Counted from the first letter of the stretch, positions 1-48,985 are shown. The stretch: 48,985 nt of DNA from Candidatus Aerophobota bacterium (GCA_021163155.1 JAGGXI010000068.1:1-48985), one strand, 5' to 3'. The notes: a model not told the origin generated them from the letters alone. A program made the numbers and translations.

Positions 1-45
1 CCTGCGTAAAACAGCGCAACCTGAAGGTTGCGGCTACCTTACTTT
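1..45. repeat. Family B palindromic repeat (GGTTGCGGCTACC type)
   Basis: A perfect hairpin, CGCAACCT-ga-AGGTTGCG, is followed by GCTACC. Related copies lie near 20266-20371, 22740-22860 and 41281-41340; simpler relatives (AGGCTnAAGCCTG then CGGCTACC) lie at 3290, 33743 and 41365. This copy has a two-base loop and looks like the 'empty' form of the one at 41281. Confidence 0.7.
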
Positions 46-81
46 ACCGATCAATCTTGATAGTGCAAGGATAACTACAGC

Positions 82-215
82 TTAAATGTGATATTTGTGA
101 TTTTGAAATTAATCTTTCTGTTCTTTATACAGATCGTTATTAATGCAAATATTACGGATTGCAAGATATTCTAAAAATCTAATAAGATGAGTTTCCTGCA
201 AAAGTTGGCTGTCAA
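82..215 (-). repeat. Family E dispersed repeat, copy 1
   Basis: About 130 bp whose reverse complement matches 28626-28758 at roughly 85-90% by eye. Shared blocks include GGAAACTCATCTTATTAG and AGATTAATTTCAAAATCACA. Neither copy has a convincing reading frame. It could be a transposon remnant or a small RNA gene. It abuts the 3' end of the membrane-protein gene at 212. Confidence 0.65.
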
Positions 216-718
216 GTTTGAAGACCTGACCCCCGTCCTTCCTGGAAGATTAGAATTAAGGAGAAGGTTAGTGCAGCAATGAATATAACAATTATACTTC
301 CCAGCTGAATTTTGTTTGCTCCTAAGGAGTGAATTTGAAGTATACTTATAATTAGGACGCTTCCTCCTATAACTGTCATAATAACCTTTAAAAATACAAT
401 TGATAAATAAAAAAACTTCATTAAGTCTCCCAGTATAGCAATTAGGTATCCCACAAGATTTGATTCAAAAGAATCAGAATCTTTTAAGAAAGAAGCTTGA
501 GGTTTTTTTAACTTTTCTTTTTCAATCCAATGAACTACCCAGCCTAAAAACATCCAGAGAAGACCATTAATAAACATACACCAGGATTTTATAGCTATAT
601 CTATTTGTACATAGGAGAGGGGAGAGAAAGAAAAAAATGCCGTAATTATTATCCCCATAATGAGCATTAAAGATATTACTAATAACACTGGAACAGGAAA
701 GCTTTCTTTGAATAACAT
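212..718 (-). CDS. Small integral membrane protein of unknown function
   Basis: I do not recognise this protein (about 168 residues from the ATG). It has about four hydrophobic segments: near residues 7-30, 43-65, 92-120 and 122-160. A short charged loop (EKEKLKKPQ) follows the second segment. The frame stays open upstream to a TTG at 724, but the ATG at 718 is preferred because a consensus promoter ends seven bases upstream, putting the predicted transcript start on the A of the ATG. No Shine-Dalgarno sequence is then possible, so translation would be leaderless. The C-terminus runs to the edge of a dispersed repeat and may not be ancestral. There is no functional clue from neighbours. Confidence 0.5.
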   Translation of the reverse strand: MLFKESFPVPVLLVISLMLIMGIIITAFFSFSPLSYVQIDIAIKSWCMFINGLLWMFLGWVVHWIEKEKLKKPQASFLKDSDSFESNLVGYLIAILGDLMKFFYLSIVFLKVIMTVIGGSVLIISILQIHSLGANKIQLGSIIVIFIAALTFSLILIFQEGRGSGLQT

Positions 719-724
719 ACACAA

Positions 725-753
725 ATTATAGTAAAATTAGTTGTTCTCGTCAA
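725..753 (-). promoter_or_regulatory. Consensus sigma-70 promoter placed for leaderless initiation
   Basis: On the minus strand TTGACG (748-753) and TATAAT (725-730) are separated by 17 bp. Placing +1 seven bases after the -10 lands exactly on the ATG at 718. A near-identical promoter lies at 1810-1838. Confidence 0.7.
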
Positions 754-775
754 TTATAAAGAGAGGGTGAGAAAT

Positions 776-1471
776 TCAAAGCTTTATTCTCCACTTGTGG
801 GAATAGATATTCATTCTTTTACCGCGAACAAACCCTGCAAGACATATTCCTGATCTTTCTGCTGCCTCTGCAGCTTCAAATGTGGGTGCAGAGATAGAAG
901 CTAAAATAGGAATACCACATCGAGCGACTTTCAGGAGCATATTCAGGGAAACACGGGAGGAAGTAAAGATAAATTTATCTCTTAGCTCTATTTTTTTTAA
1001 AAAAGCATCACCTATAGATTTTTCTAACGCATTACGGCGAGAGATATCCTCAAAGAAATTGATTATACCTGAACTATCACAGATAGAAGTAAAATGAGCC
1101 CCCCCTGTAGATAAATATAACTGTCCTCTTTTATGATGCTCCTCAGCCACAGAAAAGAGCAGGTCTTTAGAGATGGAAAATTTTGCGTCTAAAGGAACTA
1201 CTGAGAATGGGGGTATAGTTTTTGCCTCAATCCAGAATCTATTATCTTCAGATTTTATGGAAGTAATATCACTCAATTTTCTTATTATCCCCTCTGAAAA
1301 TAGAAAACCAAAAAAGAGTTCTTTGTAATTTGCTGGAGTGCAAGAAGAGGAAAGAATCTCTTTCCCATTAAGATAAAGAATAAACTTTTCTTCGGTTACA
1401 AGTACATCTTCTTTGTCTTTAATTTTCTTCCCTTCAATCCGGGTAATAAATAGCCTTTTTGTCAGTTTCAC
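776..1471 (-). CDS. fdhD: FdhD-family formate dehydrogenase accessory sulfurtransferase
   Basis: FdhD passes sulfur from a cysteine desulfurase to the Mo/W-bisMGD cofactor of formate dehydrogenases. Family landmarks are in order over 231 residues: CTPANYKELFFGFLFSEGII (44-63), STGGAH (121-126), EDISRRNA (141-148), SSRVS (171-175) and GFVRG (213-217). The start is a GTG at 1471 overlapping the TGA of the upstream mobA remnant (GTGA), with an AAGGAAG ribosome-binding site, implying translational coupling. Oddly, the CxxC motif shown to be essential in E. coli FdhD is absent; the four cysteines (44, 131, 185, 210) are isolated. The formate dehydrogenase it should serve is 16 kb away at 17497-20199. 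Family assignment is firm; sulfur-transfer competence is uncertain. Confidence 0.9.
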   Translation of the reverse strand: MKLTKRLFITRIEGKKIKDKEDVLVTEEKFILYLNGKEILSSSCTPANYKELFFGFLFSEGIIRKLSDITSIKSEDNRFWIEAKTIPPFSVVPLDAKFSISKDLLFSVAEEHHKRGQLYLSTGGAHFTSICDSSGIINFFEDISRRNALEKSIGDAFLKKIELRDKFIFTSSRVSLNMLLKVARCGIPILASISAPTFEAAEAAERSGICLAGFVRGKRMNIYSHKWRIKL

Positions 1472-1803
1472 TGATACTTCCTTGTTAATTCCAACATTTG
1501 GGGAGTGTTCAAGTTGGAAAAAGAGAGTAGATGAGGGCCATATTTCTTTATCTTATCCTCGGGAAGATATTTACATTTAACCTCAGGGAAGAAGTTTTTT
1601 ACCTTTAAATCTTCGGCTTCTAAATGAGGTTTTATAGCCGGCAGACACCTTTTAGAATAAATAGCATCTAAAGGCTCAACAAAGCCTTTAACCACAGGTA
1701 TAAGATAATCTCGGGACATTCCTCCTCCATTGCTACATATCCGCTTTGGATTGTTTCTACTCGCCGTTTCGGGAAAAATCCAATTCATCTTTTTAAATAA
1801 CAT
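1468..1803 (-). pseudogene. Truncated duplicate of mobA (C-terminal part only)
   Basis: From about residue 34 onward this 111-residue frame is nearly identical to the C-terminus of the intact MobA at 14240-14818, sharing IPVVKGFVEPL, AIYSKRCLPAI and KCKYLPE. At DNA level about 1470-1710 matches 14246-14481 at close to 88% by eye. The nucleotide-binding N-terminus, including GGKSRRM, is missing and replaced by about 33 unrelated residues, so no guanylyltransferase activity is expected. The frame remains open and its stop overlaps the fdhD start, so it may survive as a translated leader for fdhD. An ancestral mobA-fdhD gene order is the simplest explanation. Confidence 0.8.
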
Positions 1804-1809
1804 ATATAA

Positions 1810-1838
1810 ATTATAGTAAAATTGGTTGCTCTCGTCAA
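1810..1838 (-). promoter_or_regulatory. Consensus sigma-70 promoter for the mobA-remnant/fdhD unit
   Basis: TTGACG (1833-1838), a 17-bp spacer and TATAAT (1810-1815) on the minus strand. +1 falls on the A of the ATG at 1803. The spacer and flanks match the promoter at 725-753 almost base for base, so the cassette including the first few codons (MLFK) is duplicated. Confidence 0.7.
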
Positions 1839-1920
1839 TTAAACGGTTATTAAATGTTATATAAATAGCAAAATATATATAACTTTTTAAGTAATTAGGT
1901 TACTGAAACCCCCTTATTTA

Positions 1921-2356
1921 TGTAGATTCTGGATCAAACCTGCCACCCATTCCGTAAAAAGGTTTACCACTTTTTGGGGAAATTCCAGAATGACTGGCGA
2001 TTTTCATCCAAACCATTCATTTTTTATTTCCTTGAAAAAAGATAAGATACTCCCATATGATAAATAAAAAAGGGGGTATCACAAAATGGCAAGCAGGAGA
2101 ATCAGTATGAGGAAAATTAGAGAGCTGCTTCGATCTTCCTCGACAAAGAGATGAATGGAAGGATTTTTGGGTCTTAAAGTGCAATACAATTACCATATAG
2201 AGCTAAGAGAAGATAGGCATTACTACAGTGTCCCCTGGCAGTATAAAGGAAAACAGGTTACCGTTATATATACCGACTCAGTGATTGAAATCTACCATAA
2301 ACATATACGCATTGCTTTACATAAAAGAGTCCACAAAAGAGGATATACCACTTTAA
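1921..2356 (+). mobile_element. Decayed IS21-family element (left end plus IstA fragments)
   Basis: An IstA-like N-terminus starts at the ATG at 2086 (MASRRISMRKIRELLR). After seven more codons it meets a TGA at 2152-2154. The same frame reopens at 2155 with typical IstA C-terminal sequence ([20 protein letters not shown], then IRIALHKR and RGYTTL). The central DDE catalytic region is deleted. The upstream 1921-2085 region carries short repeated and inverted blocks (GATTCTGGATC, ATTCCAGAATGA) like an IS21 left end, but the terminus is not defined. No IstB partner is present. The fragment runs in frame into a folD remnant. Confidence 0.7.
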
Positions 2357-2781
2357 TGGAACTAATAAACTCTACAAAGGTAGACCTTTATGGAAAGAGG
2401 GTAGTTATGGTAGGTCACAGCGATATTGTAGGAAAGCCTATTTCTCTTTTGCTTCTCCATAAATTTGCCACCGTTAGCGTTTGTCATATTGCTACTGGAG
2501 AGAGGGGTGATCTTCCTCAGTATGTTAAAAATACTGAAATATTGATTGTAGCTGTAGGAAAGGCAAACTTAATTAAAGGGAGGTGGATTAAAGAAGGAGC
2601 AATAGTTATAGATGTGGGGATTAATAGAGTAGAGGGAAAGATTGTAGGAGACGTTGAGTTTGAGGTTGCTAAAAAAAAGGCCTCCTATATTACTCCTGTC
2701 CCTGGAGGAGTGGGGGTCCGGTAACCACAGCTATGCTTTTAAAGAATACAGTAGAAGCAACAAGGATTCAAGAGTATTGAG
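2356..2781 (+). pseudogene. folD: folD C-terminal fragment, frameshifted
   Basis: The translation contains [27 protein letters not shown] and [17 protein letters not shown], the NADP-binding half of methylenetetrahydrofolate dehydrogenase/cyclohydrolase. The N-terminal half with the catalytic lysine is missing; the reading frame enters directly from an IstA fragment. Near 2715, the PGGVG motif is followed by two extra bases. The correct continuation ([20 protein letters not shown], then stop) lies in another frame and ends at 2781. Truncation plus frameshift make it a pseudogene; a functional folD must be elsewhere if the organism uses this step. Confidence 0.85.
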
Positions 2782-2866
2782 GAGGAAAATGCTTCGCTGT
2801 TTCCCCTTAAAATGATGAAGAGTTTAATACTTTTTATACGATAAATAACAATAGCGAGAAGTTGTT

Positions 2867-2894
2867 TTGACAAAATTAAAAGATATGATATACA
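2867..2894 (+). promoter_or_regulatory. Promoter of the CsoR-like regulator gene
   Basis: TTGACA (2867-2872), a 16-bp spacer and TATACA (2889-2894) sit about 25 bp before the ATG at 2918. No copy of the palindrome found at 3419 is visible here, so autoregulation is not evident. Confidence 0.5.
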
Positions 2895-2917
2895 AAATAT
2901 AAAAAAGGAAGCATTTT

Positions 2918-3187
2918 ATGGTAAAAAGTAGTAAGGTAAGAAAAAATATTTTAACAAGGCTGCGAAAAGTTAAGGGACAAATAAGTGGCCTGGAGAAGAT
3001 GATTGAAAAAGATGCCTCTTGTTCTGATATTTTAATACAGATAAGCGCTGTCAGAGCAGCGGTTGGAAAGATAGGAATGCTCATTATGCAAAATTATATG
3101 AGAGATTGCTTCAATAATCAAGATAAAGAAGTCTTCGAGGATAGATTAGAGGAACTAACTGAAAGTTTTTCCAAGTTTATAAGATAA
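2918..3187 (+). CDS. CsoR/CstR-family (DUF156) transcriptional repressor
   Basis: An 89-residue all-helical regulator of the metal- or persulfide-sensing DUF156 family. RLRKVKGQISGLEKMIE and DILIQISAVRAAVGKIG are family signatures. Copper sensors use Cys-His-Cys (36, 61 and 65 in M. tuberculosis CsoR). Here the equivalents are Cys35, Tyr60 and Cys64, so both thiols are kept and the copper-binding histidine is lost. That pattern fits the persulfide-sensing CstR branch better than a copper sensor (inference). No copper pump or sulfurtransferase gene is adjacent. The next gene downstream is the Mrp/Mbx operon, whose promoter carries a palindrome resembling operators of this family, so control of that operon is a reasonable hypothesis. 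Confidence 0.85.
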   Translation: MVKSSKVRKNILTRLRKVKGQISGLEKMIEKDASCSDILIQISAVRAAVGKIGMLIMQNYMRDCFNNQDKEVFEDRLEELTESFSKFIR

Positions 3188-3289
3188 GTCCTTTCCAAAC
3201 AATCTATCCATTTTTATGTAAATACTCAGTGAACAACGTGTTCAGAAGAAAATTTACAGTCGAGTTTGATCGGTAAAACAGAAAAGACA

Positions 3290-3310
3290 CAGGCTGAAGC
3301 CTGCGGCTAC
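3290..3310. repeat. Short AGGCTgaAGCCT hairpin with CGGCTAC tail
   Basis: CAGGCT-ga-AGCCTG followed by CGGCTAC, the same design as 33743-33766. It lies in the 3188-3551 intergenic stretch, which otherwise holds only the promoter and operator described below. Confidence 0.6.
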
Positions 3311-3382
3311 AATTTTACCCTTTATCTTTTCTCTGTGCGGGAGAAATGTCGCCTTTGGGATGTAGTTCACTGAATTTACCTC

Positions 3383-3413
3383 TTGACAAAAAAATTTTAT
3401 GTTGTATTATAAT
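3383..3413 (+). promoter_or_regulatory. Promoter of the Mrp/Mbx operon
   Basis: TTGACA at 3383-3388 is followed by TATTAT at 3405-3410 (16-bp spacer) or TATAAT at 3408-3413 (19-bp spacer). The 5' leader to the first gene would be about 130 nt. Confidence 0.55.
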
Positions 3414-3418
3414 ATAAT

Positions 3419-3439
3419 ATACCCTACAGTGTATGGTAT
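3419..3439. promoter_or_regulatory. 21-bp palindromic operator overlapping the transcription start
   Basis: ATACCCTACA-g-TGTATGGTAT, with arms matching at 9 of 10 positions. It sits directly downstream of the -10 element, where a bound repressor would block initiation. From memory the TACCCTAC...TATGGTA form resembles CsoR-family operators such as that of Bacillus copZA, and a CsoR-like gene ends 230 bp upstream. Confidence 0.6.
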
Positions 3440-3551
3440 AAGAGTAGAGTGCTTAATTTTTTTTAATTAAAATAGTGAAAGAATTCACAATCACAAAGTA
3501 TACAGTTTAGTCTGAAATTCTCTTTAAACTTTAGTGAAGAGGAGATAAATA

Positions 3552-4055
3552 ATGAAATCCGGTAAGGTAAGCAGATATATTGTAACTTTAATCTTTTTGT
3601 TCATCTTATGGGTTTTATTAACAACAACCTTAGCCTGGGAGGAGCTGACTACAGGTTTTATCTTCTCGGCAATTATTGCAATTTTTGGGTATAACTATTT
3701 CACCAAAAGAGGTCTATCGGGAATTACTCTAAAAGGAATTTTTTACTTTCTCCTTTACATACCAGTCTTTTTCTGGGAGATGATTAAGGCAAATTTTGAT
3801 GTTGCTTACCGAGTGGTTCATCCCAAAATGCCCATAAAACCGGGAATAGTCCAGATTAAAACAACACTTAAATCCGATATTGCTAAATTAATTCTTGGAA
3901 ATTCTATAACCTTAACTCCAGGAACATTAACTATAGAAATCGCGGAAGATAATTTGCTCATCCACTGGATTAATGTAAAAACTAAAGATATTCATGGGGC
4001 AACAGATATCATTGGAAAAAGATTTGAAAAATACTTAAAGGTGATTTTCAAATGA
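3552..4055 (+). CDS. mrpE: Mrp-type Na+/H+ antiporter subunit E
   Basis: A 167-residue MnhE/MrpE (MbhA-like) subunit. Two or three N-terminal membrane helices (about 10-28, 32-52 and 58-78) precede a soluble domain with the family motif LGNSITLTPGTLTIEI. It is a structural membrane subunit of the multi-subunit antiporter module that also occurs in membrane-bound hydrogenase and Mbx complexes. GAGGAGAT lies upstream of the ATG. It is the first gene of an eleven-gene operon in which almost every junction overlaps, and its stop overlaps the mrpF start by 4 bp. Confidence 0.9.
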   Translation: MKSGKVSRYIVTLIFLFILWVLLTTTLAWEELTTGFIFSAIIAIFGYNYFTKRGLSGITLKGIFYFLLYIPVFFWEMIKANFDVAYRVVHPKMPIKPGIVQIKTTLKSDIAKLILGNSITLTPGTLTIEIAEDNLLIHWINVKTKDIHGATDIIGKRFEKYLKVIFK

Positions 4056-4303
4056 TTTTAATAATTTTCTTTGGAATTATTACAGTTGCGGTTGTCTTAG
4101 CTTTAATTCGTGCCCTGAAGGGACCAACATCACCGGATAGAGTAGTTGGTGTGGATATAATGGTAACTATTACCACAGCATTTATGGTTCTTCTGGCTCT
4201 TTTTTTCAAGAGGCGTATTTACCTTGATGTAAGTTTAATATATGCGGTGCTCTCTTTTATTGGAGTGATAGCTATAGCTCGTTACCTGGATAGAGGACTA
4301 TGA
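4052..4303 (+). CDS. mrpF: Mrp-type Na+/H+ antiporter subunit F
   Basis: An 83-residue MnhF/MrpF (MbhB-like) protein with three membrane helices and the family block ALKGPTSPDRVVGVDIM between the first and second. The final helix ends in IAIARYLDRGL. Usual length for the family. It overlaps mrpE and mrpG by 4 bp each. It packs against the E and G subunits in the antiporter module. Confidence 0.9.
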   Translation: MILIIFFGIITVAVVLALIRALKGPTSPDRVVGVDIMVTITTAFMVLLALFFKRRIYLDVSLIYAVLSFIGVIAIARYLDRGL

Positions 4304-4677
4304 ATCAAATAATAGGGTATCTAATAACAGGAGTTGGAGTGGCCTTTCTTTTCTTAGGCGCTCTGGGAGTATTTAGACTTCCCGATGTATACAACAGACT
4401 TCAGGCTGGAACAAAGTGTACCACGCTGGGGGCATTTTTATCAATTATTGGTGTAGGTATAATTGAGCCTGCCTGGTTTTTTAAATGTTTAGTGATAGCT
4501 GTATTTATCCTATTTACAAATCCTATCAGTGCTCATGCTCTTGCCAGAGCAAGTTATAAAAGTGGAGTGAAACTCTGGGATAAAAGTGTTGTTGATAAAT
4601 GTAAAGAATTTGAGGAATGCACTAAGGTAGACCCCGTTAGAGAACCCTTCTCTAATGGGGTAGAGGGGAAAAAGTAA
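4300..4677 (+). CDS. mrpG: Mrp-type Na+/H+ antiporter subunit G with a repeat-derived tail
   Basis: A 125-residue MnhG/MrpG (MbhC-like) subunit with three helices and the signature GVFRLPDVYNRLQAGTKCTT. The alignable family part ends by about residue 105. Residues 111-121 (DPVREPFSNGV) are encoded by a family A palindromic repeat at 4631-4661, so the C-terminus has been extended by a mobile palindrome without breaking the frame. The following AGAGGGG serves as ribosome-binding site for the next gene, which starts one base after the mrpG stop. Confidence 0.88.
   Translation: MNQIIGYLITGVGVAFLFLGALGVFRLPDVYNRLQAGTKCTTLGAFLSIIGVGIIEPAWFFKCLVIAVFILFTNPISAHALARASYKSGVKLWDKSVVDKCKEFEECTKVDPVREPFSNGVEGKK
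4631..4661. repeat. Family A palindromic repeat inside mrpG
   Basis: ACCCCGTTAGAGAA-ccc-TTCTCTAATGGGGT: 14-base arms with one G:T mismatch, inside the coding region. Other family A copies lie at 20381-20420, 23111-23145, 23193-23224 and 41297-41329, all outside or at the very end of genes. Confidence 0.85.
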
Positions 4678-4920
4678 ATGATTTTCCAGCTAATCCTTAT
4701 CTTTATTATGATTATTTTAGCAGTGGCAGCAGTTATATTTAAAGATTTAATAAATGCTGTGGTTGCCTGTGCCGCGGTGAGTTTAATTACCTCTATCTTG
4801 TTTTATTTCCTTCAGGCGCCAGATGTTGCTATGGCTGAGGCTGCTATTGGTGCAGGATTAACTACAGCAATATTTATCATTGCTATACGGAAAACGGAAA
4901 GGCACGAAAAAGAAAAATGA
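4678..4920 (+). CDS. MbhD-like subunit (MrpA C-terminal segment)
   Basis: An 80-residue, three-helix protein equivalent to MbhD, a piece of MrpA that is separate in Mbh/Mbx-type complexes. The block FLQAPDVAMAEAAIGAGLTT is diagnostic (PDVA..EA.IG..L). The ATG follows the mrpG stop directly and its end overlaps the next gene by 4 bp. In Mbh structures this subunit contributes to the cation path between antiporter and oxidoreductase modules. Confidence 0.85.
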   Translation: MIFQLILIFIMIILAVAAVIFKDLINAVVACAAVSLITSILFYFLQAPDVAMAEAAIGAGLTTAIFIIAIRKTERHEKEK

Positions 4921-5627
4921 GAACAAGAAAGATAATTAGTATCATTATACTTCTCATACTCGCTGGAGGGTTTATTTTAACCTTCTCCCAAATTCCTTTT
5001 GGTAAAGATAAAATAAACGTAGCTCACTATTATATCAGCAAGGGAATTGAGGAGACCGGTGCTGTTAATATAGTTACCTCAGTTGTGTTGAACTATCGAG
5101 GATTTGATACCTTGGGCGAGGTTACGGTGCTTTTTATTGCTGCTATTGGCCTGGGTGCAGTTTTATTTACGGAGAAAAGAGTCCAGAAACATGCATCTAA
5201 AAGTAAGGACGATAAGACCAAAAAGGCAAGTTTAATCCTGCGCACAGGCTCAAACCTCCTTTTCCCCTTAATTCTTCTTTTTGGTGCTTATATTTTTGTC
5301 CACGGTCATCTCACCCCTGGGGGAGGATTTCAGGGGGGAGCAGTTATTGCCTCAGGATTTTTGCTAATGTATTTAGCCTTCCCAAAACAGAGTATAAACA
5401 AAAAATCATTAAGTGTTGTTGAGAGTTTAAGTGGACTAATTTTTGTAGGAATTGGACTTTTTGGTCTTATTTTTTCTGGGTATTTCTTAAGTAATTTCTT
5501 ACCTAAAGGGATTCCCAATACTCTTTTTAGCGCTGGTATTATTCCTATTATATACATTGCTGTGGGATTTAAAGTTGGGTTTGAGCTAACCAGTGTTATT
5601 GATGACTTACTGGGGAGGGGTAAATGA
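4917..5627 (+). CDS. Fusion of MbhE-like segment and MrpB subunit
   Basis: 236 residues joining two usually separate proteins. The N-terminal part (about 1-90; GAVNIVTSVVLNYRGFDTLG then EVTVLFIAAIGL) is the MbhE/MrpA C-terminal segment. The C-terminal part (about 105-236; GHLTPGGGFQGGAVIASGFL) is MnhB/MrpB (MbhF). A charged linker, KRVQKHASKSKDDKTKK, separates them. About six membrane helices in total. Fusion order follows the gene order of archaeal mbh clusters. It overlaps both neighbours by 4 bp. Confidence 0.85.
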   Translation: MRTRKIISIIILLILAGGFILTFSQIPFGKDKINVAHYYISKGIEETGAVNIVTSVVLNYRGFDTLGEVTVLFIAAIGLGAVLFTEKRVQKHASKSKDDKTKKASLILRTGSNLLFPLILLFGAYIFVHGHLTPGGGFQGGAVIASGFLLMYLAFPKQSINKKSLSVVESLSGLIFVGIGLFGLIFSGYFLSNFLPKGIPNTLFSAGIIPIIYIAVGFKVGFELTSVIDDLLGRGK

Positions 5628-5983
5628 GTCTTATCTACAACTGGATGTACTATATTGCCTCAGGAGGTTTAATCTTAATCGGTATGTATATCATCCTGGT
5701 AAAGACAAATTTAATTAAGATAATTATCGGTCTTAACTTTATTGACACCGGAGTAAATATCTTACTTGTCTGTATTGGCTATGTGAAAGGAAGAACTGCC
5801 CCTATATTCTCTACTTCAAGGATAAATCCTACAAATGTTGTAGACCCTGTACCTCAAGCTTTAGTTCTCACTGCTATTGTTATTGGAGTAGCTGTATTAG
5901 CTTTAGCACTTTCTATTGCTATTAAAGTCTATGAGCATAATAAAACTTTAAACGTTACCAAGATAAGGGGGTTAAAATGGTAA
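5624..5983 (+). CDS. mrpC: Mrp-type Na+/H+ antiporter subunit C (NuoK-like)
   Basis: 119-residue MnhC/MrpC (MbhG), homologous to NuoK, with three membrane helices. The family pattern NLIKIIIGLNFIDTGVNILL is followed by DPVPQALVLTAIVIGVAVLA. In NuoK-type subunits conserved carboxylates in these helices belong to the cation channel. It overlaps the B subunit by 4 bp and the D subunit by 7 bp. Confidence 0.9.
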   Translation: MSLIYNWMYYIASGGLILIGMYIILVKTNLIKIIIGLNFIDTGVNILLVCIGYVKGRTAPIFSTSRINPTNVVDPVPQALVLTAIVIGVAVLALALSIAIKVYEHNKTLNVTKIRGLKW

Positions 5984-7452
5984 ATCCATCACTTTTAATT
6001 GGTTTACCTTTAGCTTTCGCCTTTTCTATCCCTCTTTTTGGTCTTATCTCCAAAAAAATTGAAAAGTATATACCTATTATAGCTTTATTCATTAACATGG
6101 TTATTAGTTTTATGTTAATTCCACAGATTTTAAAAAAGCCGATTGTTGTATCTATTGGGGGCTGGAGCCCACCTTTTTGCATTAACCTGGTGGTAGGACC
6201 TTTGGGGATTCTCCTTGCCACTCTTATTTCGGGTATTGGTTTTTTGGTTTCCATATATGCAGTCAGTTATATAAAAGAAGAGCCTACCGAGAAATATCAC
6301 ATCCTATTTTTACTATTAATGGTTGGAGCAATAGGTATAGTTTTAACCGGTGATATATTTAATCTTTTTGTTTTCTTTGAGATTCTCTGCATCTCCTCAT
6401 ATGCTCTTGTCGCCTACTATAAGGATAAAGAAGGAACAGAGGCGGCAATGAAATACTTAATCCAGGGCTCGGTTGGATCCAGCTTTATTTTAATTGGTGT
6501 TGCTCTTTTGTATGGTTTTTTTGGGACACTTAATATGGCGGATATTGCCAGCAGGATTACATCAGCTAATCCTACATACCTGTTCATCACCTTAGCCTTT
6601 CTTATCACTGGATTTGGAATTGAAGCGGCTATATTTCCTTTAAATGCCTGGCTGCCTGATGCTCACTCATCAGCCCCATCATCAATCAGTGCTATTTTAT
6701 CTGGCATAGCTATTAAAACCGGAGTTTATGGGGTAGCAAGAATGGTTTATACTATATTTAATGCTAACAGCATCTTACTTTTTATTGCCTTTCTTGGTTT
6801 GTTAACCCTTTTAATTGGTGAGATGTGCGCATTTAGACAGGATGATATTAAAAGACTTTTAGCTTATTCAAGCATTGGCCAAATTGGATTAATTATCTTT
6901 GCTCTGGGGATAGCAACCTCACTCGGGGTCTTTGCCTCCTTATTCCAGATAGTCTCTCATGCTTTAGCTAAAGCCCTTCTTTTTTTAGCTGCGGGGTATA
7001 TGATTTACAGAGTTGGTTCAAAAAGCATTGCTTCTTTAAATGGACTGGGCAAGAAAATGCCTCTCACCTCTTTTGCCTTTACTATAGGCTCTTTTTCCTT
7101 AATCGGGCTTCCGCCTTTCGCAGGATTTGTGAGCAAACTTTCAATAGTTTATGCTGCTATGCAGGTAAAAAAGCCGGTTTTCTTAGCTTTTATCGCTATT
7201 GCCTTAATTGCAACTATTATTGAAGCTGGCTATTTTTTTAAAATTGTGCAAAATCTTTATTTTAAGGAAGGGAAAAACCTAGATAAGATAACCGAATCAT
7301 CTGGATATATACTAATACCAATAGCTATTTTAGCTATTTTAATTATCGTAATTGGAGTCCATCCTCAATTTATTACCGGCTTACTTAAGGCGTCAGCAAG
7401 GGAGCTTTTGGAAAGAGCAGGATACATTGGATGGGTTCTGGGAGGCACATAA
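5977..7452 (+). CDS. mrpD: Mrp-type Na+/H+ antiporter subunit D (NuoN/NuoL-like)
   Basis: A 491-residue, roughly 14-helix proton-conducting antiporter subunit (MrpD/MbhH). The helix-5 glutamate is in FFEILCISSYALVAYY (Glu135). The discontinuous helix-7 region reads GFGIEAAIFPLNAWLPDAHS, with Glu where several homologues have Lys. Lys247 (GIAIKTG) and the later FRQDDIKRLLAYSSIGQIG block are also present. It is one of two large antiporter-type proteins in this operon and the one closest to the Mrp module. It ends one base before the start of the next gene. Confidence 0.9.
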   Translation: MVNPSLLIGLPLAFAFSIPLFGLISKKIEKYIPIIALFINMVISFMLIPQILKKPIVVSIGGWSPPFCINLVVGPLGILLATLISGIGFLVSIYAVSYIKEEPTEKYHILFLLLMVGAIGIVLTGDIFNLFVFFEILCISSYALVAYYKDKEGTEAAMKYLIQGSVGSSFILIGVALLYGFFGTLNMADIASRITSANPTYLFITLAFLITGFGIEAAIFPLNAWLPDAHSSAPSSISAILSGIAIKTGVYGVARMVYTIFNANSILLFIAFLGLLTLLIGEMCAFRQDDIKRLLAYSSIGQIGLIIFALGIATSLGVFASLFQIVSHALAKALLFLAAGYMIYRVGSKSIASLNGLGKKMPLTSFAFTIGSFSLIGLPPFAGFVSKLSIVYAAMQVKKPVFLAFIAIALIATIIEAGYFFKIVQNLYFKEGKNLDKITESSGYILIPIAILAILIIVIGVHPQFITGLLKASARELLERAGYIGWVLGGT

Positions 7453-7453
7453 G

Positions 7454-9310
7454 GTGCAACTTATCACTATATTAGTAGTCTCTTTTCTTGGAGCTGGCAT
7501 AGTTTACTTAACCGGCAAATTCTCTGGAAGAGTTCGGGACATTTCAGCAGTTTTAGTATCATTAGCAGTGGTTATTTTAGTTGGTTTAGCTTATAATCAA
7601 AAAATCTATACCAATTTTTATTCCCTTCCTTTTTTAAATCTATCCCTTAGCTTAAGGCTAAATTATCTTTCCTGGTTTTTTGCTATAATAGTTGCAGGGA
7701 TTGGATTTTTATCTATTCTCTTTTCCCTGGAGTATATAAAAGATTACCAGGGAGTAGGTTTTTATTATTTTATGATGTTATTCGTTAACGCGGGGATGCT
7801 GGGAATTGTATTGAGTGCTGATTTTTTATCCTTTTATATTTTCTGGGAGATGATGAGCTGGGGCACATACCTTTTAATAAGCTATAAAGGAGGAAAGGCA
7901 GTAGCTGCCGGATTAAAATACATTATTATGTCAGTTGCTGGCTCTTTAGCTATGCTATTTGCCATTGTTAGTCTATATGCATCTTATGGAACGCTAAAAT
8001 TTTCCAGTTTAGCTTCTCTCTTGCAAATTGCCTCACCCGGATACATCCTTTTCCTTTTGCTTATGTTCGTAGTTGGGTTTGGCGTTAAGAATGCAATTTG
8101 GACACTTCATACCTGGCTTCCCGATGCCCATGCTGAAGCTGTATCACCTTTTTCGGCGGTCCTTACAGGAGTCCTGGTGAGAATGGGAATGTACGGATTT
8201 CTTTTGATTATGTACAGCATAGTAGGGTTAAGTCTTTTACACAAACTAGGATATGGATTGTTAAATTTTAACTATATACTTTGCTGGATTGGAGCTATTA
8301 CCATAGTTATTCCAACTTTTACTGCTCTCCTTCAAAATGATTCTAAAAGGCTTCTTGCCTGGCATGGAATCGGGCAGGGAGGATATATGGTTTTAGGAAT
8401 CGGGGTTGCTACATCTTTGGGTATTGCTGGCGGAATACTTCATACTTTAAATTACGCTGTCTGTGGAGCATTGCTCTTCTTTGTTGTTGGAGCGATAGAG
8501 CATAGAACCGGGGGAGTGAGAGATTTAAACGAGCTTGGTGGTTTAATTAAAAGGATGCCTGTTACTTTTATAGCAGGCTTAGCCGGTATTTCTGGTTTGA
8601 TTGGCGTTCCTCTGACTAACAGTTTTGTCTCCAAATGGATGATATATAAAACTTTAATTATGGAAAATTATCCATTTTTAGCCTTTGCTGCATTTATAGG
8701 AACCTGGGGAACAATCTTGTCGGTTTATAAATTCTTGCATAACATATTTTTAGGACAGCTTCCCGAGAAATACAAAGATGTCAAGGAAGTTCCCTTGACA
8801 ATGCAGATTCCTATGATTCTTTTGTCCTTAGCCATTATTCTATTTGGCATCCTGCCCGGGATTCCCTTGAAAGTAATTTCTGGTATTGAAAAATCCTTTG
8901 GTGTGGAACCTCTTTCTACTACTATGTTTGGCATGCCCAAAGAGATTGGAGAACTAAACTTGATTAATATTCTTGCTGTACTGTTAGTAGCTGGCATAGT
9001 TGTTTATCTTATATTCTCATTATCAGCGAAGTCAAGGCGAGTTAACCAGGATGATAATTATGCCGCAGGCTTATTCGTTCCCAGAGGTAAATATCAGTAT
9101 AGCGCGAGATTTTATGATCAAGCCTACAGAATAATTGGACCTTACCTTCACGATGTGGTGGATGATTTTTACTACTGGTTGGTAGGAAAAAGCAAATCTT
9201 CCTTCCAGATTGTAAGACAAATTTACACCGGAAATATAAATACGTATGCTCTATATATCCTTCTTTTTTTAACTCTTTTGATTTTTGTTAAATTAGGGTG
9301 GGGGCTATGA
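7454..9310 (+). CDS. Second antiporter-like subunit (NuoL/HyfB/MrpA-N family)
   Basis: The frame is open from 7352, but a GTG at 7454 behind GGGAGG begins right after the mrpD stop and gives a sensible 618-residue protein beginning VQLITIL. It is a NuoL/HyfB/MrpA-N-type membrane subunit: WEMMSWGTYLLISYKGG (helix 5 Glu), GFGVKNAIWTLHTWLPDAHA with the helix-7 lysine, and LLQNDSKRLLAWHGIGQGG. A C-terminal extension past residue 500 contains a soluble stretch (AKSRRVNQDDNYAAG) and a last helix, as in hydrogenase-4-type subunits. With mrpD it gives the complex two large channel-forming subunits. It overlaps the next gene by 4 bp (ATGA). Confidence 0.87.
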   Translation: MQLITILVVSFLGAGIVYLTGKFSGRVRDISAVLVSLAVVILVGLAYNQKIYTNFYSLPFLNLSLSLRLNYLSWFFAIIVAGIGFLSILFSLEYIKDYQGVGFYYFMMLFVNAGMLGIVLSADFLSFYIFWEMMSWGTYLLISYKGGKAVAAGLKYIIMSVAGSLAMLFAIVSLYASYGTLKFSSLASLLQIASPGYILFLLLMFVVGFGVKNAIWTLHTWLPDAHAEAVSPFSAVLTGVLVRMGMYGFLLIMYSIVGLSLLHKLGYGLLNFNYILCWIGAITIVIPTFTALLQNDSKRLLAWHGIGQGGYMVLGIGVATSLGIAGGILHTLNYAVCGALLFFVVGAIEHRTGGVRDLNELGGLIKRMPVTFIAGLAGISGLIGVPLTNSFVSKWMIYKTLIMENYPFLAFAAFIGTWGTILSVYKFLHNIFLGQLPEKYKDVKEVPLTMQIPMILLSLAIILFGILPGIPLKVISGIEKSFGVEPLSTTMFGMPKEIGELNLINILAVLLVAGIVVYLIFSLSAKSRRVNQDDNYAAGLFVPRGKYQYSARFYDQAYRIIGPYLHDVVDDFYYWLVGKSKSSFQIVRQIYTGNINTYALYILLFLTLLIFVKLGWGL

Positions 9311-10188
9311 TAATAAAAGTTATATCAATAATTGTTCTACCTTTAATAGCTCTTATCATTGGGTTTTTCTTTTTGGGTCTCTCAAGGAAAGTAATTGCCA
9401 GAATTCACAGAAGATATGGTCCCCCAATTTCTCAACCACTCATTGATGTTATTAAACTAATCAATCAGGAAAGCATCTCCCACGGCAAACTGTTTGATAT
9501 GGGAGTTATTTTATCTTTGGCTGGTTCAGTCATTTTAGTTTTATTTATTCCCTTTGGTGGAATTGCTCCTCTGGCTACATCTGGTGACCTGCTGGTTATT
9601 ATTTACCTTATGCTTCTTGCACCGCTCGGAGTTGCCTTAAGTGGCGGAGAAGCAGCTAATCCAAATGTAAGCATAGGTATATCTCGTAAAATGATGCTTG
9701 CTCTCGGATATGAGGTTCCCTTTCTATTTTCTCTTCTGGCAGTTATGACCTGGTATAAAACTACATCATTGGTGGAAGTTGTAAAAGCTCAACAAAGCTT
9801 TTTGTGGGCAATATTTTACCTTCCCCTGCCTGCGGTAGCTTATTTTATGATTTTGCCAGCAATGCTGGGAATAAGACCTTTTGATATAGTAAGTGCACCT
9901 CAAGAGATTGCCTCGGGAACAGCCGTTGAGTACGGAGGAAGATATTTAGCTCTAACAACCATCCAGCATGCTTTTCATATATTTATTGATATTGCTCTTT
10001 TTGTCAATCTTTTCCTGGGTGGAGGAAATCTTCTTACCTTCTTTGTTAAGATGCTTGTTGTATTTTTACTTGGTCTCTTTATTAATGCAGTCTTTCCTCG
10101 TTTGAGAATTGACCAGGCAATAAAATATTGCTGGAAGTGGCCAGCTATACTGGCATTAGTAGGATTAATTATAGCAAGGATAATATAA
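9307..10188 (+). CDS. NuoH/MbhM-like membrane anchor subunit
   Basis: About 293 residues from the ATG at 9307, which overlaps the previous stop as ATGA. It has about eight membrane helices and the NuoH-family block RRYGPPISQPLIDVIKLINQ in the first cytoplasmic loop. A later segment, FDIVSAPQEIASGTAVEYGG, is the loop that contacts the large and small peripheral subunits. NuoH-type proteins (MbhM, EchB, HyfC) link redox chemistry in the peripheral arm to the antiporter-like subunits, and in complex I also form the quinone chamber. The gap to the next gene is 15 bp, the largest in the operon. Confidence 0.9.
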   Translation: MIIKVISIIVLPLIALIIGFFFLGLSRKVIARIHRRYGPPISQPLIDVIKLINQESISHGKLFDMGVILSLAGSVILVLFIPFGGIAPLATSGDLLVIIYLMLLAPLGVALSGGEAANPNVSIGISRKMMLALGYEVPFLFSLLAVMTWYKTTSLVEVVKAQQSFLWAIFYLPLPAVAYFMILPAMLGIRPFDIVSAPQEIASGTAVEYGGRYLALTTIQHAFHIFIDIALFVNLFLGGGNLLTFFVKMLVVFLLGLFINAVFPRLRIDQAIKYCWKWPAILALVGLIIARII

Positions 10189-10203
10189 TAAAAGGAAATA
10201 GAT

Positions 10204-10764
10204 ATGGATAGAGGAAGTATAAAAAAGTGGTTAAAAGCTCCGGGTAAGATGGGTCAAAAATATTCGTTCTGGGTGGTTTATTTTTGTACCGGATGCGGAA
10301 TTATAGAAATTCCCCCCACGATAACTTCCAGGTGGGATGCAGAGAGGTTTGGAGTTATCCCTGTAGCCACCCCCAGGCAGGCTAACTTATTTTTAATTAC
10401 AGGCTATGTTTCAGTAAAAACTTTAAGGGCGATTATAAGAACCTATGAGCAGATGCCTGATCCAAAGTATACTGTCGGTTTTGGTTCCTGTCCTATAAAT
10501 GGTGGTATGTACTGGGACTCTTATAATACTATAAAACATCTGGATAAATATATCCCTGTAGATGGTTGGATTGCTGGCTGTATGCCCAGACCTGAATCTA
10601 TATTCATCGCCGTTACCCATCTTTGGACTATGATTGATAAAGGAATGGCAACTGGATATATAAAATATAGAGAAAAATACAAGAACTATCGCAAAAATCA
10701 GGAAGAAGCGTTGGGCAAACTTGAATGGCCACCTTTATACCCGGTAGGAGACAAAAATGAATAA
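10204..10764 (+). CDS. NuoB/MbhJ-like small subunit with one [4Fe-4S] cluster
   Basis: 186 residues, homologous to NuoB and to small subunits of group 4 hydrogenases. All four ligands of the proximal (N2-type) cluster are present: Cys28 and Cys31 (CTGC), Cys96 (GSCPINGG) and Cys126 (GCMPRPE). The downstream electron acceptor site belongs to the NuoD-like subunit, so this cluster is the last in the chain. The C-terminal 40 residues are lysine-rich and probably surface-exposed. It overlaps the NuoC-like gene by 8 bp. Confidence 0.92.
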   Translation: MDRGSIKKWLKAPGKMGQKYSFWVVYFCTGCGIIEIPPTITSRWDAERFGVIPVATPRQANLFLITGYVSVKTLRAIIRTYEQMPDPKYTVGFGSCPINGGMYWDSYNTIKHLDKYIPVDGWIAGCMPRPESIFIAVTHLWTMIDKGMATGYIKYREKYKNYRKNQEEALGKLEWPPLYPVGDKNE

Positions 10765-11278
10765 ATTAAAAAAGGAACTGAAATCAAGCTTTAAAGGTAT
10801 TCGGACAGGCATTCTTGAAGACAATAGATTGGCTGTAAGTGCCCCAAAAGATGCGGTTCTACCTATTTTAAGTTTTCTTAAAAATAAGGGATATGAGCAT
10901 TTATCTCTCATCTCCTGCGTGGATTGGATTGAGGAAAAGGAGTTGGAGTTGGTTTATGTTATTACCTCTTATTTGCAGAAGAATGATGAATATGCGGATA
11001 ATGAAAGATTGCATATACTTTTAAAGACAAGAATTTCCAGGGAAAACCCGGAATTTAAAACACTAGTCCCCATTTTTAAGAACGCCGAGCCTTACGAGCG
11101 GGAACTCCACGAACTTTTTGGGATAAATTTTGAAGGTAATAAAAGGCTAACCCCTCTTCTCCTGGAGAGGGCCTATAAGATACCTCCTTTTAGAAAGGAT
11201 TTCAACACAAGGGAGTATGTGAAAGAGAAGTTCGATAAAATTTCTTTCGTTGAGGAAAAAAAGAATGAGAGAGCTTGA
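10757..11278 (+). CDS. NuoC-like subunit
   Basis: 173-residue NuoC/30-kDa subunit homologue. The signature PYERELHELFGINFEGNKRL (about 114-133) is followed by a proline-rich tail (YKIPPFRKDF). It carries no cofactor and scaffolds the large and small subunits. It overlaps the NuoB-like gene by 8 bp and the NuoD-like gene by 14 bp. Separate NuoC and NuoD genes resemble Mbh/Mbx and Ech layouts, not the fused forms of some complexes. Confidence 0.88.
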   Translation: MNKLKKELKSSFKGIRTGILEDNRLAVSAPKDAVLPILSFLKNKGYEHLSLISCVDWIEEKELELVYVITSYLQKNDEYADNERLHILLKTRISRENPEFKTLVPIFKNAEPYERELHELFGINFEGNKRLTPLLLERAYKIPPFRKDFNTREYVKEKFDKISFVEEKKNERA

Positions 11279-12362
11279 ACTTTATTTTGGTCCTCAGCAT
11301 CTCGGGATGGTGGGAAATTTTAGCATTACCCTGAAGGTGGAGGGTGACCAAATTTTAGAGGCCCACGCCAATCCGGGTTGGCTACACCGGGGCTTTGAAA
11401 AATTGATGGAATATAGAACCTGGATACAGAATTTTCCCCTTGTGTGTAGAATAAATGTAATAGAACCCGACTCCATGGAGATGGTATACGCTATGGCAGT
11501 CGAAAAATTAGCAAAGATAGAGGTCCCAGAGAGAGCGAATTATATAAGAGCTATTGTTCTGGAGCTATCTCGGTTAGCTTCCCATTTATTTGGTTGCTGG
11601 GCTTATGCTAATATGCTTGGATTTGATACGGTTGCTCAATGGGCAATGTATCATAGAGACCTTATCTTAGACCTTTTTGAACAACTTACCGGTGCCAGAG
11701 TATATCATATATACATCTGCCCTGGAGGGGTAAGACGTGACCTACCAGAGGGATTTAAAGAAAAAGCCTTAAATACACTGCATACTATAGGCGGTTGTAT
11801 CCCCGACTACGATGCCACATTTTTTAACAATCGTCTGTTTTATGAAAGAGCAAAAGGGATAGGAAAAATAACTAGAGAAGAGGCAAAAGAGCTGGGAGTA
11901 ACAGGTCAAATTTTAAGGGCAACAGGGATAAACTTTGATATTAGGAAAGTTGAACCTTATGCTGTATATGATAAAGTGGATTTTGAGATTCCTACAAGAG
12001 AAGATGGTGATGCATATTCGAGAGTTTGGATAATAAGGGATGAGATGATTCAGAGTGTTCATACTATAATGCAGTGTTTGGAAAAAATACCAGAGGGTGA
12101 GGTCTATAAAAGAGTTCCCAATCCATTCAAATGGAACATACCAAAAGGAGAGACTTATGTGAGGGTTGAGTCTTCTCGTGGAGAATTGGGTCTTTATATG
12201 GTAAGCAACGGTAAGGATAAACCTTATCGTGTCCACTTCAGAACCCCCTCTTATCCACATGGACTGCTTGTCTTGGAAAAATTGTTAAAAAATGCAAGTA
12301 TTGCCGATGTAGGCAATATTATGATAAGTTTATATGTAACTGCTCCGGAGATAGATAGATGA
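11265..12362 (+). CDS. NuoD/Mbx-like large subunit lacking a NiFe site
   Basis: 365 residues from the ATG at 11265, behind GAGG; the frame itself opens at a TTG at 11250. It belongs to the NuoD/EchE/MbhL family: YFGPQHLGMVGNF at the start, NPGWLHRGFEKLMEYRTW, and LTGARVYHIYICPGGVRRD. NiFe hydrogenases need two CxxC motifs. Here the first is Cys61-Arg-Ile-Asn64, and at the C-terminus the usual DPCxxC(S/T)xR region reads YVTAPEIDR. Three of four nickel ligands are therefore gone, as in complex I, Fpo and (in part) Mbx-type subunits. The product is not predicted to be a hydrogenase; the substrate reduced at this site is unknown. Confidence 0.88.
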   Translation: MRELELYFGPQHLGMVGNFSITLKVEGDQILEAHANPGWLHRGFEKLMEYRTWIQNFPLVCRINVIEPDSMEMVYAMAVEKLAKIEVPERANYIRAIVLELSRLASHLFGCWAYANMLGFDTVAQWAMYHRDLILDLFEQLTGARVYHIYICPGGVRRDLPEGFKEKALNTLHTIGGCIPDYDATFFNNRLFYERAKGIGKITREEAKELGVTGQILRATGINFDIRKVEPYAVYDKVDFEIPTREDGDAYSRVWIIRDEMIQSVHTIMQCLEKIPEGEVYKRVPNPFKWNIPKGETYVRVESSRGELGLYMVSNGKDKPYRVHFRTPSYPHGLLVLEKLLKNASIADVGNIMISLYVTAPEIDR

Positions 12363-14227
12363 AAGAAAAATCAAAAGTCAACGGAAAACCTAGCCTTTTA
12401 GGCCCCTTTAAGGCAATTAAGTATCTTTTCAAAAAACCGGTAACTTTAAGGTACCCTTTTGAACTTAAGGAGCCTTCGCTGAGATGCCGCGGTTTTCACC
12501 TCAATGACTGGGATAAATGCACTGGTTGTGGTAACTGCGCCGATATATGTCCAAATGAAGCAGTCACTATGGTAGAAATTCCTGAAATAGAAGCAAAGCC
12601 TGGAGAGAAAAATGAGCGCCCCCAGATTGATTATGGAAGATGTTGTTTTTGTGGTCTATGTGTGGATATATGTCCTCCCGGTTCTCTAAGGCTCTCCAGG
12701 GACTATTTCCACATCCACTTTAAAACCAGCACTTTTAACTTACTGGCAAAAGATGAAAAGATAGATAAAGAACATTTTCTCCCTGCCGATAAGTATTCCG
12801 TATTTAAAGCAAGTTTAGCACACCGTAAGAAAGATAACGAAGGATTTTCATCTGAGCTGAAATATTCACTATTTGAACCAAAGCGTGTATCTATGCCCCA
12901 GGTCAAACCCGAGGAAAGAAAGCTCTCCTTTGTAGAGCAGGTTTTAGGCTACAGTAAGGAAGAAGCAAAGCAAGAGGCATCCAGATGCCTCGAATGTAAA
13001 TTGTGTGAGGATGCCTGTCCAGCCCATCTTAAGATTTCTGATTACGTAAGAGCAATCTACGAGGATAAGCCTGATGAATCTTTAAGAAAAATATTTGAGG
13101 ATAACCCGATTCCTGCAATATGTGGAAGAATATGTATGGCTCATTGTGAGGATGCCTGCTCTCTTGGCAAAAGGGGCGAGCCGGTGGCTGTGCGTTGGTT
13201 AAAGAGATATGCTTCTGATATGATTGAAGATTATAAGAAGACGCTGAGGCTTAAACCAGCTAAATCTATCGACAAAAAAGTTGCTGTTATAGGGGCAGGT
13301 CCGGGTGGATTGTCGGTAGCATATTTTCTAAGATTGAAAGGATACACAGTTACTGTGTTTGATTCCTTGCCTGGTGGAGGAGGTATGATGCGAATAGGTC
13401 CACCGCCTTACCGCTTACCAATTGAAAGTATTGACAAGGATGTAAGTCATATTGCTTCTTTAGGAGTGAAATTTAGATTTAATACTACTGTAGGTAAAGA
13501 TATTTTGTTTGAGGATATTTACAAAAACTATGACGCTATTCATCTGGGAATAGGCATGACTGTATCTCACTCCACGCGCGTCAAGAACTCTGAGAAAGCT
13601 TATCTTGCCCTTCAATTCCTTCAGGAGAATAAAATTGGCAAAAAAGTTAAGGTAGGTAAAGAAATTATTGTTATCGGTGGAGGAAACGTAGCTATTGATG
13701 TTGCGCGAGAGGCTTTAAGATTGCAACATATCCAATATCCAGAAGAGAAGGTAATTACTAAAACAGTTTCTTTGGAGGATTGGGATATAATGCCGGCTAC
13801 CAAAGAAGAAATTGAAGACGCAAAAGCAGAAGGGATTCAATTCAATCCTGGCTGGGGACCCAAGGAGATTAAGATTGAAGATAGTAAAGTAAAGGGTCTT
13901 TTATGTATAAAAGTGAAGTCTGTTTTCGATGAGCAGAGAAGATTTAGGCCCACCTTTTATGAAGAAAAAGAGATGTTTTTAAAAGGAGATATGGTCATTG
14001 AAGCTATCGGGCAAGGACCAAATTTTTCATTTATTCCTAAGGAACTATTTAAAAAGTTGGAGTTTACTCCTCGACGAAAGATAAAGGTTACAGAATTTGG
14101 GCAAACTTCTATTCCCAAAGTCTTTGCCGGTGGCGATATTGTTAATCTCAATTTAGATGCTATAACTGCTATTGCAGATGCCAAAAGAGCTGCTGAGGGA
14201 ATAGATCTTTATCTAAAGGGAAATTAA
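12359..14227 (+). CDS. Ferredoxin-type (NuoI-like) domain fused to GltD/NfnB-type NAD(P)-FAD oxidoreductase
   Basis: 622 residues in three parts. (1) Residues 40-110 hold two [4Fe-4S] motifs, C54-C57-C60-C64 and C95-C98-C101-C105, with a NuoI/MbhN-like lead-in (FKKPVTLRYPFE). (2) Residues 205-270 hold the cysteine-rich GltD-type domain (C210, C213, C216, C220; C255, C259, C263, C267). (3) An FAD fold (GAGPGG at 312-317) and an NAD(P) fold (GGGNVAIDVA at 440-449) follow, ending with GQTSIPKVFAGGD. GltD/NfnB-type modules exchange electrons between NAD(P)H and iron-sulfur carriers. Here that module is covalently joined to the subunit that docks on the membrane complex. It overlaps the large-subunit gene by 4 bp and ends 12 bp from convergent mobA. 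Confidence 0.85.
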   Translation: MKEKSKVNGKPSLLGPFKAIKYLFKKPVTLRYPFELKEPSLRCRGFHLNDWDKCTGCGNCADICPNEAVTMVEIPEIEAKPGEKNERPQIDYGRCCFCGLCVDICPPGSLRLSRDYFHIHFKTSTFNLLAKDEKIDKEHFLPADKYSVFKASLAHRKKDNEGFSSELKYSLFEPKRVSMPQVKPEERKLSFVEQVLGYSKEEAKQEASRCLECKLCEDACPAHLKISDYVRAIYEDKPDESLRKIFEDNPIPAICGRICMAHCEDACSLGKRGEPVAVRWLKRYASDMIEDYKKTLRLKPAKSIDKKVAVIGAGPGGLSVAYFLRLKGYTVTVFDSLPGGGGMMRIGPPPYRLPIESIDKDVSHIASLGVKFRFNTTVGKDILFEDIYKNYDAIHLGIGMTVSHSTRVKNSEKAYLALQFLQENKIGKKVKVGKEIIVIGGGNVAIDVAREALRLQHIQYPEEKVITKTVSLEDWDIMPATKEEIEDAKAEGIQFNPGWGPKEIKIEDSKVKGLLCIKVKSVFDEQRRFRPTFYEEKEMFLKGDMVIEAIGQGPNFSFIPKELFKKLEFTPRRKIKVTEFGQTSIPKVFAGGDIVNLNLDAITAIADAKRAAEGIDLYLKGN

Positions 14228-14239
14228 GCGTTCCTCCTG

Positions 14240-14818
14240 TTACCACTGATACTTCCTTGCTAATTCCCACATCTGGAGAGTATTTAAGTTGGAAAAAGAG
14301 AGCAGATGAGGGTCATACTTTTTTATTTCATTCTCGGGAAGATATTTACACTTAACTTCAGAAAAGAAGCTTTTTACCTTTAAATCTTCAACTTCTAAAT
14401 GAGAATTTATAGCCGGCAGACACCTTTTAGAATAAATAGCATGTAAAGGTTCAACAAAGCCTTTAACCACAGGTATAACAATATCATTCTCATCTATCTC
14501 TGAAACCATAAACCTAAGCAAATCCACATTCAGAAAGGGCATATCGCAACCGCAGATAAAATTATATTCACTTTTAGATACTAATAGCCCTGTATAAATT
14601 CCTCCTAAGGGTCCTTTTCCAGAGACTGTATCTTCTATTATCCTTACTCCCAAAAACTGGTGATTAAGGGAAGAGTTACCGATTATAAGAACATTATCAA
14701 AAACAATTTTTAGTTTTTCTATAACTAACTTTATAACCTGCTTTTTGCCAATTTTAAGCAAGGCTTTGTTTTTTTTCATCCGCCGGCTTTTTCCTCCGGC
14801 AAGAATTACACCGGTCAT
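14240..14818 (-). CDS. mobA: Molybdenum cofactor guanylyltransferase MobA
   Basis: 192 residues from the ATG at 14818; the frame reaches a TTG at 14857 inside the channel gene, but MTGVILAGGKSRRM is the normal family N-terminus. MobA joins GMP to molybdopterin, making the (bis-)MGD cofactor required by the formate dehydrogenase of this operon. LAGGKSRRM (6-14) is the GTP-binding loop, and CGCDMPFL carries the metal-binding aspartate. It starts one base after the fdhC stop. A C-terminal duplicate lies at 1468-1803. Confidence 0.92.
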   Translation of the reverse strand: MTGVILAGGKSRRMKKNKALLKIGKKQVIKLVIEKLKIVFDNVLIIGNSSLNHQFLGVRIIEDTVSGKGPLGGIYTGLLVSKSEYNFICGCDMPFLNVDLLRFMVSEIDENDIVIPVVKGFVEPLHAIYSKRCLPAINSHLEVEDLKVKSFFSEVKCKYLPENEIKKYDPHLLSFSNLNTLQMWELARKYQW

Positions 14819-14819
14819 T

Positions 14820-15671
14820 TTATCTCGCTTTTTTACCATTTCCTTTGCAATAGACAAGCCAATAAAGGAGACCTACAAAAAACGCTCCTCCAACGAGATT
14901 TCCTAAGGTTACCGGAATCTCGTTATTGAGCCAGAAACCACCCCAGGTTAAATTATCTAATTTACCTGTTAAGTTAGCAGCGGCAACTACTGCTGGCTTT
15001 GCTTTTAGATAGAGACCCATGGGGATAAAGTACATATTAGCGATACTGTGTTCAAAACCAGAGGCAACAAAAGCCATAATGGGGAAATAGATAGCAAAAA
15101 TTTTGCCAATAACATTTCTGCTGCATAAAGCCATCCAGACAGCTAAACAGACCAACCAGTTACAACCAATACCTCGGCAAAAGGCTTCCGTCCAGGAGAG
15201 GTTAACTTTTGCATTGGCAATACTTAAAGCCTTTGCTCCTACGCCTAAACCTCCAACTTTCCATAATCCAGAGCCAAACATAATCCAGACTAAAATCATA
15301 GAGCCTACAAAATTAGCTAAGTAAATCCATCCCCAACTCCCAATCATTCCTTTTAGAGATATTCTCTTACCCAGTGCACACATTGACAATAAATTGTTTC
15401 CTGTAAAGAGTTCTGCTCCAGCGATAACCACTAACATCAGGCCTACACTAAAGACACTACCACCCATAAATTTAGCGAAACCAACTCCTAAATATTTAGC
15501 CATGTCATGGGTGATCATTGTCGCCAGTTCAGCACCAAATCCAATATAAACCCCCGCCAATATCCCCAGAATAAAACTCTGCCACCAGGGAGCAGTTACT
15601 TTTTTAATTCCTATTTTCTCAATTAGAGACTCTCCCACCATTGCAGGTGTTTTATCATCTACTCCTGTCAT
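14820..15671 (-). CDS. fdhC: Formate/nitrite transporter family channel (FocA/FdhC)
   Basis: 283 residues with six membrane helices of the FNT family. Diagnostic segments are AELFTGNNLLSM (the re-entrant loop after helix 2), RGIGCNWLVCLAVWMA and SGFEHSIANMYFIPMG; the last contains the pore histidine typical of the family. Its position between nuoF and mobA in a formate dehydrogenase operon points to formate as substrate rather than nitrite or hydrosulfide. GGAGGAG precedes the ATG. Confidence 0.92.
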   Translation of the reverse strand: MTGVDDKTPAMVGESLIEKIGIKKVTAPWWQSFILGILAGVYIGFGAELATMITHDMAKYLGVGFAKFMGGSVFSVGLMLVVIAGAELFTGNNLLSMCALGKRISLKGMIGSWGWIYLANFVGSMILVWIMFGSGLWKVGGLGVGAKALSIANAKVNLSWTEAFCRGIGCNWLVCLAVWMALCSRNVIGKIFAIYFPIMAFVASGFEHSIANMYFIPMGLYLKAKPAVVAAANLTGKLDNLTWGGFWLNNEIPVTLGNLVGGAFFVGLLYWLVYCKGNGKKAR

Positions 15672-15717
15672 TATTTCTCCTCCTTCTTTTTTTTAATTCT
15701 TTTTTTTTAAAAATTTT

Positions 15718-17007
15718 TTATATTTTACAAACCCCTGTGGGGCATCTTCCCTTTATATGTTCAATAAATTCTTCTTTGAAATACTTTAAAATTGTAGAAA
15801 TGGGCAAAATTGGTGATTGACCAAGAGCACAAAGAGAGGCCTTTTGCATTACTTTAGCCGTCTGAAGTATTAAATCAATATCATCTTCCTTACCCTTCCC
15901 TTGAGAAATAGAGGTGGTTATTTCCAGAAGTTTCTCTGTTCCTATTCTACCAGGAACACATTTACCGCAACACTCACGTTTAAAAAAATTTAAGAAACAT
16001 TTAAGCATATCTACACAACAGGTGGTCTCATCCATTACCAGAATAGCTCCAGAGCCTAAAACCAATCCTTTTCTCTTGAGAGAAGCGTAATCTAAAGACA
16101 CATCAAGCATATCCTCACCTAAGATAGCTCCCGCTGTCCCTCCTACTTGAGCCATTTTAAATTTACCTTGCCTCATCCCTCCAGCATACTCATTGATAAT
16201 TTTTCTTAAAGTAATACCCATCGGAGCTTCAACCACACCAACCTCTTTAACATGTCCCGATACGGCATAAACCTTTGTTCCGGGACACTCCTTTGTCCCA
16301 AAACCTCTAAACCAGTCTGCCCCTTTAAGAATAATAGGAGCAATATTAGCCAATGTCTCTACATTATTGATAACCGTTGGCTTTTTCCAAAGTCCACTAC
16401 TTGGGGGAAAGGGTGGTTTAAAACGAGGATTACCACGTTTACCTTCTATAGAGTCCATCAAAGCAGTCTCCTCTCCACAAACATAGGAACCTGCCCCTTG
16501 ATGAATCTCAATCTGGAAATTAAAACCACTTTCAAGAATGTCCTCACCTAAGAATCTATGCTCTTCAGCCTGTTCGAGTGCTTTTTGAAATCTATTAATG
16601 GAAAGAATATATTCCCCACGAATATAAATATAGCCATAGTGAGCACCTACAGCATATCCAGCTATTATCATTCCCTCTATAATCTTATGAGGGTCACCTT
16701 CTAAAATCGGTCTATCTTTAAATGTTCCCGGTTCCCCTTCATCAGCATTGCAAATAATATACCTGGGAGTATCTTTTGCTCTGGATGTAAACTCCCATTT
16801 TAAACCCGTGGGAAACGCTGCTCCTCCCCTACCCTGCAGGCCTGAAGCCTTAATTTCATTAATCACTTCCTCAGGCTTCATTTCCTGCAAAACCCTATTT
16901 ACCGCTTTATAGCCCCCCTGAGCAATATACTCTTCAATACTTTCTGGATTAATTTTACCGCAATTCTCCAGAACAATTCTCACTGGACTTTTTAATTCTT
17001 TTACCAT
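15718..17007 (-). CDS. NuoF-like NADH-binding subunit of formate dehydrogenase
   Basis: 429 residues: FMN/NADH domain (GRGGAAFPTG, 59-68; CNADEGEPGT, 86-95), SLBB domain, and a C-terminal four-helix domain for one [4Fe-4S] cluster. It lacks the N-terminal thioredoxin-like and C-terminal two-cluster ferredoxin domains of bifurcating HydB/HndC proteins. The N3-type cluster motif is unusual. Where NuoF has SCGKCxPCR, this protein reads CCGKCVPGR (346-354), with the third ligand replaced by Gly353 and an extra Cys346 next to the first. The distal cysteine (SLCALGQS) is kept. It overlaps nuoE by 7 bp. Confidence 0.92.
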   Translation of the reverse strand: MVKELKSPVRIVLENCGKINPESIEEYIAQGGYKAVNRVLQEMKPEEVINEIKASGLQGRGGAAFPTGLKWEFTSRAKDTPRYIICNADEGEPGTFKDRPILEGDPHKIIEGMIIAGYAVGAHYGYIYIRGEYILSINRFQKALEQAEEHRFLGEDILESGFNFQIEIHQGAGSYVCGEETALMDSIEGKRGNPRFKPPFPPSSGLWKKPTVINNVETLANIAPIILKGADWFRGFGTKECPGTKVYAVSGHVKEVGVVEAPMGITLRKIINEYAGGMRQGKFKMAQVGGTAGAILGEDMLDVSLDYASLKRKGLVLGSGAILVMDETTCCVDMLKCFLNFFKRECCGKCVPGRIGTEKLLEITTSISQGKGKEDDIDLILQTAKVMQKASLCALGQSPILPISTILKYFKEEFIEHIKGRCPTGVCKI

Positions 17008-17441
17008 TTTTTCTCCCTCAATCTTTTTAAAATTTTTTTGATTTCTTGGGGAGTTAAATTACCATAAACTTTCTCATTAATCATCATTGCCGGTGCTTCA
17101 TCACATATTCCAAGACAGCTTGTCTCCTCCAGAGTAAACTTTCCATCAGGTGTTGTCTCTCCAACTTTAATCTTTAATTCTTCTTCTAAGACCTCAAAGA
17201 TACTTCTCGACCCCATTAAATGGCAGGGACCACTATCACAAACCCGAATTATATACTCGCCCCGTGGTTTTAAACTGAACAACGAATAGAAGGTAGCTAC
17301 ACCGTAAACCTCACTATAACTTAACCCTGCCTCCTGAGCAATAAGCTTTAACTTCTCTTCGGTAATATAATTATGCTTGCTTTCTCTTTGTGCCTCACTT
17401 AAAAGGGCGATAACATCTTTTTCTTTATCTCTTAACTTCAT
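17001..17441 (-). CDS. NuoE-like [2Fe-2S] subunit of formate dehydrogenase
   Basis: 146-residue thioredoxin-fold ferredoxin. Ligands Cys68 and Cys73 (CDSGPC) and Cys109 and Cys113 (CLGIC) are all present, spaced as in NuoE/HydC. The helical N-terminus contains the family block YGVATFYSLFSLKPRG. It pairs with the NuoF-like protein to form the NADH-oxidising head of an NAD-dependent formate dehydrogenase. The 55 bp between it and fdhA hold a family C repeat. Confidence 0.92.
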   Translation of the reverse strand: MKLRDKEKDVIALLSEAQRESKHNYITEEKLKLIAQEAGLSYSEVYGVATFYSLFSLKPRGEYIIRVCDSGPCHLMGSRSIFEVLEEELKIKVGETTPDGKFTLEETSCLGICDEAPAMMINEKVYGNLTPQEIKKILKRLREKKW

Positions 17442-17460
17442 TTTTAATCCTTTCTATTTG

Positions 17461-17525
17461 AGATTTCTAAAAAGTCGGAAATCTAGGTAATCATTCTTAA
17501 GAATCTATGTAATCAGAGGCTTCTA
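17461..17525. repeat. Family C repeat running into the fdhA 3' end
   Basis: GAGATTTCTAAAAAGTCGG... then ATCTATGTAATCAGAGGCTT. The second part matches 38776-38800 and the family continues at 23923, 43990 and 48475. The repeat covers the fdhA stop codon, so the last residues of FdhA (about EASDYIDS) are repeat-encoded. Confidence 0.7.
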
Positions 17526-20199
17526 TCTTTACTGCCGATACTTTATATTCAGGAATCTTAGCCACCGGGTCAAGAGCATCATTAGTCAAAAGGTTTGCCG
17601 CTGATTCTGCAAAATGAAAAGTCATAAAGACCACACCTTTATCTACACGGTCAGTAATCTTTGCTTTCACTTCAACTTTGCCCCGACGTGAACTCACTCT
17701 TAACCAATCATTATCTTTAACTTTTAGTTTTTCTGCATCCTGAGGATTAATCTCCAAAAATCCCTCTGGAGCAATACTATCCAATGGTTTTGACCTGCGG
17801 GATAAAGAACCTGTATGGAAATGGTAAAGAATTCTACCTGTAGAGAGAAGGAATGGATATTCTTCATCGGGCAACTCTGCCGGTGGAATATAATCTACGG
17901 GAGTAAAAAGACCTTTTCCTCGAGTAAATTTATCTTTATGCAGGTAAGGGGTACCTGGATGCTCACGACTTGGACAGGGCCATTGCAAGCCTTGCCCTTC
18001 CAGGCGATCAAAATGGACACCACCATAAATAGGAGTTAAGGAAGCAATTTCATCCATTACTTCTGCTGGCGAACGATAAACCATTGGATAACCCATTCTT
18101 TCACTTATTTCCGTAATAATCTTCCAGTCATCTCTACTGTCTCCAATATTAGGAATTGCTTTATGCAAAAGCTGAATTCTGCGACCTGTATTGGTGAAAG
18201 TTCCATCTTTTTCAGCGAAAGAGACACCGGGAAGAACTACATCAGCAAGCTCGGCTGTTTGAGTTAAAAAGATATCCTGAACTACCAAAAAATCAAGATT
18301 TCTCAATCCTTCCCTTACATGATTAAGATTGGGGTCACTGAGCATAGGATTTTCACCCATTATGTAAAGCCCTTTAATCTTCCCCTTGCTGGCGGCATCC
18401 ATTATTTCTACTACAGTTAATCCTACCTTTGGAGAAAGCTTTGCACCCCAGGCTTTTTCAAATTTTTCTTTAGCTTGTTCATCGCTAACACTCTGATAAC
18501 CCGGATAAACATTGGGTAGGGCTCCCATATCACAAGCACCCTGAACATTATTCTGTCCACGCAGAGGATTAACACCGGTTCCTTCTCGTCCCACATTGCC
18601 ACAGAGCATAGCTAAATTAGCCAAGGATAGGACATTATCAGTTCCTGTGGTATGCTGAGTTATACCCATAGCAAAAATAATAGAACCCTTATCTGCTTTT
18701 CCATACATTCTTGCAGCAGCAACCAACTTTTCTTTAGAAATGCCTGTAATTTCTTCTACCTTTTCAGGAGTATATTTGGAGACTACTTTCTTAAATTTAT
18801 CAAAATTTTCTGTGCGGTTTTCTACAAATTCTTTATCATAAAGGCCTTCACTAATGATTACATTCATCAAGCCATTAATCCAGGCAACATCGGTTCCACT
18901 TTTCTGCCTTAACCAAATTTTGGCATATTCGATTAACTCAATTGCTCGTGGGTCTACTACAATTAGTTCTGTACCGTTATAAGTTGCTAAGTGCTTAAGA
19001 TAATCTCCAATTACCGGATGGGTCTCTGTAGTATTAGAACCTGTTATTAAAATAACATCTGCTTTCTCAAACTCTCGAATAGAATTAGTCATTGCACCAC
19101 TACCAAAAGCACGAGCAAGACCAGCTACAGTAGAGGCATGACAAAGACGAGCACAATGGTCAACATTATTGGTGCCGAAACAGGCGCGAATAAGCTTTTG
19201 GAAAAGATAATTTTCCTCATTGGTGCATTTAGCTGATGATAATCCAGCTAAAGCATCACTGCCGTATTTATTCTTCAATTCCTTAAACTTAGTGACTATT
19301 AAATTTAGTGCTTCATCCCAGCTTGCTTTCTCAAACTTTCCATTGCGTTTAATTAAAGGACTAATAAGACGATCTTCATGATGGACATAGTCAAATCCAA
19401 AGCGCCCTTTAACGCAGAGATGCCCCTTGTTATCAGGACCATCTTCAACTCCGTAAACTTTCACGATTTTATCATCTTTAATATTTAATTTTAGCTGACA
19501 GCCAACTCCACAGTAAGGGCAAGTGGTTTGTACTTTCCGGAATTCCCAGCTTCTACCCTGAAAACGAGCTAATTTTTCGGTTAATGCACCAGTAGGACAG
19601 GCTTGAACACAGGCTCCACAAGAGACACAATCGGTTTGGACCAATGGTTGATCTAATCCTGCAATAATATAAGTTTTACTGCCTCGAGCAGCAAAATCTA
19701 ATACTTTCTGAACGGTAAGTTCAGCGCAGGCACGGACACATCGCCCGCAAAGAATGCACCTATTAGGGTCTCTTAAAATTACTTCACTGGAATCTTCAAT
19801 AGGTTCAACCGATTTATTAACAGGAAAACGTATTTTATCAATACCCAACTCATAAGCCAAATCCTGGAGATCGCACTGACCATTATTCTCACAGACCAAA
19901 CAATTATGTTCATGTTCTGAGAGGATCAACTCTACAATTAATCTCCGCATCTCATTTAGCTCTTCATCAGTACTTGTCACTTCCATCCCCTCAGCTACTT
20001 CTGTTGTGCAAGAAGCTGTCATACCTGGTCTACCTTTAATTTTTACCAAACAGACCCGACAGGCTCCAGCAATACTTAAACCTTTCTGATAACATAAATG
20101 AGGAATTTTAATTCCATTAGCTAAAGCTGCCTCCATAATTGTAGAACCTTTTTCTGCCTTAATTGGTTTCTCATCAATAGTGATATTTACAGTGTTCAT
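17497..20199 (-). CDS. fdhA: Formate dehydrogenase catalytic subunit with NuoG-like N-terminus, Cys type
   Basis: 900 residues from the ATG at 20199, which has GGAG seven bases upstream; the frame also allows an ATG at 20202. Domain order: [2Fe-2S] (C36, C47, C50, C64); His-Cys3 cluster (H96 or H98, C100, C103, C109); two-cluster ferredoxin domain (C148/151/154/158; C191/194/197/201); then a molybdopterin domain with its own [4Fe-4S] (C227, C230, C234, C262). The metal ligand is Cys353 in RLCHAST, so no selenocysteine is needed. It catalyses reversible formate oxidation and passes electrons to the NuoF/NuoE head and so to NAD. It is the first gene of fdhA-nuoE-nuoF-fdhC-mobA. Whether ferredoxin is a second partner cannot be read from the sequence. 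Confidence 0.93.
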   Translation of the reverse strand: MNTVNITIDEKPIKAEKGSTIMEAALANGIKIPHLCYQKGLSIAGACRVCLVKIKGRPGMTASCTTEVAEGMEVTSTDEELNEMRRLIVELILSEHEHNCLVCENNGQCDLQDLAYELGIDKIRFPVNKSVEPIEDSSEVILRDPNRCILCGRCVRACAELTVQKVLDFAARGSKTYIIAGLDQPLVQTDCVSCGACVQACPTGALTEKLARFQGRSWEFRKVQTTCPYCGVGCQLKLNIKDDKIVKVYGVEDGPDNKGHLCVKGRFGFDYVHHEDRLISPLIKRNGKFEKASWDEALNLIVTKFKELKNKYGSDALAGLSSAKCTNEENYLFQKLIRACFGTNNVDHCARLCHASTVAGLARAFGSGAMTNSIREFEKADVILITGSNTTETHPVIGDYLKHLATYNGTELIVVDPRAIELIEYAKIWLRQKSGTDVAWINGLMNVIISEGLYDKEFVENRTENFDKFKKVVSKYTPEKVEEITGISKEKLVAAARMYGKADKGSIIFAMGITQHTTGTDNVLSLANLAMLCGNVGREGTGVNPLRGQNNVQGACDMGALPNVYPGYQSVSDEQAKEKFEKAWGAKLSPKVGLTVVEIMDAASKGKIKGLYIMGENPMLSDPNLNHVREGLRNLDFLVVQDIFLTQTAELADVVLPGVSFAEKDGTFTNTGRRIQLLHKAIPNIGDSRDDWKIITEISERMGYPMVYRSPAEVMDEIASLTPIYGGVHFDRLEGQGLQWPCPSREHPGTPYLHKDKFTRGKGLFTPVDYIPPAELPDEEYPFLLSTGRILYHFHTGSLSRRSKPLDSIAPEGFLEINPQDAEKLKVKDNDWLRVSSRRGKVEVKAKITDRVDKGVVFMTFHFAESAANLLTNDALDPVAKIPEYKVSAVKIEASDYIDS

Positions 20200-20265
20200 C
20201 ATTTTTCTCCTTTTTTTAAAGAGAATATTGCTAAAATATACCTCTCCTTTGTAATTGGTAGCCAT

Positions 20266-20371
20266 AAGGCTTGTTGTAGCTCATGGCTCACAATCTAATT
20301 TGGTAACCACAAGGCCAGAGCCTGTGAAGATATACAAAACTTAAAATTACGTCTACTATTTTTACATCAAC
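20266..20371. repeat. Family B composite repeat, degenerate, in the fdh operon leader
   Basis: GGTAACCACAAGGC...GAGCCTGTGAAGATATAC and AAAACTTAAAATTACGTC match 22790-22850 with many changes. This and the neighbouring family A copy fill most of the 20200-20417 gap. I see no convincing -35/-10 pair for the fdh operon there. Confidence 0.5.
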
Positions 20372-20380
20372 GAAGATAAG

Positions 20381-20420
20381 TTTATCCCGTTAGGTAAGCT
20401 TCTCTATCCAACAGGGTTTA
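20381..20420. repeat. Family A repeat overlapping the rex stop codon
   Basis: ATCCCGTTAGGTA...TATCCAACAGGG, a diverged copy whose last bases include the rex TAA (20418-20420 on the minus strand). As an imperfect stem it could also slow transcription at the rex 3' end. Confidence 0.55.
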
Positions 20421-21068
20421 AATAAATGAACGAGCTTCAGATTCACTATGTGTTAGATAATAAGCTAAGTTTCCTAATTCTATAGCTATATTTACCGTCT
20501 TGATCTTTACATTTTCTGGAATAGTTAAATACTTTGGGGAAAAATTCAAAATTCCCTTAATACCAGCTTTTGTTAATACATCTGCTGTTTTTTGTGCTGC
20601 TGAAACAGGAACAGTGATAATAGCTATCTTAATCTTTTCTTTTTTTATTATTTTTTCAATCTGTGATGAATCTTTGATTTTTACTTCTCTATATGTTTTC
20701 CCTATTTTCTTTGGGTCAATGTCAAAGGCAACTGAAATTTGAAAACCAAGCTCCTCAAGGCCTGGATAATTAAGTAGAGCTGAACCAAGTCTTCCTACCC
20801 CAACTAGAGCCACCAACCATTTTTTATCCAATCCCAGGACAGATTTAATATCAGAAATAAGAGATTGGACATTATATCCTACCCCCTTTCTCCCAAAATC
20901 TCCAAAATAAGAAAGATCTTTTCTTACCTGAGCTGCAGAAACATAAATGTCTTGAGCTAATTTATCAGAGGAGATTGTTTCTCTTCCCTCCTGGGCTAAA
21001 TAATTTAGATTGCGGAGATATAAAAAAAGTCGCTTAACACTCTCCTTTGGAACCTGTATTTTTTTCAT
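20418..21068 (-). CDS. rex: Redox-sensing transcriptional repressor Rex
   Basis: 216 residues, normal length. The winged helix includes [20 protein letters not shown] (42-61) and the Rossmann NADH-binding motif is GVGRLG (90-95). The C-terminal domain-swap helix has [13 protein letters not shown]. Rex represses fermentative and redox genes at a high NAD+/NADH ratio and releases DNA when NADH is abundant. A Rex box overlaps its own promoter, indicating autoregulation. It lies directly upstream of, and in the same orientation as, the NAD-linked formate dehydrogenase operon, a plausible target, although no good Rex box is seen in the 20200-20417 gap. Confidence 0.95.
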
Positions 21069-21089
21069 CTTTTTTCTTTCTTTTTGCGA

Positions 21090-21107
21090 TTGTAATCACT
21101 TTCACAA
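21090..21107. promoter_or_regulatory. Rex operator upstream of rex
   Basis: TTGTAATCACTTTCACAA matches the 18-bp Rex pattern TTGTGA-N6-TCACAA with one change. It overlaps the last base of the rex -10 box, so binding would block initiation. Confidence 0.75.
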
Positions 21108-21134
21108 TTATAAATAATAAAAAATTTTTGTCAA
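21107..21134 (-). promoter_or_regulatory. rex promoter
   Basis: TTGACA (21129-21134), a 16-bp spacer and TATAAT (21107-21112) on the minus strand: a full-consensus promoter about 40 bp before the rex ATG. Confidence 0.75.
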
Positions 21135-21164
21135 CCCCTCTTTAGATTTTTTTTGAAAAAATCA

Positions 21165-21235
21165 AAAATCTCTACAAATCAGTGTAATCAGGAAACCGTG
21201 TAGGTTTTTCAGAAGTCTCTTTGTAAATTTGTTGT
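21165..21235. repeat. Family C repeat, diverged
   Basis: AAAAATCTCTACAAATCAGT followed by GTAATCAGGAA and GTTTTTCAGAAGTCTCT, matching pieces of the copies at 38702 and 43990. It lies in the gap between rex and the polyprenol kinase-like gene. Confidence 0.5.
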
Positions 21236-21315
21236 ATACCTTTTCCGCCCAATTTTAGATATTTTTAAATCTCATAATCCTTAGGCGTTAGCATCTACTC
21301 TTTTCCTCCTCTACC

Positions 21316-21912
21316 TTAAGGACTTGGTCCCGATAATACGGTAAGTATAATGCCACTAAATAATGGAATAGTAAGATTATCTACTTTAGGTACCATCTCA
21401 GCTCCTGTTGCTGCAAGGGCTCCCAAAAGGGAAATCAATAAAGCATGAGGTTGTTCAAGAAATGTAAGTATTGGTAAAACTACCAAAAAACAAGTCACAA
21501 AGTTAGCTAAACTTCCCTCAAGGGTTTTCCTACTAATCCTCTTTCTTCCCCATCTTTCCCCCACTATTTTTGCTATTATATCTCCACAAACCAGAAATAG
21601 TATTGAAATACAGGTAATCAACTTATTAAACATAAGCATAGTAAGCCAACAGCCTACCACATAGTAGGTTGAGGCTCCCAGTCCCTTCTCTTCCGATGGG
21701 TACATAAGAATGCCAAATATTCTTTTGACTACTCTATTAACTCCGGGATAGAACTGCCGTAAGATATCTCCCAATAAGAAAAAAAGAGTTACTGCTCCAA
21801 ATATTATTAAAGCTAACTCTTTGCCAATCCCTGTTAAACCATAAAGAAGAATTATAGCTAACCCGCTAAAAATATGAAAAAATACTCTTGGCCATTCTAA
21901 CTTCTTTTTCAC
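21316..21912 (-). CDS. CTP-dependent diacylglycerol/polyprenol kinase-family membrane protein
   Basis: 198 residues, about six membrane helices, related to the DGK1/SEC59/VTE5 and cytidylyltransferase group. Signature residues are in GDIIAKIVGERWGRKR followed by KTLEGSLANF, and later AEMVPKVDNLTIPL. Such enzymes phosphorylate lipid alcohols such as diacylglycerol, dolichol or phytol with CTP; the substrate here is unknown. The start is a GTG that shares one base with the TAG stop of the LolA-like gene, so the two are co-translated. An envelope lipid role fits the neighbour. Confidence 0.7.
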   Translation of the reverse strand: MKKKLEWPRVFFHIFSGLAIILLYGLTGIGKELALIIFGAVTLFFLLGDILRQFYPGVNRVVKRIFGILMYPSEEKGLGASTYYVVGCWLTMLMFNKLITCISILFLVCGDIIAKIVGERWGRKRISRKTLEGSLANFVTCFLVVLPILTFLEQPHALLISLLGALAATGAEMVPKVDNLTIPLFSGIILTVLSGPSP

Positions 21913-22574
21913 TACTTTTTGCCTTCAAAAAAACTATCTTCTATCTCAGGATTAATCTTTATATCTTTCCAGAGTATTATATTGTCAATTCTGTTATTAA
22001 TATATCTTTCCAGTTTTACAATTACCATCAGTTCTTTCTCAATATAGAATACATATTCCTTTTCTTTTATTTTAAATTTAGCTACATAAACATCTCGGCC
22101 ATTCATTAACTCCTCTTTCACCTCGTATGAATCAACATCTTTACTTATCAGCTTCATTTGCCCAATAATATATCCCCAATTTGATTCAAATAAAGTTTCA
22201 CCTGTTATTCCTTTTAATAACCTACTATTCTGCAGAAAACTTACTATTGGGAGAACAAATTTTCTCGTGCCCATTCTTATTTGGCCTTTCTTATCCACTA
22301 TTACTACCACCCTTTTTCTGTAAGAACCTAATTGTTCACAGTAAATCATCCCTGGCTTCTTAAATATAAATTTTTGATTTTGATACTTAGTTTCCTTGTT
22401 ATAAACTTCAATATTCATATTGCACTCGTAAGTTTGAATCTGAGAAAATTTCTTCTCCAGAAGTAAAATTAACTCATCTTTGGCTATGTTATTAGCTATA
22501 CAACTTCTGGTCAATAAAAGCAAAAGAAATAAGGGACCTATCCATCTTATTAAATTTTTAAATCTTAAAACCAT
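21912..22574 (-). CDS. LolA-like outer-membrane lipoprotein-sorting protein
   Basis: 220 residues with an N-terminal signal segment (about 8-27, LIRWIGPLFLLLLLTRSC). The beta-rich mature part follows the LolA/LolB half-barrel pattern (KFSQIQTYECNMNIEV, FKKPGMIYCEQ). Cys25 lies at the end of the hydrophobic core, but the preceding TRS is a poor lipobox, so lipidation is uncertain. LolA-type proteins carry lipoproteins or lipids across the periplasm, implying an outer membrane. Homology to the DUF1571 group is an alternative. Co-translated with the lipid-kinase-like gene. Confidence 0.65.
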   Translation of the reverse strand: MVLRFKNLIRWIGPLFLLLLLTRSCIANNIAKDELILLLEKKFSQIQTYECNMNIEVYNKETKYQNQKFIFKKPGMIYCEQLGSYRKRVVVIVDKKGQIRMGTRKFVLPIVSFLQNSRLLKGITGETLFESNWGYIIGQMKLISKDVDSYEVKEELMNGRDVYVAKFKIKEKEYVFYIEKELMVIVKLERYINNRIDNIILWKDIKINPEIEDSFFEGKK

Positions 22575-22667
22575 TGGTCTTTATCCAACTATCAATTTAG
22601 ATTGGTGTGATTGAATCTACATTACGAAATTTGCTCCTTTCATAATTTTTATGCTCTCTATATTTTA

Positions 22668-22695
22668 CTTATATATCAATCCCAGGGATTGTCAA
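22668..22695 (-). promoter_or_regulatory. Promoter for the lolA-like/lipid kinase pair
   Basis: TTGACA (22690-22695), a 16-bp spacer and TATAAG (22668-22673) on the minus strand, about 95 bp before the ATG at 22574. Confidence 0.55.
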
Positions 22696-22739
22696 TCACT
22701 CTAATTCACAAAGCTTGGATTGGCAGCCAACTTTTGCGC

Positions 22740-22860
22740 AAAAAATGGTATCTGCAAGGATCAGAACCTGCAAAAATATACGCAACCGGTAGCCGCGAGG
22801 CTCATAGCCTGCGAAGACATACGTAACTTAAAAGTTGCGGCTATCCTCACAGGAAAGGTT
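22740..22860. repeat. Family B composite repeat
   Basis: GGTAGCCGCGAGGCTCATAG, then CCTGCGAAGACATACG, then GTAACTTAAAAGTTGCGG. It resembles 1-45 and 20266-20371. It lies in the 746-bp stretch 22575-23320, which holds the divergent promoter at 22668, this repeat and the nested palindrome at 23102. I see no convincing gene in that stretch. Confidence 0.6.
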
Positions 22861-23101
22861 TCTTGCATTTCCTTAATTTTTATATATAATAAAAAGCACT
22901 GTCTAAGACGATGCAGAGAAGCAGATGCTGTTCCTACGAAAAAACTGACTTTTCTTATTCTCACCAAAACTTTAAGTTCGGCTGTAACAGGCAAGTTTTC
23001 CTAAAATAGGTGAAATACTAAATCTTAATGGTTATATGCAAAATGAATTTGCGCAGATAGGTTTTCTCTCTCAAGCAGGGAGGGGGAAAGAGTAAATAGT
23101 T

Positions 23102-23236
23102 AGCCACAGATTTACCCCGTGAAATACTCCATTTCATGGGGTAAACACAGATAGGTTTAATACAAATGAATAAAAGAAAAATATCAGCGTAAACCCCGTT
23201 AGATAGCTTTGCATCTAATGGGGTAAATCTGTGGCT
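23102..23236. repeat. Nested palindrome: two family A hairpins inside a 17-bp inverted repeat
   Basis: Outer arms AGCCACAGATTTACCCC (23102-23118) and its exact reverse complement (23220-23236). Inside are hairpin 1 (23111-23145, TTTACCCCGTGAAAT-actcc-ATTTCATGGGGTAAA) and hairpin 2 (23193-23224, ACCCCGTTAGAT...ATCTAATGGGGT). Total 135 bp. Confidence 0.85.
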
Positions 23237-23320
23237 GAAAGGGTTTGGTGTTTAGGATTTAATAGATTTAGCAAAGCTAAATCTACTACGTTCGGCTTTA
23301 ATAAAACAAGAGCAAAATCA

Positions 23321-23917
23321 ATGAAATTTCTGGCGATTTTATTTTTATCAGCTCTACTTTTTTTATTTATTCCTAATTATGGATATAGCAATTATAATCA
23401 TCCATTTATAGGAATGCCTAAAGCCTACCTTTTAGAAGAAAAAGCCTGGAACTTTTTTATTTTACCTTCAGAAATAGGGGCTGGATATGGAATAACAAAC
23501 AATCTCGATTTTTATCTCTTTACTTCCAAAAAAGAACTAACTCCAGCGATTAAATATCAATTTTTTAATGAGGGAAAAGACTTTTTTACTCTCTCCTCAG
23601 AACTAAATCTGGGCAGCGAAGAAAGCCTTGATATAATTGCCAGTAAGTATATCGCTATGATAGGGATTCATACTGGTTTAGGACTTTCCAGGGAAAATGA
23701 TAATGAAGAGTTTTTGCTTAATAACTTCGCATATCATTACCTTTTAGGTTTTGATTTTCCCATTAATCAGCGAGTTTTTGGAGAGTTAAGTTTTACAAGG
23801 GAGGAAGGAAAAAAGGTAAAAACTAACCTTTATCTTGACTGGTACCCTCACCCTGAATATGGAATCTCTCTTGAGTTTCAAAAAACTCCAAGACTATCAT
23901 TAAGTCTTCTTTTTTAA
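23321..23917 (+). CDS. Secreted, possibly beta-barrel protein of unknown function
   Basis: About 198 residues from the ATG at 23321. The frame opens at 23231 inside a repeat, and the preferred start puts a normal signal peptide at the N-terminus (MKFLAILFLSALLFLFIP). After cleavage near NYGYSN the chain shows alternating hydrophobic and polar strands with aromatic residues (FYLFTSKKELTPAIKYQFF; VFGELSFTREEGKKV), and the C-terminus ends RLSLSLLF. A terminal Phe and amphipathic strands suggest an outer-membrane barrel, but no family is recognised. No strong ribosome-binding site is visible. Confidence 0.55.
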   Translation: MKFLAILFLSALLFLFIPNYGYSNYNHPFIGMPKAYLLEEKAWNFFILPSEIGAGYGITNNLDFYLFTSKKELTPAIKYQFFNEGKDFFTLSSELNLGSEESLDIIASKYIAMIGIHTGLGLSRENDNEEFLLNNFAYHYLLGFDFPINQRVFGELSFTREEGKKVKTNLYLDWYPHPEYGISLEFQKTPRLSLSLLF

Positions 23918-23922
23918 TCAGA

Positions 23923-24015
23923 GATTTCTAAAAAAGTCAGAGAAATCTCTGATTTCGCAGATAAAAATCGAGATTACACAGATTAGAGGACTCTGGAGGT
24001 TTTTCAGCGGCCTCT
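23923..24015. repeat. Family C repeat
   Basis: AGAGATTTCTAAAAAAGTC, AGAAATCTCTGATTTCGCAG, GAGATTACACAGATTAGAG, then CTCTGGAGGTTTTTCAG. Almost the same as 43990-44092. It starts six bases after the preceding stop and ends about 25 bp before the next ATG. Confidence 0.8.
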
Positions 24016-24041
24016 AAGAATATGTTTAAAGGAAGACAAAG

Positions 24042-25046
24042 ATGATTAATTTAACAAAAAAGACAAAAAGTATTTTAATTGTCGTTTTTTTATCCATAAT
24101 AACAGTTATCTTTTTTTCTTATCCGATTAAGGCAGGAGAAGTAAAAAAATTAACAATATTATACACTAACGATTTGCATACTCATCTTTTGCCTTTTGAT
24201 TTAAAGGAATTAAAAAATAGAGGAGGGATAATTAGCTTAACCTCTCTTATCTCTGAAATTAGAGAAAAAAATGGAAATGTTCTTTTATTAGATGCAGGGG
24301 ATTTTCTGCAGGATTACTATGATATTCCAACCTCTTTACTAAAAGGCAAGCCAATGATTGAGTGGATGAATAAAATAGGATATGATGCGGTAGTTTTAGG
24401 TAATCATGAATTCTATTACGGTCCTCAGGGCTTAGCAAATCGATTAAAGGAGATAAATTTCCCTCTTCTTTCAGCAAATATTAGCAGTATTAATAAGGTT
24501 AATCCTTATATTATCAAAGAAGCTAACGGCGTAAGAGTAGGTATCGTAGGATTAACTACCCTTCATTATATCCCCTTTCAAAGATTTTTAAACCTTAAAT
24601 TCTTCAATCCTATTCTCACAGCTAAAAAATATGTTAAATTATTAGCTCCTCAAGTAGACATCTTAATTTTTCTTAATCACTTGGGAATTGATGTAGATAA
24701 ATATTTAGCAAAAAAGGTCTCCGGAATAGATATTATAATAGGAGGACATTCACATACAAAAATAGATAAACCTATTAAAATTAACAACACTTATATTGTG
24801 CAAGCTTTCAAATGGGGAGCTTATTTAGGAAAAATTGAGATTGAAATAGATAAAAATAAAGAGGGGAAATATTCCTTTTCTCAGATTAAGCATAATCTTA
24901 TTCCCGTGCTTAATGATATAAAAAGTGACGAAAAAAATAGTCTCCTGGGAAAAAATTATCAAAAAAAGATAAATAAAAAAATACCTTCAGTAGGAGGATT
25001 TGCGGGTTTTTTAATAATTGTAGCGCTTGCTTTATTTGGAGGATAA
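24042..25046 (+). CDS. 5'-nucleotidase/UshA-type metallophosphatase lacking the C-terminal domain
   Basis: 334 residues. An N-terminal signal or anchor segment (about 9-30) is followed by the calcineurin-like dimetal domain: NDLHTH (43-48), LDAGDF (about 84-89), GNHEF (about 120), LNHLGID and GGHSHTK. In UshA a second C-terminal domain carries the nucleotide-binding residues; that domain is missing here. Instead there is a short lysine-rich stretch and a terminal hydrophobic segment (GGFAGFLIIVALALFGG). It is likely a periplasmic phosphoesterase, possibly anchored at both ends; substrate unknown. AAGGAAG precedes the ATG, and the DUF1893 gene follows nine bases after. Confidence 0.8.
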   Translation: MINLTKKTKSILIVVFLSIITVIFFSYPIKAGEVKKLTILYTNDLHTHLLPFDLKELKNRGGIISLTSLISEIREKNGNVLLLDAGDFLQDYYDIPTSLLKGKPMIEWMNKIGYDAVVLGNHEFYYGPQGLANRLKEINFPLLSANISSINKVNPYIIKEANGVRVGIVGLTTLHYIPFQRFLNLKFFNPILTAKKYVKLLAPQVDILIFLNHLGIDVDKYLAKKVSGIDIIIGGHSHTKIDKPIKINNTYIVQAFKWGAYLGKIEIEIDKNKEGKYSFSQIKHNLIPVLNDIKSDEKNSLLGKNYQKKINKKIPSVGGFAGFLIIVALALFGG

Positions 25047-25055
25047 AAAACTATT

Positions 25056-25508
25056 ATGAAAAAGTTAAATAATTTAAATCTATCAGATTCAGATATAAAA
25101 TTAACAAAAAAACTGCTTAATAATTTTAATTATTCCCTTGTTGTGATAAAAAAAGGAGTGATTCTCAGTAAAAAAAGAGAAAACGGTATAAAACCTTTTT
25201 TAGAGGTAATTGATGAATTAGAAGAGGATATTGAAAACGCAACTATTGGAGATAAAATTGTAGGCAAAGCAGCAGCTCTTTTAAGCGTATTCGCTAAAAT
25301 AAAAGAGATTTATACACCCCTCTCAAGTCAAAAGGCTGTTGAGATATTAAAAAAGGAAAAAATATCTATCTATACCGATAAGATTGTCCCTTACATTAAA
25401 AATAGAGAGGGGACAGGGCTCTGTCCTTTTGAGAGACTTCTTATTGGAATAAACTCTCCCCAAAGAGCTTTTAAATTGATAAAGCAAAAGGGGTCAAATC
25501 TTTATTGA
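25056..25508 (+). CDS. DUF1893-domain protein
   Basis: 150 residues resembling the small DUF1893 family (T. maritima TM1506 type). The core pattern GDKIVGKAAALLSVFAKIKE is followed by PLSSQKAVEILKKEKISIY, VPYIKNREGTGLCPFERLL. A cytidine deaminase-like fold is known for the family, but no function is established. The conserved Cys-Pro-x-Glu is present. The ribosome-binding site (GGAGGAT) lies in the end of the phosphatase gene, so the two genes are likely co-transcribed. Confidence 0.75.
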   Translation: MKKLNNLNLSDSDIKLTKKLLNNFNYSLVVIKKGVILSKKRENGIKPFLEVIDELEEDIENATIGDKIVGKAAALLSVFAKIKEIYTPLSSQKAVEILKKEKISIYTDKIVPYIKNREGTGLCPFERLLIGINSPQRAFKLIKQKGSNLY

Positions 25509-25539
25509 TTTTATCAAACAAGGTATTTAAGTTCTTACT

Positions 25540-26847
25540 TTAAAATTTCTGCAAAAACTCTTTTAAAGAAGGCTTACCAATCTCCTGCAGTTCATATTGA
25601 ACTCGAGTTATAGGCATCTTAAAATCAATCAATTTAGCTAAGTCTATAGGAGTCCCAATAACTACTGCCTCACATCCACTATTATTAATAGTTGTCTCTA
25701 AATCTTTTAGTTGTTTTTTGCTGTATCCCATAGCTGGCAAAAGTTTTCCAATATAAGGATACTTAGTAAAGGTTTCTGAGATGGAACGCACCGTATAAGG
25801 CCTGGGATCTATAATTTCGCTGGCTTCAAATCTTTGAGCAGCTATAGTTCCTGCTCCATACTTCATCCCTCCATGGGTTAGAGTAGGGCCATCTTCAATT
25901 ACCAGAACCCTTTTCCCTTTAATGACGGAAGGGTCATCCACAGATATAGGGGAGGCGGCTTCAATAATAGGAACATTTGGGTTTACCATCATAATATTCT
26001 TTCTAACCTTCTCTATACTCTCTGGTGCTGCTGTATCTATTTTATTGATGATAACAACATCAGCAAAACGAAGATTTACGCTGCCAGGATAATAGGTAAG
26101 CTCATTTCCAGCTCGGTGAGGGTCAGTAACAACAATGCTTAAATCAGACCAATAAAATGAAAAGTCATTATTACCACCGTCCCAGACAATAACATCAGCT
26201 TCTTCTTCCGCTTTTCTTAAAATTTTCTCGTAATCAACACCAGCATACACAACTGTGCCCCGGTTAATATGAGGCTCATATTCTTCCATCTCTTCTATGG
26301 TACACTCATATCTCTTTAAATCTTCGTAAGTTTCGTATCTCTGGCATTCCTGCTTTACAAGGTCACCATAAGGCATAGGATGGCGAATAACGACTACTCG
26401 TTTGCCTCTTCCTTTAAGTATTTCTGTAACTCTGCGTGTAGTTTGACTCTTACCGCAGCCGGTTCGCACTGCAGTTATTGAAATTACAGGCTTTTTAGAT
26501 TTTAACATAGTCTTTTTTATTCCCATCAATCGAAAATCTGCTCCATTAGCATTAACCAGTGAGGCCTTTTCCATCACATACTGATGAGGAACATCACTGT
26601 AAGCAAATACTACCTCATCAACTTTTTTCTCTTTAATTAGTTGAGCTAATTTTCCTTCAGGCTCAATGGGTATTCCTTCGGGGTAAAGATCTCCTGAAAG
26701 GGCTGGTGGGTATCTTCTTCCTTCTATACCTGGAATTTGCGTAGCCGTAAAGGCTACAACTTCATAATCCTTATTGTCCCGAAAGTAAACATTGAAATTA
26801 TGAAAATCTCTTCCCGCAGCTCCCATAATTATTACTTTAGTCCTCAT
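25540..26847 (-). CDS. Cyclic 2,3-diphosphoglycerate synthetase-like P-loop NTPase
   Basis: 435 residues. An N-terminal Rossmann-like part (MGAAGRDFHNFNVYFRDN) is followed by a P-loop (AVRTGCGKSQTT, about 126-137), a switch-like WDGGNNDFSFYWSDL and a guanine-type NKID motif (VIINKIDTAAPES). The family includes archaeal cyclic 2,3-diphosphoglycerate synthetase, which makes a thermoprotectant, but most bacterial members are untested and the name should be treated as family-level. AAAGGAG precedes the ATG. It lies downstream of amino-acid catabolic genes on the same strand, which may hint at a different role. Confidence 0.7.
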   Translation of the reverse strand: MRTKVIIMGAAGRDFHNFNVYFRDNKDYEVVAFTATQIPGIEGRRYPPALSGDLYPEGIPIEPEGKLAQLIKEKKVDEVVFAYSDVPHQYVMEKASLVNANGADFRLMGIKKTMLKSKKPVISITAVRTGCGKSQTTRRVTEILKGRGKRVVVIRHPMPYGDLVKQECQRYETYEDLKRYECTIEEMEEYEPHINRGTVVYAGVDYEKILRKAEEEADVIVWDGGNNDFSFYWSDLSIVVTDPHRAGNELTYYPGSVNLRFADVVIINKIDTAAPESIEKVRKNIMMVNPNVPIIEAASPISVDDPSVIKGKRVLVIEDGPTLTHGGMKYGAGTIAAQRFEASEIIDPRPYTVRSISETFTKYPYIGKLLPAMGYSKKQLKDLETTINNSGCEAVVIGTPIDLAKLIDFKMPITRVQYELQEIGKPSLKEFLQKF

Positions 26848-26947
26848 AAAACTTACTCCTTTCTGTTAAATAGGGTTTTTATCCCTCACTTAGTAGTTAT
26901 TTTAGTAGAGCAGTTTTCAAAGTTAAAAGTCTCTAAAAAGAGAATTT

Positions 26948-26963
26948 AACCCGGATTCGGCAA
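26948..26963. repeat. Family D single end (AACCCGGATTCGGCAA)
   Basis: An exact copy of the 16-bp terminal repeat of the element at 28299-28539, followed by ACCATTGG. No second end is visible nearby. The 26848-27187 gap otherwise shows nothing I can support. Confidence 0.6.
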
Positions 26964-27187
26964 ACCATTGGAACTCTTCCTATGTAGAATTCAGTAGCGA
27001 TAATACAAATAAACTTAAGAAGAATTTGAATGACATTCTTTTCTTCAATTTCTCTTTTTAATTCTATATCCTTCATTATCTCTTCTGGCTCCTGAATTTT
27101 AGATTCTGAATCTTTCACCAATGAAGCTGTAATATTAACATTTTAGGATAACTTTGGTAAATATTGTTCAAATCACCAAATCTAAGT

Positions 27188-28246
27188 TTATAATTCTACT
27201 ATTATTCCTAAGTCTTTTTCTTTGGCAACCTTTAATGCGAGGCTGGCTGTCACCAAATCTTGCAAAGCTATACCAGTGCTATCAAATATAGTAATATCTC
27301 CTTCAGAAACTCGTCCCGCTACCTTACCCGATATAACCTCTCCTATCTCGGCCACTATATCCTCCCTGGTAATAATGCCTTTTTTAATAGGTATCTCTGC
27401 TTCTCCAACTTTAATAATCTGATTTATATCATCGGCAAATACTCTGGCAATAGAGAAGATATTTTCATTAATTTCTTGCTTACCCTCCATATCCGATCCT
27501 ATGCATGTAATATGCGTTCCCCTTTTTACCCATTCTTTTTTAATTATCGGTTTCCTGGAAGGAGTAGCCGTTACAATAACATCAGCTTCACCAACTGCTT
27601 TTTTGATATCATCAGCAACTTTAAAAATTATATCATATCTTTTAGCTAAGGTTTTAAAATAGTCTTTATCATTTTCATATTTTGACAAGAAATCGTTCTT
27701 CAGTCTTATTTTGATATTGTTACAAAAATTAATAGCCATTTCGTTGGAAATTGGATCATATACTGTAACTTTTTTGATATTTTCCAGAGTTGTCAGAGCC
27801 GCTGCAGTCTGAAAGAGCGCTTGACGTCCAGCACCAATTATCAAAAGGTTTTCCGAATCTTTTCTTGCAAGGTATTTAGCCCCAATTCCTCCCGCTGCTC
27901 CGGTACGTAAGCCTGTTATATGTTCAGCACTTAGAACGCCTAAAGGCACTCCCGTTTGGCTGTCAAATACCATAATTGCACCTATAAGAGATGGTAAATT
28001 TTTCTTGATATTTTCACCAAACCAGGATACAATTTTTAAACCAAACACATTTACATTGCCTTTAAGTTGCCCGGATTTTATATCCATATCAGCTTTACCA
28101 GGCTCAAAAACATGGGTTATGATTGGAAATAAGGAAGCCTGATCGGAATCTTTAAGTATGTATGCCTCTTCTACTATCTGTATTACGTTTTTGATATCAA
28201 GCAATTCTTTTATTATTTCTTCGTTTAAAACTCTAAAACTAATCAT
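27188..28246 (-). CDS. Ornithine cyclodeaminase/mu-crystallin family protein
   Basis: 352 residues, normal for the family. NAD-binding region LIIGAGRQALFQTAAAL and GLRTGAAGGIGAKYLARKD are diagnostic. Members include ornithine cyclodeaminase (ornithine to proline), alanine dehydrogenase and delta1-pyrroline-2-carboxylate or ketimine reductases. With a proline racemase-family gene in the same region, proline or cyclic imino-acid chemistry is the most attractive guess, but the substrate is not readable from sequence. AAGGAG precedes the ATG. Confidence 0.85.
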   Translation of the reverse strand: MISFRVLNEEIIKELLDIKNVIQIVEEAYILKDSDQASLFPIITHVFEPGKADMDIKSGQLKGNVNVFGLKIVSWFGENIKKNLPSLIGAIMVFDSQTGVPLGVLSAEHITGLRTGAAGGIGAKYLARKDSENLLIIGAGRQALFQTAAALTTLENIKKVTVYDPISNEMAINFCNNIKIRLKNDFLSKYENDKDYFKTLAKRYDIIFKVADDIKKAVGEADVIVTATPSRKPIIKKEWVKRGTHITCIGSDMEGKQEINENIFSIARVFADDINQIIKVGEAEIPIKKGIITREDIVAEIGEVISGKVAGRVSEGDITIFDSTGIALQDLVTASLALKVAKEKDLGIIVEL

Positions 28247-28298
28247 TTATACACTCCTTTTCCATTTTATAGTAATAGTTTACTTTTCTAAACTATTG

Positions 28299-28539
28299 AA
28301 CCCGGATTCGGCAATTTGAATAATGACCATTAAGTTTATCCTGGAATATTGTTCTGAGTCTAATCTTTATGAAAATTAAATTTTTTAAAGCTTTTTAGGA
28401 ACAAAAAATATTTTTCTTTTTTGGGTAGGGGCGACTTCAGTCGCCCTTTGCAAAACAAGAGCTAAAGTCTATTGGGAGGCTAAAGCCTCCCCCTACCCAG
28501 GCCAAGAAGCACACTCTAACAGTTTGCCGAATCCGGGTT
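28299..28539. mobile_element. MITE-like element with 16-bp perfect inverted ends
   Basis: AACCCGGATTCGGCAA at 28299-28314 and its exact complement at 28524-28539 bound 241 bp without coding capacity. Inside, 28423-28498 is a two-hairpin module, GGGCGACT-tc-AGTCGCCC and GGGAGGCT-aa-AGCCTCCC, enclosed by GGGTAGGGG...CCCCTACCC. No clear target-site duplication is seen. Solo or diverged ends at 26948 and 41096 belong to the same family. Confidence 0.65.
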
Positions 28540-28625
28540 GAAGTAATTTAAGAACTTCTCTCCTTGTATTTTTAACTTATTTTAACCACCAAAATTTGAG
28601 GCAAAATTCATCTACTCAAATTCAT

Positions 28626-28758
28626 CTTGCCAATCAACTTTTATAGGAAACTCATCTTATTAGATTTTTAGAATATCTTGAAATCCGTAATATTTGTATT
28701 AATAACGATCTATGTAAGAAGAGAAAGATTAATTTCAAAATCACAGATTCCACATTTA
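28626..28758 (+). repeat. Family E dispersed repeat, copy 2
   Basis: About 130 bp matching the reverse complement of 82-215. With the MITE-like element it accounts for most of the 28247-28842 intergenic stretch, where no gene is supported. Confidence 0.65.
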
Positions 28759-28842
28759 TTGAGATAGGGAATGGTCGCGATCGCTCCCTACTTTATAAAA
28801 GGATTTTCCTGAAAAAGACAGCTGCCAATAACTCATTATAGT

Positions 28843-29811
28843 TTATGTAGAAGCTCTGGTTAGCTTATTAAACAGGTCATCATCAATATTTCCCCCACTT
28901 ATAACAACAACAATTTTTTTAGCTTTAAATTTTCCTTTGTTTTCTATTAGTACAGCTGGTCCTACAGCTCCTGCCCCCTCAACAACCTGATTATCTTTTT
29001 CCCAAAGGAACCTTATTGCTTCCTTTATAGTCTCTTCCTTTACTAAAATAATCTCATCTACATTCTTTTGAGCTATTTCAAAAGTAATTGACCCCTCTTC
29101 AATTCCCCCTGAAAGACCATCAGCAATTGAATCTTCAATTCTCATCTTGACAATTTTCCCGGCTTTCAATGACTCATACATTACTGGAGAAGCTTTTGAT
29201 TGAGCTCCGATAACCTTTATATCTTGATTTCTATCCTTAACTGCCGTAGCAATACCAGAGATTAAGCTACCTCCTCCTACAGGAACCAATACTGTCTCAA
29301 CTTCTGGAAGCTCTTCTAAAATTTCCAATCCAATTGTCCCCTGACCGGCAATAACAAGTGGGTCATTATAAGAAGAGATGTAAGTCATTCCCTCTTCACA
29401 GGCTAAGTCTAACGCCTTTTGTTCAGTTTCATCCCACTTTTTTCCGTATAATATTAACTCAACATTATATTTTTTAATTTTATTTATTTTTTTCCTGGGC
29501 GCAGCCTCTGGAACAATAATTTTTGCTGATAAATTCAATTTTTCAGCTGCCATTGCCACAGCTAATCCGTGATTTCCAGAAGAAGGAGTTACAACTCCTC
29601 TCTGTTTTTCTTCAGGAGTCAAATGTAATATCTTATTAAAAGCTCCTCTAATCTTAAATGCATTGCTTACCTGCGTATTTTCTAATTTTAAGTATACTTC
29701 CCCCTGGCAAAGTGAACTTAAAAAATGAGAATACTTTAAAGATGTCTTCTTTATAAAAGGTTTTATGATTTCCCTTGCATTTTTTATCTTATCTATATTT
29801 ACATACATCAT
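28843..29811 (-). CDS. Threonine/serine dehydratase-type PLP enzyme
   Basis: 322 residues, fold type II PLP enzyme. The cofactor lysine is Lys53 in NAFKIRGAFNK; SSGNHGLAVA binds the substrate carboxylate and PVGGGSLISG the phosphate. There is no C-terminal ACT-like domain, so it resembles the catabolic TdcB/serine racemase group and not allosteric IlvA. It would deaminate threonine or serine to 2-oxobutyrate or pyruvate. It starts four bases after the aminotransferase gene and is co-transcribed with it. Confidence 0.85.
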   Translation of the reverse strand: MMYVNIDKIKNAREIIKPFIKKTSLKYSHFLSSLCQGEVYLKLENTQVSNAFKIRGAFNKILHLTPEEKQRGVVTPSSGNHGLAVAMAAEKLNLSAKIIVPEAAPRKKINKIKKYNVELILYGKKWDETEQKALDLACEEGMTYISSYNDPLVIAGQGTIGLEILEELPEVETVLVPVGGGSLISGIATAVKDRNQDIKVIGAQSKASPVMYESLKAGKIVKMRIEDSIADGLSGGIEEGSITFEIAQKNVDEIILVKEETIKEAIRFLWEKDNQVVEGAGAVGPAVLIENKGKFKAKKIVVVISGGNIDDDLFNKLTRAST

Positions 29812-29815
29812 AATT

Positions 29816-30937
29816 TTATCCTTTACTTTGAATTTCTTTCAATGTTTCATCGATAAGGTCTAAGCCGGCTAAAAGATAATCCTTTTCTGCTCCATAGCCA
29901 AGACGAATAAAGTGGTCCATACCAAAACAATCACCAGGTACAATAAGAACACTCTTTTCATGAAGAAGTTTTATAATTAGCTGGGTAGAATTAATATCTA
30001 AATTGTAGCGGATAAAAGCAATCGCCCCGGCCTGGGGAGAAATAAGCTTGAAGAGATCAGCATGGTTTGAAAGCCATTTTTTTACTAAGGCTAAATTTGT
30101 GTTTAAGATTTTTCGATTGCGAGATAAAATCTTCTGACGCATTTCTGGCTTAAGAGCTAAAGAAGCCAGATAGTCATTAATAATTCCTGGAGCAATGGTT
30201 GAATAATCATGACGAGACCAGCTTTCTGCTATAATTTTTTTAGGACCAACCATCCAGCCAATCCTCAAACCAGGAAGAGCATAAGCTTTGGAGAGCCCAC
30301 CATTGACAATAACCTTCTCATACTTACCCCAGAAACCTGGTGTTTCTTTGCCGTTTAATTCTGCTCCCCGATACACTTCATCAGATAAAATCCAGGCTCC
30401 TACTCTATCAGCCACTTTAACAATCCCTTTTATCGATTTTTCACTCAGCACGGCTCCAGTAGGGTTATTGGGATCACAGACGGCTATCATTTTTGTGTTA
30501 GGAGAAACAATCTTTTTTAGCTCTTCAAGGTCTGGTGCCCAGTTGAGCTCTTCTTTAAGATAAAATGGCTTAACTTTAGCTCCCAAAGAGCGGGCAAGTC
30601 CCCAAATCTGCATATAATTGGGGAGCATTAAAATTAGCTCTTCACCGGCTTTTAGATTGGTCCATATTGAAATAAAGTTTGCCTCTGATGAACCATTTGT
30701 CACTAAAATATTATCAATGTCACTCCCCGGATAAAGTTGACTAATAGCTCCTCTTAATTCTATAGTTCCATTGGTCTGACTATATCCCAAACGTAAGGAT
30801 ATCAACTCTTCAAGCTCATCCTTATTAGTTAACTCTTTTAAAAGTAGAGGATGAACACCACTTTCAGAAAGATTGTATTTAACTCTGTTCTCCCATGTAG
30901 ATTGTAACCTTTCCATCTCAAACTCTTCAATTTTCAT
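29816..30937 (-). CDS. Class I/II PLP aminotransferase
   Basis: 373 residues, fold type I. Landmarks are TNGSSEANFIS, DPNNPTGAVLSEKSI, SDEVYRGAE and the PLP lysine Lys217 in GGLSKAYALPGLRIGW. It has the overall look of the aspartate/capreomycidine-synthase-like aminotransferase group; the amino donor is unknown. AAGGAGGAG precedes the ATG. It is coupled to the dehydratase gene downstream and forms part of the amino-acid catabolic region. Confidence 0.85.
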   Translation of the reverse strand: MKIEEFEMERLQSTWENRVKYNLSESGVHPLLLKELTNKDELEELISLRLGYSQTNGTIELRGAISQLYPGSDIDNILVTNGSSEANFISIWTNLKAGEELILMLPNYMQIWGLARSLGAKVKPFYLKEELNWAPDLEELKKIVSPNTKMIAVCDPNNPTGAVLSEKSIKGIVKVADRVGAWILSDEVYRGAELNGKETPGFWGKYEKVIVNGGLSKAYALPGLRIGWMVGPKKIIAESWSRHDYSTIAPGIINDYLASLALKPEMRQKILSRNRKILNTNLALVKKWLSNHADLFKLISPQAGAIAFIRYNLDINSTQLIIKLLHEKSVLIVPGDCFGMDHFIRLGYGAEKDYLLAGLDLIDETLKEIQSKG

Positions 30938-30980
30938 ATAAAACTCCTCCTTTTTCTCACCATAGTAGTGTCAAATTTTC

Positions 30981-31020
30981 TTCCCTCTCCCCTTGTGGGA
31001 AAGGGTCAGGGTGAGGGGGT
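30981..31020. repeat. REP-like CCCTCTCCCC...GGGTGAGGGGG sequence
   Basis: TTCCCTCTCCCCTTGTGGGA followed by AAGGGTCAGGGTGAGGGGG. Very similar short repeats are widespread between bacterial genes. It lies in the 134-bp gap between the C69 peptidase and the aminotransferase. Confidence 0.6.
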
Positions 31021-31071
31021 AAAAGTTTTTCTTTGTATCTTTTCCACCCCCACCTTAATCCGGGATTAAAA

Positions 31072-32559
31072 TTAGTAGGCACCGCGTGCCTCACCAGCCA
31101 ATTTGCTTAACAGATTCTTCTCTAAAATGAAAGCATTATCCAAAGCATTTAGAGCTAAACCATTAGAATAGATAGTTAAAAACTTTGCTGATAAGGTTTC
31201 ATTTTGGTTATGTAGCTCAATAGCAACCTTTTCAATAGTCGGCTGCCATGCAAACTCTTGATTCTCAAAGGCTTCCCAAACAGGCTGCACATCCTTTGCC
31301 ATCTCTGAGAAATTTGTAAACACCACACTGGTTATTGTCCTAAAAGCCCAGTAGGCGGATTTACTATCATACTCATCGGTTCCAAGTTGATACGCAAGAG
31401 GAACTTCTGTAATACCTGAATAATATGGGACATAGACACTAGTCCGAGGCGCAGACATACTCAGCCACATCACTCCTCCTATCGGATTTGGTAACCAATC
31501 TCTTAACTGAAGGACATGCGATTCTAATGTGTTTGAAATGCCAATGCCTCTTTCTTCTTTACCGCTGGGGGTCTCTGTATCATACTTAGTTCCCTGGTAA
31601 TGGTATCTCAGAAAAGACATAACACGCTGGGGTGTAATTTTCTCATCCGGGGTAAGGAACAACGGATACCGTTTTGCCTCCGGGTCAAGCTCAGCAGAAG
31701 GAGTTAGAAAATGCTGTCCTCCCCATACACGGCGGTAGTTACGAACCGACGGGCTACCTGCGGTTCCGTATGCCCTGGCAAAGTTAAATGGCTCACCACT
31801 CGCAGGGTCATAAAGACTATGTGCTTTTGCAAAGGTAATGAGATCCGCAGAACCCATAAAGTTGGACGTATCGGATAGATTTACCTCGCCTATCCGTAGT
31901 GCATTTGGTTCTACCACATAGCTATCATCTGGAACCCTTACCGCTACCCAGTGGTGGCCTCCGCCAACCTCAAGCAACCAGGCTTCATTCGGGTCCCCTA
32001 TTGCCATTCCAAATATCTCACTGGAACCGTGCTCTTCAACGAGGTCTCCCACCAGCTTTACGCCATCTTTTGCTGTTTTCGCTCTTTGTAAGACTAATGC
32101 TGTTATTATATTTTCTCCTATACCTGTTTCTATTACAGGGTCCGTCTCTTTGGCCTTATCATTCTGAGCGGCACTTTCAGTAGCGCTTACACCTACCTGA
32201 TACTCATTAATCCCACCCTCATTGAATCTTCCTTGAGTAGGGTCCCAATCCTGTGCCGAGACATATTTATAGGTTACCGATGGTTGTGGACAAACAAAAT
32301 TTGTAGCGGACTTAATTACCTCTCCAGATTTATGGGTTTTTTTTGGCACAACGATTATATGCTTAGCCCAGTTGCCCGGGAAGTCTTCATTACGGGCAAC
32401 CAATATAGATCCATCTGTTGTAGCAGCTTTTCCAACGATTAACATTGTGCACCCGTGATTATCCATGTTGGAGCTTGATAGGGTAGCTAATACGCTAAGC
32501 AAAACTACAACAACAAATCCTATTGTTATAAAACGCCAACCTAATCTTTTATCCTTCAT
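31072..32559 (-). CDS. C69-family dipeptidase (Ntn hydrolase), exported
   Basis: 495 residues. An N-terminal hydrophobic segment (about 8-28) is followed directly by the presumed catalytic Cys37 (NHG-CTMLIVGK), then TDGSILVARNEDF, the family's conserved start. In PepD-type enzymes processing exposes this cysteine as N-terminal nucleophile. Other landmarks are EVGGGHHWVAVRVPDD and the C-terminal NGLALNALDNAFILEK. It would cleave dipeptides outside the cytoplasm and feed the adjacent amino-acid ABC transporter. It lies downstream of the solute-binding protein gene, with a strong hairpin between them. AAGGAG precedes the ATG. Confidence 0.87.
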   Translation of the reverse strand: MKDKRLGWRFITIGFVVVVLLSVLATLSSSNMDNHGCTMLIVGKAATTDGSILVARNEDFPGNWAKHIIVVPKKTHKSGEVIKSATNFVCPQPSVTYKYVSAQDWDPTQGRFNEGGINEYQVGVSATESAAQNDKAKETDPVIETGIGENIITALVLQRAKTAKDGVKLVGDLVEEHGSSEIFGMAIGDPNEAWLLEVGGGHHWVAVRVPDDSYVVEPNALRIGEVNLSDTSNFMGSADLITFAKAHSLYDPASGEPFNFARAYGTAGSPSVRNYRRVWGGQHFLTPSAELDPEAKRYPLFLTPDEKITPQRVMSFLRYHYQGTKYDTETPSGKEERGIGISNTLESHVLQLRDWLPNPIGGVMWLSMSAPRTSVYVPYYSGITEVPLAYQLGTDEYDSKSAYWAFRTITSVVFTNFSEMAKDVQPVWEAFENQEFAWQPTIEKVAIELHNQNETLSAKFLTIYSNGLALNALDNAFILEKNLLSKLAGEARGAY

Positions 32560-32642
32560 CTAAAATAACTCCTTTTCGAGATATTTGAGGGGGCAATGCT
32601 TTGCATTTCCCTCAATGGCTCTGTCGACACACACAAAGCAGA

Positions 32643-32668
32643 GATACAGGAGCAGTTGCTCCTGTATC
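32643..32668 (-). terminator. 12-bp perfect intercistronic hairpin
   Basis: GATACAGGAGCA-gt-TGCTCCTGTATC just 3' of the solute-binding protein gene, without a following U run on the transcript. It is more like an mRNA-stabilising or attenuating hairpin that keeps binding-protein expression high than a full terminator. Confidence 0.65.
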
Positions 32669-32685
32669 CCTTCTATCACTATCTA

Positions 32686-33558
32686 TTACTTAGCTGTCAT
32701 ACATTCTGCCAGTTTCTTTGCATAAGTAGTTACATCTTTCTCTACAGTAAGATAATGACTACATTGGGCATAGCATTTTGTTATCTTTGTCAAATCACCA
32801 GTAAAATATGCATCTACCAAATTATCCCACGTATCTCCCTTTAATTTCTTTAATCCATCATTCAATCTTGGTAGCAACTTCTTAGAGTCATTCTTTTGAA
32901 CATAGAAGGCTAACTTACCTCCTGTAGAGACTATACCAACTATCTTAATGGGATTACTTTTTGCAAATGCCGCTGCTGCTGGAGTATCAGCCATATAAGC
33001 ATCTATACGTCCATTGACCAGATCCATAATACCCAAATCGTTAGTCTCGTATAACTCCAGTTTTATCTTGACTCCCTTTTTAACTAGATTATCCTCAAGC
33101 CAGCCAGCCTGAGTTGTGCCTCTCTGCGCTCCTACTTTGTTACCCGACGTACTAAGAGCAGAAATAATATTAAGGTCGGAATCCTCACGAACTAATACTC
33201 CCTGATCAATTTCCCAATAGTGGTCTGAACAATCGAGTACCTCCGTTCTCTCCGGTGTAATTTCTAACCCCGCAGCTAATATGTCAACTTTGCCTGCCTT
33301 CAATGCAGGTATTAACGCATCGAACCCGATATCCCGTATCTCAATCTCATAACCTTCAATGATAGCAATTGCTCGCATTACATCCATATCAAATCCTACA
33401 TAGTTGCCATTGCCATCAACCCACTCAAATGGTGGCCAATCGGCTGATGTAGCAACAACATACTTTTCACTCTGCGCATAAGAGAGAATGCCTCCACTCA
33501 GAGATAACACTATAGCTATTGCAAGAACAGTAACAATTAATCGAAAACTTTTTCTCAT
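32686..33558 (-). CDS. Amino-acid ABC transporter substrate-binding protein
   Basis: About 290 residues from the ATG at 33558, with AGAGGTG seven bases upstream; the frame extends to a GTG at 33567. Signal peptide about 1-27 (IVTVLAIAIVLSLSGGILSY). Bacterial SBP family 3 pattern: WPPFEWVDGNGNYVGFDMDV near the mature N-terminus, then FDALIPALKAGKVDILAAGL. It would bind a polar amino acid or a derivative and deliver it to the permeases encoded at 36448-38583. The C-terminus has extra cysteines (YAQCSHYL, LAECMTAK), unusual for the family. Confidence 0.9.
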   Translation of the reverse strand: MRKSFRLIVTVLAIAIVLSLSGGILSYAQSEKYVVATSADWPPFEWVDGNGNYVGFDMDVMRAIAIIEGYEIEIRDIGFDALIPALKAGKVDILAAGLEITPERTEVLDCSDHYWEIDQGVLVREDSDLNIISALSTSGNKVGAQRGTTQAGWLEDNLVKKGVKIKLELYETNDLGIMDLVNGRIDAYMADTPAAAAFAKSNPIKIVGIVSTGGKLAFYVQKNDSKKLLPRLNDGLKKLKGDTWDNLVDAYFTGDLTKITKCYAQCSHYLTVEKDVTTYAKKLAECMTAK

Positions 33559-33742
33559 TTCTTTCACCTCTTTATTTTTTAGGTTAAAATTAGTTTAATC
33601 CTGTTTTCCCTCCAATAAATAACTTTTCCACCTCCTTTCATTCTTTTCCTCTCCTACTTGATTAAGTAGAATTCAGGTTAATTATACCTAATAGTTTAGC
33701 TTTTCTAAAATTACCTTCTTTCCCCCTCTAATCCTGCCTTTA

Positions 33743-33766
33743 CGCAGGCTAAAGCCTGCGGCTACC
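33743..33766. repeat. AGGCTaaAGCCT hairpin with GCTACC tail
   Basis: CGCAGGCT-aa-AGCCTGCG then GCTACC, in the 313-bp gap 33559-33871. That gap also holds tandem AATCCTTT units (33806-33828) and nothing else I can support. Confidence 0.6.
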
Positions 33767-33871
33767 AGTTTTTCTTTAATTCTTTGTTTTTCTTTCTTTT
33801 CCCTCTAATCCTTTAATCCTTTAATCCTGTTTTTTGCAACTATACTGCCCTGGTAATATTTAATTGTTAGC

Positions 33872-35314
33872 TTATATCTTCCTCTCTCGAAACTCGATTA
33901 TTTTAAGCACTTCTCTCTGTTTCTTATCCTCAAGCGGCTCAGTTTTATATTCAGCCAAAATTGATTTAACCTTTTCATTTACCCGCTCACCAAGACTTTT
34001 ACTTCCCTTATCACTCCATCTCTTGTAATTCTGCCTGTCTATAAGTTTCGGCTCCCAATACTCCTTGAAATACTTTAAAGTATGGTCTTCTACAAGATAG
34101 TTCCCTCCCGGACCAACTTTATCGATTACCTGTAAAGCTAAACGCTCATCATCTGTATTGATTCCTCTCATAAATCGTTTAGCCATAGCAATAATTTCAT
34201 CAGTTAGCACTAACATATCAAAAGAGCCTGTCAAGCCAGATTCCAGATATCCAATATCATGGATTAAGTTAGCTCCACTGAGGACCTGTGTGATAACTGA
34301 GAGAGAAGATTCTATAGCAGCCTGTTCACCAAACTTTTTAGCATCACTGCATCCGGCTGTACCGAACATCGGCACTCCAATAAATCTACAAAGTTCAGAC
34401 ATAGCAGCATTCAAGAGATAAAACTCAGGTCCTCCATAAGGAGTAATAGCCGTCCGCATATCCATTATTCCAGAAGTGCCACCCACAATCAGCGGCAGAC
34501 CCTCTCGTTTGAGTTGAGAAAGTACTATTCCACTTAGACTCTCAGCTAAAGCAGTTACAAGTGTTCCTGCTAAAGTAGCCGGCGATGTCGCCCCAGCCAT
34601 AGGTCCAGGAGTAAAAACAACTGGTATCCCTTTATCAGCAGAGAGTAAAAGTCTATCTACAGCCTCCTTAGAGACTGCAAGAGGACTTGATGGTTCAATA
34701 TAATGGATTATAAAAGGTTTACGGCGTAATTCTTCCTCGCTACCAGCAATTATCCCAGCCATTTTAATAATATCTTCAGCTCCAGGGATAGTTAAAGAGG
34801 TAAAAACGATAGGTTTTTTTGTGTTAAATACCATTGCTTGAAACTGATGTATATCAGTTACTACCGTAGGTTTATCGGATATTAAGCCCATTGACATCAT
34901 AAAATCAATGTTCGGCAGAGTATCGCATATCACAGCTGCCTGTTCTACATCCCTTTTGGTAAATTTTCTCCTCTCACCAGTGAAAGAATCTAGAATAGAA
35001 GGACAATCTGAACCTGTCCCAAAATAAGAATTAAAACCTTCCAGACGCATAGCAAGATTTCCATCTCTCGTGTATATCAGAACCTTTTTGGGAGTACTCC
35101 TTAAGGCATTCTCCACCAGATATGAAGGGATATAAACTATCTCTCCATCTGCACTTGCCCCTGCTTCTTTCAAAAGGGAAAGAGCCTTTTCACCTTGAAT
35201 TTTTACACCCGTATGTTCCAGGACCTCCAGCGCTGCAGAGTAGATTCTCTCGCGTTGATTCTCTGATAGAATTTCAAACTGCGGAGTCTCATAAATCTTC
35301 TGATTGCTTCTCAT
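33872..35314 (-). CDS. MttB-family (trimethylamine/betaine methyltransferase-like) protein
   Basis: About 480 residues from the ATG at 35314, which has GGAG seven bases upstream. It is a full-length MttB-superfamily TIM barrel (SENQRERIYSAALEVLEHTG; LIVGGTSGIMDMRTA; FGTAGCSDAKKFGEQA; LIHDIGYLESGLTGSFDMLV). There is no in-frame amber codon, so it is a non-pyrrolysine member, a group that demethylates quaternary amines such as glycine betaine or proline betaine to a corrinoid protein. No corrinoid protein gene is in the window. The neighbouring proline racemase-family gene and amino-acid ABC transporter make a proline-related betaine a reasonable candidate substrate (inference). Confidence 0.85.
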   Translation of the reverse strand: MRSNQKIYETPQFEILSENQRERIYSAALEVLEHTGVKIQGEKALSLLKEAGASADGEIVYIPSYLVENALRSTPKKVLIYTRDGNLAMRLEGFNSYFGTGSDCPSILDSFTGERRKFTKRDVEQAAVICDTLPNIDFMMSMGLISDKPTVVTDIHQFQAMVFNTKKPIVFTSLTIPGAEDIIKMAGIIAGSEEELRRKPFIIHYIEPSSPLAVSKEAVDRLLLSADKGIPVVFTPGPMAGATSPATLAGTLVTALAESLSGIVLSQLKREGLPLIVGGTSGIMDMRTAITPYGGPEFYLLNAAMSELCRFIGVPMFGTAGCSDAKKFGEQAAIESSLSVITQVLSGANLIHDIGYLESGLTGSFDMLVLTDEIIAMAKRFMRGINTDDERLALQVIDKVGPGGNYLVEDHTLKYFKEYWEPKLIDRQNYKRWSDKGSKSLGERVNEKVKSILAEYKTEPLEDKKQREVLKIIEFRERKI

Positions 35315-35356
35315 CTTCATTCTCCTTTATTTTCTCTGTGGACTATGTAACAGTGA

Positions 35357-36379
35357 CTACAACTCGAACCCATCCCCTAATGGGTCTTCAGGGTCAATGA
35401 TGAATTCATGAATACCTGTTATCCACGCTGAACCGGTGATTTCCGGGATGACTGTTTCTATTCCCCAAAGATTCTTCTTCTTAATCAGTCTACTGCAAAA
35501 CTCTGTACCAATGAGGCTTCGATGAATTACCTCCTCATTCAAGCCGATCTCCCTTTTTGCATACTTTAATGCCATATGGGCAGAAGTTCCCGTCCCGCAA
35601 GGACTTCTATAAATTACACCCTCGGGAGGGATGGTGACATTTTTGGCAATATTCCCTTGCTCTTCTATGATTCTAACTGAATCTACCAGTTCCTCCCTGC
35701 CTGAGGGATGCACTATCTTCTGGTTTTTCCTTATAACTTCCATAATTTTCAGAGATAATTTTATTAGTTCATCTCTGTTCCCCTTTTCTAATACTAATCC
35801 AAGCCTTTCCGCTTTCACTATGGCAAAGAATCCGCCGCCGTAGGCTACATCTACCTCTACATTGCCTTTTCCCGGAAGTGGAACTGAGAAAGTGCGGTAA
35901 TAAAACGAAGGAACGTTAATTACTCTAACTTTTTTCACTTTACCTTTCCTGATTTCAGCCGTAGCTGAAACTAATCCTGTAGGAGTATCGAGCTTCACCT
36001 TAATATTCTCACCCTTCACCTCTATTACTCCTAATTCAATTAAGGTGGTAACTACCCCTATCGTCCCTGTTCCGCACATATCCCAGAATGCATCGGGAGA
36101 CATAAAGACTACCCCTATATCTGCTTCTTGTGAGACAGGTTCTGTCAGTATCACCCCCTCCATATCATTGTAACCTCGTGGCTCTCGCATAAGAGAATAT
36201 CTCATTCTCCTCCATTTCTTCTCCAGCCACTCCTTCTTTTCCCGCATGTTTTCACCAGGTACTTTTGGTCCTCCAAGAACAACCATTCTCGTTGGGTCAC
36301 CGGCTGTATGAGAGTCTACAGTAGTAACAATACTTGAGCTTCTCAATTTTTCTAAATGTTTCGACGAAATCTCCAGCAT
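35357..36379 (-). CDS. Proline racemase/hydroxyproline epimerase family enzyme
   Basis: About 340 residues from the ATG at 36379, behind GAGGAGG. The N-terminal DSHTAGDPTRMVV and two active-site blocks define the family: DMCGTGTIG and YRSPCGTGTSAHMAL. Both catalytic cysteines are present, which fits racemase or epimerase chemistry; trans-3-hydroxyproline dehydratases have Thr at the second site. The usual CGHG of the first site reads CGTG. DP(L/M)GDGF near the C-terminus is typical. It acts in the cytosol on proline or hydroxyproline, between transporter and MttB genes. Confidence 0.87.
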   Translation of the reverse strand: MLEISSKHLEKLRSSSIVTTVDSHTAGDPTRMVVLGGPKVPGENMREKKEWLEKKWRRMRYSLMREPRGYNDMEGVILTEPVSQEADIGVVFMSPDAFWDMCGTGTIGVVTTLIELGVIEVKGENIKVKLDTPTGLVSATAEIRKGKVKKVRVINVPSFYYRTFSVPLPGKGNVEVDVAYGGGFFAIVKAERLGLVLEKGNRDELIKLSLKIMEVIRKNQKIVHPSGREELVDSVRIIEEQGNIAKNVTIPPEGVIYRSPCGTGTSAHMALKYAKREIGLNEEVIHRSLIGTEFCSRLIKKKNLWGIETVIPEITGSAWITGIHEFIIDPEDPLGDGFEL

Positions 36380-36447
36380 CACTACCTCCTCAATGATTAG
36401 TCTTAATATAAAAGATGTTCAATGTCTCGAAGTAATTAATTGGCGGT

Positions 36448-37119
36448 TTAAACAGCTTGCATCTCTAGGCCAGGAATCCTTATCTGTTTCTCCAAAATAT
36501 CGAGAACCTTTGAGAGAATGAGCACAATCACCAGGTAAATAAATGCAACAACTAAAAATACCTCAAATGTTCTAAAATTTCTGGAAGCGATAAGCCTTCC
36601 TTCGGCCATTAATTCCGGCGCCTGAATCATATAGGCTAACGAGGAGTATTTAACCAAATATATCAGCTCATTTGACCATGAGGGGATTACTATTCGTAAC
36701 ATCTGAGGAAGAATAATATAGCGAACGGCTTTAAACTTGCTCATTCCAACTGATCTTGCGGCTATCATCTGACCACTCTTAACTGCCTGAATTGCTCCAC
36801 GAAAATACTCTGCTTGATAGGCTCCACTATTCAATCCCATACCGATAACAGCGGCTAAAAGTGGTGAGAGCATAACTCCGATAGAAGGAAGTCCAAAATA
36901 TAGAAGGAAAAGCTGTGTCAAAAGTGGAGTACCCCGAATTATTTCTACATAAGTAGTAGTTAAGAGGTAAATGAATTTATTGCCATATACTCTACCTAAC
37001 GCCAATAGGATTCCTAAAATAAATCCTATGGAGATAGATACCCCTGTTATTTCCAGAGTTACAACTGTTCCTTTAAGTAAAGCAGGCAATATATTCCATG
37101 CTAACTCAAAAAAGTTCAT
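36448..37119 (-). CDS. Polar amino-acid ABC transporter permease
   Basis: 223 residues of the HisM/GlnP family with five or six helices. The EAA-type cytoplasmic loop reads [20 protein letters not shown] (about 116-135), followed by [40 protein letters not shown] is the usual N-terminal block. Its start overlaps the ATPase stop (ATGA). It pairs with the second permease at 37876 as a heterodimer. Confidence 0.9.
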
Positions 37120-37874
37120 TTTTCTGATTCCCCGTAGAGTTCTGTTATCTTATGAAGAAATTCACCTGTACGCTTATGTTTTGGATTACTAAAGAGTTGC
37201 TGGGGTGGCCCCTCCTCAACAATTACTCCGTGTTCCATAAAGATAATCTCATTGGCTACTGAACGGGCAAACCCCATCTCATGAGAGACCACCAGCATTG
37301 TCATCCCCTCTTTAGCCAGATTAATCATTACATTCAACACTTCCCCAATTAGTTCCGGATCAAGTGCAGAGGTTGGCTCGTCGAATAAAATTAGCTTAGG
37401 ATTCATCGCCAAGGCTCGAGCAATGGAGACCCGCTGTTGCTGACCTCCGGAGAGCTCCGCAGGATAGGATGATGCTTTATCTCTCAAACCAACGCGCTGA
37501 AGTTCCTCCATAGCTAAATCTGTAGCCTCTTTCTTCTCCATTCCCTTAACTTTCGTTAGTCCAATACGCACATTATCTAATACTGGCAGGTGTGCAAATA
37601 GGTTAAAATCTTGAAAGACCATCCCAATAGAAGAGCGGACTTTGTTGATATCCACTTTGGGATCAGTTATTTCAACTCCATCGAGCCAAACCCTACCTTT
37701 ATCTGGAGGGCTCAATTGATTGATACAACGAAGGAGAGTGCTCTTTCCAGTTCCCGAGGGACCAATAATTACTTTTGTCTCTCCTCGTTTCACCTCAAAA
37801 GAAATTCCTCTAAGTACAGATAGCCCCCCATAACTTTTATGAATATTTTCAGCCTTTAATACTATGCCTGACAT
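37116..37874 (-). CDS. Polar amino-acid ABC transporter ATP-binding protein
   Basis: 252 residues of the GlnQ/HisP family. Walker [10 protein letters not shown] (38-46), Q-loop in [11 protein letters not shown], signature [15 protein letters not shown], Walker [14 protein letters not shown] and the switch His in [11 protein letters not shown] are complete. It powers uptake through the two permeases that flank it, overlapping the downstream permease by 4 bp and lying one base after the upstream permease. Confidence 0.95.
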
Positions 37875-37875
37875 T

Positions 37876-38583
37876 CTAAATCCTTTCTAATGATTTTCTG
37901 GGTCGTTTTTTGATCTCGTATCCAGGTATTTTGTATTTCTCCTCTAAAAAACCAAGAAATTTATTTCCGCTATATACCAAAATAAAATAGATCACCGCAC
38001 AAACAAAATAAACTAATAGCGCATTCCCAAAAGTTCTGGCAACAATATATCTCCCCTGCCTCATCAGCTCGGTCACCCCTACAGCATAGGCAAGAGAGCT
38101 ATCTTTTAAAACACCCGCATATTCATTTGTCCAGGGAGGGATTGAAAGTCTTAGGGCTTGCGGTAAAATAATATGTTGCACTGCCTTTAATTTACTCATT
38201 CCAATAGACCTTGCAGCCATCATCTGGCCAACCCCAATTGATTGGATTGCACCACGAAAAATTTGGGATTGATAAGCAGAGGAACGGAAACCTATAGCAA
38301 GAATTGCTGCAGTAAAAGCAGAGAGCTCAAATCCAAAGGAAGCTGAACCAAAGAAGAAGAGAAAGAGAAGAACCAGAGCAGGAATAGCGCGGAAAATTTT
38401 CACAAATGGCGAGATAATCATGGCGCTGACAAATTTATTGCCATAAACCTCCCCAAAGGCTAAAGGGATACCCAGAATAAGGCCAAGACTAAGAAATCCT
38501 GCTGTCAATTCAATTGTTACTAATGTCCCTTTAAGTAAAGATGGGAAACTCTGCCAAATAAGAATCAGTTTATCGATAGGCAT
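37876..38583 (-). CDS. Polar amino-acid ABC transporter permease, first gene of the operon
   Basis: 235 residues, paralogous to the permease at 36448. The EAA loop is [20 protein letters not shown] followed by [19 protein letters not shown]. It begins the minus-strand run permease-ATPase-permease-proline racemase-MttB-SBP-C69, which probably continues to the aminotransferase and dehydratase. A consensus promoter lies 27 bp upstream, and AAGGAAAG precedes the ATG. Confidence 0.9.
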
Positions 38584-38609
38584 CTTCTTTCCTTATAAGT
38601 TTACTATAT

Positions 38610-38639
38610 ATTATACCTTTCGTCTGTCAACTGTGTCAA
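38610..38639 (-). promoter_or_regulatory. Promoter of the ABC transporter/catabolic operon
   Basis: TTGACA (38634-38639), an 18-bp spacer and TATAAT (38610-38615) on the minus strand. A second TTGACA lies inside the spacer, giving a tandem TTGACAcagTTGACA. Confidence 0.7.
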
Positions 38640-38660
38640 CTTTTTGTTAAGAGTAACACT

Positions 38661-38689
38661 TTGACAATTCTCTTAAAAAATGGTATGTT
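38661..38689 (+). promoter_or_regulatory. Divergent promoter for the hydroxyacid dehydrogenase gene
   Basis: TTGACA (38661-38666), a 17-bp spacer and TATGTT (38684-38689). The two divergent -35 boxes are about 20 bp apart, so one regulator could control both. A family C repeat separates this promoter from the ATG. Confidence 0.65.
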
Positions 38690-38701
38690 ATTTATACTAT
38701 T

Positions 38702-38805
38702 GGAGATTTCTGGAAAAATCAGAAATCTCTGATTACACAGATAAAAATCGAGATTACACAAATAGAATCCTTACCAAATCAATGTAATCAGAGGCTTCTA
38801 TTGAA
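38702..38805. repeat. Family C repeat in a 5' leader
   Basis: GAGATTTCTGGAAAAATCAG, AAATCTCTGATTACACAG, GAGATTACACAAATAG and CAATGTAATCAGAGGCTTCT. It occupies most of the predicted leader of the gene at 38848. The last part matches the fdhA 3' end. Confidence 0.8.
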
Positions 38806-38847
38806 ACATCTGTTTCTTTATACTTATAATAAAAGGAGGATAAGAAA

Positions 38848-39729
38848 ATGGCTCGTATTGGATGGATAGGCACGGGAGTTATGGGGAAACCTATGGCAAA
38901 TCACCTCTTAGATGCAGGACATTCTTTAACCGTCTTTACTCGAACTAAAAACAAGGCAGAGGATTTGATAGAAAAAGGAGCAATTTGGGCTAACTCACCA
39001 GCGGAAGCAGCCAAAAACGCTGAATTTGTCTGTATAATGGTAGGTTTCCCAAATGAGGTAAATGAAGTGGTTCTGGGAAGCAAAGGCGTTATTAATACTA
39101 TTGAATCTGGTGCTATATTGATCGATTTTACTACCAGTAAGCCAAGTTTAGCTATCAAAATCGCTGGAGCTCTTCGTCCTAAAGGTGTCTTTTGTTTGGA
39201 TGCTCCTGTATCAGGAGGTGATGTAGGCTCACGTAACGCTACTCTTTCCATTATGGTTGGTGGAGATAAGGACACATTTAATCGAGCAAAACCCTTACTG
39301 GAAAAATTAGGGAAAACTATAATTTTTCAAGGTAAACCAGGCTCTGGCCAGCATACAAAAATGTGTAATCAAATTCAAATTGCCGGGACAATGATTGGGA
39401 TGGTGGAGGCACTCATCTATGGAGCAAAGGCTGGCCTTAACCTTAAAACAATGCTTCGCTCTATTAGCGGGGGAGCTGCTGGTTGCTGGTCCCTAAATAA
39501 TCTGGCACCAAGAATTCTAAAGGGAGATATGAAGCCGGGTTTCTTTGTAAATCACTTTGTTAAAGATATGGGAATCGCATTAGAGGAAGCTAAAAAGATG
39601 AAAATCTCTCTTCCAGGATTATCTCTTGTGCATCAACTTTATGTATCTGTCCAAGCCATTGGGGCGGGACATAAGGGAACCCAAGCTCTCTATTTAGCTC
39701 TTCAAAGGATGGCTGGAATAGATAAATAG
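38848..39729 (+). CDS. 3-hydroxyisobutyrate/tartronate semialdehyde-type dehydrogenase
   Basis: 293 residues of the beta-hydroxyacid dehydrogenase family. N-terminal NAD(P) motif IGWIGTGVMGKPMANHL, substrate-binding DAPVSGGDVGSRNATL, and the catalytic lysine in GSGQHTKMCNQ. The C-terminal helix block FVNHFVKDMGIALEEAKK is typical. It reversibly oxidises 3-hydroxyacids to semialdehydes; the exact substrate (hydroxyisobutyrate, glycerate or other) cannot be read. It is transcribed divergently from the amino-acid operon and probably serves the same catabolic network. AGGAGG precedes the ATG. Confidence 0.88.
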   Translation: MARIGWIGTGVMGKPMANHLLDAGHSLTVFTRTKNKAEDLIEKGAIWANSPAEAAKNAEFVCIMVGFPNEVNEVVLGSKGVINTIESGAILIDFTTSKPSLAIKIAGALRPKGVFCLDAPVSGGDVGSRNATLSIMVGGDKDTFNRAKPLLEKLGKTIIFQGKPGSGQHTKMCNQIQIAGTMIGMVEALIYGAKAGLNLKTMLRSISGGAAGCWSLNNLAPRILKGDMKPGFFVNHFVKDMGIALEEAKKMKISLPGLSLVHQLYVSVQAIGAGHKGTQALYLALQRMAGIDK

Positions 39730-39772
39730 AAAAACTTGAATAAATAGAATTAAGTAGTTAGGAGCTATACCT

Positions 39773-40234
39773 CTGAAAGAGAAAATAAATTACTATAATA
39801 GAAATAATATAAACATTACAAAAATTAAACAAGCGATAATAAAAACACTAAGAAGTTTTAAGCAGATCTTACCTATTTTAGTAGGAGTATTATTACTTAT
39901 CAGTTTAATAACTACTGTAATTCCAAAACATTTTTACAATAAAATCTTTATAGGCAATAAAGTTATTGATTCTTTTATTGGAGCAATATTTGGCAGTATA
40001 TCTGCCGGAAATGCCATCAACAGCTACATTATTGGTGGAGAAATGCTACAGCAAGGAGTAAATATGACTGCCATAACAGCGTTCATAATCAGTTGGGTTA
40101 CTGTTGGCATAGTTCAACTACCTGCTGAGAGTTTAATGTTAGGTAAAAAATTTGCTTTTACTAGAAACATAGTTAGTTTTATAACAGCTATTATAATTGC
40201 TATTTTAACTGTCTTTACCATTAGACTAATATGA
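39773..40234 (+). CDS. Putative permease half with CTG start
   Basis: The reading frame is open from just after an in-frame TAG at 39755 but contains no ATG, GTG or TTG before 40043, which lies deep inside the protein. AGGAG at 39760-39764 is eight bases before a CTG at 39773, giving a coherent 153-residue membrane protein: a basic N-terminus (KEKINYYNRNN), then about four helices. The motif GSISAGNAINSYIIGGEM recurs in related form (GGILSSGPIYMWYPLLGDL) in the next gene. The two look like separated halves of a DUF318/ArsP-like permease. Substrate unknown. It overlaps the next gene by 4 bp (ATGA). Confidence 0.6.
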   Translation: MKEKINYYNRNNINITKIKQAIIKTLRSFKQILPILVGVLLLISLITTVIPKHFYNKIFIGNKVIDSFIGAIFGSISAGNAINSYIIGGEMLQQGVNMTAITAFIISWVTVGIVQLPAESLMLGKKFAFTRNIVSFITAIIIAILTVFTIRLI

Positions 40235-40764
40235 TAAAAAAATTATTAAGAAAACTCAATGGTGGATGGATCTTCCTTTTAAGTATCACCATAATCTATT
40301 TAACTATTGGAATTATAAGTTTTTCTACTATTGTAAATACTCTTTTATCTTTTTTGAGACTAATAGGGAAAATTTTACCAACCTTAGCCATAATACTTAC
40401 TCTTATGTTTCTTTCAAATTTATTCCTTCAAAGAAAAAAAATAGGTAACTATCTTGGCAAGGAGTCTGGATTAAAAGGATGGTTAATTGCTATCATTGGT
40501 GGCATACTCTCATCTGGACCAATCTATATGTGGTATCCACTTTTAGGAGACTTAAAGGAGAAGGGTATGAAAACTTCCCTTATTGCTGCTTTTCTTTACA
40601 ATAGAGCGATAAAAATCCCACTCTTACCTGCTATGATTTACTATTTTGGCAATTTATTTACTCTTATGCTTACTTGCTATATGATTATATTCTCTATTTT
40701 TAATGGATTTATTGTTGAAAAAATTGGAGGTGAGAAAAATAAGAATAGCGGTAGCTGCAATTAA
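40231..40764 (+). CDS. Putative permease, second half
   Basis: 177 residues with five or so helices. GGILSSGPIYMWYPLLGDLK followed by KGMKTSLIAAFLYNRAIKIP parallels the upstream protein, suggesting an inverted or repeated two-part transporter encoded by two genes. The family is probably the DUF318 (ArsP-like) permeases, but the Cys residues of true arsenical exporters are absent. The C-terminus overlaps the NifX-like gene. Confidence 0.65.
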   Translation: MIKKLLRKLNGGWIFLLSITIIYLTIGIISFSTIVNTLLSFLRLIGKILPTLAIILTLMFLSNLFLQRKKIGNYLGKESGLKGWLIAIIGGILSSGPIYMWYPLLGDLKEKGMKTSLIAAFLYNRAIKIPLLPAMIYYFGNLFTLMLTCYMIIFSIFNGFIVEKIGGEKNKNSGSCN

Positions 40765-41050
40765 AAAAGACGAAAATTCGGAGATTGCTCCACAGGCAGG
40801 TAGAGCGTCATATTATCTGATTTTTAATGAAACTGGCGAACTTTTGGAGGCCATTTCTAATCCTTTTCGTATCGGAGGTGGAGGTGCTGGTTTTGGAGTA
40901 GCCAAAATGCTTGCTGATAAAAATGTTGATGCTGTCATTGCTGAAAAATTTGGAATGAATATGATTGGTGCATTAAAAAACCGTAAGCTGAAATATTACG
41001 AAAAAAGAGGGATTGTTAAAAAAGCTGTAGAAGAAATTGTGAAGAAATAA
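40703..41050 (+). CDS. NifB/NifX-type (dinitrogenase iron-molybdenum cofactor domain) protein
   Basis: Longest ATG frame, 115 residues. The recognisable domain starts at RIAVAAIKKDENSEIAPQAG and contains RIGGGGAGFGVAKMLADKNV and EKFGMNMIGAL, the pattern of the small NifX/NifB-C family, whose stand-alone members bind metal-sulfur cofactors or have unknown roles. The true start is unclear: no ribosome-binding site serves the ATG at 40703, whereas a perfect GGAGGTGA (40726-40733) is five bases before an ATA at 40739, where the conserved domain begins. A GTG at 40730 lies inside that site. Linkage to the permease pair suggests a joint, unknown function. Confidence 0.75.
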   Translation: MDLLLKKLEVRKIRIAVAAIKKDENSEIAPQAGRASYYLIFNETGELLEAISNPFRIGGGGAGFGVAKMLADKNVDAVIAEKFGMNMIGALKNRKLKYYEKRGIVKKAVEEIVKK

Positions 41051-41095
41051 GAAGTAGAGACTTAGGCACTTTTATATAAGAAAAAATTAAATTTT

Positions 41096-41112
41096 AATCC
41101 CAGATTCGATAA
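41096..41112. repeat. Family D diverged end
   Basis: AATCCCAGATTCGATAA then ACTATTGC, a degraded version of AACCCGGATTCGGCAA plus ACCATTGG at 26948. It lies in the 527-bp gap 41051-41577, which also holds two repeats and a promoter (below) but no supported gene. Confidence 0.5.
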
Positions 41113-41280
41113 ACTATTGCCTCAGTTGCTCAGGCAGAGAAAGTATAAGAATACTACACTTTATCCCCACCCATGCTTTCTTTCGGTTCATTGATGAAAT
41201 TATACTATTTTCCCCCCAGGATAAATACTTCATAGTAAACCTAAAGAATCTTTAGCATCTGAGTTTGCGCTATAAAGGAC

Positions 41281-41340
41281 GGTAGCCGCAACCTTTACCC
41301 CGCTAAATAGTAGTAACATCTAATGGGGTTTAGGTTGCGC
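41281..41340. repeat. Family B hairpin with a family A palindrome in its loop
   Basis: Outer GCAACC (41288-41293) and GGTTGC (41333-41338) arms are those of family B. Between them sits ACCCCGCTAAAT...ATCTAATGGGGT (41297-41329) of family A. The copy at 1-45 has only GA in this loop. Confidence 0.8.
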
Positions 41341-41364
41341 AAAGAAAGATTACTACATGAGAAC

Positions 41365-41389
41365 GCAGACTCTGAGCCTTACGGCTACC
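41365..41389. repeat. Partial family B end (CGGCTACC)
   Basis: GCAGACTCTGAGCCTTACGG then CTACC, a degraded relative of the GCCTGCGGCTACC repeats at 3290 and 33743. Confidence 0.45.
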
Positions 41390-41408
41390 AATTTCTCCGT
41401 ACACCTGG

Positions 41409-41436
41409 TTGACAATTTCAAAAAACTTTATAAAAT
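41409..41436 (+). promoter_or_regulatory. Promoter of the histidine kinase gene
   Basis: TTGACA (41409-41414), a 16-bp spacer and TAAAAT (41431-41436), giving a leader of about 135 nt to the ATG at 41578. Confidence 0.5.
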
Positions 41437-41577
41437 AAGGTTAATACTTAATTCAATGAAGAAAGTAAGTTCTTAACTTTAATAACCTTGCTAAATGCTT
41501 CCAATCTAACAAGGTAAGCTTGTTTAAATCGCCGGATCTATGTTAATATTTTCACTCTGTTTTTAAATTCTAAGTTA

Positions 41578-43979
41578 ATGAACCACGCTTATTTTAAGGT
41601 CCAAAAGATGGAAAATCAAAAGAAGACAAAAGATAGGCTTATAAAAGAATTAGCAGTTCTTCGTCAACAAATTGCCAAATTGGAAGTATTAGAAACTGAA
41701 CGCAAGTATACAGAGGAGCGAATAAGAAGAGAAAAAGAGCAGACAGAAAATTATCTAAATATAGCAGGAGTAATACTGGAAGTAGTGAATAATGAGGAAA
41801 ATATAACTCTAATTAACAAAAAGAGTTATGAAATCCTGGGTTATAAAGAGGGAGAACTTATAGGTAGGAATTGGTTTGATACTTTAGTTCCTCAAAGAAT
41901 AAGAGATAAAATAAGAGACGTCTTTTGTAAACTAATGACTGGAGATATTGAGTCAGCTGAATACTATATAAGAATCCATTATTAACAAAGGATGGAAAGG
42001 AAAGATTAATTACGTTTCACAACACAGTGGTTAGAGACTCATCCGGTCAAATAGTTGGAGTTTTGTTTTCAGGTGAGGATATCACCGAGCGCAAGAAGAG
42101 GGAGCAGAAATTGCAGGAGAGTGAGGAGAGGTACAAGGTAATTGCAGAGAATTCTTTTAGCGCTATCTATATTTTTCAAGATGAAAGATTTAAATTTGTA
42201 AACAGTGCATTTATACGTTTGAGCGGTTATACTAAAAAAGAATTGATGAGTATGGACTATCTCAATCTGATACATCCGGATTACAGGGATATGATAAAGA
42301 AAACAACAGAGCAGGCATTGACAGGAGATATTTCGAATCTTCCCCGGGAACCTGATTTTAAAGTTATACGAAAAAATGGAGAAATTAGATGGGTAAAGCT
42401 AATGCCTGCTGTTATTAAATATACCGGGAAGCCCGCCATTATTGGTAATGTAATAGATATTACTAAGTACAATAAGGTAAAAGAAACACTACAGAAAACT
42501 TACGATGAATTGCAAAAGACTAATGCTCAAAATGAGCAATTATTTGCTTCAATCTCATCCATTATAATCAGTGTAAACGAGAATGATAAGATTACCCAAT
42601 GGAACAAAATATCAGAGAAAACCTTTGGCATTGCGGCGAAAAATATAATTGGGCGGCCTTTTCATAAATGTGGTATTCACTGGGAATGGGCAATTATCGC
42701 TGAAGGTATCTTATCATGTCGTAAAAAAAAGAGAATAGTACGGTTAAATGATGTCCGATTTACACAAGCAAATGGGAACAAAGGTTATCTGGGAATAACA
42801 ATTAACCCAATTATTTATAAAACCCATAGACAACCAGGTGTCCTTCTTTTAGGTGCTGATATTACCGAACGCAGAAGGGCAGAAGAGAGGCTTAAACAGT
42901 ATCAATTTATGGTAGAATCCGCCTATGATGCTATCTTTTTTAAAAACTTGAAGAGTCAATATGTTATTGCCAACAAGAAAACCCTGGAGGCTTTTGCATT
43001 ACCTCTTGAAAAAGTTATTGGAAAGAATGACTATGAAATAATGTTAAACAAAGAGGAAGCTGATAAAAACATCAAAGATGACTGCATTGTTTTTGAGACA
43101 GGCAAGTCAAAAAAAATCATAAAGCAAATGACAGGGGTAGACGGGAAAAAACGGTGGTTTCAAACTATAAAGGTCCCCCAATTTGATGATGAGGGAAAAA
43201 TAATAGGGCTTGTTGGTATTGCAAGGGATATCACCGAGCACAAGATATTTGAAAATCTAATAAAAGAACAAAATGAACAATTAAAGAAACTTGACCAAAT
43301 GAAGTCAGAATTCCTCTCTACGGCTGCTCATGAGCTTCGCACTCCCTTAACCAGCATTCTTGGGTTCAGCGAAATTCTTCTTAAAAGAGAATTGGATAAA
43401 GAACGGCAAAACAAATTTTTAAAAATAATTAATGAAGAGGCAACAAGTTTAGCCAATCTCATTAATGACCTTCTCGATATCTCCAAAATAGAGTCTGGAC
43501 AAGGATTTAAGATTAAAAAAGCACCTTTCAAGCTAAGAGAGGTCATTATGAAAAATATTAATTTTTTCAAATCTCAGACAAATAAACACAATTTCCAGTT
43601 GAATATGCCCGGTGATTTAGTGGATATAGAGATAAATGCAGATAAAGATAAGATATATCAGGTTGTAGAGAATCTTCTCAGTAATGCTATTAAATTCTCT
43701 ACCCAGGGAGGAAAAATAATAATTTCTGTAGAACAGGCTAATGAAAAGGTAAAGGTGAGTGTTATTGATAACGGAATGGGTATTCCTGAAAAAGACTTTC
43801 CTTATATCTTTAAAAAGTTTTATCGGGTGGAGAATACTCTTACTCTGGGAATTAGAGGAACCGGTTTAGGTTTAGCCATTGCTAAACATATCATTGAATC
43901 CCATGGAGGAGAAATATGGGCAGAAAGTAAAATTGGTAAGGGAAGTACCTTTAGCTTTACCCTGCCTATCCATACATAA
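41578..43979 (+). pseudogene. Multi-PAS sensor histidine kinase, interrupted by a frameshift
   Basis: Two frames, 41578-41985 and 42027-43979, together encode one soluble kinase: an N-terminal coiled coil, PAS 1, three more PAS domains (about 30-150, 165-285 and 290-410 of the second frame), HisKA with the phospho-acceptor His435 (STAAHELRTPL) and HATPase (VVENLLSNAIKFS, VIDNGMGIPEKD, GTGLGLAIAKHI). PAS 1 is broken near 41970: after EYYI one base seems lost, and the correct continuation (NPLLTKDGKERLITFHN, then TVVRDSSG) lies in the other frame and joins the second ORF. It may be a true pseudogene, an assembly error, or phase-variable; the second frame alone keeps a full kinase core but no membrane segment. 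It precedes two response-regulator genes that could be partners. Confidence 0.8.
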
Positions 43980-43989
43980 AGAATACTAA

Positions 43990-44092
43990 TAGAGATTTCT
44001 AAAAAAGTCAGAAATCCCTGATTTCGCAGATAAAAATCGAGATTGCACAGATTAGAGACCTCTGGAGGTTCTTCAGAGGTCTCTAATAAGAA
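43990..44092. repeat. Family C repeat
   Basis: AGAGATTTCTAAAAAAGTCA, GAAATCCCTGATTTCGCAG, GAGATTGCACAGATTAG and CCTCTGGAGGTTCTTCAGAG. Nearly identical to 23923-24015 and located, as there, between a stop codon and the next start. Confidence 0.8.
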
Positions 44093-44110
44093 GGTTATGG
44101 GAGAAATGCC

Positions 44111-44473
44111 TTGAAAAAAATCCTTGTAGCCGATGACCTCCCCAAAATAGTAGAGCTAATACGAGTTACTCTGGAGGATAAAGACTACAAAATTATTAAT
44201 GCCTCTAACGGTAAAGAAACCTTGAGAAAAGCAAGAAAGGAACAACCGAATGTTATCCTATTGGATGTAGTGATGCCTAAGATGGATGGTTTCGAGGTCT
44301 GTAGGCAATTGAAGAAAGACCCTCTAACCAAAGAAATACCTATTATTATGCTTACAGCTAAAGGACAAGAGGTGGACAAACAGAGAGGTAAAGAGGTAGG
44401 TGCCAATGACTACATTATTAAACCCTTTAGCCCTTCAACTCTTTCAATTAAGGTTAAAGAAATATTAGCTTGA
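44111..44473 (+). CDS. Stand-alone response regulator receiver protein
   Basis: 120 residues, a single CheY-like receiver with no output domain. The phospho-acceptor is Asp52 (LLDVVMPKMDG), the acidic pair Asp8/Asp9, the switch Thr in MLTAKG and the lysine in IIKPFSP. The start is a TTG at 44111 behind GGGAG; no ATG is available nearby. It could relay phosphate from the upstream kinase to another protein, or act by protein-protein contact. Confidence 0.88.
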   Translation: MKKILVADDLPKIVELIRVTLEDKDYKIINASNGKETLRKARKEQPNVILLDVVMPKMDGFEVCRQLKKDPLTKEIPIIMLTAKGQEVDKQRGKEVGANDYIIKPFSPSTLSIKVKEILA

Positions 44474-44519
44474 GTAGTAATGGATAAAAAATTTAGCCTT
44501 ATGGAAATAAAGAGGAATT

Positions 44520-45899
44520 ATGAAAAAAATATTGATAGTTGACGATGAACCCCATATAATGGAATTACTTTCCACAGCTTTGGAAGACGAAGGATATAGA
44601 ATTATAGTGGCAAATAACGGTAAAGAAGCTGTCTCCCAGGTTAAGAAAGAGAAACCTCAAGTTATGCTGTTAGATATTAAAATGCCTGATATGGATGGGG
44701 TAGAAGTATTACGTCAGATGAAGAAAATTAACAAAGCTACCAGTGTTATTATGATGACTGCTCATGGGGCAATGGATACTGTTGTTGAGGCTATAAAATT
44801 GGGTGCTTATGATTATATTACTAAACCTATTGATTTAAATAAATTAAAAAGTCTTGTCAATGGAGCTTTTGAGGTAAAGGTATTAGATGAGAAAGCATCT
44901 ATCCAAAGAAAAACTGAGGAAGAGCATAAACTTGAAAATATTGTGGGTAAAAATCCAAAGATGCTTGAGGTCTACAAAAGGATTGGTAAGGTAGTGAATA
45001 ATAAAGCTACCGTCCTTATCCAAGGAGAAACCGGGACAGGCAAAGAACTGGTAGCCAGGGCTATCCATTTTAATAGTATTTTAAGAAAAGGACCATTTGT
45101 AGCGGTGGATTGTGCAAGCCTACCTGAGGATCTTTTAGAAAGCGAACTCTTTGGACATGAAAAGGGAGCCTTTACTGGAGCTATTGCCCAAAAGATGGGT
45201 AAATTTGAGTTAGCTTCTGGAGGTACCCTTTTTTTAGATGAGATTGGCAATTTAGATTTGACTACTCAGGCTAAACTTTTAAGAGTTCTGCAGGAAAAAA
45301 AAATAGAGAGAGTAGGAGGAACTAAACCTATCAAAATTGATGTAAGAATTATAGCAGCTACAAACCGAAACTTAGAAAAAGCGCTAAAGGAAGGGGCCTT
45401 TAGAGAAGACCTTTACTATCGCTTAAATGTGGTAACTATTAACCTTCCTCCTTTGAAGGAAAGAAAAGATGACATTCCCTTTTTAGTAGAATACTTTCTC
45501 AGCCGATATCGATTAGAATCGGTAGGGAGAACAAAATATGTCCCTCCAGAAACTATGGACTTTCTGATAAGGTATAACTGGCCAGGTAATGTGAGAGAAT
45601 TAGAGAATGTAATTGAAAGGGCAATAGTTATGGGAAAGGGCGATGCTATTTTACCTCAAGACCTACCTTTAGAAATCCAGAAAACCTTAGATTCATCCCA
45701 GCTTACCTCTCCTTCCAACACTAGACTCTCCTTAAAAGAAAGGATAGCTCAATTGGAAAAAGAAATCATCATCGATGCATTAAAAGAGAGCGAGTGGATC
45801 CAGACCAAAGCTGCAAAACTATTAGGCACATCTCGCCGTATTATAAAATATAAAATGGAAAAATATGAAATAAAAAAAGGCTCTATCCCGAAAAGTTAA
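44520..45899 (+). CDS. NtrC-family sigma-54-dependent response regulator
   Basis: 459 residues. Receiver (Asp52 in LLDIKMPDMDG), AAA+ domain with Walker A GETGTGKE (169-176), sigma-54 contact loop GAFTGA (216-221), Walker B GGTLFLDEIG and the R-finger region, then a Fis-type HTH (AAKLLGTSRRIIKYKMEKY). It activates sigma-54 promoters from upstream sites. Two -24/-12 promoters with paired palindromic upstream sites lie just downstream at 46066-46305 and 46851-47060, the obvious candidate targets. Its phosphorylation partner may be the kinase at 41578-43979. Confidence 0.93.
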   Translation: MKKILIVDDEPHIMELLSTALEDEGYRIIVANNGKEAVSQVKKEKPQVMLLDIKMPDMDGVEVLRQMKKINKATSVIMMTAHGAMDTVVEAIKLGAYDYITKPIDLNKLKSLVNGAFEVKVLDEKASIQRKTEEEHKLENIVGKNPKMLEVYKRIGKVVNNKATVLIQGETGTGKELVARAIHFNSILRKGPFVAVDCASLPEDLLESELFGHEKGAFTGAIAQKMGKFELASGGTLFLDEIGNLDLTTQAKLLRVLQEKKIERVGGTKPIKIDVRIIAATNRNLEKALKEGAFREDLYYRLNVVTINLPPLKERKDDIPFLVEYFLSRYRLESVGRTKYVPPETMDFLIRYNWPGNVRELENVIERAIVMGKGDAILPQDLPLEIQKTLDSSQLTSPSNTRLSLKERIAQLEKEIIIDALKESEWIQTKAAKLLGTSRRIIKYKMEKYEIKKGSIPKS

Positions 45900-46065
45900 G
45901 AATATCTTGTAACTTTCCTGCCACCCCAGCAATAACACTTTCCTGATAATATTAAGAAAAGATGAAAATAAGCATTCCAGTTAAACTTTACGTCTACCAA
46001 AATATACCTCAGATTAAAGTTAAAAATCAAGAACTAAAAACAAAGGGTAATATTGCACAGAGCGG

Positions 46066-46158
46066 GCACAAAAATGTCCATTTAGATGAACTCTTTTTAT
46101 ATTCACATAAAAAAAGCAATTATCCGGATGAAAGTACTAAAAATGTACAAATATGTGC
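46066..46158. promoter_or_regulatory. Paired upstream activator sites, module 1
   Basis: GCACA-AAAA-TGTCC (46066-46079) and GTACA-AATA-TGTGC (46145-46158), centres 79 bp apart, both of the form G(T/C)ACA-N4-TGTNC. They lie about 150-230 bp before a sigma-54 promoter, as expected for NtrC-type binding. A frame (45962-46207) across them is probably spurious. The 45900-46419 gap also has a partial family C hairpin at 46234-46262. Confidence 0.6.
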
Positions 46159-46288
46159 CCGAGGAACACTGCCAAGAAATATCTCTTTGTTGAGAAAAAA
46201 TCTATAGATTCTTATGGATAAATCATTTAAAAAGATTTCTGCCTTTTTCAGAAATCTCTAAATAGTCTATTTTGGGGGAATCCGCAAG

Positions 46289-46305
46289 TTGGTATAAAAA
46301 TTGCT
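46289..46305 (+). promoter_or_regulatory. Sigma-54 promoter for the receiver gene
   Basis: TTGGTATAAAAATTGCT: GG at 46291-46292 and GC at 46303-46304 with exactly 10 bp between, the invariant -24/-12 spacing. Transcription would start near 46316, about 100 nt before the ATG at 46420. Confidence 0.75.
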
Positions 46306-46419
46306 AATAAATTAGGTGGGTTTTAACGATGGATGAAAAATTTAGCCTTGCAGAAACAAGCTCTTATCGGTAGGATTGAAAAGCATTAAAACAATAAAAA
46401 TTAACCAAAGTGAAAGCGA

Positions 46420-46791
46420 ATGATGAAAACCATTTTAGTAGCTGATGATGATAAAAATGTTCAATTGCTTATCGAAACAGAACTTACGTTGGAGGGATAC
46501 AAGGTTATATTAGCAAATAATGGACTGGAGACATTGAAAAAGATAAAAGAGGAAACTCCAGACTTATTATTACTGGACCTAAAGATGCCTAATATGCATG
46601 GCCTGGACGTCATACGAGCAATACATAAAAATAATAAAAAACTACCTATTATAATTTGTACCGCCTATGAAAAAATGATGAATGACTATACGGTTGAGAA
46701 TAGTAATATTGCCGGTTATCTTATCAAACCTGTCGATCTTTGCCATCTTAAGGAAGTAATAAAAAAATCTTTGGCAAACAAAAGAACTTAA
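46420..46791 (+). CDS. Stand-alone response regulator receiver protein, sigma-54 controlled
   Basis: 123 residues, a single receiver domain: acidic Asp9-Asp11, phospho-acceptor Asp53 (LLDLKMPNMHG), Thr in ICTAYE and Lys in YLIKPVD. No output domain. The frame begins ATGATG; either ATG could be used. It is preceded by a sigma-54 promoter module that is a near copy of the one in front of the secreted-protein/CsgG pair, so the two are expected to be co-expressed. Confidence 0.88.
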   Translation: MMKTILVADDDKNVQLLIETELTLEGYKVILANNGLETLKKIKEETPDLLLLDLKMPNMHGLDVIRAIHKNNKKLPIIICTAYEKMMNDYTVENSNIAGYLIKPVDLCHLKEVIKKSLANKRT

Positions 46792-46850
46792 ACAGGTAAC
46801 ATTGAAAGTTTTTATTAAAAACAGGAAAAGAATAATTTTGTACAAGATAA

Positions 46851-46945
46851 GTACAAAAATGTTCATGGGATGAGATCTTTTTATGTTCATATAAAAGAAT
46901 AGTTAAACAGATAGATGCACTATCAATAAATGTACAAATATGTAC
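46851..46945. promoter_or_regulatory. Paired upstream activator sites, module 2
   Basis: GTACA-AAAA-TGTTC (46851-46864) and GTACA-AATA-TGTAC (46932-46945, perfect arms), centres 81 bp apart. The surrounding 180 bp resembles 46060-46230 base for base in blocks such as TTGTTGAGAAAAAATCTA. This is the 46792-47121 gap; I see no gene in it. Confidence 0.65.
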
Positions 46946-47043
46946 GTGAGAAGCACCACTGAGAGATAGCTCCTTGTTGAGAAAAAATCTACAAATTATT
47001 ATGAATAAAACATTTAGACAGTCCATTTTTTAAGCAACCGTAA

Positions 47044-47060
47044 TTGGTATAAAAATTGCT
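47044..47060 (+). promoter_or_regulatory. Sigma-54 promoter for the secreted protein/CsgG genes
   Basis: TTGGTATAAAAATTGCT, identical to the copy at 46289: GG at 47046-47047, GC at 47058-47059, N10 between. Predicted start near 47071, about 50 nt before the ATG at 47122. Confidence 0.78.
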
Positions 47061-47121
47061 TAAAAAATAATTGAAACAAATTGTAAATAAAATAAAAAAA
47101 TAATAAAAGGAGGTAAAAAAT

Positions 47122-47484
47122 ATGAAAACTAAATTAACTATCTCAGGGCTTGCTGTTGCCTTTGTAATGCTATTGTTCTCAGGCATCTCTTACGCCGACT
47201 CAACTATGACATGGGATTTTCAATCCGCTCAAAATAGACAAATAGACTTACAAGTAGCTGAAGTCTGTGAATTTGGTAGTCCTTTTCCAACCCAATATGA
47301 ATATTACTATATCTATAGCTATAATGATTCTAAACCTGTTATTGGTACCCAGCAGAATTCTGACCCTGACTATGATACGGGAAGTTCAAGCACCAGCGTG
47401 GTAATTTATTCAGATGGAAATGGCGATGGTGAGACAGGTGATTCCCAAGTACAAGTAAGTGTAGAAAATAGCAATAAAGAATAA
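47122..47484 (+). CDS. Small secreted protein of unknown family, Asp/Asn/Gln/Ser/Tyr-rich
   Basis: 120 residues, not recognised. A clean signal peptide (KTKLTISGLAVAFVMLLFSG, cleavage likely after ISYA) leads to a mature chain of about 95 residues. The mature chain is rich in Gln, Ser, Asp, Asn and Tyr (YEYYYIYSYNDSKPV), with a DGNGDGETGD stretch that could bind calcium. No obvious curlin-type repeats. A very strong AAAGGAGGT precedes the ATG and the gene has its own sigma-54 promoter, pointing to high, conditional expression. It lies 45 bp before a CsgG-type lipoprotein, so it may be the exported substrate or an accessory factor like CsgE/CsgF (inference). Confidence 0.7.
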   Translation: MKTKLTISGLAVAFVMLLFSGISYADSTMTWDFQSAQNRQIDLQVAEVCEFGSPFPTQYEYYYIYSYNDSKPVIGTQQNSDPDYDTGSSSTSVVIYSDGNGDGETGDSQVQVSVENSNKE

Positions 47485-47529
47485 TGACAATAAAAGATAT
47501 AAAAAATAATATAATAAAGGAGGTGCAAA

Positions 47530-48306
47530 ATGGGTCCATGGGCAATTTTAGTAGCAATTCTTGCCTGCACCACAGTTTTTAAACCGACAACCACTGTGGA
47601 TAAACCATCACAAAAAGTTATAGCTCCGCCGGTAATAAATTCTCCGGTAATAAACACTACTGAGATGACTGAAAAACTATTGAGCTTATCTATCCCCAAG
47701 GAAAGAATTCCTGTAGCTGTCTACGAATTAAGGGATAAAACCGGCCAATATAAAGATGATAAGCTGGCGAATCGTAAAAGCACCGCAGTCTCTCAAGGGG
47801 CGAGCGAGATGCTCATTACGGCCCTTGACCGCTCCCATCAGTTTATAGTCCTTGATAGGGTAAATTTTAAGAATATCTTGACCGAGCAGGATTTAAGAGG
47901 AAAAAAGCGTCTGGCTAATAACAATTCTTATCCGGAGTTAAACAAGCTAATCGGTGCCAAATATATTATTGAAGGAGCAATTACCGAATATAACTGTGAT
48001 GTGATTACGGGAGGAACTAACTTAAAGGTTGTGGGAATCGGAGGCAAAACCAAGTTTGCTAAAGCCACCGCTGCCATTGACTTGCGGGTCACCAATACCA
48101 CTACAGGAGAGGTAATTAAAACCTTAAGTATGAAAGATAAAATTATCGGGAAAATGGTGGGAGCAAATATCTTCAGCTTCTTTAAGACCGAGAATTTATA
48201 TGAATTCGAATCAGGAAAAGCTAACCAGGAGCCAATCAACTTGGTAGTGAGAAGATTGATTGAGAATATGGTTTATGAGCTAGTGAAAAGTGGAGTGTTT
48301 AAGTAA
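47530..48306 (+). CDS. CsgG-family outer-membrane lipoprotein
   Basis: 258 residues. A short signal ends in a lipobox (LVAILAC, Cys17). The CsgG core follows: IPVAVYELRDKTGQYKDD, STAVSQGASEMLITAL, FIVLDRVNFKNILTEQDL, AKYIIEGAITEYN and IDLRVTNTTTGEV. CsgG forms the nonameric outer-membrane channel that exports curli subunits; related lipoproteins occur outside curli systems. AAAGGAGGT precedes the ATG. It is co-transcribed with the small secreted protein gene and followed by a structured terminator. CsgA/CsgB homologues are not visible in the window. Confidence 0.82.
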   Translation: MGPWAILVAILACTTVFKPTTTVDKPSQKVIAPPVINSPVINTTEMTEKLLSLSIPKERIPVAVYELRDKTGQYKDDKLANRKSTAVSQGASEMLITALDRSHQFIVLDRVNFKNILTEQDLRGKKRLANNNSYPELNKLIGAKYIIEGAITEYNCDVITGGTNLKVVGIGGKTKFAKATAAIDLRVTNTTTGEVIKTLSMKDKIIGKMVGANIFSFFKTENLYEFESGKANQEPINLVVRRLIENMVYELVKSGVFK

Positions 48307-48312
48307 GTAATT

Positions 48313-48405
48313 AAAGGGCGAGCGGCTAATTTCCCAGACCTTCCCCAAGGCAAAAAATAAGAAATTTAGCCCTCAGAAAGTTTCTGACTGCTCACCCTTT
48401 TTATT
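48313..48405 (+). terminator. Branched terminator structure after the csgG-like gene
   Basis: The closing stem AAAGGGCGAGC (48313-48323) pairs with GCTCACCCTTT (48390-48400) and is followed by TTT. Inside it GGCTAATTTC pairs with GAAATTTAGCC, and TCAGA with TCTGA, so a three-way junction is predicted. It acts as terminator at minimum. Confidence 0.6.
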
Positions 48406-48474
48406 AAGAAACAAAAAGCTTTCTTAAACAATTATAGCTAACAAAAACAGAAAGTCAATTTAACCAGAGAGAGT

Positions 48475-48572
48475 CTTCTGATTACACAGATTCTTAAAAA
48501 TGATTGTACCGATTTAGCAAGGATGATCTAATCTGTGAAATCAGAGATTTCTGACTTTTCCAGAAATATCCA
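48475..48572. repeat. Family C repeat
   Basis: CTTCTGATTACACAGATTCT, TAAAAATGATTGTACCG and AATCAGAGATTTCTGACTTT then TCCAGAAAT, located directly before the ribosome-binding site of the gene at 48584. Confidence 0.75.
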
Positions 48573-48583
48573 GGGAGAACAGT

Positions 48584-48907
48584 ATGTACAAAAAAGATAA
48601 AGATTGGGAGTTTTTACCCATAGATGAGCTACCCCTAATTACTCAAAATAATAATAGATTAAAAGCCGTTATAATTAGTATAGATCAGATAAAGAGCCTC
48701 CTTACAAAAATCCAGAAGATGGAAAATGAGCTCGCCTATTATAGACAGAAAGCATTTGATAGAGATAACTTTTCTCGTAAGACAAAATCGGCAAATAGCT
48801 TTATTCCCTGGGAAGAAGAAAATTTTAATCAATTTGAAAAACTAAAATCAATTTATGTAAATGGTAGGAGGAGATTCATTCTCTGGGAGAAAAAAGGAAG
48901 GCGATAA
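48584..48907 (+). CDS. Hypothetical protein with a coiled-coil segment
   Basis: 107 residues, not recognised. The N-terminus is acidic and aromatic (KDKDWEFLPIDELPLI). Residues about 25-58 form a predicted coiled coil (SIDQIKSLLTKIQKMENELA). The C-terminus is basic (VNGRRRFILWEKKGRR). No signal peptide or membrane segment. AGGGAG precedes the ATG at a normal distance, and the frame ends before another ribosome-binding site, so it may be the first gene of an operon continuing past the window. Confidence 0.55.
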   Translation: MYKKDKDWEFLPIDELPLITQNNNRLKAVIISIDQIKSLLTKIQKMENELAYYRQKAFDRDNFSRKTKSANSFIPWEEENFNQFEKLKSIYVNGRRRFILWEKKGRR

Positions 48908-48966
48908 GATACATATTAAATTAAAGAAATATTATTTAGGAAGGAAAGATTACAATTTTTAATTTG

Positions 48967-48975
48967 AAAGGAGGG
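48967..48975 (+). promoter_or_regulatory. Ribosome-binding site of a gene starting beyond the window
   Basis: AAAGGAGGG followed by an A-rich stretch to the last base. The expected start codon would be within a few bases past the window end. Confidence 0.6.
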
Positions 48976-48985
48976 AAGAAAAAAA

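Follow-up and report, generated by a model that had tools for sequence, protein, structure and literature searches.

A ferredoxin-domain/GltD-type flavoprotein fusion in an Mrp/Mbx operon of Candidatus Aerophobota: a candidate NADH port on an MBS-type ion-pumping complex

Mbx/MBS complexes are regarded as intermediate between Mrp antiporters, membrane hydrogenases and complex I. An operon of this kind was found in the window (the whole stretch of 48 985 nucleotides analysed; Candidatus Aerophobota bacterium, GCA_021163155.1, JAGGXI010000068.1:1-48985), and its last gene encodes a ferredoxin-type domain joined to a GltD/NfnB-type flavoprotein. The locus thus raises the question of what a nucleotide-binding module does on the peripheral arm of a membrane pump, and of what lies at the other end of the wire. 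In a first-pass annotation the complex had been read as a cation-pumping ferredoxin:NAD(P) oxidoreductase that fills a role played elsewhere by Rnf or soluble Nfn. The operon comprises 13 genes (3552–14227, + strand) with the fusion gene last, as that annotation had placed it, and the gene number equals the 13 subunits of MBS. The features were assigned as follows.

3383–3410 (+): putative sigma-70-like promoter upstream of the operon, TTGACA-16-TATTAT (11/12 matches, by consensus alone)
3552–4055 (+): MrpE (MNHE) subunit, first gene of the operon (Pfam)
4052–4303 (+): MrpF-type subunit (ORF and related operons)
4300–4677 (+): MrpG-type subunit (ORF and related operons)
4678–4920 (+): small DUF4040-like subunit, MbsD role (ORF and position)
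4917–5627 (+): subunit with MbhE and MnhB domains, MbsE role (Pfam)
5624–5983 (+): MrpC-type subunit, MbsG role (ORF and same-place homologues in related operons)
5977–7452 (+): MbsH/MrpD-type antiporter-like subunit (Pfam and NCBIfam profile matches)
7352–9310 (+): antiporter-like subunit of the MbsH' type, extended at the C terminus; translation probably starts at GTG 7454
9298–10188 (+): MbsM/NuoH-like membrane anchor (bit scores below)
10204–10764 (+): MbsJ/NuoB-like subunit; motif FCTGCG identical to MbsJ
10757–11278 (+): MbsK/NuoC-like subunit (Pfam Complex1_30kDa)
11250–12362 (+): MbsL/NuoD-like large subunit; better start ATG 11265
12359–14227 (+): fusion subunit, 622 aa (ORF, Pfam, NCBIfam PRK13984, cysteine alignment, AlphaFold model)
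Fusion, aa ~20–120: MbsN/NuoI-type domain, 2×[4Fe-4S]
Fusion, aa 190–291: GltD/NfnB-type domain, two [4Fe-4S]
Fusion, aa 306–620: FAD and NAD(P) Rossmann folds

A CsoR-family operator (ATACC..GGTAT) at 3419 was discarded as a candidate: of 100 shuffled versions of the window, 33 had at least one match, and the motif was absent upstream of the other operons. Sulfur genes were not found as a conserved downstream neighbourhood, and the neighbours varied among loci; at one locus (L016) a CoA-disulfide-reductase-like flavoprotein and a thioredoxin are encoded directly downstream of the operon.

The fusion is a genuine single chain, as had been claimed. Its ORF starts with ATG at 12359 and continues in one reading frame with zero internal stops; translational coupling is suggested by the overlap (ATGA) of this start codon with the stop codon of the nuoD-like gene before it. 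Pfam matches were obtained for Fer4/Fer4_9 (50–108), Fer4_20, the GltD/DPD domain (190–291, E 5e-28), and Pyr_redox_2 (306–598, E 1e-25). All 16 cluster cysteines, eight of the NuoI type and eight of the GltD type, were invariant in the alignment of the 57 sequences covering them. The N-terminal domain had been described as NuoI/MbhN-like with two clusters; the two-cluster type was borne out, but among solved structures the closest relative was MbsN of MBS (119.6 bits) and not NuoI (55.7) or MbhN (44.0). An AlphaFold model (mean pLDDT 77, pTM 0.73) was confident for the GltD part, to which NfnI-L, NfnB, Nfn-ABC, StnC and GltD were the closest structures, and poor at the N terminus and in the linker (aa 114–173).

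The architecture is neither rare nor new in itself. An assembly artefact was excluded by full-length single ORFs on many independent contigs, including chromosome-sized ones from the Thermotogae phylum. A search of GTDB species genomes yielded 36 loci, nearly all with the fusion, under about 20 phylum-level labels; the labels of metagenome-assembled genomes may be wrong in single cases, and chromosome-sized contigs are also among the carriers. At every one of these loci with a full fusion and enough upstream contig sequence to tell, the fusion gene lay directly 3' of a nuoD-like gene, and the full 13-gene order was found at more than ten of them. Within the Thermotogae phylum the fusion was present in 69 of 103 genomes, an MBS-type NuoB gene in 67 and both together in 66. 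The GltD-like gene said to lie near mbx in Thermotogales is therefore this same covalent fusion. Only three of 17 genomes of the window's own phylum carried it at full length, which indicates a patchy spread there; Hippea, Desulfurellales and Caldisericum are among the related operon carriers. The suspicion that the association might not be wholly new was also justified, since the full-length fusion is catalogued as NCBIfam NF010590 (PRK13984, "putative oxidoreductase"). Residues 10–621 matched model positions 8–608 of 611 with 707.8 bits (E 9e-213), under the curated equivalog cut-off of 946 bits. Two fusions from the Thermotogae phylum scored 1200.6 and 1172.2 bits, over that cut-off, so the model looks built for such proteins. 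No description of the function of the fused Mbx subunit was found in the open literature searched, nor any measured activity for a bacterial member of the family, and a mention in subscription review literature is possible.

The complex to which the fusion belongs was assigned by comparing five subunits with all solved structures; P. furiosus MBS (formerly MBX, 6u8y) was the best match for all five. The scores were 352 bits for the NuoD-like subunit (complex I 260, MBH 142), 225 for the NuoB-like subunit (next 128), 120 for the NuoI-type domain of the fusion (next 56), 235 for the NuoH-like subunit against MbsM (MbhM 89.5) and 257.5, over the full length, for the MnhD2 antiporter-like subunit. 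The membrane arm is of the Mrp type, with two antiporter-like subunits and the MbsM anchor. The alignment of the NuoB-like subunit with MbsJ is gapless across 156 residues, and the CTGC loop is shortened as in MbsJ. Owing to this loop, one iron of the site-differentiated proximal [4Fe-4S] cluster of MBS has no cysteine ligand, and it is there that sulfane sulfur is reduced (PMC7684303). The cluster cysteines C28, C93 and C123 were present in all complete sequences compared. Natural replacement was seen at C25, a non-ligand in MBS (PMC7684303), where L011 carries Ala and L016 Ser; its loss beside three retained ligands fits the MBS mechanism and not that of MBH.

These comparisons also bear on whether the locus encodes a group 4 [NiFe] hydrogenase or a complex I-like NADH:quinone oxidoreductase. 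Both share the fold, and Mrp-linked clusters in metagenome-assembled genomes have been called "group 4g hydrogenase" (PMC8542988), a case considered here by that paper's label alone. The large subunit of the window, however, lacks the nickel-ligand cysteines (N and T occupy the two positions in common with MBS, and the L1 and L2 regions have no CxxC), and the quinone ligands His38 and Tyr87 of Nqo4 are both replaced by Val. In the J subunit the tandem-cysteine N2 motif of complex I is absent (CTGC instead of CC), as is the MBH motif. No UbiA-family (quinone) prenyltransferase was detected in the host genome (93% complete), although one was found in 14 of 14 control genomes, and the host has no second NuoD-like gene. 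Both functions were thus rejected and are considered extremely unlikely. Going by these residues, the locus encodes neither a hydrogenase nor complex I; the subunit matches affiliate the complex with MBS. The annotation of such clusters as hydrogenases or ferredoxin:NADP oxidoreductases is consequently doubtful.

The flavoprotein half was read against T. maritima NfnB (residue numbers from PMC7596348) in an alignment of 57 sequences. It resembles NfnB (4ylf, 5jca) in fold (TM-score 0.84 over the target), in the eight cluster cysteines and in its FAD and nucleotide domains. Two sites differ. The position of Glu117, which ligates the proximal [4Fe-4S] cluster of NfnB, is Lys in 57/57, and the YRR motif, which binds the NADP phosphate (PMC7596348), is replaced in 55 of the 57, mostly by SLE (as in the window) and nearly always by a motif ending in L-E; YRR is kept only in L081 and L090. 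NADH is therefore the likelier partner than NADPH, as far as these motifs can tell. The same lysine is found in Nfn-ABC (9bov, 9n5u; for 9n5u by direct alignment) and in Sporomusa StnC (8oh5), whose GltD flavin is non-bifurcating (PMC10482914). Flavin-based bifurcation by the GltD half is hence unlikely. An Nfn-like bifurcating or confurcating enzyme coupled to the pump would account for the homology of this half with NfnB, but in view of the lysine, and of the lack of any NfnA-like gene among the 13 operon genes, it is regarded as very improbable. StnC and Nfn-ABC are alike also in joining a GltD-type NAD(P)H module to an FeS wire; in Stn, however, the wire is of the NuoG type and leads to a bifurcating module, whereas that of the window is of the MbsN type and leads to a membrane pump.

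Taken together, we favour an ion-pumping complex of the MBS/Mbx type that has an NADH port built in and in which electrons would pass between NADH (and/or ferredoxin) and sulfane sulfur (probability about 0.55). The sulfur part of this reading is based on the match of all five subunits to MBS and the conservation of C28, C93 and C123; the NADH part on the replaced YRR and the Rex genes that adjoin the operon at three loci (L009, L021 and, by motif only, L024). Rex is a sensor of NADH/NAD+. The electron-entry subunit (MbsN) would carry the NAD(H)-FAD module, and electrons would be exchanged from NADH through FAD, the proximal GltD [4Fe-4S] cluster (three Cys and the conserved Lys), the distal GltD [4Fe-4S] cluster and the two MbsN-type [4Fe-4S] clusters to the three-Cys proximal cluster in MbsJ. 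Reduction of a sulfane-sulfur substrate (polysulfide or disulfide) would take place in the chamber that lies between subunits J, L and M, and this turnover would power the Na+/H+ antiport module and both antiporter-like subunits, by machinery common to MBS and complex I. As in P. furiosus MBS, the MbsN clusters may accept electrons from ferredoxin, which would make the NADH module a second port, one that either feeds the same wire or draws electrons from it. Sulfane sulfur as the substrate, Na+ pumping and the direction of flow are inferred. The proposed transfer has to cross the linker of aa 114–173, and its poor modelling counts against this reading.

Hippea, Desulfurellales and Caldisericum are groups of sulfur reducers. 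In T. maritima mbxA was up 4.36-fold with S0, in agreement with a role in sulfur metabolism; in the passages of that source covered here, MBX is treated as a ferredoxin-driven sulfur reductase, and a fused NAD module is not mentioned in them (PMC9431562). Energetically the two inputs are unequal. With NADH at about −320 mV, electron transfer to polysulfide yields far less energy than from ferredoxin, so that NADH alone could hardly drive several pumps, and the port may instead be used for mixed input, for balancing or, in sulfur-oxidising hosts, for reverse flow. For the ferredoxin-driven MBS, 41 kJ/mol per 2e− has been quoted (PMC7684303), and a putative Mrp-Mbx complex in the Riftia symbiont was co-expressed with the reductive TCA cycle (PMC11636981). 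If the NADH-port reading holds, a GltD-based NADH input would be an invention independent of the NuoEFG unit of complex I, and quinone-free uncultured anaerobes could tie their NADH pool to an ion gradient. While the architecture was already catalogued, the combination of an MBS arm with a GltD port that is of the NADH type and has the Lys ligand appears to be new.

The main rival is the ion-pumping ferredoxin:NAD(P)+ oxidoreductase, in which the MbsN clusters would hand electrons from ferredoxin to the fused flavoprotein for reduction of NAD(P)+, and cations would be exported. It is the older published proposal for bacterial Mbx (PMC3608648, PMC4596419), and its best argument is the physical joining of the NAD(P) module to the ferredoxin-accepting arm; Mbx and Rnf also occur mostly in separate Thermoanaerobacter clades (PMC3608648). 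Such a wire, however, would bypass the J/L/M chamber in which MBS, MBH and complex I couple redox chemistry to pumping, and the MBS-type reactive cluster is conserved nonetheless. The NADP motif is missing in 55/57. No Rnf genes lie within the 13-gene operon, but RnfC is encoded on another contig (C81) of the host genome, so that the fusion is not a stand-in for a missing Rnf there. Among genomes of the Thermotogae phylum, RnfC was found in 68 of 69 with and in 29 of 34 without the fusion; the two are not mutually exclusive in that phylum. The role assigned elsewhere to Rnf is thus not vacant in this host, and an Nfn-like one is unlikely with YRR absent and Lys in place of the NfnB-type Glu. 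What stands of the first-pass annotation is the covalent tethering of an NAD(P) module, with four predicted [4Fe-4S] clusters, to the peripheral arm of a pump; the ferredoxin:NAD(P) function is weakened by the MBS-type site, by RnfC and by the absent YRR, and seems to us possible though improbable.

A second rival keeps the NADH-wired pump and changes the chamber substrate of the window's relatives to another disulfide or small oxidant in place of polysulfide. In the MbsL tree the window falls into a separate clade of 19 rows (support 100/99), in which MbsL C85 is replaced by N and C385 by T, V, I or A (N and T in the window), and a new Cys two residues upstream of the C85 position (VCRIN) is fixed throughout. 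With the last two MBH-derived cysteines lost and one gained, the substrate could differ; the flavoprotein and thioredoxin downstream in L016 point the same way. Against this, the proximal-cluster motif of MbsJ is unchanged, the gene neighbours differ from locus to locus, and a P. furiosus C85A/C385A double mutant was as active as the wild type (PMC7684303). Loss of these cysteines is therefore no argument against sulfur reduction, although another substrate still has room; we consider it unlikely. C85 and C385 are rather a subtype marker than a functional requirement for MBS, by analogy with the mutant. Many hosts of the window clade, Aerophobetes included, are not known to respire sulfur, a point against the preferred sulfur reading. 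A further, doubtful possibility is that this clade forms a distinct NADH-linked, Na+-translocating respiratory complex without quinone, haem or nickel, in which a disulfide or sulfane substrate would be reduced (or, run backwards, oxidised) at a three-Cys [4Fe-4S] cluster after loss of all ancestral nickel-site cysteines and gain of a conserved one; it would occur across many uncultured phyla and be, in some hosts such as this one, the sole machine of the complex I family. A clade without the last ancestral nickel-site cysteines is also apparently new.

The preferred NADH-port complex can be set beside two known systems. P. furiosus MBS is the best match for J, L, M, H' and the N domain and agrees in subunit number by gene count, in the proximal-cluster motif and in having no nickel or quinone ligands. 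Its MbsN (208 residues) is unfused, however, whereas that of the window is joined to the GltD/NfnB module, and it retains the C85 and C385 that the window clade lacks. Both cysteines (RICVPEPD...CPPE) are also kept in the Thermotogae-phylum set except L011, in Caldiserica, in Hippea/Desulfurellales, in Parasulfuritortus and in one gammaproteobacterial metagenome-assembled genome, and the fusion is common to both cysteine subtypes, which offer a clean testable comparison between Thermotoga and the uncultured clade. Mbx of the Thermotogae phylum has the full-length fusion (~41–50% identity; L011 76%) 3' of the NuoB/C/D genes, but its MbsL branches apart from the window clade, and the NADP-type YRR of L081 and L090 occurs on this side of the comparison.

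The operon is bracketed by a direct repeat, and the following features of the window were located around it:

1469-1710 and 14244-14485, direct repeat of 242 bp (copies 89% identical)
2918-3187 (+), CsoR/FrmR-family repressor gene, upstream of the operon
3419-3439, candidate operator ATACC..GGTAT, directly after the operon promoter
14820-21068 (-), formate dehydrogenase cluster, directly downstream of the operon on the opposite strand
21316-21912 and 21912-22574 (-), pair of ORFs, upstream of Rex

Both repeat copies correspond to the end of a mobA-like gene (mobA assigned by eye), and the 12.5-kb segment between them carries a folD-like fragment (by eye), the CsoR-family gene and the entire operon, as if it had been inserted or duplicated next to mobA. 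By eye, the CsoR/FrmR-family protein contains two Cys residues, and its metal-binding His is replaced by Tyr, which is the pattern of the persulfide sensor CstR. The ATACC..GGTAT element is possibly an operator, a chance match being conceivable.

The cluster downstream is that of an NAD-linked formate dehydrogenase and comprises genes for a FocA-like formate channel, NuoF-like and NuoE-like proteins and the formate dehydrogenase alpha subunit, as well as the Rex gene. The two ORFs upstream of Rex gave zero matches in a Pfam search.

Among the aligned fusion proteins from other genomes, the NADP-type YRR motif is retained in two Thermotogae-phylum members (L081 and L090) and is absent from all others, a distribution which points to a possible change of cofactor preference among these proteins. 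At three of the related loci, the fusion gene is followed by:

L028 (Caldisericaceae), 11824-12384, stand-alone Hint (intein-splicing-like) ORF (PF14890, E 1e-9)
L040 (Caldisericaceae), 10996-11571, Hint-like ORF, recognised only by resemblance to that of L028
L016, 12094-14255, CoA-disulfide-reductase-like flavoprotein and thioredoxin, directly 3' of the fusion gene

At four further loci (L013, 11952-21854; L012; L014; L015) the operon adjoins another gene cluster of the complex I family. This one is for a group 4 hydrogenase akin to the enigmatic Zixibacteria/Omnitrophica hydrogenase (PMC6349859); in L013 it also holds AsrA/AsrB- or sulfhydrogenase-like genes.
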